Part shown: in pieces, positions 1 through 37,424 of the stretch
How the letters are laid out: every line of letters starts with the position of its first letter
How positions within the stretch are numbered: position 1 is the first letter of the stretch
Notes under the pieces: generated by a model
Told to the model about the DNA's origin: nothing
Seen by the model: the letters and a program-made list of their open reading frames with translations, nothing else
Database searches by the model: none
IMG/VR virus record: IMGVR_UViG_3300028392_000148
Location: 1 to 37,424 of that record
Origin: a virus
Reading direction: 5' to 3' (one strand)
DNA: 37,424 bases
Position numbers and translations under genes: made by a program

Positions 1-162
1 GACCGTATGGATGCGATGGTGTGGGCTATGCATGAGCTAATGGAATCACAGTCCAGTATTATGGGTTTAGCATCACTAGCGAAATTCTGTCCATCATGTA
101 GGATGCCGATCACTCGGTCAGCGACTATCTGCACTTACTGCTCAACACCTTTGGAGAACTAA
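1..162 (+). CDS. Terminase large subunit, C-terminal end only (partial copy)
   Basis: An open frame runs from base 1 to TAA at 160-162 and encodes the last 53 residues of the large terminase. It is the same as the end of the complete gene at 35088-36431; bases 1-119 match 36270-36388 exactly, and base 120 differs silently (TCA versus TCT, Ser). It includes the zinc-ribbon-like tail with two CxxC pairs (CPSC and CTYC). It is partial because the window opens inside the gene, not because the gene is broken. The stop overlaps the next start as TAATG. Confidence 0.9.
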   Translation, partial: DRMDAMVWAMHELMESQSSIMGLASLAKFCPSCRMPITRSATICTYCSTPLEN

Positions 163-372
163 TGGCTTTCATAAATCTGCCACCTAGTTTGCAGGGCATC
201 ATCTCTAACATTGAGAACAGGCTGGCCAAGTTGGAGTTGGGGAAACGCTTTACTTTTCCGAATGTGTCTTCTGATCCGGCTAACCCTAGGAAGGGAGATG
301 CCTGGCTGAATGTGACTAGTAACACACCTAAGTATGTGGATGCGACTGGAGCAGTCAGCACATTCGGTGGTG
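1..372 (+). repeat. Left part of end overlap (matches 36270-36641)
   Basis: This segment is repeated at 36270-36641 at a constant offset of 36269 with only scattered substitutions (for example at base 120 and around 200-210). It covers the end of terL and the first 70 or so codons of the adhesin-like gene. The match stops in the glycine-rich linker, where the two adhesin versions diverge. I infer end overlap of a circular or circularly permuted phage map rather than a true internal duplication. Confidence 0.85.
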
Positions 373-998
373 GCGGAGGTGGTTCACCAGCAACAACTTA
401 TTTTGGGCCACGCTATATTTTAAGTGGTTATTATTATTCGCCTTATTTCTACAATGAGAATTACAACAACATTAACGGAATTCCAGACCAAATAAATTTA
501 ACAATAAATACAATGTATGCAATGCCGTTTATGATTCCATCTAATACAACTGCAACATCTATTTTGATTAGAGGATTAAAAGGTGGAGTTCCTAATCCAA
601 GCGTAAGGTTGGGAATTTATAGCAACAGTAGTGCAGGTCAAGATTATCCTGACGCTAGACTTTTAGACGCTGGTGTTGTGTCTGTAACTAATGCGGTGAC
701 TTGGACAAATTACAGCATTACAATAGGTCAAGCCTTAACTGCAAATACCTTGTATTGGCTTGTAATGGTAAATCAAACAGCGTCGTCCTTTTACTACAAT
801 TTGGGTGCAAGTAAAGAAAATAAAAGTCCATTTATGCCACAAATAACGCTAGCTAATATAAATAGCAGTTTTGATTATGGTAGTCAACAAACAGTTTTGG
901 CTTGGACGCAGACAGGTGTAACTGGTGCATTGCCCGCTAACTTTACTGCAACTAAAACAGAGTCCTATGCGGCACCGTTGATTTGGTTAGGTTTCTAA
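162..998 (+). CDS. Adhesin-like / putative receptor-binding virion protein, allele A
   Basis: This 278-aa protein has three parts. Residues 1-70 are a conserved N-terminus with a short helical stretch (IENRLAKLELGKRF) and a segment ending DATGAVSTFG. Then comes a glycine linker, and then a beta-rich, Asn/Thr/Tyr-rich domain. The N-terminus is nearly identical to the gene at 36431-37216, while the C-terminal domain is only distantly similar (shared RLGIY, DYP and LLDAG). This pattern fits a phage fibre or receptor-binding protein: fixed virion-binding base, variable tip. No enzyme motif is visible. The C-terminal domain is visibly richer in A/T than its neighbours. The start (TAATG with terL) is firm. 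The function is inferred; a head fibre or decoration protein is the alternative. Confidence 0.6.
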   Translation: MAFINLPPSLQGIISNIENRLAKLELGKRFTFPNVSSDPANPRKGDAWLNVTSNTPKYVDATGAVSTFGGGGGGSPATTYFGPRYILSGYYYSPYFYNENYNNINGIPDQINLTINTMYAMPFMIPSNTTATSILIRGLKGGVPNPSVRLGIYSNSSAGQDYPDARLLDAGVVSVTNAVTWTNYSITIGQALTANTLYWLVMVNQTASSFYYNLGASKENKSPFMPQITLANINSSFDYGSQQTVLAWTQTGVTGALPANFTATKTESYAAPLIWLGF

Positions 999-1209
999 TG
1001 GCAATACAAACAATTATTTACGGTGAAGGCGGTTTCTGTGAAACCTGCGATGACACACACGACCATCCACTACACAACATTCTGGAGCAGATAGAAGTAG
1101 CAGATCCAGAACCGACAGCAGAGCAGAGAGCGAAAGAATCGGCCATGGCGAAACTAAGAGCGTTAGGATTAACTGATGAAGAGATACAGGCGATGATTGG
1201 TAAATAATG
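985..1209 (+). repeat. Right part of end overlap (matches 37203-37424)
   Basis: Homology between the two ends resumes at the last codons of the adhesin gene and runs through the small downstream gene to the portal ATG. Bases 1083-1209 are identical to 37298-37424, which is 127 bases and reaches the very last base of the window. Upstream of that, the two copies differ at several positions. An exact 127-base terminal match is what a k-mer assembler can leave at a graph junction (inference). Confidence 0.85.
998..1207 (+). CDS. Small protein with Cys/His-rich N-terminus (possible zinc binding)
   Basis: This 69-aa protein (MAIQTIIYGEGG...) starts at ATG 998 as TAATG with the adhesin gene; an upstream TTG at 983 is less likely. 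Residues about 13-26 contain FCETCDDTHDHPLH, a Cys-x2-Cys followed by several His, which could hold a metal. The second half is helical and ends with LTDEEIQAMIGK, a form typical of short phage head proteins. A second, slightly different copy is at 37216-37422. It sits between the adhesin and portal genes in one operon. The function is unknown; it could be a virion-assembly or fibre-attachment factor. Confidence 0.7.
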   Translation: MAIQTIIYGEGGFCETCDDTHDHPLHNILEQIEVADPEPTAEQRAKESAMAKLRALGLTDEEIQAMIGK

Positions 1210-3087
1210 GGACTACTAGATAACTTTGCCAAGCGTGTGGCAGACCAGATCACCAAAGCATCACCAGATGTTGCACCGATACCTGAGTGGCAGATGCAAC
1301 AGCAACGCTCATACGGTAACACCGTAGCTCTACCCAGAGATCCAAATCTGGCCAATGTGCCTTTCACACCAGGCTTGCCTTTAGTCCCTGGCTCTATCAA
1401 CCCAGTCAGACCTGATGGCAGACCTGACCCACGGCGATACGAATACCAAGTCGCTCAGAACATCAACATCACCGAAACACGGCTCATCCCTTTCAAGACT
1501 CTCAGGGCAGCAGCCGAACAGATAGACATCTTACGCCGATGTGTTGAAGTGATGAAACAGAAGATGGTTGGTCTAGAGTGGGACATCGTTCTCGGTGAAG
1601 ATGCTGTAGAGAAAGTCATGGCAGAGTCAGGTGAGAAGAACCGGATTAGAGCTATGTCTATCGCCAAAGACAAATTCGGTGAAGAGATCTCTAGAGCCAA
1701 GCAGTTTTGGGAAGTGCCAGACCTGAGCAACGGCCTGATCTTCGCTGACTGGCTAAACATGGCTTTAGAAGACATCCTAGTGTTAGATGCCTGGGCTGTA
1801 TGGCCACAGAAGACAGTAGGTGGTGACCTTCGTGGCTTGCAGGTGCTAGATGGCTCTACCATCAAACCTTTGATTGATGATCGTGGTATGCGACCATTAC
1901 CACCACAGCCAGCGTTCCAACAAATCTTGTATGGTTTCCCACGCTCAGAGTTCGCTGCTCCATCTGAAGGTGAAGATGTGGATGGCGAATTCACTAGCGA
2001 TGAACTGCAATACATGATCAGGAATCGCAGAACCACCACCATCTACGGTCTGTCACCAGTAGAGCGAGCATTACCTTTGGCTGACATTTATCTACGCCGT
2101 CAACAATGGATTCGTGCTGAATACACCGATGGCGTGTTACCTGAGCTCATGTTCAAGACTGATGCAAACTTCGGTAACAACCCTGATCTGCTCAGAGCCT
2201 ATGAGAACATCCTGAATGATGATTTGGCTGGTCAGACAGAACAGCGTAAGCGAGCCAGGTTACTACCTGCCGGACTTGACCCTGTGCAGATGGATGGCTA
2301 CGGCGAGAAGTTCAAAGATGTGTTAGATGAGTTCCTTGTGACCAGCATCTGTGGCCATTTCGGTGTCATGCCAACAGAAATTGGTTTCACACCTAAGACT
2401 GGTTTGGGTGGTGCAGGTCATCAGGCTGGTGAAGCCACATCATCTGAAGTGATTGGTTTGATTCCACTATCTCAATGGGTTGGCAGGATGCTGTCCCAAA
2501 TGTCTTATGTGTTCTTAGGTATGCCGAGAGAACTAGAGTTCAAGTTCATGCCATCTGACCGTAATGACTCTCAGGCTTTAGCTCAGACTATGGACAACAA
2601 AGTCCGTGGTGGCCGTATCACTCTCAATGAAGCCAGATCAGAAGAAGGTCTGCCACTCATAGATTCACCGTTAGCAGATCAACCTTTGTTTGTTGCTGGC
2701 TCTGCCGTATTTACTCTCACCGATGATGGTCTGATTCCTGTGACTGGTGGTGGCATAGATTCCAACAATTCTGGTGAAGCATCTGTTGCTGTGCCAACCG
2801 ATTCACAGCAGGAATTACCTGATGAGTCACCAGCAGACACTAGTGGCAAACCTGCCGAACCTGCTCCAGCAGAAGATGTTGATCAGAGTGAAGAAAGCCT
2901 GGACTTGATGGCACACAAAGCGGCCATTCAGGAATCTAAGGCTTTCATACGCTGGCTAAGAAAGTCACCAACCAGACCATTCACATTCACATCCATGCCA
3001 TCCACCTACGCTGAAACTCTAAACAAGTTCGTGGCACTAGGTGACTTTGATGGTGCTAGATGGTTTGCAGAGCGATACATCTCATGA
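1207..3087 (+). CDS. Portal protein
   Basis: This 626-aa protein should form the dodecameric portal ring at the capsid vertex through which terminase pumps DNA. It follows terL and precedes a MuF-type head protein, protease and capsid protein, the classic order. The sequence shows portal-type features: an N-terminal arm, a long alpha/beta region (for example KTLRAAAEQIDILRRCVEV), a stem-like segment ending near FRMPREL-type residues, and a low-complexity acidic/Pro/Ser tail around residues 530-575. There are no catalytic motifs, as expected. The start ATG at 1207 overlaps the upstream stop. Confidence rests on position plus family resemblance. Confidence 0.88.
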   Translation: MGLLDNFAKRVADQITKASPDVAPIPEWQMQQQRSYGNTVALPRDPNLANVPFTPGLPLVPGSINPVRPDGRPDPRRYEYQVAQNINITETRLIPFKTLRAAAEQIDILRRCVEVMKQKMVGLEWDIVLGEDAVEKVMAESGEKNRIRAMSIAKDKFGEEISRAKQFWEVPDLSNGLIFADWLNMALEDILVLDAWAVWPQKTVGGDLRGLQVLDGSTIKPLIDDRGMRPLPPQPAFQQILYGFPRSEFAAPSEGEDVDGEFTSDELQYMIRNRRTTTIYGLSPVERALPLADIYLRRQQWIRAEYTDGVLPELMFKTDANFGNNPDLLRAYENILNDDLAGQTEQRKRARLLPAGLDPVQMDGYGEKFKDVLDEFLVTSICGHFGVMPTEIGFTPKTGLGGAGHQAGEATSSEVIGLIPLSQWVGRMLSQMSYVFLGMPRELEFKFMPSDRNDSQALAQTMDNKVRGGRITLNEARSEEGLPLIDSPLADQPLFVAGSAVFTLTDDGLIPVTGGGIDSNNSGEASVAVPTDSQQELPDESPADTSGKPAEPAPAEDVDQSEESLDLMAHKAAIQESKAFIRWLRKSPTRPFTFTSMPSTYAETLNKFVALGDFDGARWFAERYIS

Positions 3088-4334
3088 CCTTCTGGCATCG
3101 GGTAGATGGAGCTCTGACTAGGACATCAGCCAGATACTCTACAGATCTCAGAGATGCTCTAGTCAAATCCATTGACATTCAGAAGATTGTTGATGACTGG
3201 ACAGCCACACATCCAGCCGGTGGAGAAACCACGCCACAACAGGCCAGAGAATGGGCGAGCATTCATGTTCGCTTTACTGATCAGGATGTGCTGACTGCTC
3301 TCCGAAACATTTACGGTGCAGGATACCTGTTAGGGTCAGATTCGGCTCAGGCTGCTGTAGCGTTTCAGCGACTGAAGAAAGCATCCAGCAATGATGACAT
3401 CTTTGGCAAACTACAGATTGACTGGAATACATGGACACCAGGTGGCAATCTGGGTGAAGTGCTAGTCAGGCCTAAAGGTGGTTTACAAGCGTTGCTAGAT
3501 AAAGCCAACGCCACTATCAGGGGATTGAATGCCACCACTATCAACAGGATTGGCACAAGGCTTGCTGATGCTTTGAAGACTGGTGCATCAGGTGCAGAGT
3601 TAGGTAAGAATTTGGAAGACATTGTGGGTGATCCTGTGCGAGCCTATACGATAGCCAACACCGAGATGAAGCGAGCCATGTCTAATGGAGCGATGGACAA
3701 CTACCGTGATCTGGGTGTGGAGAAGATGGAATGGTCTGCTCTAGATCCATGCGATTTGTGTGCAGAGTTTGATGGACAGCAGAGAGCTATCGGTGAAGAG
3801 TTTGGGGAAGATGTGACAGAGCCACCGGCTCACACTAACTGCCGATGCACAGTCATGCCTGTGCCACAGTTCACAGGTGAAGATGACAGTAGTGACGATG
3901 AAGAATCTGACTCTATTGAGATGTCTGCTCACATTGAGAAAGGTGTGCCAGGGCCGTGGGAAGTGGCCAGAGCATTGAGCCGTCTAGAAGTGCTACCTAA
4001 TCCAGCACATCCAGAACTAGATAATCCGTTGAAGTTTGTAGAGTCACCGTGGCAGGTTGTGCCTGTGCCTACTGTTGATCCGAACCTGTGGGATGATGCG
4101 ACTGTTGAAGTGCATGACCTAGATGAGCTCTATGCAACAGATCAATGGTTGAAGCGTAAGAAGATAGCGAAACACATTGAAGCGATGGGTCAGGCTATAA
4201 CACCGTTTAGATCTCTGCCACTTATCGCCATAGTAAATGAGCAGAGTATCATTATTGATGGGCATCACCGTTTGATGGCTGTCTGGCTTTTGGGTCAGCA
4301 ATCATCGGCAGCATACACAATCAGGATTGGATAG
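3084..4334 (+). CDS. MuF-type head morphogenesis protein fused to a ParB-like domain
   Basis: This is a minor capsid/head morphogenesis protein of 416 aa. I chose ATG 3084 because it forms ATGA with the portal stop; an in-frame ATG at 3060 is possible. The MuF signature is at residues about 222-256: LDPCDLC followed by PPAHTNCRC, the usual Cys/His cluster. After an acidic Asp/Ser linker, residues about 330-416 form a second domain with the sequence IIIDGHHRLMA, matching the DGHHR motif of ParB/sulfiredoxin-like folds. MuF proteins often carry variable C-terminal domains that may be delivered with the genome; ParB-like domains can act as nucleases or NTP-dependent clamps. Whether this one is active is unknown. 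Confidence 0.85.
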   Translation: MTFWHRVDGALTRTSARYSTDLRDALVKSIDIQKIVDDWTATHPAGGETTPQQAREWASIHVRFTDQDVLTALRNIYGAGYLLGSDSAQAAVAFQRLKKASSNDDIFGKLQIDWNTWTPGGNLGEVLVRPKGGLQALLDKANATIRGLNATTINRIGTRLADALKTGASGAELGKNLEDIVGDPVRAYTIANTEMKRAMSNGAMDNYRDLGVEKMEWSALDPCDLCAEFDGQQRAIGEEFGEDVTEPPAHTNCRCTVMPVPQFTGEDDSSDDEESDSIEMSAHIEKGVPGPWEVARALSRLEVLPNPAHPELDNPLKFVESPWQVVPVPTVDPNLWDDATVEVHDLDELYATDQWLKRKKIAKHIEAMGQAITPFRSLPLIAIVNEQSIIIDGHHRLMAVWLLGQQSSAAYTIRIG

Positions 4335-4336
4335 TC

Positions 4337-4612
4337 ATGGCTCTAATACACATCAACACTCAGGTAGGCACTACATCAAATCTATTGGTGAAAGTGAATC
4401 CTGGTGTTCAACAGACTGCTGTGCAGATTTACAACAACACAGGTGCAACCATCTATCTAGGTGACAAGTCCATCACAGCCACAGGTGCGACTATCGGTAA
4501 CGCTTTGGCTACAGGATCATCTGTCCAGATTTGGTTGTGTGCAAATGATGAGCTATACGCCATCTGTGCTACATCACCATCAGGCTATGTGTCTGCTATC
4601 TACTCAGGTTAA
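4337..4612 (+). CDS. Small beta-rich head protein (possible decoration protein)
   Basis: This 91-aa protein starts just after the MuF gene. The sequence is rich in Thr, Gly and Ile with alternating hydrophobic residues (for example TAVQIYNNTGATIYLG and SSVQIWLCANDELYAI), so I expect a compact beta barrel or sandwich. There is no signal peptide or membrane segment. Its place between MuF and the prohead protease suggests a virion role such as capsid decoration or fibre. I do not recognise a specific family. Confidence 0.6.
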   Translation: MALIHINTQVGTTSNLLVKVNPGVQQTAVQIYNNTGATIYLGDKSITATGATIGNALATGSSVQIWLCANDELYAICATSPSGYVSAIYSG

Positions 4613-4622
4613 GGTTTAGATA

Positions 4623-6359
4623 GTGAGTTTCAAGCCACCATCAGAAGTGCAGTCAAATGCCAAACGGGGATTAGAGCTCAGAGCCAAACACAACCGTGGT
4701 GGCACAGAAGTGGGTGTGGCCAGAGCCAGAGATTTATCTAATGGCACATCGGTATCGCTAGACACCATCCAACGGATGAATTCCTACTTTGCCAGACACG
4801 AAGTGGATAAGAAAGGCGAAGGTTGGGGAGTTGATTCAGCCGGATACATCGCCTGGCTGTTGTGGGGTGGAGATGCCGGATGGTCATGGGCTAAAGGTAT
4901 CCTTAGAGATGAAGAGAAGAAAGACAAAACAACAATGAGTGATTTCGCAACCAGTTATGCAGCCATCATCAAACAAGAGAAACAGGAAGATGGCACTCTA
5001 AAGGTTTACGGTAAGGCAACCGATGACAGCCTAGACATAGACAATCAGATCTGTGATGAGTCCTGGCTGAAGAGAGCCATGCCTGACTGGTTTCAGTCTG
5101 GTGGCAATGTGCGAGAACAGCACAGCAACATCGCTGCTGGTGTAGCCACAGACTACGAATCTAAAGCCGATGGACACTACATCACAGCACTAGTGGTTGA
5201 TCCGGTGAGTGTGAAGAAAGTAGAAACTGGTGTTCTAAAGGGTTTCAGTATCGGCATTAGAGCTCCACGCCTAATCAGAGATGAGAAGGCTGTGAATGGC
5301 CGTATCGTTGATGGACAGATCATTGAAGTGTCATTGGTTGATAGACCTGCGAACCCTAACGCTAAACTAATGTTAGCCAAAGCATCACAGTCAGGAGAAC
5401 TTATGGCAGTATCACAGACTAGCGTTCCATCACCAGCAGATGTGGCTCGCTTAATTGTTAAGAGCGATGACTCTATTGAAGAGAGTGTCACAGATGCACC
5501 AGCGACTGAAGAAGTAGTTGCTGATCAGGAAGCAGTAGTTGAAGAAATCGTTTCAGAGCCTGTTGCAGAAGTAGTGGCAGATGAGCCGATAGCAGAACCT
5601 GAATTATCTGAAGAAGATGTCCAGGCTGTTGAACTAATCAACGAAGTAAAGAGCATCCTGCCTACTCTAGTCAAATACGATCAGGCCACATTTGAGCGAG
5701 CCAGAGATGCACTATCTGATCTCATCATTGTTGAAGCGACAGAGCAGAAACAAGGCAGCGATGAGCGTGACAGCATCAAAGAGCTATTGCAGTCCATCAA
5801 GCATCTGTTCCATTGGTATGCAGGTGAAGTCGCTGAAGGTGAAGTTGTTTCACCAGATCCAGCCATCGTTGGAGATGATGCTGATGACATTTACATGGCA
5901 GCAGATAGTGAAGTCACTTGTATGTGTAAGTGTGACAAGTGTGCAGACTCTAAGGGATGCGATTTAGAAGATTGCAAATGTGACATGAGCAAATCTGTCA
6001 CAGCAGAACTAAACTTGACTACTGATGAAGGCGTGGTTGCTAACATCGTAGAGAAAGCGGTGGCACAAGCCAGAGTCGCTGTTACTGAAGAGATTGCATC
6101 TCTGCAATCTGCATTAAAGGCAGAGCAAGAGAAAGCAATTCAGTTGCAGGGTGATCTGGAAACCGCTCAGAAGGCAGTAGTCGCTGGTGGGCCGAAACGC
6201 TCTACCATCACAACCAAATCAAATGACTCATCAGAACTTCTAACCAAGTCTGCTGAGTATCTAATCAAAGCTAAGAACACGGCAGACCCTGTGCTGGCAC
6301 AAGGCTATCGTGACCTGGCTAAAGACCTTCGCAAACAAGCGGAGAAAGGTAAACAATGA
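4623..6359 (+). CDS. Prohead protease fused to scaffold-like region, with Cys cluster
   Basis: This 578-aa protein starts at GTG 4623. Residues 1-98 are a helical, Trp/Gly-rich N-terminal domain (NAKRGLELRAKHNRGG ... YIAWLLWGGDAGW). Residues about 100-250 resemble HK97/XkdF-type prohead proteases: a candidate His near residue 165 (REQHS), a candidate Ser near 209 (KGFSIGIRA), and the conserved EVSLVDRPANP. The rest looks like a scaffold: an acidic Val/Glu/Ala-rich stretch (about 285-330), helices, and a coiled coil (about 480-525). Residues 433-453 hold seven cysteines (C433, 435, 437, 440, 446, 451, 453), unusual for a scaffold. It lies directly before, and overlaps, the capsid gene. It should cleave itself and capsid arms during maturation. 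Confidence 0.82.
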   Translation: MSFKPPSEVQSNAKRGLELRAKHNRGGTEVGVARARDLSNGTSVSLDTIQRMNSYFARHEVDKKGEGWGVDSAGYIAWLLWGGDAGWSWAKGILRDEEKKDKTTMSDFATSYAAIIKQEKQEDGTLKVYGKATDDSLDIDNQICDESWLKRAMPDWFQSGGNVREQHSNIAAGVATDYESKADGHYITALVVDPVSVKKVETGVLKGFSIGIRAPRLIRDEKAVNGRIVDGQIIEVSLVDRPANPNAKLMLAKASQSGELMAVSQTSVPSPADVARLIVKSDDSIEESVTDAPATEEVVADQEAVVEEIVSEPVAEVVADEPIAEPELSEEDVQAVELINEVKSILPTLVKYDQATFERARDALSDLIIVEATEQKQGSDERDSIKELLQSIKHLFHWYAGEVAEGEVVSPDPAIVGDDADDIYMAADSEVTCMCKCDKCADSKGCDLEDCKCDMSKSVTAELNLTTDEGVVANIVEKAVAQARVAVTEEIASLQSALKAEQEKAIQLQGDLETAQKAVVAGGPKRSTITTKSNDSSELLTKSAEYLIKAKNTADPVLAQGYRDLAKDLRKQAEKGKQ

Positions 6360-7999
6360 ACACTCCAAAGGCTTCAGACCTTTTCGGTGATGCCACATCA
6401 CCTAAGAAGGCCGCTCAACTACATGAAGAGTATGTAGCAGAGCTAAACAAGTCGCTTGCTAACCCAAGCAATGTTCCTGGTCAAGCACCTATGGCTGATC
6501 CAATGTCACAGATTGAATCACTAGTAGCAAACAAGTCACTATCTGCTGAAGCAGTAGGTGCATTGAATGTTGCTCTATCTGCACAGCGATCAGCATCAGC
6601 AGACATGATCAAGGACATCACACTAACCAACCCACTATCCAGCTCATTCGCAGCGTTTGACCTTGAAGCACCAGCCAAGTTGCTGACTCCAAGACCAACA
6701 CCGCTTCGTAACAAGATTGCTCGCAAGAAGGGTGTAGGAACATCACACCGTATCAAGAGAATCACCGGATACACAGGAACTGGCACAGGCGGTCAGGGTA
6801 ACATCTGGCCTGGTATTACTGAAACCACAACCAACACCTTTGGTTCAATCGCTTTTGAGCGTGGCCCAAAGATCAGCTTTACTGCTGACGATGTTGTGAC
6901 ACCATACTTCAGTTACTCACTATCTGACAGCGTTTCATTTGACGCTAACTTCTCAGGTTTGGGTTACCAGGATCTACGCCAGCTATCATCTACCAGCACC
7001 TTGTATGCAACCATGTTGATGGAAGAAAGACAACTTCTATTCAGCCGTGGAACAGCATCAGGTCTATCAGGTGCATTGGCCGCTCCAACCGTGACTCTAG
7101 GTGCAAGATCAGCAGCAGCAGGTGAAACTGCACTTGGTGCAGCCACTTACTATGTTTACGCAACCAGCGATGCAGGTGCTTTCGGTGAGTCTGTTCTTTC
7201 AACAGTCGCATCTCAGGCAGTCACATCAGGTCAGGTTCTGACCATTGCTGTGAACAATGTTTCTGGATCTCTAGCAACCAAGGTCTATGTTGGAACTGCT
7301 ACAGGTGCAGCAAACGCTCACTATGTTGGTCGCATTACTTCATTGGGTGGTGTTCTTCAGGGAGCAGCATCTCTAGTGAACACAAATGACAACCTAGTGT
7401 TCAACACAACCGGAACTCTAGCATCTACTATCTCAGCAGACACATCAGCATACTCAACTGGGTATGACGGTATCTTGGCTCAGATTTTCGCTGGTGGAAC
7501 AGTAAATGAGATTAACTCTCAGTTCTCTACTGCCAACCCAGGTGCAGAATTCCAGACCGTATTCAGCACTCTATACGACAGCGTAAAGGCTGACCCAGAT
7601 GAGATTCTTCTCAATGGATCAGACCGTAAGCAGTTGTCTGATGCAATCAAGAACGGTTCAACCGCTAACTACCGTCTAAACCTAACTCAGTCAGAAACTG
7701 GTGACTATGTAGGTGGAGCAGTAATTGGTGGTCTGCACAACGAGATCACAGGCAAACTTGTTGATCTAACTGTTCACCCATGGTTGACTCAGGGTGTAGC
7801 TCCAGTCTTGTCATACACACTACCTATTCCTGACACCGAAGTGTCTGATGTTTGGGCTGTTGTGAATGTTCAGGACTACATGGGAATCCAATGGCCTGTT
7901 ACTCAGTTCGCCTACGAATTCTCAACTTACTACCGTGGAACATTTGTTGGATACGCTCCAGCATGGAACGGTTTAGTAACTGGTATCAAGTCAGCCTAA
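6356..7999 (+). CDS. Major capsid protein, HK97-fold, with Ig/FN3-like insertion
   Basis: This 547-aa protein overlaps the protease gene by ATGA. Residues 1-105 are helical, like a delta or scaffolding arm. Residues about 110-240 and 355-547 show the capsid pattern (for example TPRPTPLRNKIARKKG and FQTVFSTLYDSVKADPDEILLNG). Residues about 242-352 are a separate beta-rich module (YYVYATSDAGAFGES, KVYVGTATG) that resembles FN3/Ig-like surface domains inserted in capsid loops. It is followed by a clear terminator, fitting strong expression. An HK97-like fold is inferred from the neighbours and sequence style. Confidence 0.9.
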   Translation: MNTPKASDLFGDATSPKKAAQLHEEYVAELNKSLANPSNVPGQAPMADPMSQIESLVANKSLSAEAVGALNVALSAQRSASADMIKDITLTNPLSSSFAAFDLEAPAKLLTPRPTPLRNKIARKKGVGTSHRIKRITGYTGTGTGGQGNIWPGITETTTNTFGSIAFERGPKISFTADDVVTPYFSYSLSDSVSFDANFSGLGYQDLRQLSSTSTLYATMLMEERQLLFSRGTASGLSGALAAPTVTLGARSAAAGETALGAATYYVYATSDAGAFGESVLSTVASQAVTSGQVLTIAVNNVSGSLATKVYVGTATGAANAHYVGRITSLGGVLQGAASLVNTNDNLVFNTTGTLASTISADTSAYSTGYDGILAQIFAGGTVNEINSQFSTANPGAEFQTVFSTLYDSVKADPDEILLNGSDRKQLSDAIKNGSTANYRLNLTQSETGDYVGGAVIGGLHNEITGKLVDLTVHPWLTQGVAPVLSYTLPIPDTEVSDVWAVVNVQDYMGIQWPVTQFAYEFSTYYRGTFVGYAPAWNGLVTGIKSA

Positions 8000-8017
8000 T
8001 CGCTGATCAGGTTCGGG

Positions 8018-8056
8018 AAGGTGGGGATGTGCCTGATGGTGCATCTCCACCTTTCT
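8018..8056 (+). terminator. Rho-independent terminator after the capsid gene
   Basis: A stem of AAGGTGGGGATG (8018-8029) pairs with CATCTCCACCTT (8042-8053) over 12 bp with one G-U pair. The stem can be extended by three weaker inner pairs, and TTTCT follows. It begins 18 bases after the capsid stop. It may partly end transcription, setting the capsid level above the connector and tail genes. Confidence 0.75.
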
Positions 8057-8077
8057 AACTAACAGGAAGGTAATTTC

Positions 8078-8341
8078 ATGGAGCGACTATTAGTTCCAAA
8101 TGATGGTGTCAAAGGTATTGATGTGACCACAGAGCGTGGGACTATTAAATACGATGCTGATGCTACTGGTGCAGTTCATGTTGATAACCCTAAACACATC
8201 AGGCAGATGGTTTCTGAAGGTTTCACAAGGGCCACAGGTGTCTTCGGTTTCGGATCAGCAGGGACACCTTGCACCGGTTGTGGTTTCGCTAGTGTATTCA
8301 CCAAATACACTTGTCCTAAGTGTGGAGTAGAGAATGGCTAA
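8078..8341 (+). CDS. Small zinc-ribbon head protein
   Basis: This 87-aa protein has a beta-type N-terminal half and a C-terminal ribbon with two CxxC pairs (PCTGCGF at about residues 64-68, TCPKCG at about 80-84). The start ATG 8078 is preceded by AGGAAGG. Small proteins of this kind are common between capsid and adaptor genes in actinobacterial phages, but I know of no firm function; a capsid-associated or connector role is plausible. It overlaps the adaptor gene by 8 bases. Confidence 0.72.
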   Translation: MERLLVPNDGVKGIDVTTERGTIKYDADATGAVHVDNPKHIRQMVSEGFTRATGVFGFGSAGTPCTGCGFASVFTKYTCPKCGVENG

Positions 8342-9227
8342 TGGCATCAGTCCAATCAGGCGTGAAGTATCTAGTCCATACTTGTCGCTAGATGAGTTTA
8401 AGAATGCACCTACTGCTCTGGACTACGGCAACATTGTTGCTGGTGGTAACCAGGCTGCTCAGGATGCAGAACTCACTAACGCAATCACTAGAGCATCATC
8501 TTGGATTGACCAGTATTGCAACCAGATCATTGGTGCAACAGCAGACACAGAAACACAGCGATCAAGAATCAAACCTGATGGCACTATCAGATTTCATCCT
8601 AAATACTCGCCGATTGTAGCTCTCACATCTTTCTCATGGGGCATGACACCTAATAGCCTGATCTCAGCTCAAGACTGTTCTGTCGCATGGTTTGAAGAGC
8701 AGGAAATCATCTTCCCTTATGCTGGCACGGCTTTGACCTACTCATCTCAAGGGCCACTATCTTTCGGTTTCCCAACATCATCACGCCAAGAAGTGTTCAT
8801 CAAATATGACTATGTGAATGGCTACGGCAACACTCTGACTTCAGCATCAGCATCTGCTGGTGCAACATCTATCACCGTAAAGAATGGCACAGGTTTCATT
8901 CCAGGTGAAACAGTCAAAATCTTTGATGGTGCATTCACAGAGAACATCACCATCGGATCTGACTACACTTTCGGATCAACCACTATCCCACTAGTGTCCC
9001 CTTTAGCGTATGCACACAACTCAGGTGTATCTGTTTCGGCTCTACCTGCTGCTGTCAAAGAAGCGGCCATCCTAGTCACATCGGCCTACTTGAAGATTCG
9101 TGGAGATGCCAGCCTGATCATGGCTGTCACTAACAGTCCAAGCCAGCAGACACCAGGTTCACAGATGGTGGGTAGTGACATGGCTCACGCTCAAGAGCTA
9201 CTCAAACCTTTCAGAAGAATCCGATGA
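8334..9227 (+). CDS. Head-tail adaptor (gp6-like connector) with beta insertion
   Basis: This 297-aa protein has the helical frame of HK97 gp6-type adaptors: SLDEFKNAPTALDY and ITRASSWIDQYCNQ at the N-terminus, and AAVKEAAILVTSAYLKIRGD with the ELLKPFRRIR tail at the C-terminus. The adaptor ring docks below the portal. Residues about 165-235 are an added module (SAGATSITVKNGTGFIPGE ... VSPLAYAHNSG), a repeat-like beta domain that recurs in phage structural proteins. The protein is longer than the usual 100-200-aa adaptors because of this insertion. The role follows from sequence style and order. Confidence 0.75.
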   Translation: MANGISPIRREVSSPYLSLDEFKNAPTALDYGNIVAGGNQAAQDAELTNAITRASSWIDQYCNQIIGATADTETQRSRIKPDGTIRFHPKYSPIVALTSFSWGMTPNSLISAQDCSVAWFEEQEIIFPYAGTALTYSSQGPLSFGFPTSSRQEVFIKYDYVNGYGNTLTSASASAGATSITVKNGTGFIPGETVKIFDGAFTENITIGSDYTFGSTTIPLVSPLAYAHNSGVSVSALPAAVKEAAILVTSAYLKIRGDASLIMAVTNSPSQQTPGSQMVGSDMAHAQELLKPFRRIR

Positions 9228-9712
9228 GCAGACAGCAAGTTAGAGATACGGTTGCCACCTGGGTCGGATCAGCGAGCATCACACATCTCAACCAAATCTT
9301 TACTAGCCATCCTAAGAGAATCAACTTTCAAGCCAACTCTACGGCTGGCGAATTAAGTAGAGCAGCCGGTGTCGTATTTATTCGTGACGAATCTGAAACC
9401 CGTATCGCTGTTGGTGGAGCATACTCTGGTTGGAAGAGAATTGACTACACCGTAGATTTTCAAGTGTTCTTTCACTCTATGCAGAACTACGCTCAGGATG
9501 CTATGGATGACTTTGATGCGATAGTGGATGCCATCAAAGACAAATTGCGAGCAGGTGGGCATAGACTAGGACAGACAGATGGCGATGTCATCTGGCAAGC
9601 AGCAGAGCCACAGATCAATGTCACCTATGGTGAGCCAGCCACCAATGATGGTGGAGCAACTGAAATCTGGGCGGCGATAGAATTTACTGTGACACAAATG
9701 ATTCAGGCATAG
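9224..9712 (+). CDS. Tail terminator / head-tail joining protein (putative)
   Basis: This 162-aa protein overlaps the adaptor gene by ATGA. It has the pattern of tail completion proteins: an N-terminal helix (VRDTVATWVG), a central beta sheet (KRIDYTVDFQVFFHS), a helix with DAMDDFDAIVDAIKDKLR, and a final strand (IWAAIEFTVTQMI). Proteins of this size directly before the tail tube gene usually cap the tail. No diagnostic residues are visible, so the call rests mainly on order. Confidence 0.6.
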   Translation: MSRQQVRDTVATWVGSASITHLNQIFTSHPKRINFQANSTAGELSRAAGVVFIRDESETRIAVGGAYSGWKRIDYTVDFQVFFHSMQNYAQDAMDDFDAIVDAIKDKLRAGGHRLGQTDGDVIWQAAEPQINVTYGEPATNDGGATEIWAAIEFTVTQMIQA

Positions 9713-9721
9713 GAGCTATAC

Positions 9722-9898
9722 ATGGCTAAATATAAATATGATGGAGAGTCAGAACTCTACTTCTCAGGCTTAGGTTTGACTGTTCAACCTGGTGACACTT
9801 TTGAAGGGCCTGATGGTTTGTCTGCATTTGGACTGACCGTAGTCACCACATCTAAGACCACACCTGCACCATCAGAATCAGAAAGTGAAACCAACTAA
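9722..9898 (+). CDS. Small 58-aa tail-region protein
   Basis: ATG 9722 opens a 58-codon frame (MAKYKYDGESELYFSG...) that ends at TAA 9896-9898, overlapping the tail tube start as TAATG. AGGAG lies 6-10 bases upstream. The composition is acidic and Ser/Thr-rich at the end (SESESETN). Such tiny proteins between the tail terminator and tube genes are common in actinophages and of unknown role. The tight spacing on both sides supports it being real. Confidence 0.7.
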   Translation: MAKYKYDGESELYFSGLGLTVQPGDTFEGPDGLSAFGLTVVTTSKTTPAPSESESETN

Positions 9899-10902
9899 TG
9901 TCAGCACAAGCCAGCGTAAGATCCTATCTAGGTATTGCTAAAGAGTCAGCAGAAGGCACGGCTGTAGCTCCGAGCAAGTTCATTCCTGTGGCTCTAGGCA
10001 AACTGAAAGCCACAGACATCATTGCACCACTACTGGATGAAGGTGTCCGTGGAGCAAACGCTAAAGAATACAACTACATTCAGGGTCGCAAACACAGCGA
10101 GATTGAATGGGGTGGGCCAGTCTTCCCTGACACTTTGCCATGGGCGATTGGTGGTGTTCTAGGTGACATCACAACCACCGGATCAGGGCCATACACTCAC
10201 AGCATTGCTCTAGAGAACTCAACTGCTACAGGTGCATCTAGTGCTAACCCACAGCCAACCACTTTGACTCTAACTGACTTCTATGCAGCGAATGTGAGAT
10301 CATACCCTGGATGTAAGGTGCATGATTTCACCTTGAACTTTAGTGCTGAAGGTCTGCTGGAATACGATGCTAAAGCCACAGGTTGGGCATCAAGCGTTCC
10401 ATCTACACCATCACCTACATGGGACAACACAATCTTGCCTGTGCCAGTTTGGGCTGCTACCGTGACCCTTGGTGGCACAACAGTATCCAATGTGGTTGAA
10501 GGCATGATCAGCATGGCCAGACCAGTCACACCAATCTTTGGTATCGCTAACACTCAAAACCCATACACCGTGTTCTCTGGGCCACTAGAAGTCAAGGGTC
10601 AACTGAAGTTTGTGATGGAAGATGACACTCAGCTCACAGCATTCTTGAGCCAGGATTCAGCGAACCTGCCAGCACTAGTTGTGAACTGGTCACAGGGATC
10701 AGGTGCATCTGCAACTCAGATTCAGGCCACACTATCTAAGCGAGCATACACAACAGCAGTCATTGATCGTGGCAAAGACTATGTTGAAATTGTTGTTGAC
10801 ATCATCGGCATGGCTAACTCTACAGATGTGGGTTCTTCTGCTGGATTCTCACCAATCAAGTGGGCTATCAAGAACGCGATCTCTACAAACATTTACCAGT
10901 AG
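9898..10902 (+). CDS. Major tail tube protein
   Basis: This 334-aa protein should polymerise into the tail tube. The N-terminus (RSYLGIAKESAEGTAVAPSKFIPV) is typical of phage tube proteins, with PFTV-type strands around KVHDFTLNFSAEGLLEYDAKATGW and an LEVKGQLKFVMEDD segment. It lies just before the tail chaperones and tape measure, as expected. It is followed by a hairpin. No additional Ig domain is obvious. Confidence 0.85.
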   Translation: MSAQASVRSYLGIAKESAEGTAVAPSKFIPVALGKLKATDIIAPLLDEGVRGANAKEYNYIQGRKHSEIEWGGPVFPDTLPWAIGGVLGDITTTGSGPYTHSIALENSTATGASSANPQPTTLTLTDFYAANVRSYPGCKVHDFTLNFSAEGLLEYDAKATGWASSVPSTPSPTWDNTILPVPVWAATVTLGGTTVSNVVEGMISMARPVTPIFGIANTQNPYTVFSGPLEVKGQLKFVMEDDTQLTAFLSQDSANLPALVVNWSQGSGASATQIQATLSKRAYTTAVIDRGKDYVEIVVDIIGMANSTDVGSSAGFSPIKWAIKNAISTNIYQ

Positions 10903-10910
10903 TTGTGACG

Positions 10911-10946
10911 GTCACAGGATGGAAACGCCTTCCTTCATCCTGTGAC
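10911..10946 (+). terminator. Strong hairpin after the tail tube gene
   Basis: GTCACAGGATG (10911-10921) pairs perfectly with CATCCTGTGAC (10936-10946), an 11-bp stem with a 14-base loop. There is no T-tract after it, so it may be a weak terminator, an mRNA 3' stabiliser for the highly expressed tube gene, or both. Confidence 0.55.
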
Positions 10947-10980
10947 TGCCACTCACTTTCGGAAGGCATAGGAAGGACAA

Positions 10981-11322
10981 ATGGCTACTATTAAACTGCC
11001 ATCAGGCAACACCGTAACACTTAGAGATCCATCATCTCTGAAACACAAAGACCGGAAGACCATCTATGTTGATGGTGAACTAACCACCAAAACCAGCATT
11101 GAGATGATGGAGCGTATCATCGCCATCATGATTGAAGATTGGTCATTTGATTTGCTGATACCTAGTGTCAAACTTGAATCTATTGGCGAGCTATCGTTGG
11201 CCGATTATGATGCTCTGCAAGAGCGTGTGCAAGAACTTCTGCCACAGATGTTCCCACAATTAAGTCAGAGCGATGCAGGTGACTCAAACCCAAAAGCGAC
11301 TGGCGAAAACTCCAACGACTAA
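10981..11322 (+). CDS. Tail assembly chaperone (gpG-like)
   Basis: This 113-aa protein starts at ATG 10981 after AGGAAGG. It has a short beta N-terminus (KLPSGNTVTLRDPSSL) and a helical body (SIEMMERIIAIMIEDW, LADYDALQERVQELLPQMF). This form and its place between tail tube and tape measure are those of gpG-type chaperones, which bind the tape measure before tube assembly. A slippery heptamer near the 3' end produces a longer product. Confidence 0.85.
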   Translation: MATIKLPSGNTVTLRDPSSLKHKDRKTIYVDGELTTKTSIEMMERIIAIMIEDWSFDLLIPSVKLESIGELSLADYDALQERVQELLPQMFPQLSQSDAGDSNPKATGENSND

Positions 11323-11513
11323 AATGGGTTATACAGGGCGGTCAGGCTCACAAGGATCTGGACTATCCCCAATCTGAATGGCAGTATTTCATTCTTGCTG
11401 AAAGGTTTGGTTGGACACCTACTCAGGTAGATGAGCAACCGGCTGTCACGCTTGATTGGCTTATCGCTATCGGTAACCTAGTTGATGAAGTGAAGAATCA
11501 GAGAAACCAGTAG
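10981..11513 (+). CDS. Tail assembly chaperone GT fusion made by -1 frameshift
   Basis: At the slippery site the ribosome can slip back one base. The -1 frame is then open for 72 codons (SDWRKLQRLKWVIQGG... to NQRNQ) up to TAG 11511-11513, giving a 177-aa fusion. The extension has no useful start of its own, and its content (SEWQYFILAERFGWTP, TLDWLIAIGNLVDEV) looks like the T half of tail chaperones. This is the well-known lambda G/GT arrangement. Confidence 0.85.
11289..11295 (+). other. Programmed -1 frameshift site CCCAAAA
   Basis: The heptamer C CCA AAA lies in the correct phase (X XXY YYZ) for codons 104-105 of the chaperone gene. The tRNAs can re-pair on CCC and AAA after slipping. The 0-frame stop is at 11320-11322, 25 bases on. 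I did not find a clear pseudoknot by eye. Confidence 0.85.
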
Positions 11514-11515
11514 TC

Positions 11516-11968
11516 ATGAGTGAAGAGATCCGTATCAAGAACATGGATCAGGTTCTCGCTGGTATCAGGAAACAAGAAGATGCAATCAATACTGCTGCCA
11601 AATTTGGTATTAGGGAAGTTGCTATAAATCTGGTTTATACGACTCAGAAACTTCTTAACAATAATCCACATAAACAGCGTGGGATGAGTTGGTATCCGAG
11701 TGGCCACATTGGTGGCAATGGTTCTCCACCTAACCGTAGGTCTGGTCATCTCAGAGATAGTTTCCAGATGCAACCTAAGAGCGGTTTACCTGGCTACGGC
11801 TATTCAGTATTCCCAACCATGGTGTATGCGAGATCACTAGAGCTCGGTAACCCGAAGTGGAAATCAGGTGTCAAGTATCCTTATCTAGAGCCATCTGCTC
11901 GTGTAGTCAGAGCGAAGGCATCAAAGATTTTCACTCAAGCATTTCTAAGCAAGTATAGGCAGGGTTAG
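11516..11968 (+). CDS. HK97 gp10-like tail/connector completion protein
   Basis: This 150-aa protein carries the typical motifs of the HK97 gp10-like family: PPNRRSGHLRDSF in the middle, YARSLELGNP, and YPYLEPSARVV near the end. These proteins are needed to complete the head-tail junction or tail end. Here it lies after the chaperones and directly before the tape measure, later than usual, which suggests a shuffled tail module. Confidence 0.75.
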   Translation: MSEEIRIKNMDQVLAGIRKQEDAINTAAKFGIREVAINLVYTTQKLLNNNPHKQRGMSWYPSGHIGGNGSPPNRRSGHLRDSFQMQPKSGLPGYGYSVFPTMVYARSLELGNPKWKSGVKYPYLEPSARVVRAKASKIFTQAFLSKYRQG

Positions 11969-11969
11969 C

Positions 11970-14012
11970 ATGGCTGATCAGATTCCACCGATGATTGTGG
12001 AGATACTTGTTGAAACCGACAAACTGAAATCTCAGTTGGCAAATGTGCAGACTCAATTGTCTAAGGTTGGGGAACACGCTGGCAAGGCTGAGAAACCTGT
12101 TCATGGCCTAAAAGGGCAGTTTGATGAACTAGGAAAGAAACTTCTCAAGGGTGTCGGACTAGTGGAGATGGTCAATTTCTTAAGGGAATCCACTACAGCA
12201 TCAGCAGACAACGCTAAATCACAAGCGTTGCTAGACCGACAATTGCAAGTCACTACTGGTGCAACTAAAGAACAAACTAAAGCCGTAGATGAGCATCTTG
12301 AAGCACTATCTGAGCAGTCAGGTGTGTTGATAACTAAACTTAGACCGGCTTACACAACTTTACTTCGCACCACTCATGACTCTACTAAGGCACTACAACT
12401 TCAGAAGTTGGCTCTAGATGTTTCGGCTGGCACAGGTAAAGATTTACAAACTGTCACACTTGCATTGAGTAAGAGCTTGACCGGTAATGCTGGAGCGTTG
12501 AACAGGATTGTGCCTGGTGCTAAAGGTGCTGGCGATCAGATAGCGTTCTTGCAAAAGCAGTTCCATGGTGCAGCCAAGGCAGCAGCAGACTCTAACCCTA
12601 TGCAGAAGTTCCAAGTGATGATGGAGAAGATCAAGGTCACACTAGGTCAGGCCTTGTTGCCTTTGATGAATACCTTAATCAAGATTCTGCAACCATTGAT
12701 GCCAATCTTTAATTTGCTGGCTGGTGTCATCGGCATGGTTGTAAAAGCCGTCACACCTTTGATCACCAAGATTATGTCTGCACTCATGCCAGCCTTTACT
12801 GCTATCGCCAAAGTGCTGACACCTATTCTCAAGTCCATCCTGCCACCACTCATCAAGTTGCTGGATAAAGTGCTAGTGCCTGTTCTGATGTTTCTATCGC
12901 AGATCATCATCACATACCTTGTCCCATACTTGCAAAAGATGGGTGATGTCTTTGGCTGGCTGTTAGACCATGTTGTGAATTTCATTGTGGATGCATTCAA
13001 CAGGATGCTTGCTGTGCTAGGGCCACTCTGGCAGTTCCTGAAACCAATTGTTGATGGCATCATGGCTATGGTTGGCCTGAAAGCCGAACCGGTCATAGCT
13101 CCAAAGGTAGATAAGACTGGCTTAGAAGGCATTACTGATCTGACTAGCAACACAGGTCTGATGCCTGATGGAACAGGAACTGGCACAGGAACATCTGGTG
13201 ACAGCAAGCAGGTGCAACTTCTGAAAGAAACACAAAAGAAGATTCTGGATGCTCGCAACACATACCATCAGGCAGTCAAAGATGCTAACGATGCATACGC
13301 TACAGACATCAGAAACCAAATCAACGCTTTCAGAGATGTCTTTAGGCAAGCCACTCAGATCAACCTGGGTGACCTGTTCTCTGCCGGTAATAAGACAGCC
13401 GATTCACTTGTAGAGTCACTCAAAGCGAAACTTGCTGGCATCACTACATTCTCGCAAGACATAGCAGCCATCGCTGGTGCAGGTTTCTCTAGCGACTTCG
13501 TGAAAGAAGTTATGGGTCTAGGGCCTACTGCTGGTCATGAATTAGCTCAGGCAATCATGGGTGCTACACCTGAAGTGCAAGCACAGATCAAGGATTTGTA
13601 TGGTGCTGCTCAGGATGCATCCAAGAATGGTGTCAATGATGTGGCCACCACCATGACTGACATGTTTACCGAAGCGACTCAGAACCTAACTGATGCTTTA
13701 GAGAATGCCACCAACACTTTGAATGCGACTCTGTTGAGCCTGAAATCTAATGTGACTAGCACGGTCAACAAGGTTGTGCCTAATGGTGGCTCACCTACAC
13801 CTACACCTACTCCGACACCTAAGCCAGCACCTACAACTCAGATCATTGTGAACACCAGCACGAATGCGACACCATTAGTGATCTCTCAGGCTGTGCTGAA
13901 TGGCATAAAGTTTGGAGCTCCGATTGCTCCAGCACCAGCAACTCAGGTCATGACTGGATACCAGCAATGGATGGCAAATCCAGGTGGTATCCCTGCTCCG
14001 ATAACACACTAG
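11970..14012 (+). CDS. Tail tape measure protein
   Basis: This 680-aa protein has an N-terminal coiled-coil region (DKLKSQLANVQTQLSKVGE), a helical section, and a long hydrophobic core (about residues 227-345: LPLMNTLIKILQPLMPIF ...), then helices and a Pro-Thr linker (about 607-620) before a short C-terminal module. It should set the tail length and help DNA entry. A 680-aa ruler would predict a tail of roughly 100 nm by the usual 1.5 angstrom per residue. It is the largest gene in the window and follows the chaperones, as expected. Confidence 0.92.
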   Translation: MADQIPPMIVEILVETDKLKSQLANVQTQLSKVGEHAGKAEKPVHGLKGQFDELGKKLLKGVGLVEMVNFLRESTTASADNAKSQALLDRQLQVTTGATKEQTKAVDEHLEALSEQSGVLITKLRPAYTTLLRTTHDSTKALQLQKLALDVSAGTGKDLQTVTLALSKSLTGNAGALNRIVPGAKGAGDQIAFLQKQFHGAAKAAADSNPMQKFQVMMEKIKVTLGQALLPLMNTLIKILQPLMPIFNLLAGVIGMVVKAVTPLITKIMSALMPAFTAIAKVLTPILKSILPPLIKLLDKVLVPVLMFLSQIIITYLVPYLQKMGDVFGWLLDHVVNFIVDAFNRMLAVLGPLWQFLKPIVDGIMAMVGLKAEPVIAPKVDKTGLEGITDLTSNTGLMPDGTGTGTGTSGDSKQVQLLKETQKKILDARNTYHQAVKDANDAYATDIRNQINAFRDVFRQATQINLGDLFSAGNKTADSLVESLKAKLAGITTFSQDIAAIAGAGFSSDFVKEVMGLGPTAGHELAQAIMGATPEVQAQIKDLYGAAQDASKNGVNDVATTMTDMFTEATQNLTDALENATNTLNATLLSLKSNVTSTVNKVVPNGGSPTPTPTPTPKPAPTTQIIVNTSTNATPLVISQAVLNGIKFGAPIAPAPATQVMTGYQQWMANPGGIPAPITH

Positions 14013-14018
14013 GAATTT

Positions 14019-14870
14019 ATGGCACTCAACTATTACTCATTCCAATTTGGCACATTTGTGTTTGGTGGAGCAGGTTCACCATACCAAATCCTAGATGTGG
14101 ATGGTCTAGGGTTACCAGAACTCCGAGTGCAGGATGACAACCGTGGATACAACGATGGTATGTTCTCAGGCCGTGACTTTCTATCTGGTCGCACACTCAC
14201 ATTCACGCTCAACATTTTCGGTGATGCTGTCAGGAACGCTCAACAGAATTTGGCTCTGTTCAATCAGGCCATGATTCCACAGACATCAGGCACTACTGCT
14301 CTCTACTTTCAGTTAGCACCTACAGACACCACCAAGGTGTTGTATGCGAGAGTCAGATCTAGGCGTGTGCTAGTTGATCCTGATTACACTTACGGATTTA
14401 TCCGAGTGCAGGTCACCATGTTCGCACCTAACCCGAAATACTATGATCAGACATCTACAACTGGATCTATCTCACCAGTAGCTCCGGCTGGTCGCTCATA
14501 CAACCGAACCTATAACATGACATTTGGTGGTGGCACAAACGCTTCGGCTTTGACCATAGTGAACTCTGGGACATGGACTACTTATCCGACTGTCACCATT
14601 ACAGGGCCTATCACAAACCCGATACTGACCAATCAGACTACAAACCAGTCGCTGGCTGTAACGGTGATACTACAGGCAACTGATAGTCTAGTGCTGGATT
14701 TAGAGAACAAGAATGTGTTGCTCAATGGATCACCGGTCAGAAACCTTCTGACTGGCTCAAGCCAATGGTTTGGTGCTAGTCCAGGTTCAACGGTGTTTGC
14801 TTTGACTGGCACAGCATTCACGGCAGGTGTCACATCTGCATCTGTTGTCTATGCATCCGCTTATGTTTAG
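14019..14870 (+). CDS. Distal tail protein (Dit-like)
   Basis: This 283-aa protein begins YYSFQFGTFVFGGAGSPYQILDVDGL, then GRDFLSGRTLTFTLNIFGDA, the usual N-terminal belt domain of siphovirus Dit/tail component proteins. Residues about 160-283 form a beta sandwich (ALTIVNSGTWTTYPTVTITG; FGASPGSTVFALTG). It forms the hub at the tail tip directly after the tape measure. Start ATG 14019 follows the preceding stop by six bases. Confidence 0.85.
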   Translation: MALNYYSFQFGTFVFGGAGSPYQILDVDGLGLPELRVQDDNRGYNDGMFSGRDFLSGRTLTFTLNIFGDAVRNAQQNLALFNQAMIPQTSGTTALYFQLAPTDTTKVLYARVRSRRVLVDPDYTYGFIRVQVTMFAPNPKYYDQTSTTGSISPVAPAGRSYNRTYNMTFGGGTNASALTIVNSGTWTTYPTVTITGPITNPILTNQTTNQSLAVTVILQATDSLVLDLENKNVLLNGSPVRNLLTGSSQWFGASPGSTVFALTGTAFTAGVTSASVVYASAYV

Positions 14871-14879
14871 GAGATAGTA

Positions 14880-16058
14880 ATGGCTTTACGCACACCACCG
14901 TCATGGCTTCAGAATGGTTCGCATCCTGCTGAAAATGACCGTCTAACACTTCAGAGCTGGATTTCTAGCACAGGCATCATCGGCTCAACTTCACTTGCTG
15001 TGACTGCTCAGGCATCTCCGAACATGACTGTGAATGTGGCTACAGGATGGTGTGCCATTCTCTCTAGCACATCTAATGCTGGCGTGTATGTGGCTTACAA
15101 TGATGCGACTACCGTGCTGGCCATTGCTACAGCAGATCCATCTCTGCCACGCAAAGACATTGTTGTGGCTACGATTTCAGATTCATACTATTCAGGATCA
15201 ACAAACACCGTGGCATTCCAGGTCATCGCTGGAACAGCAGCAGCATCACCTGTTGCACCATCTACTCCAAGCAACTCTATTCTTCTGGCTACCATCGCAG
15301 TAGCAGCAGCGACAACAGCAATTTCATCAGCCAACATTACTGATGGAAGAACATCTGCCACATCAAACTTGGTGAGCTCTGTTTTGAGTAGCGGATCATT
15401 TACTTCATCTCTGGTGACTGCTGTTGGCACAACATCACTTGCACCTTTGAGATTTCAGTCAGGCACAAACCTGACCACAGCGACTGGTGGTGCTGTTGAA
15501 TACGATGGTTCTGTCGCATACTTGACACCTAACATCTCTGCCACTAACACATCAAATGGTGGCCGTGCTTTGCTACCAGCCAGGTATTTCTATGCTCTAA
15601 ATGGCGATAGAACTCTGACTCCAGCATCAACTGCTATTCAATCTCAGTTTGGTGTTGGTGTGGCTTTGGCCGCATCCACCACTTATGAAGTGGAACTTGT
15701 CAGCCGTATCTCCAGCACACAATCAGCGACATCAACAAACTACAATGTGACTTTGGGATTTAGCTCTGCTCCGACAAGCATAACTGGAACGACTTTATCT
15801 GGATTAGCAAACTCAACAGCAACAATCAACATCATCTCGTCAGGTAGCTTCACAGCCTACACATCAGCATCAGCATCCACTATCACCATCCCTATTGTGG
15901 TCAAGGCACTTATCAGAACAAACGCTGCCACTACATTCACTCCACAACTTACGGTTTCAACCACAGCATCATCTGCTCTGTCCATCCTTAGCGGATCATT
16001 TGTGAAAGTCACTCCAACCGGATCAGCATCTGTCACAGGAATCGGAGCATGGGCATAA
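14880..16058 (+). CDS. Minor tail / baseplate-periphery protein
   Basis: This 392-aa protein is rich in Thr, Ser and Ala. The first 160 residues (SWLQNGSHPAENDRLTLQ; PRKDIVVATISDSYY; SNSILLATIAVAAATTAIS) match the type of minor tail protein seen in many actinophages, with a short repeat-like linker. The rest is a beta-rich domain that could face the host. AGGAG is placed well before ATG 14880. A role in host contact or side fibre attachment is inferred. Confidence 0.65.
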   Translation: MALRTPPSWLQNGSHPAENDRLTLQSWISSTGIIGSTSLAVTAQASPNMTVNVATGWCAILSSTSNAGVYVAYNDATTVLAIATADPSLPRKDIVVATISDSYYSGSTNTVAFQVIAGTAAASPVAPSTPSNSILLATIAVAAATTAISSANITDGRTSATSNLVSSVLSSGSFTSSLVTAVGTTSLAPLRFQSGTNLTTATGGAVEYDGSVAYLTPNISATNTSNGGRALLPARYFYALNGDRTLTPASTAIQSQFGVGVALAASTTYEVELVSRISSTQSATSTNYNVTLGFSSAPTSITGTTLSGLANSTATINIISSGSFTAYTSASASTITIPIVVKALIRTNAATTFTPQLTVSTTASSALSILSGSFVKVTPTGSASVTGIGAWA

Positions 16059-16279
16059 TGAGTGATGATGTTAGGCCACCAAGCAACCAGGCTCTACTGC
16101 TTCAACTAGTCCAAGACATCGCTGAAGTCAAAGCCAAACTCAATGTGGTCGCAGACCATGAAGAGCGTATCAGGTCACTAGAAAAGGCTCGCTACCAGTC
16201 AGCATGGCTGATCAGCGTTCTCACAGCAGGTCTAAGTTCTACCCTTGTTTATTTCATCGTGAAGGCACTAGGAGCGTAA
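16058..16279 (+). CDS. Coiled-coil plus C-terminal TM protein (XhlA/holin-like)
   Basis: This 73-aa protein starts at ATG 16058 (TAATG with the upstream stop). Residues about 14-46 form a charged helix (DIAEVKAKLNVVADHEERIRSLE), and residues about 52-70 are a membrane helix (LISVLTAGLSSTLVYFIV). This shape is that of XhlA-type haemolysin or holin-associated proteins. It opens the lysis and envelope island. Another role at the membrane cannot be excluded. Confidence 0.6.
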   Translation: MSDDVRPPSNQALLLQLVQDIAEVKAKLNVVADHEERIRSLEKARYQSAWLISVLTAGLSSTLVYFIVKALGA

Positions 16280-16283
16280 CTGA

Positions 16284-17714
16284 GTGAAGCGATGCATGAT
16301 TGTTCTAGCAATCGTGACATGGCTCTCAATTGTTGCTTGCACTCCAGCATTTGCTGGTCAGGCAGAAGGCTTAAGAGTTGATGTCTATACCTATGATCCG
16401 TCTGCTCTACCTGAGCATCAACTATCTGACCAACTCAAACCATGTGTGACTGATACTGTCTGGACATCTGTGCCAGACATCAACGCTGATTGGGGTGGTG
16501 GCATAGTTGCAGGATGTCAAGGTGACTTTGTGGCCATCCATTACACCGGCTATCTCACACTACCTGTGACTGGTTCTGTAGCTCTGCAATCGTGGGCTGA
16601 TGATGGCTTCTATCTGTCTTTGGATGGTGAGCCTGTGATTCAGGATTGGACTCTCAAAGGTTGTGGTGGCTCTACTGTCCAACATGACTTTGTGGCTGGT
16701 GTCAGCCAGCGTGTAGATGCATGGTGGTATGAGTATGGTGGTGGTGCTTGCAACATCTTGTCTTACCAATTTGGGGATTTATCTGGGCCTATTCCAGCAT
16801 CTAGTTTCAGTCAAGATCCTGTGGCGATAGTTGATCAACCTGATCTGACTGCACCAGAGAATGTGAAGGTCACACCTGATGGCACAACACTTCATGTCAC
16901 ATGGGATGCACCTGATACTGTCACGCCGATAGAGCATTACGCTGTGTCATGGACTTATGGTGACAATCCTGGTTGGGGCATTAGTGCCACCGATACTCAG
17001 GCAGACATCACAGGCTTGCCAGAAGACACGCTGGTGTCTGTGAGTGTCAGGTCAGACAATGACACGCTTGGGGTTTATTCGGCTTACAGCGAGCCTGTGG
17101 TGGTTTCTACAGGGCATTCTGTGGTGATTACACCTACTCCACCACCTGTGATTCCTGAGCCACCGGTCATCCCGAATCCACCTGTTGACCCACCACCACC
17201 TGTGGTCATACCTGAGCCACCTGTGATTGTCCCACCAGTAGTGAAACCACCTGTTGTCATTCCTGATCCACCTGTGACAGAACCCACATCAGATTCATCA
17301 AACCCTGAGCCTATTCCATCCATCACAGAGCTAAATCCAGCAGACATTGATCCGACTACTTTGACATCAGCAGATGTGACTCTACTGATTGACACGGCCA
17401 ATGCGACATTAGAAACTGCATCACCTGACTCACCTGAGTATGCTCAGGCTCTCGCTCAATTGTTTGTAGCAGCTCAGGCTGATGACATAGTTGTAGATCC
17501 ACAGATAGCCAGCATCCCTGTGTTTGGTGCAAGCGTAGTTGCACTAACCGATGCAATAAACTATTTAGGCAATGTTGGTGCAGACATGAGTCCAAAGGTT
17601 CGTGCCACAGCCAAGAAAGAAGTTATTGCTGCCGTGATTGTGACTCAGGTCGCAACAGGTGCTGTGGCTATGGCTTCACTAAGTAGCTCTGCAAGTATTA
17701 GGAGAAATAAATGA
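16284..17714 (+). CDS. Secreted PA14-FN3-proline-rich protein with C-terminal TM
   Basis: This 476-aa protein starts at GTG 16284 with GGAG upstream. Residues 1-24 form a signal peptide (MIVLAIVTWLSIVACTPAFA). Residues about 30-170 match a PA14 domain (DFVAIHYTGYLTLP; SWADDGFYLSLDGEPVI; QDW), a sugar-binding or adhesion fold. Residues about 190-275 are an FN3 domain (APENVKVTPDGTTLHVTWDAP). A Pro-rich repeat follows (about 284-335), then a helical region and a final hydrophobic helix with a basic end (SIRRNK), like a membrane anchor. It is likely exported and tethered to the host envelope, or a tail-tip adhesin. The signal peptide argues for export. Confidence 0.75.
   Translation: MKRCMIVLAIVTWLSIVACTPAFAGQAEGLRVDVYTYDPSALPEHQLSDQLKPCVTDTVWTSVPDINADWGGGIVAGCQGDFVAIHYTGYLTLPVTGSVALQSWADDGFYLSLDGEPVIQDWTLKGCGGSTVQHDFVAGVSQRVDAWWYEYGGGACNILSYQFGDLSGPIPASSFSQDPVAIVDQPDLTAPENVKVTPDGTTLHVTWDAPDTVTPIEHYAVSWTYGDNPGWGISATDTQADITGLPEDTLVSVSVRSDNDTLGVYSAYSEPVVVSTGHSVVITPTPPPVIPEPPVIPNPPVDPPPPVVIPEPPVIVPPVVKPPVVIPDPPVTEPTSDSSNPEPIPSITELNPADIDPTTLTSADVTLLIDTANATLETASPDSPEYAQALAQLFVAAQADDIVVDPQIASIPVFGASVVALTDAINYLGNVGADMSPKVRATAKKEVIAAVIVTQVATGAVAMASLSSSASIRRNK
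17131..17285 (+). repeat. Proline-rich tandem repeat (PPVxxPxPPV type)
   Basis: Within the PA14-FN3 gene, imperfect repeats of a CCACCTGTGAT-type unit encode PPV-IPEPPV, PPV-IPNPPV and similar. It forms a stiff spacer between the FN3 module and the C-terminal domain. Repeats of this kind are prone to length change between strains. Confidence 0.8.
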
Positions 17715-17860
17715 ATCTAACAATTGACCTGCCATACAATGCTGTGATTGGATCTGTGTTTGGTATCACGGTGCTAGGCATCGTTTATCTGATCACTAAA
17801 GCCATCGTGAAAGTAAACGCCAATAAATCTCAGGCTTGTAACTGCAAAGACAAGTGGTAA
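17711..17860 (+). CDS. Small membrane protein (49 aa)
   Basis: ATG 17711 overlaps the upstream stop as ATGA and opens a 49-codon frame (MNLTIDLPYNAVIG...). Residues about 11-30 are a membrane helix (VFGITVLGIVYLITKAIV), then a basic tail with two Cys (ACNCKDKW). Its place between the PA14 gene and the other lysis-type genes suggests a holin, antiholin or envelope helper, but the function is unknown. Confidence 0.65.
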   Translation: MNLTIDLPYNAVIGSVFGITVLGIVYLITKAIVKVNANKSQACNCKDKW

Positions 17861-17862
17861 TC

Positions 17863-18030
17863 ATGAAGGGCTTTCTAAATGACATCATCGGTCAGGCATG
17901 GACTCTGCTTGGCCTGTTCATTGCATACATCGTGCTAGAAGGCTCTGCAAAGGTTATTGTGGGCTGGTGTATTATTGTCACAAGCATCATCTGGATTGCT
18001 ACTTACTGGATTAGAAGGTCTGACGAATAA
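17863..18030 (+). CDS. Two-helix membrane protein (holin candidate, 55 aa)
   Basis: ATG 17863 opens 55 codons with two hydrophobic stretches (WTLLGLFIAYIVL and VIVGWCIIVTSIIWIATYWI), short charged ends and a C-terminal RRSDE. Two TM helices and close linkage to the M23 peptidase fit a class II holin. No direct proof is visible; the gene at 18646 is the competing holin candidate. Confidence 0.62.
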   Translation: MKGFLNDIIGQAWTLLGLFIAYIVLEGSAKVIVGWCIIVTSIIWIATYWIRRSDE

Positions 18031-18194
18031 TGGCTAAGTGTGAGAAGTGTGACACTACTGAGAACATCGTTCACTCAGGTGTAGATGCTTTGCTACTGGG
18101 GATTCCTGGTGCTGAAACCGAAAAGATTTGCTATCCATGTGCAAACGCAGATTATGCAACCAACCATCCACAGACAGAAGAAACATCAGCATGA
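18030..18194 (+). CDS. Small zinc-ribbon protein (54 aa)
   Basis: ATG 18030 (TAATG with upstream stop) encodes 54 aa with CEKC at residues 4-7 and CYPC near residue 34-37, a zinc ribbon. The middle (VDALLLGIPGAETEKI) is short and mildly hydrophobic. It overlaps the peptidase gene by ATGA. The function is unknown. Confidence 0.7.
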   Translation: MAKCEKCDTTENIVHSGVDALLLGIPGAETEKICYPCANADYATNHPQTEETSA

Positions 18195-18646
18195 CATACA
18201 TTGAACCCTTCTCAGCCAAACTCCGTGGAGATGTCTTCGGTGACTTATCTCCATACCGCAACGGCAGACCACACCGTGGCCAAGACTGGCATCCAGCAGA
18301 GCTATCACCAATTCCAGCCATCACCGATGGAACAGTATTCGTGAACACTTGGACTGATGTGCTAGGTCACATCCTGATCCACTCTGCTAAAGATGGTCAC
18401 TTCGTTCTATACGCTCACTTGGCTGAAGCATCACCACTCCAGAAAGATGCCAAGGTCAAGGCTGGTGACATCATCGGCAAGACTGGTGGTGGCAAATACA
18501 AGAGCGGGTCAGCTAGCACCGGCAGTCACCTTCATCTCAGCATTGGCAAGGCTAACAAGTCATGGTCAAACCCAAACATTCATCTAGCACCATACGATGA
18601 ACTAGTAGATCCGCTAAAGCACATTCTGGCAAACTTAGGTAAATAA
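18191..18646 (+). CDS. M23-family peptidase, likely endolysin
   Basis: This 151-aa protein starts at ATG 18191, which overlaps the upstream stop. It has all the M23/LytM zinc motifs: HxxxD (H28, D32 in PHRGQDW), YAH with H76, and HxH (H113, H115 in GSHLHLS). Such enzymes cut peptide cross-bridges in peptidoglycan. It has no signal peptide, TM segment or separate cell-wall-binding domain, so it should need a holin to leave the cell. It sits among membrane protein genes, which supports a lysis role. A tail-associated wall hydrolase is less likely. Confidence 0.82.
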   Translation: MTYIEPFSAKLRGDVFGDLSPYRNGRPHRGQDWHPAELSPIPAITDGTVFVNTWTDVLGHILIHSAKDGHFVLYAHLAEASPLQKDAKVKAGDIIGKTGGGKYKSGSASTGSHLHLSIGKANKSWSNPNIHLAPYDELVDPLKHILANLGK

Positions 18647-18909
18647 TGAAGTCTTTTGGAAATGTCTTACTGAGAATCGTTGCAACCTTTGTTGCATCGG
18701 CTCTAGGTGTTATCGGTGCAGGATCTCTCGGTGGTGTTGCACCTGCTACTGCTGCCGCCATCGGTGGAATTCTGGCTGTAGCAAAGGTCATTGAGAAACT
18801 ATCTCTAGCGTTCTTAGAAGATGGCAAACTAACTCAGAATGAGATTAACGCCGCCTTCCAGCAGTCAATCCAATTAAAGAATGTGAAGCCTGAATCAGAA
18901 AGTAACTAG
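18646..18909 (+). CDS. Holin-like membrane protein
   Basis: This 87-aa protein overlaps the peptidase stop (TAATG). The N-terminal half is hydrophobic with two possible helices (IVATFVASALGVIGAG and ATAAAIGGILAVAKV), and the C-terminal part is soluble with DGKLTQNEINAAF, a segment common in actinophage proteins next to the endolysin. This suggests a holin or membrane-linked lysis regulator. Confidence 0.65.
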   Translation: MKSFGNVLLRIVATFVASALGVIGAGSLGGVAPATAAAIGGILAVAKVIEKLSLAFLEDGKLTQNEINAAFQQSIQLKNVKPESESN

Positions 18910-18911
18910 AC

Positions 18912-20003
18912 ATGACTGTCTATCGCTATCTGTTCGCTGACCTACTCACCAACCAGGTGTTGGCAGAACTGCCAATCACAAATGTGAACTTCACTCAGCA
19001 ACTCAACTCTGCTGGCTCACTATCAGGCACTATCCTACTCAGCGATGTGTCTGAGAGAACATACAACATCTACAACTCCACTATTCCAGCGAGAACAGCA
19101 TTGTATGTTGATCGTGATGGTGTGCTGGTTTGGGGTGGCATCATCTGGTCAAGAGATTATGATTCAGCCACTCAGCATCTGTCCATCAACGCACAAGAAT
19201 TTGAGTCTTACTTCAGCAAACGAAGAATCACGGCCAACGCCGTATTTACTAACACAGATCAATTGACCATAGCTCAATCATTGGTGACTACTGCTCAAAG
19301 TGCTACAGGTGGCAACATCAATGTGATTGTTGGTTCTGAAACATCAGGCATCTTGGTGAGTCGCACCTACTATGCATCCGAACTGAAGCCGGTCTATCAG
19401 GCTTTGATTGATCTCAGTCAATCTACTCAGGGATTTGATTTCTTGATTAAGGTGGCATACAACACGGCCATGCAGCCTACTAAGACTCTGGTGCTTGGCT
19501 ATCCACAAGGCGGCACTAGATACTCATCTACTAATCCATCTGCTCCAGTATTTGAGTTCCCTTCAGCCAACATCATTGACTACCAATACAAAGAAGATGG
19601 CTCTCTGACTGCTAACACTTTCACCGTGTTTGGTGCTGGCTCTAATGAAGGTCAACTGCAATCTGTAGCCGTCAACTCTAGCCAGGTGACTGCTGGATGG
19701 CCGTTACTGGAAGATGTGGCCAACTACTCTGATCTGAATGATGCTACCCTGCTGGCCAACATTGCATCTGGCAGATTGAATGCTGTCATCAATTCACCTG
19801 TGACCTTGCAGATAGTTGCACCGCCGTATGTAGCTCCAGTCTTAGGCACTTATGGCATAGGTGATGACATCAGGATCAGGATTGTAGATGACCGATTCCC
19901 GAATGGTTTAGATGCTATTTATAGGCTTGTGGGATTGACTGTGACTCCAGGTGAATCAACTGGTGAGCGAGTAGTCCTAAGCCTGACTCTGCCATCCCAG
20001 TAG
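18912..20003 (+). CDS. Minor tail protein, Gp37-like (tail hub)
   Basis: This 363-aa protein resembles the ReqiPepy6 Gp37-like minor tail family: YRYLFADLLTNQVLAELPI at the N-terminus, then VNFTQQLNSAGSLSGTI, ARTALYVDRDGVLVWGGIIW, and a C-terminal strand-rich part with LVGLTVTPGE. Proteins of this kind form part of the tail hub near the Dit and Tal proteins. It lies after the lysis genes, so the lysis island interrupts the tail module. Confidence 0.8.
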   Translation: MTVYRYLFADLLTNQVLAELPITNVNFTQQLNSAGSLSGTILLSDVSERTYNIYNSTIPARTALYVDRDGVLVWGGIIWSRDYDSATQHLSINAQEFESYFSKRRITANAVFTNTDQLTIAQSLVTTAQSATGGNINVIVGSETSGILVSRTYYASELKPVYQALIDLSQSTQGFDFLIKVAYNTAMQPTKTLVLGYPQGGTRYSSTNPSAPVFEFPSANIIDYQYKEDGSLTANTFTVFGAGSNEGQLQSVAVNSSQVTAGWPLLEDVANYSDLNDATLLANIASGRLNAVINSPVTLQIVAPPYVAPVLGTYGIGDDIRIRIVDDRFPNGLDAIYRLVGLTVTPGESTGERVVLSLTLPSQ

Positions 20004-20061
20004 CACATTTGGTGTGACCATGTGTAATACTTAAGTGTCAGCAACATTTAGGGAAGGAAAC
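20004..20061 (+). promoter_or_regulatory. Short non-coding leader with possible -10
   Basis: These 58 bases precede the HTH gene. TAATAC at 20025-20030 could be a -10 element, but I see no good -35 at 17 bases. GGGAAGG at 20051-20057 is a ribosome site for ATG 20062. The change from virion genes to DNA genes at this point makes a promoter plausible. Confidence 0.3.
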
Positions 20062-20307
20062 ATGGGACTACTAGATGATCTCAATGATGATCAAAAGATA
20101 AAAGGCACACCAGCAACCCGTTGCACATTCTGCAACCTACTGGCCACGCTCACACCTGAAGAGTGTGACAAACTCAACAAACTGATGCAAGATCCAACAG
20201 TCACTAAGGCTCGTTTAGCTATGGTGCTGAATAACAATGGTCATGCAATTAGCCGTGGAACACTTTACCGTCATGGCAGGGGTGAATGCTATGGGTCTGC
20301 TAGATGA
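20062..20307 (+). CDS. Small HTH DNA-binding protein
   Basis: This 81-aa protein starts at ATG 20062 after GGGAAGG; a GTG at 20035 is less likely. The sequence CTFCNLL near the start is a single CxxC. The C-terminal half (VTKARLAMVLNNNGHAISRG, then TLYRHGRGEC) reads as a helix-turn-helix with a possible basic end. It overlaps the metallophosphoesterase gene and shares its MGLLDDL opening, so the two may be co-translated. It may be a regulator or a packaging/replication helper; I cannot say which. Confidence 0.6.
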   Translation: MGLLDDLNDDQKIKGTPATRCTFCNLLATLTPEECDKLNKLMQDPTVTKARLAMVLNNNGHAISRGTLYRHGRGECYGSAR

Positions 20308-21454
20308 CCTTACAGACCTGCCTAAACAGGGGTCTGACAAACTAAACGCTGCTCCAAAGGAATCTTGGCAACCACAGATTGAGATGGATGCATCAGGTGG
20401 ATTCTTTGTCACCAAGCCACGCCAGCCTGGTCAGCCTGAAGATGCATCCACACTACTGTCCGAGTTTGATTTATCTGCTGACCAATGGCTGGTCACTAAT
20501 GTCAGGCGATCACGCTGGCAGACTTATCATGGTGAGTGGCTAGAGTCACTTAGAGTCACCATCAAGCCAACTGGCTCATACTCATCTGATGCTGATGTAG
20601 ATCAGATGCTCACAGAAATCAGAAGATGGAAACCACCTAAAGGCTCTAAACCGGCTACAGGTGAATTGACTGCCATCTACAATGTGGGTGACACTCAATA
20701 CGGTAAAGATGCTGGAGATGGAACTGATGGCACGGTCAGAAGGATTCGTGCAGGTATAGATGCATCATTAGCTCGCCAGAAAGAATTGAAGAATCGTGGT
20801 ATCGGTCAGATAGCTCTGCCACAACTAGGTGACTGCATTGAAGGTGTCGTATCTCAGAACGGCAAGATTGCTGGCCGCTTAGATTTGACTTTGACTCAGC
20901 AGATTAGAGTGGGCAGAAGAATCTTGCTGGAATGGGTTAAGGCTCTCGCACCTTTGACTGACTCTCTGATAGTGCCAGCAGTTCCTGGTAACCATGATGA
21001 GTCGCACAGGCAGTTGATAACTGATCCGATTGACTCATGGCAGATTGACATCGCATCTCAGGTCGCAGACATCTGTGCAGAGAATCCTGATCTCGCTCAT
21101 GTGAAATTCAGATTCCCTGAAAGAGATAACTCCACACTAGCCATCAATCTGTCTGGTGTATCGGTGGGCTTTGTGCATGGACATCAATCTAATGACATGG
21201 TGAAATGGTGGCACGGTCAGGCCATGGGTCGCACACCGGTTGGCATGGCATCTGTGTTGATTTCTGCTCACAAGCATCATTACCGTGTGGAGCAGGTTGG
21301 TTCTAATCTTTGGATTCAGACACCTGCCATGGATGGCGGTTCACCGTGGTGGCGTGACAGATCTGGTCTGAGCTCTCCGACTGGTATTGTGTCGCTGGTT
21401 GTCGGTGATGGCTATGATCCACGCCGTGACCTGTGTGTGCTGTCTGGAGAATAA
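20291..21454 (+). CDS. Calcineurin-like metallophosphoesterase
   Basis: This 387-aa protein has the full metallophosphoesterase set: GDTQYG (about residue 133), GDCIEG (about 180), GNHDE (about 234), HGHQSN (about 296) and AHKHH (about 327), which bind a two-metal centre. The family cuts phosphodiester or phosphate ester bonds; phage members can act on DNA, RNA or nucleotides. Residues 1-110 are a separate N-terminal region with no known fold. The start at 20291 is in frame with upstream codons, but RBS and the MGLLDD start favour it. It overlaps the HTH gene. Confidence 0.82.
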   Translation: MGLLDDLTDLPKQGSDKLNAAPKESWQPQIEMDASGGFFVTKPRQPGQPEDASTLLSEFDLSADQWLVTNVRRSRWQTYHGEWLESLRVTIKPTGSYSSDADVDQMLTEIRRWKPPKGSKPATGELTAIYNVGDTQYGKDAGDGTDGTVRRIRAGIDASLARQKELKNRGIGQIALPQLGDCIEGVVSQNGKIAGRLDLTLTQQIRVGRRILLEWVKALAPLTDSLIVPAVPGNHDESHRQLITDPIDSWQIDIASQVADICAENPDLAHVKFRFPERDNSTLAINLSGVSVGFVHGHQSNDMVKWWHGQAMGRTPVGMASVLISAHKHHYRVEQVGSNLWIQTPAMDGGSPWWRDRSGLSSPTGIVSLVVGDGYDPRRDLCVLSGE

Positions 21455-21460
21455 AGACAA

Positions 21461-21491
21461 ACCCTAATGCGAATTGTGTTCACATCAGGGT
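21461..21491 (+). terminator. Hairpin after the phosphoesterase gene (possible terminator)
   Basis: ACCCTAATG (21461-21469) pairs with CATCAGGGT (21483-21491), 9 pairs with one mismatch. An alternative inner hairpin uses TGTG and CACA in the loop. It lies six bases after the stop, but no T-tract follows, so termination would be weak. Confidence 0.4.
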
Positions 21492-21557
21492 CTGCCACCG
21501 GAAACAAGGGACTATCTCAGTATAGTGTCAAATCCCTGAAAGATGTCAATCATTTTC

Positions 21558-21574
21558 GTTACCAAAATGTTACC
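21558..21574 (+). promoter_or_regulatory. Direct repeat GTTACC-AAAAT-GTTACC (operator candidate)
   Basis: Two GTTACC half sites lie 11 bases apart, about one helical turn, as in many operators or iterons. A 14-base core (TTACCAAAATGTTA) occurs again, inverted, at 24682-24695 in the next non-coding leader. The two copies may be bound by the same protein; the HTH protein at 20062, WhiB and the 25905 protein are candidates. Confidence 0.5.
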
Positions 21575-21659
21575 TAAATAAGTCGGCTCATGTCGGTGGT
21601 TTAAGGCATTATGGGAGAGTCAGCAATCCTGCTGGCAGGGAGAATCAAAGGAGAGATTC

Positions 21660-22508
21660 ATGGCAACAGCATTAGCGGTGTCATCAGATCAGAAAGCCTG
21701 GGATGCCACACAGTTGGCCGCACTCAAGCAGATTGGTCTAACCGATGCACCACAGGGCGATCTCGCTCTATTTCTGCACTACTCACAAAGAACCGGACTA
21801 GACCCATTCAGCCGTCAGATTTACATGATTGGCCGATGGGATGGCAAGTCTGGTTCAACTAGATACACCATCCAATCCAGCATTGATGGACTCAGAATCA
21901 TTGCTCAGAGATCTGGTGAATACGCTGGTCAGACTGCACCCATGTGGTGTGGTGAAGATGGTGTATGGCAGGATGTGTGGCTATCTAAGACTCCACCTAC
22001 AGCATCAAAGGTTGGGGTTTACCGTCAGGGGTTTGTTGAGCCACTCATCGCTGTAGCTCGCTTGAGTTCGTATCAGCCAGTCAATCGTGATGGCAAGCCT
22101 ATGGGACTTTGGTCAACCATGCCTGATGTGATGCTGGCGAAGGTCGCTGAGTCTTTGGCACTTCGTAAAGCATTTCCGAATGACTTGTCTGGCATCTATA
22201 CGACTGAAGAGATGGAGCAAGCCGATGTGAAGGCAACTCCAGTTCAACCAGTAGCATCTGTCAAGGCAGTCCAGGCTGATGTGGTGGATGCTGAGATAGT
22301 GGTGGCTGATGATAGCCGTCAGGCCATTGTTTCTGCTATCGCTCAGGCTACAGACAAACAGCAGTTGCGACAGATCTGGGCTGACAATGCTGCCGATCTC
22401 AACACACCATGGGTGAATTCTCTGGGTGACAGCGTGACACTAGCTCAACTAATCATGTCTAGACAGAAAGAAGTCAAGGCTGATTCGGGGGTGACATCTA
22501 ATGCCTAA
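21660..22508 (+). CDS. RecT/Bet-family single-strand annealing recombinase
   Basis: This 282-aa protein matches phage Bet/RecT recombinases: LGLTD-like opening, FLHYSQRTGLDPFSRQIYMI (about residues 42-61), YTIQSSIDGLRIIAQRSGEY, and MPDVMLAKVAESLALRKAFP followed by DLSGIYTTEEM. These bind single strands and anneal them, usually with a partner exonuclease. The partner here is probably the Cas4/RecB-like nuclease at 29387. The C-terminal 80 residues are a variable region. Confidence 0.88.
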   Translation: MATALAVSSDQKAWDATQLAALKQIGLTDAPQGDLALFLHYSQRTGLDPFSRQIYMIGRWDGKSGSTRYTIQSSIDGLRIIAQRSGEYAGQTAPMWCGEDGVWQDVWLSKTPPTASKVGVYRQGFVEPLIAVARLSSYQPVNRDGKPMGLWSTMPDVMLAKVAESLALRKAFPNDLSGIYTTEEMEQADVKATPVQPVASVKAVQADVVDAEIVVADDSRQAIVSAIAQATDKQQLRQIWADNAADLNTPWVNSLGDSVTLAQLIMSRQKEVKADSGVTSNA

Positions 22509-22803
22509 TGCTAGAGCGACAGATCCGCAAACTAGTTGGGATGCAGCAATGTCCATCTCATCTGAGTCCATCACGGCGATGAAGCGTAATGTGCTGAATC
22601 TGCTGAAGAATCCCATGACTGATGAAGAGTTGGTCAATCTGTATAACAATTGGGCTTTCACTCTAGGTGAGAAGTTTGGCAGTCCATCTGGTATTCGCAC
22701 TACTAGATCCAACCTGGTCAAGGCTGGTCTGGTGATGGATACCGGTGAAAGAGTTAAACTAATCTCAGGCCGTAAGGCTATCGTATGGAAGGCAGTCGCA
22801 TGA
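22501..22803 (+). CDS. Winged-helix-like small phage protein
   Basis: This 100-aa protein opens with ARATDPQTSWDAAMS, a widespread phage and prophage motif, followed by helices and a likely winged helix (TDEELVNLY ... SPSGIRTTRSNLVKAGLVM, then a wing at ERVKLISGRKAIVW). It may bind DNA. It overlaps recT by eight bases. The specific role is unknown. Confidence 0.7.
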   Translation: MPNARATDPQTSWDAAMSISSESITAMKRNVLNLLKNPMTDEELVNLYNNWAFTLGEKFGSPSGIRTTRSNLVKAGLVMDTGERVKLISGRKAIVWKAVA

Positions 22804-23048
22804 GTGAAATCTCTGTTGAGCATGAGAGCATTGAGATCTCTCGCAAAGCATTTGGCGAAGCATTGGCGAATGCCTTTGCTACAGGTGTAGATGATGAGAG
22901 AGCTAAGATTACAGGGCTACTTCTTGCCATGAGAAATTCGGCAGTAGCCAATCAATCTGACCATCAGTTCATCGCTGGCCTGACAGCAGCCTATGAAGGT
23001 ATTTCCAGACCAGGTGTAACACCGGACTATCTGGAGAATGCAGAATGA
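22800..23048 (+). CDS. Small helical protein (82 aa)
   Basis: The start ATG 22800 overlaps the upstream stop as ATGA; an in-frame ATG at 22785 is less likely. It is a helical protein with DDERAKITGLLLAM, one example of an E-x-x-R-I-x-x-L-L segment seen in several micro-proteins of this phage (30491-31527). The function is unknown. Confidence 0.65.
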   Translation: MSEISVEHESIEISRKAFGEALANAFATGVDDERAKITGLLLAMRNSAVANQSDHQFIAGLTAAYEGISRPGVTPDYLENAE

Positions 23049-23254
23049 AAGTGTCGCTCATACTGGCAGGGTTTGCTCTGTGGATGTTCTTTGGCTACAG
23101 GGTATTCAGATTCTTCTATCCGAAGCCGAGAAGACACAGGAACACATGGTGGCTGAGATTAAAGGATCAGCGACTAGTGGCACTCAATCGCTGGAGATTC
23201 TTCATCAAGCCAGATCTGAAACGAAAGATTAGAAAGGTCAAGAGAGATGCCTGA
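23045..23254 (+). CDS. Basic single-TM protein (69 aa)
   Basis: ATG 23045 overlaps the upstream stop as ATGA. Residues about 4-22 are a membrane helix (SLILAGFALWMFFGYRVFRFF). The rest is very basic and Trp/Arg-rich (PKPRRHRNTWWLRLK; DLKRKIRKVKRDA) and probably cytoplasmic, near nucleic acid or phospholipid. A competing frame (23038-23232) lacks this coupling. The function is unknown. Confidence 0.6.
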   Translation: MKVSLILAGFALWMFFGYRVFRFFYPKPRRHRNTWWLRLKDQRLVALNRWRFFIKPDLKRKIRKVKRDA

Positions 23255-23429
23255 AGAGTATGTGATGACATCTGAGCAGTTGGATGAGTTCGTAGCTAGG
23301 CGTGTAGAGCCAATTGTGAAACGGCTGGAAGATGCTCTAGATGATGCGATGAGATTTGAGTCCATTCACACTAATGAGATTCGTAAGGCATACAAGTCTG
23401 CCATTGAGATTGTGAAGCGACTGCTATGA
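23247..23429 (+). CDS. Small helical protein (60 aa)
   Basis: This protein is almost wholly helical (SEQLDEFVARRVEPIVKRLEDALDDAMRF) and probably a coiled coil. It overlaps both neighbours by a few bases, which supports its being real. The function is unknown. Confidence 0.62.
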   Translation: MPEEYVMTSEQLDEFVARRVEPIVKRLEDALDDAMRFESIHTNEIRKAYKSAIEIVKRLL

Positions 23430-23722
23430 ACCTAAAGACTGTTTATCGCCGTGCTGTCAAACATGATCAGAGAGTGGCTAAGGCTATTGCTGCCAATCAG
23501 AAACATTTGGGCAGATTTGAGATGCATCCAGTAGTCGCTGAAACCATCCATGTCCTAACAGATCCGAACCTGGTATGGGATAAGGACTTTGATCAGACAC
23601 GGTTACCGTTGGCTGACCTGCTGACATCCATTGGCCACCTTGCAATCATTGAAGATGAACTAGTAGCTCTCTGTGGGCCGTTAGTTCAAGGCGATGATGA
23701 TCTGCGAGATGGATTGCTATAA
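23426..23722 (+). CDS. Hypothetical protein (98 aa)
   Basis: A basic N-terminal helix (NLKTVYRRAVKHDQRVAKAIA) is followed by a helical body and an acidic end (QGDDDLRDGLL). It has no recognisable motif. It overlaps the upstream gene by ATGA and is followed by a strong terminator, so it ends its operon segment. Confidence 0.62.
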   Translation: MNLKTVYRRAVKHDQRVAKAIAANQKHLGRFEMHPVVAETIHVLTDPNLVWDKDFDQTRLPLADLLTSIGHLAIIEDELVALCGPLVQGDDDLRDGLL

Positions 23723-23731
23723 TGGCAGTCT

Positions 23732-23808
23732 GGCTGGTGGCACTCACCATTCTAAGTGGCTCTCTCTCCCTTGCCACTCATTCCTTAACTGAGTGCCGCC
23801 AGCCTTTT
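23732..23808 (+). terminator. Strong composite terminator
   Basis: The outer stem 23732-23746 pairs with 23790-23804 for 15 consecutive pairs including one U-G, and TTTT follows (23805-23808). Within the loop, AGTGGC (23755-23760) pairs with GCCACT (23773-23778). It lies just after the 98-aa gene and separates the recombinase genes from the next group. The same bases could encode a 31-aa peptide (23722-23817), but the stem explains the sequence better. Confidence 0.82.
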
Positions 23809-23819
23809 ACACTTTAATC

Positions 23820-24161
23820 ATGAGTTGCCTGAGATGTGGTTACACTACCAACCATCATGACCGGTTGTGTAGCTCATGCCGTGCTAGACCTGCACGAATA
23901 GTTCACACTAAGTTTGGCTACTGCAAACCACATCGTGGTGGCTTTGATGGTGATGACAATCCTGTGGATGCTCATGGCCGACTTTATAGACCTGGCTTAA
24001 GAATCTGTGGTTTCAGAGATTGTGTGTCTTTGCAACACATCTGGAATCCTATTGACTGGGAGAGCATCAATCCTTCATGGAGATTGAAGCGTGATGTGTC
24101 TATCGCTGAGTATCTGGAGATCCTAGAGAATGAACGACCTGCACAGTCTGATCAGGGTTGA
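23820..24161 (+). CDS. Zinc-binding protein, Cys/His-rich (113 aa)
   Basis: I chose ATG 23820 rather than an upstream in-frame start that would lie in the terminator. Residues 3-20 hold two CxxC pairs (CLRC, CSSC), followed by YCKPHRGG and CGFRDC, so two zinc sites are possible. The arrangement recalls HNH-type or HNH-derived phage proteins (DAHGRLYRPGLRICG), but I do not see a full catalytic set. The function is unknown; DNA binding or cutting is possible. Confidence 0.65.
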   Translation: MSCLRCGYTTNHHDRLCSSCRARPARIVHTKFGYCKPHRGGFDGDDNPVDAHGRLYRPGLRICGFRDCVSLQHIWNPIDWESINPSWRLKRDVSIAEYLEILENERPAQSDQG

Positions 24162-24164
24162 GTC

Positions 24165-24368
24165 ATGGTCAGGGAGCGTTGTGTGTGTGGTGCAGAGTTT
24201 GAATCTAACTTGAAGGAATCGGTCAGGCTGCTGAAAGAGTGGAGAAGAGTTCATAAGTGTGTGATTGCTCCAGCCGGTGAGCGTAGTGATGCTCTGTCAT
24301 CTGTTGACATAGTTGCAGACAGTCGGATGCCTGAGTTGCATATTGGATTTAGACCTGATGCTGAGTAA
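24165..24368 (+). CDS. Small Cys/His protein with CxCG...WRxxHxC motif (67 aa)
   Basis: Residues about 6-32 read RCVCGAEF ... LLKEWRRVHKC. This C-x-C ... H-x-C pattern occurs in many short actinophage proteins and likely binds one zinc. The rest is polar. It overlaps the HNH gene by 11 bases. The function is unknown. Confidence 0.65.
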   Translation: MVRERCVCGAEFESNLKESVRLLKEWRRVHKCVIAPAGERSDALSSVDIVADSRMPELHIGFRPDAE

Positions 24369-24684
24369 GAAAGAATTTGCTCTGCTGATGGAGCGTGACC
24401 AGGGTTGTGTCCATTGTGGTGAGATAGATGCCGTAGCACCTAATCACCGGATCAACCGTGGCATGGGTGGTGCTGGCAAGTCTGCTAGCAGGTCATCCAA
24501 TCTGGTGGTGCTGTGTAGTGTGCTGAATGGCCTGATTGAGTCTGATAGTGTCTGGCGAGCTAAGGCTCTGGAGTTTGGCTGGAAGTTGGAGAGATGGCAG
24601 AATCCTGCTGAGTGTGAGATTTATGATCAGAGATCAGATGTGTGGTATTTGGTGGATGATGATTGGCAAAGATGGCCTTTATAA
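24358..24684 (+). CDS. HNH endonuclease-like protein
   Basis: This 108-aa protein starts at ATG 24358. It shows CVHCG (C17, C20), then PNHRINRGMGG (H30), then NLVVLCSVLNGLIES, the expected spacing of an HNH fold with a zinc knuckle. The second zinc pair is not complete: VVLC gives one Cys, but the usual partner is not obvious. Many phages carry HNH proteins beside terminases for packaging; this one lies far from terL, so it may instead serve in recombination or as a free-standing nuclease. Confidence 0.7.
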   Translation: MLSKKEFALLMERDQGCVHCGEIDAVAPNHRINRGMGGAGKSASRSSNLVVLCSVLNGLIESDSVWRAKALEFGWKLERWQNPAECEIYDQRSDVWYLVDDDWQRWPL

Positions 24685-24697
24685 CATTTTGGTAAAC
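24682..24697 (+). promoter_or_regulatory. Inverted copy of the shared 14-bp motif
   Basis: TAACATTTTGGTAA (24682-24695) is the exact reverse complement of TTACCAAAATGTTA at 21559-21572. It begins at the stop of the HNH gene and stands at the head of the 111-base leader of the 24796 gene. Candidate binding site for a phage regulator; see also the GTTACC repeat at 21558. Confidence 0.5.
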
Positions 24698-24753
24698 TTT
24701 GCATAATTCCACATCTATTGTCGCATTAACTCAATTTGTGTGCTAGTTTAGTC

Positions 24754-24773
24754 ATGTAGCCAAAAGGCTACAT
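24754..24773 (+). promoter_or_regulatory. Hairpin in leader of gene 24796
   Basis: ATGTAGCC (24754-24761) pairs perfectly with GGCTACAT (24766-24773) across an AAAA loop. It is followed 22 bases later by the start codon, with GGGAGA and CCAA before ATG 24796. It is too near the start to be a terminator for upstream genes, and no T-tract follows. I suggest an mRNA 5' stability or translation element. Upstream, TTGTCG (24718-24723) may be part of a promoter, but the spacing is poor. Confidence 0.55.
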
Positions 24774-24795
24774 AAACGAAACAAGGGAGAACCAA

Positions 24796-25086
24796 ATGAC
24801 CACAGCAGCATCTATCACTCGCAAACTAAAGACAGCCGGATACACCAAGGCTGAATGGCTCAAAGCAGGTGTATCAACTCGCAACGAAGGCTTCCTGACC
24901 AGCCAGGATCATGATGGCATCGTGACAATCAGTTGGGAGCTAGAAGGTCGCTATCGCGATCTCAACACAACAGAGCGTCAGTATGTAGATGGCAAGGTCG
25001 CTGATGTCGCATTCACACTATCTGCACTTGGCATCAACACTCGCACCATTGAAGCCACTAACAGCAACTATCTGAGAGTGATCTAA
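24796..25086 (+). CDS. Hypothetical protein (96 aa)
   Basis: The start follows GGGAGA-ACCAA. The protein mixes a helix (ITRKLKTAGYTKAEWLKAG), a beta part (EGFLTSQDHDGIVTISWE) and a helix (VDGKVADVAFTLSALGI). It is the first gene of the second early-type operon, so it may be strongly made soon after infection. I do not recognise the family. Confidence 0.68.
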   Translation: MTTAASITRKLKTAGYTKAEWLKAGVSTRNEGFLTSQDHDGIVTISWELEGRYRDLNTTERQYVDGKVADVAFTLSALGINTRTIEATNSNYLRVI

Positions 25087-25091
25087 GAAAG

Positions 25092-25274
25092 ATGCTGAAA
25101 CTTCTCGCTCAATCCATCGTATGGCTAATCGGACTCTACATCGGGTTCGGCATCGTATGCACCATCTACGATTTCATCCTGACAATTCCCTGGCTGGCTA
25201 ACACACTACTAGTCATCATCATCATCATCTACTTGAATCTGCTAAGTGGCATCATCAAGAGAATCTGGGACTAA
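25092..25274 (+). CDS. Two-helix membrane protein (60 aa)
   Basis: Nearly the whole protein is hydrophobic: residues about 8-30 (IVWLIGLYIGFGIVCTIYDF) and about 35-53 (LANTLLVIIIIIYLNLLSG), ending IKRIWD. It overlaps the methyltransferase start by a base. An early membrane protein could alter host transport or exclude other phages; the function is unknown. Confidence 0.62.
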   Translation: MLKLLAQSIVWLIGLYIGFGIVCTIYDFILTIPWLANTLLVIIIIIYLNLLSGIIKRIWD

Positions 25275-25912
25275 TGCTCATCTTTGATTTCTTCTCAGGC
25301 ACAGGCTCATCCACTCAAGCATTCGCTGATGCTGGCGATACCGTCATCACCTTTGAACTAGATCCACAATTTGATGCCACCGAAACCATAGACATCCTGC
25401 ATCTCACATCAGAGTATCTGCTGAAGACCTATGGGCGGCCTGATTTCATTTGGTCATCACCACCATGCACAGCATTCTCTGTCGCATCTATCGGACATCA
25501 TTGGCAGTCGGGGGGGGCATTCCCTGTGCCTAAGACCGTGCAAGCCGTATTCAATCAGCGACTAGTGGAACATACAAAGATGTTGGCGAGAGAGCTCCAG
25601 CCACGCTACGGTTTCATCATTGAGAATCCTATGGGGATGCTTCGCAAGTTACCTGTGGTCGCTGATCTGAATCGCCGGAGCATCACATATTGCCAGTATG
25701 GTGACACTAGGCAGAAGCCAACAGACCTTTGGGGAGATGTGCCTGGATGGACTGCTAGACCTGCCTGTAAGCGTGGATCTGATTGTCATGAAGCAGCACC
25801 AAGGGGATCTCGGACTGGCACTCAGGGACTATCTAAAGCGAAGTATCGTTCTATGATTCCTTATGAGCTAGGGCTGGAGATTCGCACAGCGATAGTGAGT
25901 CACAATGCCTGA
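25274..25912 (+). CDS. C5-cytosine DNA methyltransferase-like protein, short form
   Basis: This 212-aa protein has motif I at the start (FDFFSGTGSSTQAFADAG, SAM binding), the catalytic PC loop (SSPPCTAFS, Cys 65), ENP (residues 117-119, motif VI), and QYGDTRQKPTDLW (about 135-147, motif VIII region). This is a short enzyme (usual C5 methylases exceed 300 aa), with no clear separate target-recognition domain. Phage members of this type are known; it could methylate phage DNA against restriction. The catalytic residues appear intact. Confidence 0.8.
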   Translation: MLIFDFFSGTGSSTQAFADAGDTVITFELDPQFDATETIDILHLTSEYLLKTYGRPDFIWSSPPCTAFSVASIGHHWQSGGAFPVPKTVQAVFNQRLVEHTKMLARELQPRYGFIIENPMGMLRKLPVVADLNRRSITYCQYGDTRQKPTDLWGDVPGWTARPACKRGSDCHEAAPRGSRTGTQGLSKAKYRSMIPYELGLEIRTAIVSHNA

Positions 25913-26837
25913 TCGCTTTGTTGGTAAAGATGGATTCAACCACACTCACGGCTCATCGGCTGCATACCTACATGGTGGATGCAGATGTGATGTCTGTCGC
26001 TCTAACAGGTCACAGAAACAGACTGCTCGCCGTAAACAAATAGCGTATGGTCGCTACGAGAACGCTCTAGTAGATGCAGAGCCGGTGAGAGAACACATGG
26101 CCATGCTCATGTCTTTCGGCATCGGAATTAACCGTATCGCAAAGATGGCAGGTGTCAGCCATCAGACCGTCTATCCACTAGTTTATGGTCGCACCACCTA
26201 TGACATCAAGAATGGCAAAGCACCATCCACCACTCGCATCAAGCGTGAAAGTGCAGAACGAATCTTAGCTCTGAAACCAACCGTTGCTGATCTGCCAGAC
26301 ATCATGCAAATCTCCAACCGTGGATTCATCAGGCGTGTCCAGGCTCTCAACTGTCTTGGATACAGCACCAGAGAGATTGGCAGCCTTCTAGGTTTCAGTA
26401 GCACCAGTCAGGTGTATCGCATGATGAAGAGCAGTCGCATACTGGTGGTCAATCATCGGGCCATGGATGACTTGTATCAGCGTTTAGAGTTCAAGCCAGC
26501 AGTAGCGATGGATAGCAAACACGCCACCAGGATCAGGAAGACTCAGGATCACGCTAAGGCTCACGGCTACATTCCACCAGCCGGATGGGATGACATTGAC
26601 TATCAGGCCGAGATAGTCGCACCAGATCCGTTGGACTTTGATACCCTGCTAACAGAGTTACTCATGCATCCACAGAGTGTCCATGTGCCGAAGGTTTTAC
26701 GAGCTCAGTTCTATGTCGCTTTGAGAGAGCGTGGATGGACTGATGGTGAGATAGCTGATGCTTTGGGTATCGCTAAATCCACGGTGTATGTGTGGTTTAG
26801 AAGAAATAATCCAGCGATGATGGAAGGTGTGCAGTAG
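25905..26837 (+). CDS. DNA-binding protein with GCRCxxCR N-terminus and HTH domains
   Basis: This 310-aa protein begins with HGSSAAYLHGGCRCDVCRSN, a Cys-containing motif widespread in actinobacterial phages and hosts. It has an HTH (about residues 74-96: IGINRIAKMAGVSHQTVYPL), a second (SGLGYSTREIGSLLGFSSTSQV area, about 150-165), and a third near the end (WTDGEIADALGIAKSTVYVWFRR, about 278-300). Several HTHs in one chain suggest a repressor, activator or origin-binding protein. It overlaps both methyltransferase loci and may control them. It contains no nuclease motif. Confidence 0.68.
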   Translation: MPDRFVGKDGFNHTHGSSAAYLHGGCRCDVCRSNRSQKQTARRKQIAYGRYENALVDAEPVREHMAMLMSFGIGINRIAKMAGVSHQTVYPLVYGRTTYDIKNGKAPSTTRIKRESAERILALKPTVADLPDIMQISNRGFIRRVQALNCLGYSTREIGSLLGFSSTSQVYRMMKSSRILVVNHRAMDDLYQRLEFKPAVAMDSKHATRIRKTQDHAKAHGYIPPAGWDDIDYQAEIVAPDPLDFDTLLTELLMHPQSVHVPKVLRAQFYVALRERGWTDGEIADALGIAKSTVYVWFRRNNPAMMEGVQ

Positions 26838-27400
26838 TGACTGTAAAGATTGGAAGCCTGTTCTCAGGTTATGGTGGCCTAGATTTGGCTGTCATGGAGA
26901 TGACTGGTGGTGAGATGGCGTGGCATTGTGAGTGGGATGATGCACCATCCAAGATACTGGAGAAACACTTTCCTGGTGTCCCCAACTATCGGGATGTCAC
27001 TCAGGTGGATTGGACTCAGGTTGAACCAGTAGATGTGCTGACCGGTGGATTCCCATGTCAGGATCTGTCTGTCGCTGGTAAGCGTAAAGGGTTACAAGAT
27101 GGAACACGCTCAGGTCTATGGTCTGAGTTCTATAAAGCGATTGAAATACTGAAACCTAGATTGGTGGTAATTGAAAATGTTAAAGGGATTCTTAGTGCAA
27201 AGGCCGATAGCGGTATGGAGTATGGATCTGAAATTATGGCTCAGGCCAACGGAAGACCTGTTCTCAGAGCTCTCGGTGCTGTATGCGGTGACCTTTCCGA
27301 AATCGGGTATGACTGCCGATGGACAACTATACGAGCAGCCGATGCCGGAGCTCCACACAACCGTGCCAGAGTCTTTATTGTTGCGTTCCCCAAAGGCTAG
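26837..27400 (+). CDS. C5-cytosine methyltransferase, catalytic part (motifs I-VIII)
   Basis: This 187-aa product starts at GTG 26837 and has motif I (FSGYGGLD), GGFPCQDLS with catalytic Cys 74, ENVKG (113-117, motif VI), and GYDCRWTTIRAADAGAPHNRARVFIVA (motif VIII). It stops at TAG 27398-27400, without a target-recognition region or motifs IX-X. Those lie in the next frame (27177-28490). A single base less in the CCCC run at 27388-27391 would join them into one 550-aa protein. The alternatives are a natural split enzyme, a +1 frameshift, or a sequencing error. The enzyme probably methylates cytosine in phage DNA. Confidence 0.75.
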   Translation: MTVKIGSLFSGYGGLDLAVMEMTGGEMAWHCEWDDAPSKILEKHFPGVPNYRDVTQVDWTQVEPVDVLTGGFPCQDLSVAGKRKGLQDGTRSGLWSEFYKAIEILKPRLVVIENVKGILSAKADSGMEYGSEIMAQANGRPVLRALGAVCGDLSEIGYDCRWTTIRAADAGAPHNRARVFIVAFPKG

Positions 27401-28490
27401 TGAAGGCTCTGGTGGTGCTTTGGGTGAAGCCGAAGCGTTAAGGCGTGGCAATACTGTTGGGGTTAGGGATCAGGTCATGGATCTGGTTGCAGAGCAGGGT
27501 CTGAAAGTTTCTAGAGTTGATTTGCTCATGACACCAACTGCTGTTGAAGGCGATGGTGGTGCAGTAGGTGAGAGAGTAAAGATTGCTAAGGGTCATTATG
27601 TGATGCTCAGAGATCAGGTGAAAGATTTGGTTGATGATCAAGAATTACTGCCTACACCTAACACCATGGAGCATCGGGAGATTAAGACACCTGAGCAGAT
27701 AGCAGAGCTGAAAGCTAAGAGTCCGGGTGGCTACAGGAATCTTCGTGAAGTGGTGGTCAATGAGATTGATGAGCCTGTGTTGATGCCGACACCTAGTGTG
27801 GCTCACATCAGGAATCATGATGAGTCTATTGAAGGTTATCTGGAGAGAAGGCAAGACTATTTGGATGGTAAGACTAAGGGGATGCCTGGTGTGTCTTTGG
27901 GTGTGGCTGTCAGGATGGAAACAGATGTTGAGCAGGATGTCCTGTTGCCGACACCTAAAGCCTTAGATGGTATTAAAGGAAATTTGAAGACTAGTCAGGA
28001 ACGGATTGAGTCAGGCCATCAGATTGATTTGCCAAACATCGCCATTGACTTATTGCAGACAAATGAGTCCGCTGAGATTGCACTTCTAGGCACACCGAGA
28101 ACATCATCTGCTAACGGATCAACATCATCACAGGTCGCTCTCGGAGCTCCAAAAGCCAGACTAGAAGACCAAGTAGAGAGTGCAAACGCCAACATAATTT
28201 CATGGGGCAAGTTTGAGTCAGCGATACGCCGTTGGGAAGCGATGATAGACAGACCAGCACCAGCACCAACACTTCCAGATGGCCGAGATGGAGCTCACCG
28301 GCTCTCACCGTGGCTATGCGAATGGATGATGGGCTTACCTGAAGGATGGATTTGTGATCCTGAGATTGGACTCACTCGCAACCAGATGCTGAAGGCTGCT
28401 GGTAATGGTGTAGTGCCACAACAAGCATATCTAGCTCTAGAGATACTGGGTGTCAAAGAAATCCTTGGTTTAGACACGCCGAAGCCTTAA
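27177..28490 (+). CDS. C5-cytosine methyltransferase, recognition region and motifs IX-X
   Basis: The frame contains no stop from before 27171 to 28490. If independent, ATG 27177 (or TTG 27171) is a likely start, but the RBS is weak. It has an FPKSGMTADG segment, then several LLPTP-type repeats (LMTPT, LLPTPN, LMPTPS, LLPTPK, LLGTPR), and a C-terminus HRLSPWLCEWMMGLPEGW, then AAGNGVVPQQAYLAL, which are motifs IX and X of C5 methylases. It overlaps the catalytic ORF by over 220 bases in the +1 frame. It would be either the second subunit of a split enzyme or the end of a frameshifted single gene. Confidence 0.65.
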   Translation: MLKGFLVQRPIAVWSMDLKLWLRPTEDLFSELSVLYAVTFPKSGMTADGQLYEQPMPELHTTVPESLLLRSPKASEGSGGALGEAEALRRGNTVGVRDQVMDLVAEQGLKVSRVDLLMTPTAVEGDGGAVGERVKIAKGHYVMLRDQVKDLVDDQELLPTPNTMEHREIKTPEQIAELKAKSPGGYRNLREVVVNEIDEPVLMPTPSVAHIRNHDESIEGYLERRQDYLDGKTKGMPGVSLGVAVRMETDVEQDVLLPTPKALDGIKGNLKTSQERIESGHQIDLPNIAIDLLQTNESAEIALLGTPRTSSANGSTSSQVALGAPKARLEDQVESANANIISWGKFESAIRRWEAMIDRPAPAPTLPDGRDGAHRLSPWLCEWMMGLPEGWICDPEIGLTRNQMLKAAGNGVVPQQAYLALEILGVKEILGLDTPKP

Positions 28491-28891
28491 GGCAAATTTG
28501 CGACTCATCTCTGATGGTGTTTAGACTTCCAAATCTGCACCACATCAGAGATCGGGAGATCGTTGGACTGATGTAAAGTCAAACCTGCTCACGCCTAACC
28601 AGCGGAGATACCAGCCGTTAAAGGGTCACGGGTTTGTCGCATCCTGATGGTGAGCCTGGATGACACCTGCTGAAAAGAGTGCAGGAGATCACACATCACG
28701 CCATGAAAACGAGCATCCTTGTGGCATGGGAGAGAGTGCTGTGTGAGTATGGCGATGCTGTAGAGATTCTCTACCCATGATCAACGCTTGAAGTCCTATA
28801 CGACTGTCTGGCTTGGGGATGGCTGGCACTAAGCCATTCCCTGCTCTCAGAGCCTTCCGACTGCTAAAAGTCCCCAATGTAACGGTTTGAT

Positions 28892-28904
28892 AACTTCTGA
28901 AGTT
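28892..28904 (+). promoter_or_regulatory. Palindrome AACTTC-T-GAAGTT (operator candidate)
   Basis: A perfect 6-1-6 inverted repeat lies about 90 bases before ATG 28991. The size and symmetry suit a dimeric HTH regulator. It is within the non-coding region described above, near the start of the nuclease operon. Confidence 0.45.
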
Positions 28905-28951
28905 TCTTGCTGAAATGTTCCAATTTGGGGTCTGGAAATGAGATGATGGAT

Positions 28952-28973
28952 GTATCAGGAATTGGCCTGATAC
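28952..28973 (+). promoter_or_regulatory. Hairpin in leader of gene 28991
   Basis: GTATCAGG (28952-28959) pairs perfectly with CCTGATAC (28966-28973) around AATTGG. It is followed by AATAAGGGAGATCCAA and ATG 28991. The layout mirrors the leader at 24754-24795: an 8-bp hairpin, then GGGAGA and CCAAATG. A translation or mRNA-stability function is inferred. Confidence 0.55.
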
Positions 28974-28990
28974 GAATAAGGGAGATCCAA

Positions 28991-29368
28991 ATGAACAAGG
29001 TAATAGATCCAGCAGTAGCTTTAGAGTCACTAGTCACCAAGACTGGACTTCGTATTGAGCAGTTGACTGAAAAGCGTAACAACACAATTAGCAAACTGGC
29101 TACTGCCAGCACAGCCGGTGACATTGAATTCCTGATTCAAATTGATGCAGAACTGAATGCTTCTAAAGAGCTAAAGACCATCATCAAGAATCTGGTAGAA
29201 GATAAAGGCATGAGTGCTGAAGATGTCTTTGCACACCTGACTCGCTCATACACTCGTCAGGCTCTAAACACTCACTTCGCTAACTCATCATCAAACATCT
29301 ATCTGGAGATTGAGTTACGCCAACGCCAGCAGTATGCAATCATCGCTGCTGATCTAAACGGATTCTAA
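28991..29368 (+). CDS. Hypothetical helical protein (125 aa)
   Basis: ATG 28991 follows GGGAGATCCAA. The protein is mostly helical (ALESLVTKTGLRIEQLTEKRNN; EFLIQIDAELNASKELKTIIKNL), with a central GMSAEDVFAHLTRSYTRQALNTHF that could be an HTH-like fold. It is the first gene of the nuclease operon, and ends with LRQRQQYAIIAADLNGF. The function is unknown. Confidence 0.65.
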   Translation: MNKVIDPAVALESLVTKTGLRIEQLTEKRNNTISKLATASTAGDIEFLIQIDAELNASKELKTIIKNLVEDKGMSAEDVFAHLTRSYTRQALNTHFANSSSNIYLEIELRQRQQYAIIAADLNGF

Positions 29369-29386
29369 GAGAGAGAAGACTATCTC

Positions 29387-30307
29387 ATGGATGCAAAGAA
29401 ATTAACTGACCTGCTACTGGCACAAGATGATGCCAGACCACGCTCACAACAGAAAGCCATAGGCGTGAGCTCACTCGGTGACTGCCGTAGAAAGGTCTGG
29501 CACATGAGTCAGGGCCATGAAGGGACAAACACAACACTCAGGCTCGCATCAATGCTTGGCACAGCAATCCACGCCATGATTGAGAGTGCAGTCGCTGAAG
29601 ATGGTGTGCTGATAGAACATCGGGTTGAGAACCCTGGTCTGCCACCAGCGACCATTGACTACTTTGATACTCGCACCGGTGAAGTGGTGGATTGGAAGAC
29701 AATCAAACTTTCAGGCGTGGATTACTTTGTGACCAAACAGAAACGCTGGCAGGTGCAAACCTACGGCTACCTGATGTCACTCGCTGGCTATGAAGTGAAA
29801 ACTGTCACACTAGTGGGCATACCTAGAGATGGATCAGAGAATGACATCATCATCCACTCAGAGCCATACGATGAGCAGATAGCTCTGGAAGCGTTGGCAT
29901 GGCTGAAAGATGTGGAGTCACAGACAGATGCACCTGAGCCAGAACGCGATCCTGTTTCTTTCTGCTCCAACTACTGTCCGTTCTATGGATCTCTGTGTGC
30001 AGGTAAAGCACCAGATTTCTCTGGCACACCGATAGTCAATGATGAAGCGACCAAAGCGGCCAGCCGATACATTGAGATCAACACCACCATCAAACAGTTG
30101 GAATCTGAGAAAGATGCAGTCAAGTCTGCTCTGGAAGGTGTTTCAGGTATCACCATAGATGGCATCAAAGTATCCTGGTCTGAGATTGCTGGCAGGAAGT
30201 CACCAGATACTGATGAGATTCTCAGACTGTTGCAGACTCATGTGGATGAGTCCATGGAGATACCGATGAAGACCGGTATGGCATCGGTCAGATTGAATGT
30301 GAAATGA
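29387..30307 (+). CDS. Cas4/RecB-type PD-(D/E)XK exonuclease with Fe-S cysteines
   Basis: This 306-aa protein shows the nuclease core: H62 (HAMIE), D102-x-K104 within GEVVDWKT, and QxxxY (Q122, Y126). Cys 33 (LGDCRRKVW) together with C193, C197 and C204 (FCSNYCPFYGSLC) matches the 4Fe-4S arrangement of Cas4 and AddB nucleases. It should chew DNA ends and give single strands for RecT/Bet annealing. The C-terminal 90 residues form a helical region with a beta end. It stands about 7 kb after recT. There are no Cas1/Cas2 genes, so no CRISPR link. Confidence 0.88.
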   Translation: MDAKKLTDLLLAQDDARPRSQQKAIGVSSLGDCRRKVWHMSQGHEGTNTTLRLASMLGTAIHAMIESAVAEDGVLIEHRVENPGLPPATIDYFDTRTGEVVDWKTIKLSGVDYFVTKQKRWQVQTYGYLMSLAGYEVKTVTLVGIPRDGSENDIIIHSEPYDEQIALEALAWLKDVESQTDAPEPERDPVSFCSNYCPFYGSLCAGKAPDFSGTPIVNDEATKAASRYIEINTTIKQLESEKDAVKSALEGVSGITIDGIKVSWSEIAGRKSPDTDEILRLLQTHVDESMEIPMKTGMASVRLNVK

Positions 30308-30387
30308 TGGGCTGGCAGTTTATAGCTGGAGCAGTCCTGATCATCATTGTCCAAGGAATCGTTGCATACATTTGGAGAGATAAGTGA
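30304..30387 (+). CDS. Membrane micro-protein (27 aa)
   Basis: ATG 30304 overlaps the nuclease stop as ATGA. It encodes 27 aa of which about 20 form one membrane helix (FIAGAVLIIIVQGIVAYIW), ending RDK. Direct coupling to both neighbours supports it. The function is unknown. Confidence 0.55.
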   Translation: MMGWQFIAGAVLIIIVQGIVAYIWRDK

Positions 30388-30494
30388 TGGATGAAGAACA
30401 GCAGATGCTCTACGGTTGTGCAGTCATAGGCTGTGCAGCGTTGGCTCTCATCGTAGCCACTCTCATCGCAGTCATCATCCTGATGGTGGCATGA
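30387..30494 (+). CDS. Membrane micro-protein (35 aa)
   Basis: ATG 30387 overlaps the preceding stop (TGATG). It encodes MDEEQQMLYG then a hydrophobic helix (CAALALIVATLIAVIILMVA) to the end. Paired with the 27-aa peptide, it may form a small membrane complex. The function is unknown. Confidence 0.55.
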   Translation: MDEEQQMLYGCAVIGCAALALIVATLIAVIILMVA

Positions 30495-30739
30495 TGAGAA
30501 GTGCAGACACACTCATGGCCGTAGATCTGCAACAAGAGCTAGACGGTGACACACCTGAGAAGCGACTCAAAGCCAGATGGCTACAAGGCTATAAGACTGG
30601 TAAAAGAATTCAGCGACAGCGACTGCTAGATCTGCTGGACAAACTAGAGATTTACAATCTAGAAACTGCTACACATCAATCCCCATTTCGGATGCCATAC
30701 AGAGAGCTCCGAGAACTAATCATGGAAGAAATCAAATGA
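30491..30739 (+). CDS. Small helical protein (82 aa)
   Basis: ATG 30491 (or 30494) overlaps the preceding stop. The protein is basic and helical (EKRLKARWLQGYKTGKRIQRQR, then LLDLLDKLEIYNLET), ending YRELRELIMEEIK. It carries the R-x-R-I/L-x-x-L-L segment also found in neighbours. The function is unknown. Confidence 0.62.
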   Translation: MMRSADTLMAVDLQQELDGDTPEKRLKARWLQGYKTGKRIQRQRLLDLLDKLEIYNLETATHQSPFRMPYRELRELIMEEIK

Positions 30740-30981
30740 TCATAACTATCTGCACACTAGCCATCATCACGGTGGCATCAATCATCATTGCTATTCGCAG
30801 TCACATTAAGTCAGTCAAGTTCTTGAAGGCTGCCGACACGGTGATGGTGGATCTCAGCAAATCATTCATGGATGCTGGTCGCATCGGTGAGAAACATCGC
30901 ATCATCAGACTACTCAGAGATAACGGGATGCAGAGAGCATCTGACCTGATACTAAAGGAAGGCAAAACCAATGGCAAGTAA
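30736..30981 (+). CDS. TM plus helical protein (81 aa)
   Basis: A membrane helix (IITICTLAIITVASIIIAI) is followed by a cytoplasmic helical part with EKHRIIRLLRDNG and ASDLILK. It overlaps its neighbours by 4 and 11 bases. The function is unknown. Confidence 0.62.
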   Translation: MIITICTLAIITVASIIIAIRSHIKSVKFLKAADTVMVDLSKSFMDAGRIGEKHRIIRLLRDNGMQRASDLILKEGKTNGK

Positions 30982-31198
30982 AACAACAGATCAAGTGGGT
31001 GACATCTACCAGGCTGCAGCACAAGAGCAAATAAAGCGACTCATCGCTCAAGGTGTCAAAGAAGAGCGTAACCGTATAGAAGCGTGGCTGGCCAAGATGC
31101 TGTGCAAACCATACAGAGAAGCCGGTGTCTGTGATGACATCTACTGCCATGTCTATGATGAGCTACTCACAAAGCTAGATGAAGAGAGCAACAAGTGA
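30971..31198 (+). CDS. Small helical protein (75 aa)
   Basis: Helical, with QIKRLIAQGVKEERNRIEAWLAKML, one more E-x-x-R-I segment, then CKPYREAGVCDDIYC, a Cys-containing loop. It overlaps both neighbours. The function is unknown. Confidence 0.62.
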   Translation: MASKTTDQVGDIYQAAAQEQIKRLIAQGVKEERNRIEAWLAKMLCKPYREAGVCDDIYCHVYDELLTKLDEESNK

Positions 31199-31527
31199 GT
31201 GCTGAGAGAGTCAGAGAATTCTATCGCCGTCAGGGTGAGAGCAGACAGAGAGCAGCCACTATCCAGCGACTATCTGAGATTGCAGATAACTGGGAGAAGA
31301 CTGGCTATAGCAAGTCAGCCGATGCTATTCGCACCGCCATTCTAGAAGTGGGCAAGGTTGAAGCCGATGTGGAGATAGATCAGGCACATCATGAAGCCTG
31401 GTCTGCTGGTAAGAAACATGAGCGTGAACGCATCATCAAACTGTTAAACCCAGAACACACTAACCATGGGCCAGCGATACTGCTGTTGGAGCGACTCATC
31501 AAACTGATCAGAGATACAGCCAAATGA
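31195..31527 (+). CDS. Helical protein (110 aa) with two R-I-x-x-L-L segments
   Basis: It starts at GTG 31195 (overlapping TGA). The sequence has RAATIQRLSEIADNWE and KKHERERIIKLLN, which look like two copies of the shared segment, so this may be a duplicated or fused micro-protein. The function is unknown. Confidence 0.62.
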   Translation: MSAERVREFYRRQGESRQRAATIQRLSEIADNWEKTGYSKSADAIRTAILEVGKVEADVEIDQAHHEAWSAGKKHERERIIKLLNPEHTNHGPAILLLERLIKLIRDTAK

Positions 31528-31661
31528 GTAAACGCACCACACTCAAGAAGAGAGCCATCCGGAAACTCAAGAAACTCATTGCACTACTGGATGAGCAACA
31601 GATGGTGGAGCTCAAAGAGAAACTAGAGAACGGCAAAGATGTCAAAACCACTAACCGATAA
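31524..31661 (+). CDS. Basic helical micro-protein (45 aa)
   Basis: ATG 31524 overlaps the preceding stop as ATGA and encodes 45 aa: TTLKKRAIRKLKKLIALLDEQ, then QMVELKEKLENGKD. Very Lys-rich at the start, so it may bind nucleic acid. It overlaps the next gene by 23 bases. Confidence 0.55.
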   Translation: MSKRTTLKKRAIRKLKKLIALLDEQQMVELKEKLENGKDVKTTNR

Positions 31662-31818
31662 AGAAGTGCTGAAACAGGCCGCTATCATCATCATCTCCGG
31701 CATGATCCTGGCTGGAGTGATTTGGATGGCAACCGTGTTACAGACAAGAAACTGTTGGGATCAATGGCATACTGAATCAGATGCTATCCAGCATTGCGAA
31801 AACCACAACACAAATTAG
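31639..31818 (+). CDS. Single-TM protein with Cys-containing outer tail (59 aa)
   Basis: ATG 31639 opens 59 codons: a short charged start, a membrane helix (AAIIIISGMILAGVIWMATV), then a tail with RNCWDQWHTESDAIQHCEN. Two Cys in the tail could form a disulphide outside the membrane. It is followed by TAG and the groES leader. The function is unknown. Confidence 0.58.
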   Translation: MSKPLTDKEVLKQAAIIIISGMILAGVIWMATVLQTRNCWDQWHTESDAIQHCENHNTN

Positions 31819-31827
31819 GAAGGCAAC

Positions 31828-32100
31828 ATGACCACAATCAAACCAATCAGCGAAGACCTAGTGATAGCTCAAGTTGAACAGGCAGACAACAAGACCGACT
31901 CAGGTATCATCCTGCCTGATGCTGCTGTGCAAAGACCACAGTATGCGACAGTCATCGCAGTATCAGATGACCACACCAAGGTCACACCAGGTGACATCAT
32001 CCTGATCAGGAAGCACTCAGGCACAGAAATCACTCACGATGGTGAGAACTATCTTGTGCTACACATCAACGAAATCCTAGCTCTAACAGGGAAGGCATAA
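31828..32100 (+). CDS. GroES-like co-chaperonin
   Basis: This 90-aa protein fits the GroES pattern over its whole length: IKPISEDLVIAQVEQADNKT, then SGIILPDAA (start of the mobile loop region), a central VIAVSDDHTKVTPGDIILI, HSGTEITHDGENYLVL and INEILAL at the end. GroES caps GroEL. Phage co-chaperonins (such as T4 gp31) replace host GroES to fold capsid proteins. AGGAAGG precedes ATG 31828. There is no GroEL gene here, so it would work with host GroEL. Confidence 0.88.
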   Translation: MTTIKPISEDLVIAQVEQADNKTDSGIILPDAAVQRPQYATVIAVSDDHTKVTPGDIILIRKHSGTEITHDGENYLVLHINEILALTGKA

Positions 32101-32102
32101 CC

Positions 32103-32459
32103 ATGAGCGAATACACCGTGCTGTCTGGCACAGCATACAAAGTGACAGCCGACACCACAGAACAGGCCGTAGATAACTTCTTCGCATACTACAACGGTGG
32201 TGACTGCCATTGTGGTCTGCCACAATACTCAGACATACCAGAGTATCTTGGTGACTTCTGTGAGTGTGTGACAGAAGGCGAAGTGCTGACACAGGTCATT
32301 GACACAGAGAGTGGGTCAGCCATCGGAGATGATCTGCTCACAGCATTGAAGACCTGGGCTGATGACTCATCGGCAGGTGTTGAAGAAAGAGCCACACGCC
32401 GTGCAGGATACGCCATAGCATTTGAGATCATAAATGGCGAACCACCTGCTCAAGATTAG
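32103..32459 (+). CDS. Hypothetical protein (118 aa)
   Basis: It starts two bases after groES. Opens with YTVLSGTAYKVTADTTEQA, then a Gly/Cys segment (GGDCHCGLPQYSD; GDFCECVTEGE) and an acidic C-terminal half. Four Cys in two pairs could bind a metal. It may be co-translated with groES; no family recognised. Confidence 0.65.
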   Translation: MSEYTVLSGTAYKVTADTTEQAVDNFFAYYNGGDCHCGLPQYSDIPEYLGDFCECVTEGEVLTQVIDTESGSAIGDDLLTALKTWADDSSAGVEERATRRAGYAIAFEIINGEPPAQD

Positions 32460-32892
32460 AGTGCCTTTAGAAGCCAAACCACAAGGCTCAAAGACAGCAT
32501 TCAAAACAGCACAAGGCAGAGTAGTGCTAGTTGAAGCATCCAAGGGCCTGAAACAGACTCGCTCACAAACATCCACATGGATCAGAGCTGAAGCAGTCAG
32601 GCAAGGCTGGCAGACACTACCTAAAGACACACCCGTAGGCATCATGATCATCTTCCGGATGACCAGACCTAAGACGGTGACCAGAGAACATCACACAGTC
32701 AAACCTGACACGGACAAGATGGTCAGGTTCACTCTAGATGCTGTCACCGATGCAGGTAACATCTGGGCCGATGATCAGCAGGTCACACTCATCCACGCTG
32801 TCAAGCAGTATGTGCAGCCAAACGAAGAACCATCAATACACCTACAAATCTGGGAGAAACCAAATGCTCAACTTCAAATTCAAGACACATGA
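32434..32892 (+). CDS. RusA-family Holliday junction resolvase
   Basis: This 152-aa protein has the RusA core: KPDTDKMVRFTLDAV (D92, D94 and D102) and IWADDQQVTLIHAVKQY (D113, D114), the acidic residues that bind Mg in this family, plus a PQGSK near the start. It resolves branched DNA during recombination and packaging. It overlaps the 118-aa gene by 26 bases and whiB by 29. Confidence 0.88.
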   Translation: MANHLLKIRVPLEAKPQGSKTAFKTAQGRVVLVEASKGLKQTRSQTSTWIRAEAVRQGWQTLPKDTPVGIMIIFRMTRPKTVTREHHTVKPDTDKMVRFTLDAVTDAGNIWADDQQVTLIHAVKQYVQPNEEPSIHLQIWEKPNAQLQIQDT

Positions 32893-33109
32893 TGAGAACG
32901 GCAAAATCATCGCCATCTGTGCCACACCATGGATTGACCCTGAAATCTTCTTCAACCCACTCACCGTGCAGAAAGCCATAGAGATCTGTGACCAATGTCC
33001 AGTCAAAAGGCTGTGCTTTGAAGAGTCCATAGAGAACCGAGAGCCACACGGTGTCTGGGGTGGTGTGTCCGAAGTGGATAGACAGAAGATACTGAAAAGA
33101 CTAAACTAG
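32864..33109 (+). CDS. WhiB-like iron-sulphur transcription factor
   Basis: I chose ATG 32864, with GGGAG upstream, over longer in-frame starts. The 81-aa protein has the four WhiB cysteines (C19, C42, C45, C51; CDQCPVKRLC) and the GVWGG turn at 63-67, then a basic helix (VDRQKILKRL). WhiB proteins occur only in actinobacteria and their phages. They bind the host sigma factor and redirect transcription. This is the best clue to the host and the likely switch of phage or host promoters. Confidence 0.9.
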   Translation: MLNFKFKTHDENGKIIAICATPWIDPEIFFNPLTVQKAIEICDQCPVKRLCFEESIENREPHGVWGGVSEVDRQKILKRLN

Positions 33110-33149
33110 AAACACATAGCGAGATACTCGCACAACAGGAAGGCAACAA

Positions 33150-33560
33150 ATGGCATCTATCAGCGTAAAAGGCACAGCAGAACGCATCTTCTTCGGCGGA
33201 TGTGGCGTGGATGTGACCGAGAAATCAATGAACGCAAACGGTGAACTAGTCACCAGAAGATACACAGCATGGTTCACAGAGCCGGTGACCTTTACAGAAG
33301 GCACATCTGGCAAGTTCTCTGGACTACTATCACTCAAGATTGAAGACTGGACAGACAAAGAAGGCCAAGTCAAACTGGACATGAATGGCAAGCCTGGTCG
33401 CAGTATCAAAGTGTCCATCAACAACTGCAAGTTCTCTGAGCTCACACTAACTGATCCGCTGAAAGTCGCAGACCAGCAGATTGCAGATCAGCGAACATCA
33501 GCGACAACCAACTCATGGACAGCACCTATGACTGACCTGAGTGACAGCACACCATTCTGA
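33150..33560 (+). CDS. Single-stranded-DNA-binding-like protein
   Basis: This 136-aa protein has an OB-like beta pattern (SVKGTAERIFFGGCGVDVTE; SGKFSGLLSLKIEDWTDKEG) and ends in an acidic Ser/Asp tip DLSDSTPF, like the tip of SSB that recruits partners. AGGAAGG precedes ATG 33150. The position beside rusA and whiB in a recombination operon supports it. The family is not certain without a profile search. Confidence 0.6.
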   Translation: MASISVKGTAERIFFGGCGVDVTEKSMNANGELVTRRYTAWFTEPVTFTEGTSGKFSGLLSLKIEDWTDKEGQVKLDMNGKPGRSIKVSINNCKFSELTLTDPLKVADQQIADQRTSATTNSWTAPMTDLSDSTPF

Positions 33561-34720
33561 TGCAAGTAGAGAAGATAGCCATCAAGGATCTCACACCAGA
33601 TCCTGAGAACGCTCGCACACATGACAGCAAGAACCTGAAAGCCATAGCAGGATCACTAGAGCAGTTCGGCCAGCGTAAACCCATCGTAATCACATCAAAT
33701 GGTGTCATAATCGCCGGAAATGGCACAGTAAGAGCAGCAAAAGAGCTCGGATGGACACACATAGATGCCACACGGCTACCAGAAGACTGGACAACAGACA
33801 AAGCCAAAGCCTACGCTCTAGCAGACAACCGAACAGCAGAACTCGCAGACTGGGATCCCAAAATTCTGGCAGACCAACTCATAGACCTAGACAGCATGGG
33901 ATGGGATGTTTCATCATTCGGCTTTGACGAAATCAACCCACTCATAGACCCTAGTGAAGACGATGACAAGCCACTCACATTTGATGAAGAAGAACCAACC
34001 ACCAAACCAGGTGACCTATGGCAAATCGGTTCACATCGCATCCTATGTGGTGACTCACAAGACATCCTAAATCTTGATCGCATAACAGCAGGACTCACAG
34101 TTGGATGCATTGTCACAGATCCACCGTATGGAATAGATGTCCACACAGATTGGGCATCAATAGCAAATGACATCAACAAAGGCTACGCCTACAAGAAAGT
34201 CGCAAATGACGATGTGCCATTTGATGCGACACTATTCAGAACATACTTCAGAGATGTGCAAGAACAATTCTGGTTCGGAGCTAACTACTACATTCGCACA
34301 CTCACAGACAAAGACCTAAGCGGATCCTGGCTGGTCTGGGATAAGAGAACCATAGAAGTCCTAGACAACCTACTGGGATCAGGATTTGAATTATGTTGGT
34401 CAGCAACACCACACAAACAAGACATACTCAGATACCTGTGGGCTGGATTCCAAGCTAGAGAACGAGATGGCAAACGCATTCATCCAACTCAGAAGCCGGT
34501 AGCGATGCTAAGTGAAATCCTAGAACGATGGACTAAAGAAGGGGCAGTCATCGTTGACCCATTCGCAGGATCAGGTTCAACACTAGTTGCAGCAGCAAGA
34601 ACTAATCGCATAGGCATAGGGATAGAACTAGATCCCTTCTATGTAGATAAGATTGTAGAAAGACTAGAGAAAGCAACAGGCCTAAAAGCCACACTACTCA
34701 CCACACCAGACATCAATTAG
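33560..34720 (+). CDS. ParB-domain DNA methyltransferase (DPPY type)
   Basis: This 386-aa protein has an N-terminal ParB-like domain (residues about 1-90: DLTPDPENARTH, VIIAGNGTVRAAKELGW), then an N6-adenine/N4-cytosine methylase: VTDPPYG (D187-Y190), HPTQKP (about 307), DPFAGSGSTLVAA (about 332). Such ParB-methylase fusions are frequent in phages. The start overlaps the SSB-like stop (TGATG). It would methylate phage DNA, perhaps for restriction escape or packaging control. It lies directly before the terminases. Confidence 0.9.
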   Translation: MQVEKIAIKDLTPDPENARTHDSKNLKAIAGSLEQFGQRKPIVITSNGVIIAGNGTVRAAKELGWTHIDATRLPEDWTTDKAKAYALADNRTAELADWDPKILADQLIDLDSMGWDVSSFGFDEINPLIDPSEDDDKPLTFDEEEPTTKPGDLWQIGSHRILCGDSQDILNLDRITAGLTVGCIVTDPPYGIDVHTDWASIANDINKGYAYKKVANDDVPFDATLFRTYFRDVQEQFWFGANYYIRTLTDKDLSGSWLVWDKRTIEVLDNLLGSGFELCWSATPHKQDILRYLWAGFQARERDGKRIHPTQKPVAMLSEILERWTKEGAVIVDPFAGSGSTLVAAARTNRIGIGIELDPFYVDKIVERLEKATGLKATLLTTPDIN

Positions 34721-34729
34721 GCTGTAACT

Positions 34730-35185
34730 ATGGCAAGACCTAGAAACAGACCACCAAAGCCTGAAGTGCTGGCGAAAGAAGCCGAAGTAGTCAAACTCAG
34801 GCGTGGCGGATTAACCTGGGATCTCATCGCCAAACAGGTTGGCTACAAGCATGGATCATCAGCACAAGATGCTTATGTCAGAGCCAGCCAACGCATAGTC
34901 AGAGATGACATAGAAGCCATCCGAAAGATGGAAGAAGACCGGCTAGACATGGCTCAAGCCAGCATCTGGTCTAAAGTGATGCAAGGTGAACTCACAGCCA
35001 TCAACACATTCCTTCGTATCCAAGAACGCCGTGCCAAACTTTTGGGGCTAGACCAGCCACTCAAACAACAGATTGAAGTGACCAACTATGACGGTGACAC
35101 CATTGATGCAGAAGTCCGAAGACTCGTTGAACTCCTTGATAGCAGCTCGCAGAGTGAAATGGACTCATCTCCAAGCCAGAGCTAA
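34730..35185 (+). CDS. Terminase small subunit
   Basis: This 151-aa protein opens with a basic Pro-rich segment, then an HTH (about residues 27-45: GGLTWDLIAKQVGYKHGSS), a helical oligomerisation part (DIEAIRKMEEDRLDMAQASIWSKVM), and a polar Ser-rich end. This is the form of TerS proteins, which bind the packaging site and load the large subunit. It overlaps terL in another frame by about 30-100 bases depending on the terL start. Confidence 0.82.
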   Translation: MARPRNRPPKPEVLAKEAEVVKLRRGGLTWDLIAKQVGYKHGSSAQDAYVRASQRIVRDDIEAIRKMEEDRLDMAQASIWSKVMQGELTAINTFLRIQERRAKLLGLDQPLKQQIEVTNYDGDTIDAEVRRLVELLDSSSQSEMDSSPSQS

Positions 35186-36431
35186 CCAGATACCATCTGA
35201 CGGTGACTGGCGTGTGTGGCTACTGCTGGCTGGCCGTGGATTCGGTAAGACCAGATCTGCTGCTGAATGGCTTGCTTTTGAAGCATCTCGGAAACGCAAC
35301 ACCAGGTGGGCGATAGTCGCACCAACATTTGCTGATGCTAGAGATACCTGTGCCGAAGGTGTGTCAGGTGTAGTGCAGATCCTGAGAGAGTATGGGACAC
35401 TCAAAGACTACAACCGGTCTATCGGTGAGATAGTGCTGACCAACAAGAGTCGCATCAAACTCTATTCTGGTGAAGAACCTAACCGGCTTCGTGGGCCACA
35501 GTTCCATGGTGGCTGGTTTGATGAGCTCGCATCATTCAAGTATGCAGATGCATGGGATCAATACCAGTTCGGCCTACGCTTAGGTGACAGACCACAGACC
35601 GTGGTCACAACCACACCTAGACCAGTCAAACTAATCAAAGACCTGGTGGCTAGAGAAGGCATAGAGATTGTCCGTGGATCAACATTTGATAACGCCAAGA
35701 ATCTCGCTGAAACAGCACTCGCTGAAATGCGACTCAGGTATGAAGGCACTCGCCTAGGTAGGCAAGAGCTATACGGTGAAATTGTTGATGATGTGGATGG
35801 AGCGTTATGGACTCACGCCATCATAGATCAAGAGCGTGTCACAGAGTATCCACCACTCATGCGAATCGTTGTAGCGATAGACCCTGCCGTAACATCAGGT
35901 GACCAGTCAGATGAAACAGGTATTGTGGTCGCTGGCATGACTAGTGACGGCCACTACTATGTGCTGAAAGACTTAACTCTGAGAGCATCACCAGAGAAAT
36001 GGGCGAGAGTAGCAGTCCAGGCTTTCCACGACTACAACGCTGATCGTGTCATCGGTGAAACCAACAATGGTGGTGACATGATAGAACTTCTGCTCAGGCA
36101 AGTAGATGCTAGTGTGCCATACAAGAAGGTGACAGCCACTAGGGGCAAACTGGTGAGAGCCGAACCGGTAGCAGCATTGTATGAACAGCGTAGAGCTCAC
36201 CATGTCGGCCTGTTTCCAGAACTAGAAGATCAGATGTGCAACTACACGCCTGACTCAAACACTTCACCTGACCGTATGGATGCGATGGTGTGGGCTATGC
36301 ATGAGCTAATGGAATCACAGTCCAGTATTATGGGTTTAGCATCACTAGCGAAATTCTGTCCATCATGTAGGATGCCGATCACTCGGTCTGCGACTATCTG
36401 CACTTACTGCTCAACACCTTTGGAGAACTAA
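35088..36431 (+). CDS. Terminase large subunit with C-terminal zinc ribbon
   Basis: This 447-aa protein (from ATG 35088; ATG 35106 or GTG 35154 are possible) is the packaging motor. It has Walker A AGRGFGKTRSA (about residues 48-58), Walker B WFDELA (about 143), and the nuclease Asp in VAIDPAVTSGDQSDE (about 264-278), followed by a further nuclease region. After the usual end, residues 424-441 form a zinc-ribbon-like tail (C424, C427, C438, C441), which I do not recall from typical TerL proteins. It is followed by the adhesin gene (TAATG). Confidence 0.92.
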   Translation: MTVTPLMQKSEDSLNSLIAARRVKWTHLQARANQIPSDGDWRVWLLLAGRGFGKTRSAAEWLAFEASRKRNTRWAIVAPTFADARDTCAEGVSGVVQILREYGTLKDYNRSIGEIVLTNKSRIKLYSGEEPNRLRGPQFHGGWFDELASFKYADAWDQYQFGLRLGDRPQTVVTTTPRPVKLIKDLVAREGIEIVRGSTFDNAKNLAETALAEMRLRYEGTRLGRQELYGEIVDDVDGALWTHAIIDQERVTEYPPLMRIVVAIDPAVTSGDQSDETGIVVAGMTSDGHYYVLKDLTLRASPEKWARVAVQAFHDYNADRVIGETNNGGDMIELLLRQVDASVPYKKVTATRGKLVRAEPVAALYEQRRAHHVGLFPELEDQMCNYTPDSNTSPDRMDAMVWAMHELMESQSSIMGLASLAKFCPSCRMPITRSATICTYCSTPLEN

Positions 36432-36641
36432 TGGCTTTCATAAATCTGCCACCTAGTTTGCAGGGCATTATCTCTAGCATTGAGAACAGGCTGGCCAAGT
36501 TGGAGTTGGGGAAACGCTTTACTTTTCCGAATGTGTCTTCTGATCCGGCTAACCCTAGGAAGGGAGATGCCTGGCTGAATGTGACTAGTAATACACCTAA
36601 GTATGTGGATGCGACTGGCTCAGTTAGCACATTCGGTGGTG
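36270..36641 (+). repeat. Second copy of the left end overlap
   Basis: Matches 1-372 with offset 36269, as described there. It includes the terL end and the conserved N-terminal part of the adhesin gene. The substitutions between copies are mostly silent (for example AAC/AAT, ATC/ATT), with a few amino-acid changes (Asn to Ser, Ala to Ser). Confidence 0.85.
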
Positions 36642-37216
36642 GTGGATCAGCTGCACTAACGCCAAGATTCAAGACTGGCTATTACTACACCTATTTAGGT
36701 GCAGATGGAAGTGGTGGAACTTTAGCCGCAGCCACATTGAATGTTCTGTATCTGCAACCGTTCTATGTTGGTGCTAGTGCGACAGCCACAAAGATGGCCA
36801 CTTATGTTGTAACAACTGCGACAAGCGGTGTGATGCGATTAGGTATCTACAACAATTCTGCTTCTGAAGACTACCCAGGCACTCTACTGCTAGATGCTGG
36901 CACAGTATCAACAGCGACAGTCGGAACTAAAATCATCACTATCAGTCAGCCGTTATCGCAAGGGCTTTACTGGCTCGCTTATCTTTCCACAACAGGATCA
37001 CCATCTCTGCTTGGTTTCAACAATGTGACTGGTGCAGGTGGTGGTGGTGGAGCAGCACCAAACACAACAATGATGCCAGCGTTTGCGAGCTCGCTATTCA
37101 CTTCAACTGCTAACGCTCTAGCATGGACTCTATCGGGACAGACTTCATTCCCAGCAACATTCACAGGGACAACATTAAACAGCTCAAACACAGGCACGAT
37201 ATGGGTAGGTTTCTGA
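36431..37216 (+). CDS. Adhesin-like / putative receptor-binding virion protein, allele B
   Basis: This 261-aa protein is the counterpart of the gene at 162-998. The first 70 or so residues differ at only a few positions; then the linker changes (GGGGSAALTP) and the C-terminal domain differs strongly while keeping scattered matches (RLGIYNNSASEDYPG, LLDAGTVS, and a WVGF/WLGF end). It also has a Gly-rich loop (GAGGGGGAAP). Codon and base use resemble the rest of the phage more than allele A does. Host range would be its likely effect. Confidence 0.6.
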   Translation: MAFINLPPSLQGIISSIENRLAKLELGKRFTFPNVSSDPANPRKGDAWLNVTSNTPKYVDATGSVSTFGGGGSAALTPRFKTGYYYTYLGADGSGGTLAAATLNVLYLQPFYVGASATATKMATYVVTTATSGVMRLGIYNNSASEDYPGTLLLDAGTVSTATVGTKIITISQPLSQGLYWLAYLSTTGSPSLLGFNNVTGAGGGGGAAPNTTMMPAFASSLFTSTANALAWTLSGQTSFPATFTGTTLNSSNTGTIWVGF

Positions 37217-37424
37217 TGGCTCTAAACATCACATACGGTGAAGGTGGTTTCTGTGAAAACTGCGATGACACACATGACCATCCACTCCACAACATTGTGG
37301 AGCAGATAGAAGTAGCAGATCCAGAACCGACAGCAGAGCAGAGAGCGAAAGAATCGGCCATGGCGAAACTAAGAGCGTTAGGATTAACTGATGAAGAGAT
37401 ACAGGCGATGATTGGTAAATAATG
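37203..37424 (+). repeat. Second copy of the right end overlap
   Basis: Matches 985-1209; the last 127 bases are identical. It ends exactly with the first three bases of the portal gene (ATG at 37422-37424), so the map continues at 1210. Unit length is 36,269 bases with allele A or 36,215 bases with allele B. Confidence 0.85.
37216..37422 (+). CDS. Small Cys/His-rich protein, second copy
   Basis: This 68-aa protein (MALNITYGEGG..., ATG 37216 overlapping the adhesin stop as TGATG) is the allele-B version of the gene at 998-1207. The metal-type motif reads FCENCDDTHDHPLH. It differs from the other copy only near the start, where it is one codon shorter, and at a few other residues (Ile/Val, Thr/Asn). 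The last 40 residues are identical. The change near the start suggests the cassette exchange reaches into this gene. Confidence 0.72.
   Translation: MALNITYGEGGFCENCDDTHDHPLHNIVEQIEVADPEPTAEQRAKESAMAKLRALGLTDEEIQAMIGK

Follow-up and report, generated by a model that had tools for sequence, protein, structure and literature searches.

The window analysed here, i.e., the whole 37,424-nt stretch of the virus record IMGVR_UViG_3300028392_000148, carries the same locus at both of its ends. Direct comparison of bases 1-1209 with bases 36270-37424 revealed in each copy the end of the gene for the large subunit of the terminase (terL), an adhesin gene, a small gene and the start of the portal gene, all located on the plus strand. 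In the right-hand copy, the complete terL gene (35088-36431; Pfam PF03237, 3e-25, and PF17289, 6.6e-18) is followed by the gene for a 261-aa adhesin (allele B, 36431-37216), in which bases 36431-36646 encode an N-terminal domain (N-domain) and bases ~36647-37213 the tip, and by a small gene encoding 68 aa (37216-37422) whose start overlaps the adhesin stop (TGATG). The left-hand copy begins with the 3' end of terL (1-161) and continues with the gene for a 278-aa adhesin (allele A, 162-998; N-domain at ~162-377, a glycine linker up to ~389 and a tip with a GC content of 37% at 390-995). It is followed by a small gene encoding 69 aa (998-1207), which possesses a CxxC..HxHPLH motif and likewise overlaps the adhesin stop with its start (TAATG), and by the portal gene (1207-3087; Pfam PF04860, 1.2e-13; phrog_2662, 1.5e-55). 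The end of the terL gene (36350-36428) encodes an extension that resembles a zinc ribbon in weak Pfam matches (E 0.006).

The flanks of the two copies match far beyond what would be expected by chance. On the left, bases 1-119 are identical to bases 36270-36388 (119 nt), and high similarity continues to about base 377; these 377 nt contain 6 mismatches, mainly within the last 55 nt. On the right, bases 1083-1209 are identical to bases 37298-37424 (127 nt), the right limit of this match being the end of the contig itself, and similarity is regained at about base 980, in the last codons of the adhesin. The DNA between the flanks can hardly be aligned. The copies differ over approximately 600 nt of the tip, and the contig ends are consequently not the identical ends of a genome with direct terminal repeats. 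Since the small gene is divergent as well in its 5' part (998-1082), the exchanged block comprises the tip and the start of the small gene. The two tips are nevertheless homologous and not unrelated domains, as they share 34% of their amino acids and a common core motif (RLGIYxN..SA..DYP..LLDAG.VS). The initial annotation had described both ends as one locus with exact flanks at 1-119 and 1083-1209 and a strongly divergent C-terminal adhesin domain, and our comparison agrees with it on both counts. A search of the whole window detected no further copies of the N-domain or of the tip.

Comparison with relatives resolves the adhesin into a conserved N-domain of about 70 residues, a glycine-rich linker and an exchangeable tip; a conserved anchor domain joined to a variable C-terminal tip is the layout of a receptor-binding protein. 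Searches of Pfam, PHROGs and NCBIfam assigned no function to either full-length adhesin and gave weak tail or domain matches only, and a sequence search of solved structures with a nine-member full-length alignment returned noise only. In a first structure model (nine sequences, pLDDT 62), which is poor in the linker and the N-domain and serves for the order of the elements only, the N-domain is predicted with low confidence to consist of a helix and a small hairpin. An AlphaFold model of tip A built from 49 sequences is a beta-sandwich (pLDDT 85). Among solved structures it comes closest to a protein from the capsid unit of cyanophage A4, the baseplate of phi812, the central fibre of Douge and the tail tip of Bxb1, and next to carbohydrate-binding modules (CBMs) of families 6, 35 and 36. 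The A4 protein (9jwb_Z), a constituent of the asymmetric unit of that capsid, was also matched at the sequence level by the profile of the 49-member tip alignment (E 3.9e-7). It is well supported that the adhesin is a host- or glycan-binding virion protein, and the similarity of the modeled fold to CBMs suggests that the tip may bind carbohydrates.

The tail region was inspected in 16 relatives, and every one of them has the N-domain gene right after its homologue of the window's gene for a minor tail protein (18912-20003, plus strand; phrog_1885, 4.8e-67), either as a standalone gene (70-85 aa) or fused to a tip. The tip also forms the C-terminal end of long collagen-like proteins of the tail region (L173, L175). 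The window has its N-domain between terL and portal, and none is found at its own position behind the 18912-20003 tail gene. The converse arrangement is seen in L170/L267 (3300033571_004674), in which only 12 nt separate terL from portal and the complete adhesin and small gene reside at the tail position instead. Among 80 distinct relatives, the gap between terL and portal is empty (≤30 nt) in 31. It is occupied by an N-domain adhesin in 11 relatives, by fibre modules in 29 (collagen-like ones and others, recognised by a first protein of the IDQ type) and by a set with an M23-type peptidase in 5; one relative possesses both the adhesin and fibre modules in this gap. Judged by the gene content of these genomes, the terL-portal junction appears to behave as a cargo position for host-contact modules. 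Two further arrangements were observed at this position. In L258 and L259 (record 3300009182_000011), the tip and the small gene lie immediately before portal, the tip being joined to a different N-terminal part, and a standalone N-domain is still present behind the tail gene. In the slot of L018, L023 and L119, the tip belongs to a third, unrelated class and is followed by a different small gene (51 aa); tips of this class resemble, at 26% identity, the C-terminal end of the virion protein encoded by 14880-16058 of the window.

Attachment of the adhesin to the tail is likely, and attachment to the capsid is possible. The latter would hold if the product of the cassette, while existing in two genuine alleles, were a fibre or a decoration of the head (capsid) that adheres to cells or glycans, instead of being the receptor-binding protein of the tail. 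This reading concerns the location of the protein only and is compatible with the account of the assembly that we favour below. It draws on the closest solved relative of the tip, which by structure and by sequence is part of the cyanophage A4 capsid asymmetric unit, on the position of the gene between packaging and portal genes, and on the 31 relatives with nothing at that position. However, relatives encode the same N-domain immediately behind the minor tail protein, the tip is the C-terminal end of long collagen-like tail-region proteins, and the other structural neighbours of the tip are tail-tip and baseplate proteins. We thus regard a location on the head as unlikely, although it deserves more weight than any of the other alternatives considered in this study.

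The loci fetched for comparison contain the motif GxGGxCxxCDxxHDHPLxN of the small gene's product at 15 distinct places, in every case directly behind a tip-bearing gene; this association is partly selected since many of the loci were fetched via the tip. Proteins of the CxxC..HxHPL type (~36-69 aa) are encoded in the window at 998-1207 and 37216-37422 and in L173, L176, L179, L182, L202, L206, L216 and L227. They are possibly zinc-binding, and no family in Pfam or NCBIfam was found for the small protein. We tentatively entertain a wider scheme, to which we give somewhat less than even credence. In it, the terL-portal junction would be the dedicated cargo slot of the clade, the tip and the CxxC..HxH gene would form a mobile unit in which the small protein serves as an assembly factor or cap specific for the tip with which it is swapped, and the anchor-tip gene would have moved between the tail cluster and the slot. 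If the small gene does encode a tip-specific factor, it would help to locate the fibre tips of aquatic phages.

How two alleles of one locus came to lie at the two ends of one contig is illuminated by a second record. IMGVR_UViG_3300009154_000586 aligns over its whole length (13,773 bp) in one ungapped block of 99.87% identity to bases 28008-37424 of the window followed by bases 1210-5565. It contains a single cassette, whose tip is identical to tip B and which runs straight into portal. From scattered single-base differences, this record appears to derive from an assembly separate from that of the window. Since the alignment passes without a gap over both ends, the ends of the window are adjacent in nature, and terL, allele B, the small gene and portal form one continuous stretch with one cassette. 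Allele A probably belongs to the same species, since its left flank differs from IMGVR_UViG_3300009154_000586 by one mismatch in the first 322 nt.

We modeled the assembly with a de Bruijn graph (k=127) of the two implied circular haplotypes, A (bases 1-36269) and B (bases 1210-37424). This graph has two branch points and three unitigs: a core of 35,306 nt (1083-36388), an A arm of 1,217 nt and a B arm of 1,163 nt. Placed end to end, the A arm, the core and the B arm reproduce the window, except for 8 bases missing at its start. The last base of the window falls exactly on the predicted node that ends the B arm, k=127 bases beyond the last difference between A and B (37298-37424 and its counterpart 1083-1209). 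End overlaps as long as the maximal k-mer have been documented for metaSPAdes, and 127 is one of the maximal values in use (PMC10914622). The initial annotation had taken the 127-base match for a k-mer junction; this holds in full for the right end, while the left match spans 119 instead of 127 nt because the 8 start bases are missing. On the graph model alone, A and B would have been present together in one metagenome.

A search for the N-domain in 22 related records gave a match at one place per record in every case; in record G004 this match covers residues 2-26 only, and a second match in record G002 covers the tip and not the N-domain. Together with the sister contig and its single cassette, these single sites make a tandem of A and B in one molecule very unlikely. 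We consider it highly probable that the window represents one phage species with a circular map of approximately 36.2 kb and two alternative adhesin cassettes between terL and portal, encoding a virion adhesin with an exchangeable tip. The proposal of the initial annotation, a circular genome with alternative tips that the assembler entered through one allele and left through the other, is supported by the join in the sister contig, the k=127 graph and the single N-domain sites.

The source of allele A could be another lake or date within a co-assembly, or a very close sister species. In a search with one exact 26-nt pattern, from which the window's own record was perhaps left out, tip A had no match in any other IMG/VR contig. 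Tip B had no match among genome contigs in the search for close relatives, and hence gives no link to a prophage or a host.

A more distant origin of tip A would make the contig a chimera across species, in which the assembler jumped from a related phage sharing at least 127 identical bases at the small gene and the start of portal. Related species with the same cassette architecture do exist, with 93% identity in the terL-cassette-portal block of L271 and about 80-83% in that of L269/L270, and the link between tip A and the core is absent from other records as judged with the one exact 26-nt pattern of tip A. Yet the left flank of A is only one site off the sister contig in its first 322 bases, whereas the next species is 2.6% off in terL and 4.2% off in the N-domain, a divergence at which a long exact stretch on both sides is improbable. 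We therefore consider such a jump quite unlikely. Even less can be said for a true tandem or terminal duplication, in which one linear genome would carry A and B at its opposite ends, be they terminal repeats or a pair of receptor-binding genes. This is what the contig says if it is read literally, but the sister contig leads from one cassette directly into portal, each of the 22 related records has its N-domain at one place, and the assembly graph predicts the observed end of the window, exactly 127 bases beyond the last position at which A and B differ. Terminal repeats of phages reproduce the same sequence twice and would not diverge as A and B do, and we deem the duplication highly improbable. 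Programmed variation within one genome, whereby a diversity-generating retroelement, an invertible cassette or a phase-variable fibre makes both tips, would fit differences that are confined to a fibre tip between constant flanks, but it is barely credible, since the window contains no second or silent tip, no other N-domain, no inverted repeat around the locus, no repeat pair beyond the two allele flanks, thus no template/variable pair, and, as far as the scanned genes show (most but not every small ORF may be among them), no reverse transcriptase, and since differences along the whole length of the tip, indels and a 10-point shift in GC content are unlike targeted adenine mutagenesis.

With the window read as one species with two alternative cassettes, the question of where the tips come from can be addressed by comparing the two parts of the adhesin across species. 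Protein identities of the N-domain and the tip are 93% and 34% between A and B, 59% and 77% between B and L014, 63% and 79% between L018 and L119, and 88% and 22% between L014 and L018. The N-domain and the tip do not share one history, and across species the tip moves on its own. A maximum-likelihood tree of the tips rejects a single group for those of the species group of the window (p-AU 2e-65), despite terL proteins that are 96-100% identical within this group. In comparison with two other species, homology ends at 36645-36653, in the glycine linker, and is regained at 37195-37206, in the last codons of the adhesin. The breakpoints between A and B lie in the same places and are thus recurrent. 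The GC content of tip A is 37.4%, below the minimum of 43.4% among 1,424 core windows of the same size; that of tip B matches the genome. These values fit a putative origin of tip A in a relative that is richer in AT; its nearest kin, the tips of L001 and L016, likewise have a GC content of 39-40%.

We propose that the N-domain would anchor the adhesin to the virion, probably to its tail, and that the tip would bind a cell-surface glycan. The tip and the start of the small partner gene would be replaced by homologous recombination between conserved flanks, consisting of the 3' end of terL and the N-domain on the left and of the small gene on the right, and each replacement would change which host strains are bound. 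The phage possesses on the plus strand genes for a RecT-like single-strand annealing protein (21660-22508; phrog_2780, 4.9e-69), a candidate agent of the exchange, and for a RecE/Cas4-like exonuclease (29387-30307; phrog_1674, 8.5e-29). The RecT-like protein and exonucleases could act on the conserved flanks and in this way possibly assist the exchange.

Other parts of the genome deserve mention. In the gene for a ParB-N/DNA methyltransferase protein (33560-34720), the alignment to three related species breaks exactly at 34015 and is regained at 34676, which suggests that this gene may hold a second exchangeable block. Between 25274 and 28490, several DNA methyltransferase ORFs stand in a row; two of them (26837-27400 and 27171-28490) overlap and match different parts of cytosine methyltransferase families, and they possibly represent a frameshifted or split gene. 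A WhiB-like regulator, genome size and GC content suggest freshwater actinobacteria as the probable host.

Our data provide a base-level view of the exchange of an adhesin tip in one uncultured phage species, with defined breakpoints and with a foreign-looking and a native-looking tip on the same backbone. They also hold a warning: 'linear' virus contigs with imperfect end repeats may be complete circular genomes that are polymorphic at the break, and detectors of terminal repeats miss them.

Coexisting, diverged variants of host-recognition genes on a near-constant backbone are known from the metaviromic islands of aquatic phages (Mizuno et al., 2014; PMC3909814), and the flexible gene modules of cryoconite phages comprise variants down to ~40% nucleotide identity, up to five of them present together, on cores of up to 99% identity (Bellas et al., 2020; PMC7468147). 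The window shares with these systems a near-identical core (99.87% over 13,773 bp, and one mismatch in 322 nt for the left flank of A), diverged homologous variants at one locus (tips 34%, N-domains 93% identical), a conserved N-terminus combined with a variable C-terminal recognition domain, and recombination as the inferred source. In these systems, the variants came to light through the recruitment of reads from metagenomes, whereas in the window the assembler kept both of them in a single contig. Moreover, the window has a CBM-like sandwich and a small partner gene in a terL-portal slot, whereas a C1q domain is found in the islands and flexible modules. The cultured freshwater actinophages E7 and F5 of 'Ca. 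Nanopelagicales' (~39 kb, 45% GC) possess a variable island of 5 kb around a tail fibre and collagen-like proteins (PMC10202952). The window resembles them in size, GC content and the presence of a WhiB gene. In its model, the tip of the window shares the beta-sandwich fold of the tail tip of mycobacteriophage Bxb1, the Douge central fibre domains and CBM families 6, 35 and 36, with a low sequence identity of 10-21%.

Exchange of the distal tail fibre adhesin of T-even phages was reportedly described by Tetart, Desplats and Krisch in 1998 (cited in PMC7468147). Glycine-rich stretches flank the variable parts of these adhesins. The proteins and the locus are different in the window, which encodes a small anchor-tip protein between terL and portal. 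The kind of variation found here is already known in aquatic phages through their metaviromic islands, and the window is a clear new case and not a new kind of system; its less usual features are the slot between terL and portal, the apparent relocation of the anchor-tip gene between two sites in the genome and the small gene that accompanies the tip.

Follow-up and report, generated by a model that had tools for sequence, protein, structure and literature searches.

The prohead protease gene of an uncultured bacterial virus encodes seven Cys within 21 residues of what is probably its scaffold part; we tentatively read this cluster as a short module, most likely zinc-binding, that would staple an otherwise disordered stretch of scaffold and be cut off at maturation. 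Among relatives, Cys clusters recur in the same slot, one chelating motif is exchanged there for another, and a Lys-Ser (KS) dipeptide behind the slot is conserved. The DNA analyzed, here called the window, is the 37,424-base IMG/VR record IMGVR_UViG_3300028392_000148; the genes and protein regions to which the argument refers are as follows.

1207-3087, portal gene (PF04860)
3060..4334, + strand, Mu F-like minor head protein gene (PF04233, E 1.6e-14)
4623..6359, + strand, protease-scaffold fusion gene (578 aa, GTG start)
4632..4928, + strand, N-terminal helical domain, phrog_2859-like, with no function assigned (residues 4-102; E 2e-20; pLDDT mostly 78-95)
4944..5342, + strand, prohead protease domain (residues 108-240; Foldseek match to T4 gp21)
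5352..5609, + strand, acidic disordered linker (residues 244-329; pLDDT mostly <50)
5610..5834, + strand, helix pair preceding the module slot, with the family motif WYxGE (residues 330-404)
5919..5981, + strand, seven-Cys module C-x-C-x-C-x2-C-x5-C-x4-C-x-C (residues 433-453)
6027..6188, + strand, long helix of the C-terminal scaffold, a probable coiled coil in the predicted model (residues 469-522)
6228..6353, + strand, C-terminal helix pair (residues 536-577; pLDDT mostly >75)
6356..7999, + strand, capsid protein gene (phrog_13692, E 1e-81)

The stop codon of the fusion gene overlaps the ATG of the gene that follows (ATGA at 6356-6359), and the product of the latter is assigned as the major capsid protein by position and homologues. 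The fusion protein matches phrog_21715 (E 5e-28) and, at E of about 1e-5, the head maturation protease families phrog_80 and phrog_3270. An AlphaFold model of the full protein (39 aligned rows; mean pLDDT 67) orders its parts as N-terminal helices, protease, acidic disordered linker, helix pair, disordered Cys stretch, long helix, and helix pair. Its best solved Foldseek match is T4 gp21 (5jbl_A, E 2e-4, probability 1.00), with herpesvirus proteases next at weaker scores. H167 and S209, a candidate catalytic pair by their role in the S78 family, are invariant (39/39 rows) in a non-redundant alignment drawn from the best 80 of 582 relatives. The window protein falls below the Pfam PF04586 (S78) cut-off (14.6 bits vs 21) and the relative L326 passes it (24.3 bits); the S78-type assignment made here for the window protein refers to its fold and to the position of its gene and does not extend to the Pfam S78 model. 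A fusion of maturation protease and scaffold, as proposed in a prior sequence-only reading of this DNA, is upheld by the T4 gp21 fold, the adjoining capsid gene, and the long C-terminal helix; place and shape both suggest that the C-terminal part is scaffold.

Other features of the window and of related proteins were observed in passing. The small gene right behind the capsid gene (8078-8341) has a zinc-ribbon-like CxxC...CxxC end (8270-8332) with weak Pfam matches, and the terminase large subunit (ORF 35088-36431) likewise has a zinc-ribbon-like end at 36354-36422 (PF13240 E 0.006, below cut-off). A close relative (L013, 6001-8292) contains a linker insert of ~180 residues with a GRFT stretch that is missing in the window protein. 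In Roseobacter phage CRP-811 (L402, 2489-4939), an 816-residue protein with the annotation major capsid protein begins with a phrog_2859-like domain and resembles a fusion of domain, protease, and capsid protein.

The Cys residues of the 578-residue fusion protein lie at positions 144, 433, 435, 437, 440, 446, 451, and 453. The initial count of seven Cys within residues 433-453 is thus exact, and these are seven of the protein's eight; the coordinates first given for the cluster (5919-5983, + strand) hold at the start and run two bases past the last Cys codon (5981) at the end. No such concentration, seven Cys in 21 residues, arose in 20,000 shuffles of the protein. A frame or translation artefact was considered and discarded, because in-frame homology continues on both flanks across the 39 aligned rows from the best 80 of 582 relatives. 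Codons were compared between the window and five homologues picked for identical Cys spacing (15 pairs). Among these spacing-matched rows the Cys codons differ by 45 synonymous changes, the absence of nonsynonymous ones following from the choice of rows by Cys spacing; the other 14 codons differ by 50 synonymous and 92 nonsynonymous changes.

Attempts to place the module by structure or profile gave little. The cluster stretch has pLDDT mostly <50 in the full-protein model, and modeling the module alone with 73 rows gave a mean pLDDT of 54 and no confident fold. With E values allowed up to 10, the 45-residue module stretch had no match in Pfam, in a search whose HMMER filters can lose short matches, and phrog_31437 (E 0.07) was the only match in PHROGs.

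The family was sampled by a scan of IMG/VR from which the best 80 of 582 relatives were kept, one of the six search peptides being the Cys stretch itself. Near-identical and truncated rows were dropped (6 of 81 ORFs were without the GPxR motif), and the resulting set of 39 rows includes the window. In these rows from the best 80 of 582, the seven Cys columns are occupied in 14, 14, 17, 31, 21, 21, and 33 rows; 38 rows have at least one Cys in the slot, and 32 have a 25-aa stretch beyond residue 255 with four or more. Density in the same rows, again from the best 80 of 582, is 5.48 Cys per 100 aa in the slot, 0.45 in the N-terminal part plus protease, 0.37 in the linker, and 0.00 in the coil. 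The expectation that scaffold regions are Cys-poor is therefore correct for coil and linker but fails for the slot; since the slot is regularly Cys-rich in the family, the cluster is no oddity of one phage.

Several forms fill this slot: the seven-Cys form; a six-Cys-one-His form, CxCxxCxxC...GGC....C..H, in which the last Cys is replaced by His to give a C-x2-H end; CxxC-x(n)-CxC; a short CLECGC..P...HG; a helix-loop-helix with two Cys; and combinations of these. Conservation of the Cys in homologues, which the sequence-only reading had set as its test, thus fails for the exact seven positions (14 to 33 of the 39 rows) and holds for having a cluster. By the aligned rows, the seven-Cys arrangement is a trait of the window's subclade and some Cys cluster is the family rule.

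A second scan, with a pair of protease motifs as its sole queries, is free of the bias introduced by a Cys-stretch query; 6 of its 80 loci had no recognizable protease end, and removal of duplicates, 3'-open ORFs, and rows >90% alike left a set of 55. At least four Cys in 25 aa occur in the scaffold part of 38 of these 55, and at least three in 46. The same density of at least four was reached in none of the 55 protease parts, in none of 66 capsid proteins, and, over 200 runs of shuffled scaffolds, in an average of 2.1 and a maximum of 7 of 55.

The history of the slot was followed on a protease-domain tree of 54 rows and 135 columns; the 54 were selected from the 119 of 123 rows whose part behind the protease was 260 aa or longer. 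Cys types were labeled by motif, except that L017, first labeled none, was assigned manually to the CxxC-x11-CxxC type; DnaJ-type rows are absent because the protease-start motif missed them. The window's supported clade of 13 rows comprises seven seven-Cys rows, four CxxC-CxC, one CxxC-x11-CxxC, and one with none, counts that include two rows found by module patterns (L165 and L167), so that the tree favors the module; without these two, the clade comprises five seven-Cys, four CxxC-CxC, one CxxC-CxxC, and one with none. Two well-supported sister pairs are of unlike type (L006/L165 and L017/L018). Across the tree, at least 15 gains or losses are required for the seven-ligand form and at least 6 for Cys modules of any kind; the module is in some cases lost and in others replaced.

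These shifts bear on what is a somewhat unlikely reading of the cluster, that it is a passenger: small domains would be shuffled into the linkers of head proteins and tolerated because the scaffold is discarded, the cluster itself having no specific role in assembly. Consistent with this, many small domains unrelated to one another occupy these linkers, namely DUF5872, helix-loop-helix D, several Cys modules, and stretches of DUF6582-like and 'GRFT' type (working names, DUF5872 excepted), and the window's own sister on the tree, L010, is without the cluster. The slot is likewise without a cluster in relatives from a Mycobacterium MAG (L319) and a Streptomyces genome (L320), and the module is therefore dispensable to the fold class. 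However, most scaffolds have Cys clusters, and these are often refilled by another chelating form rather than simply lost; the spacing-matched rows, picked by that spacing, also keep their Cys where most other positions change. Replacement by another chelating form argues for metal binding, and the metal binding suggested at the outset is in this way indirectly supported within the window's own clade, where other Cys clusters refill the slot. The conserved trait, as far as these alignments tell, is the capacity to chelate and not one sequence.

The second conserved element is the KS dipeptide, which occurs behind the module and twice in the N-terminal region of the capsid protein.

5991..5996, + strand, K457-S458 right behind the module, probable protease site
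6449-6454, + strand, second capsid KS, residues 32-33 (61/66 homologues)
6533..6538, + strand, capsid K60-S61 in the N-terminal region, probable cleavage site (66/66 homologues)

The position after the module is KS in 33 of the 39 rows from the best 80 of 582 relatives, KA in 4, KN in 1, and a gap in 1. Both capsid KS dipeptides precede the part that matches the family profile and are likely maturation sites. Because KS follows the Cys patch in 33 of 39 rows and is invariant in the N-terminal region of the capsid protein, it is probably a cleavage site; we infer that the protease of the fusion gene would cut there, one of the cuts following the Cys module. Residue 103 of the HK97 capsid protein is Lys. 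The mature HK97 capsid protein starts at Ser104, according to a figure legend of PMC5701804. The dipeptide is also enriched elsewhere in the fusion proteins and is therefore not special to the module; observed against expected numbers are 73 vs 47 in the N-terminal part, 87 vs 33 in the linker, 79 vs 24 in the slot, and 87 vs 40 in the coil.

Taken with the capacity to chelate, this arrangement leads to the zinc module that we tentatively favor. The gene product would combine a prohead protease with an internal scaffold, and the module would form a folded knot where the scaffold is otherwise disordered, between its helix pair and coil. Two metal ions with one ligand in common would fit the seven thiols, or the six thiols and single His of the sister forms. 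Such a knot, acting during head assembly in the reducing cytoplasm, could make scaffold chains more rigid, bring them together in pairs, or keep the adjoining KS site in position; at maturation the protease would cut behind it, and the severed piece would be cleared away.

Phage scaffolds are regarded as acidic, helical, and metal-free, and no paper listed in full-text searches of the open-licence literature has a title or abstract that reports a Cys- or zinc-containing module in one. If real, a family of scaffolds in which zinc-type modules are retained and exchanged would place metal among the factors that assemble phage heads. The protease-scaffold linker is also seen to be an exchange site for tiny domains. 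A wider proposal, which we consider unlikely, is that of a metal-dependent scaffold, in which interchangeable zinc-chelating mini-modules set scaffold pairing and the timing of cleavage, and head assembly depends on host zinc.

The six-Cys-one-His module also occurs in other phages, in proteins without a recognizable protease (L243, L262, L283, L305, and L310), and the module therefore works outside a scaffold. These proteins have about 260-540 residues when complete, some on contigs of about 90-120 kb; their other parts include phrog_2859-like, DUF5872, and CW.GY...VPNCVP stretches. No capsid gene was recognized by eye beside the module protein in L243, L283, L305, and L310. Separate module proteins, together with the KS sites that flank modules, are what might be expected if the Cys peptide were cargo: the protease would cut at KS and leave the peptide inside the head, either for injection or as a metal buffer around the genome, with the T4 internal proteins as an analogue. 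We consider this improbable; in the window protein, the nearest upstream KS is at K343, and the excised piece would therefore carry the helix pair too.

The ligands themselves bear on a redox or metal switch, in which the cytoplasmic thiols would be free or metal-loaded and stress would produce disulfides or metal loss, gating scaffold dimerization or cleavage. Seven closely spaced thiols do adjoin a conserved KS; however, the exchange of the last Cys for His in sister forms fits metal better than disulfide, the number of Cys is odd, and such a switch appears distinctly improbable.

A tblastn search of 50,697 phage records with the 45-residue stretches of the window and of L283 was negative up to an E of 1, and the module is lacking in the 14 ORFs of 11 named phage records that match relatives. 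Three Cys lie in the scaffold part of the NootNoot protease, and the gene of DSL-LC01 listed as a capsid maturation protease (L408, 647-3202) has a different four-Cys stretch. Matches to the seven-Cys pattern outside the family were mostly Cys-rich low-complexity ORFs and were dropped for want of a blastp match to the window protein. In the genome collection, five loci were found, of which L322 (a short match in a Gallionellaceae MAG) was left out. One of these loci, L321 from Actinocrispum wychmicini, has a zinc-ribbon stretch in its linker (PF13240 E 5e-5, below cut-off) and, used as a query, gave one matching record, identical to itself. The few genome relatives lie mainly in Actinomycetota; the phage group is mostly uncultured.

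Many remoter scaffolds carry a DnaJ-like CxxCxGxG pair soon behind the protease; the pair was observed in the linkers of L326, L328, L334, L354, L356, and L358, with PF00684 at E 0.001 (below cut-off) in L326. These weak Pfam matches of remoter relatives' motifs, to DnaJ CXXCXGXG and zinc ribbon, also indirectly favor metal binding. That the window module is itself a degenerate DnaJ-type chaperone element, binding unfolded capsid protein or recruiting host DnaK, is highly improbable, since CxxCxGxG pairs do occur in remote relatives' polyproteins of like kind but the window module has neither that pair nor a Pfam DnaJ match.

Compared with known systems, the window's seven-Cys module shares with the DnaJ (PF00684) and zinc-ribbon (PF13240) motifs of relatives the placement of a Cys cluster in the linker of such a polyprotein. 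Its spacing, in contrast, is CxC, CxC, CxxC, CxC, without paired CxxC knuckles (it has one CxxC only, and no Pfam zinc-ribbon match), and it lies behind the helix pair, whereas the DnaJ-type clusters occupy another slot close behind the protease. Bacterial metallothioneins have a dense CxC and CxxC pattern. The module shows a likewise dense pattern, with sister forms that end in C-x2-H; unlike metallothioneins, however, it comprises 21 residues inside a large structural protein and has no Pfam match. Protease-scaffold fusions are also found in herpesvirus assemblin precursors. With the T4 gp21/S78 family, the window protein has in common the predicted fold, a place before the capsid gene, and scaffold-like helices behind the protease; to these it adds the Cys-rich module within the scaffold and the N-terminal phrog_2859-like domain.
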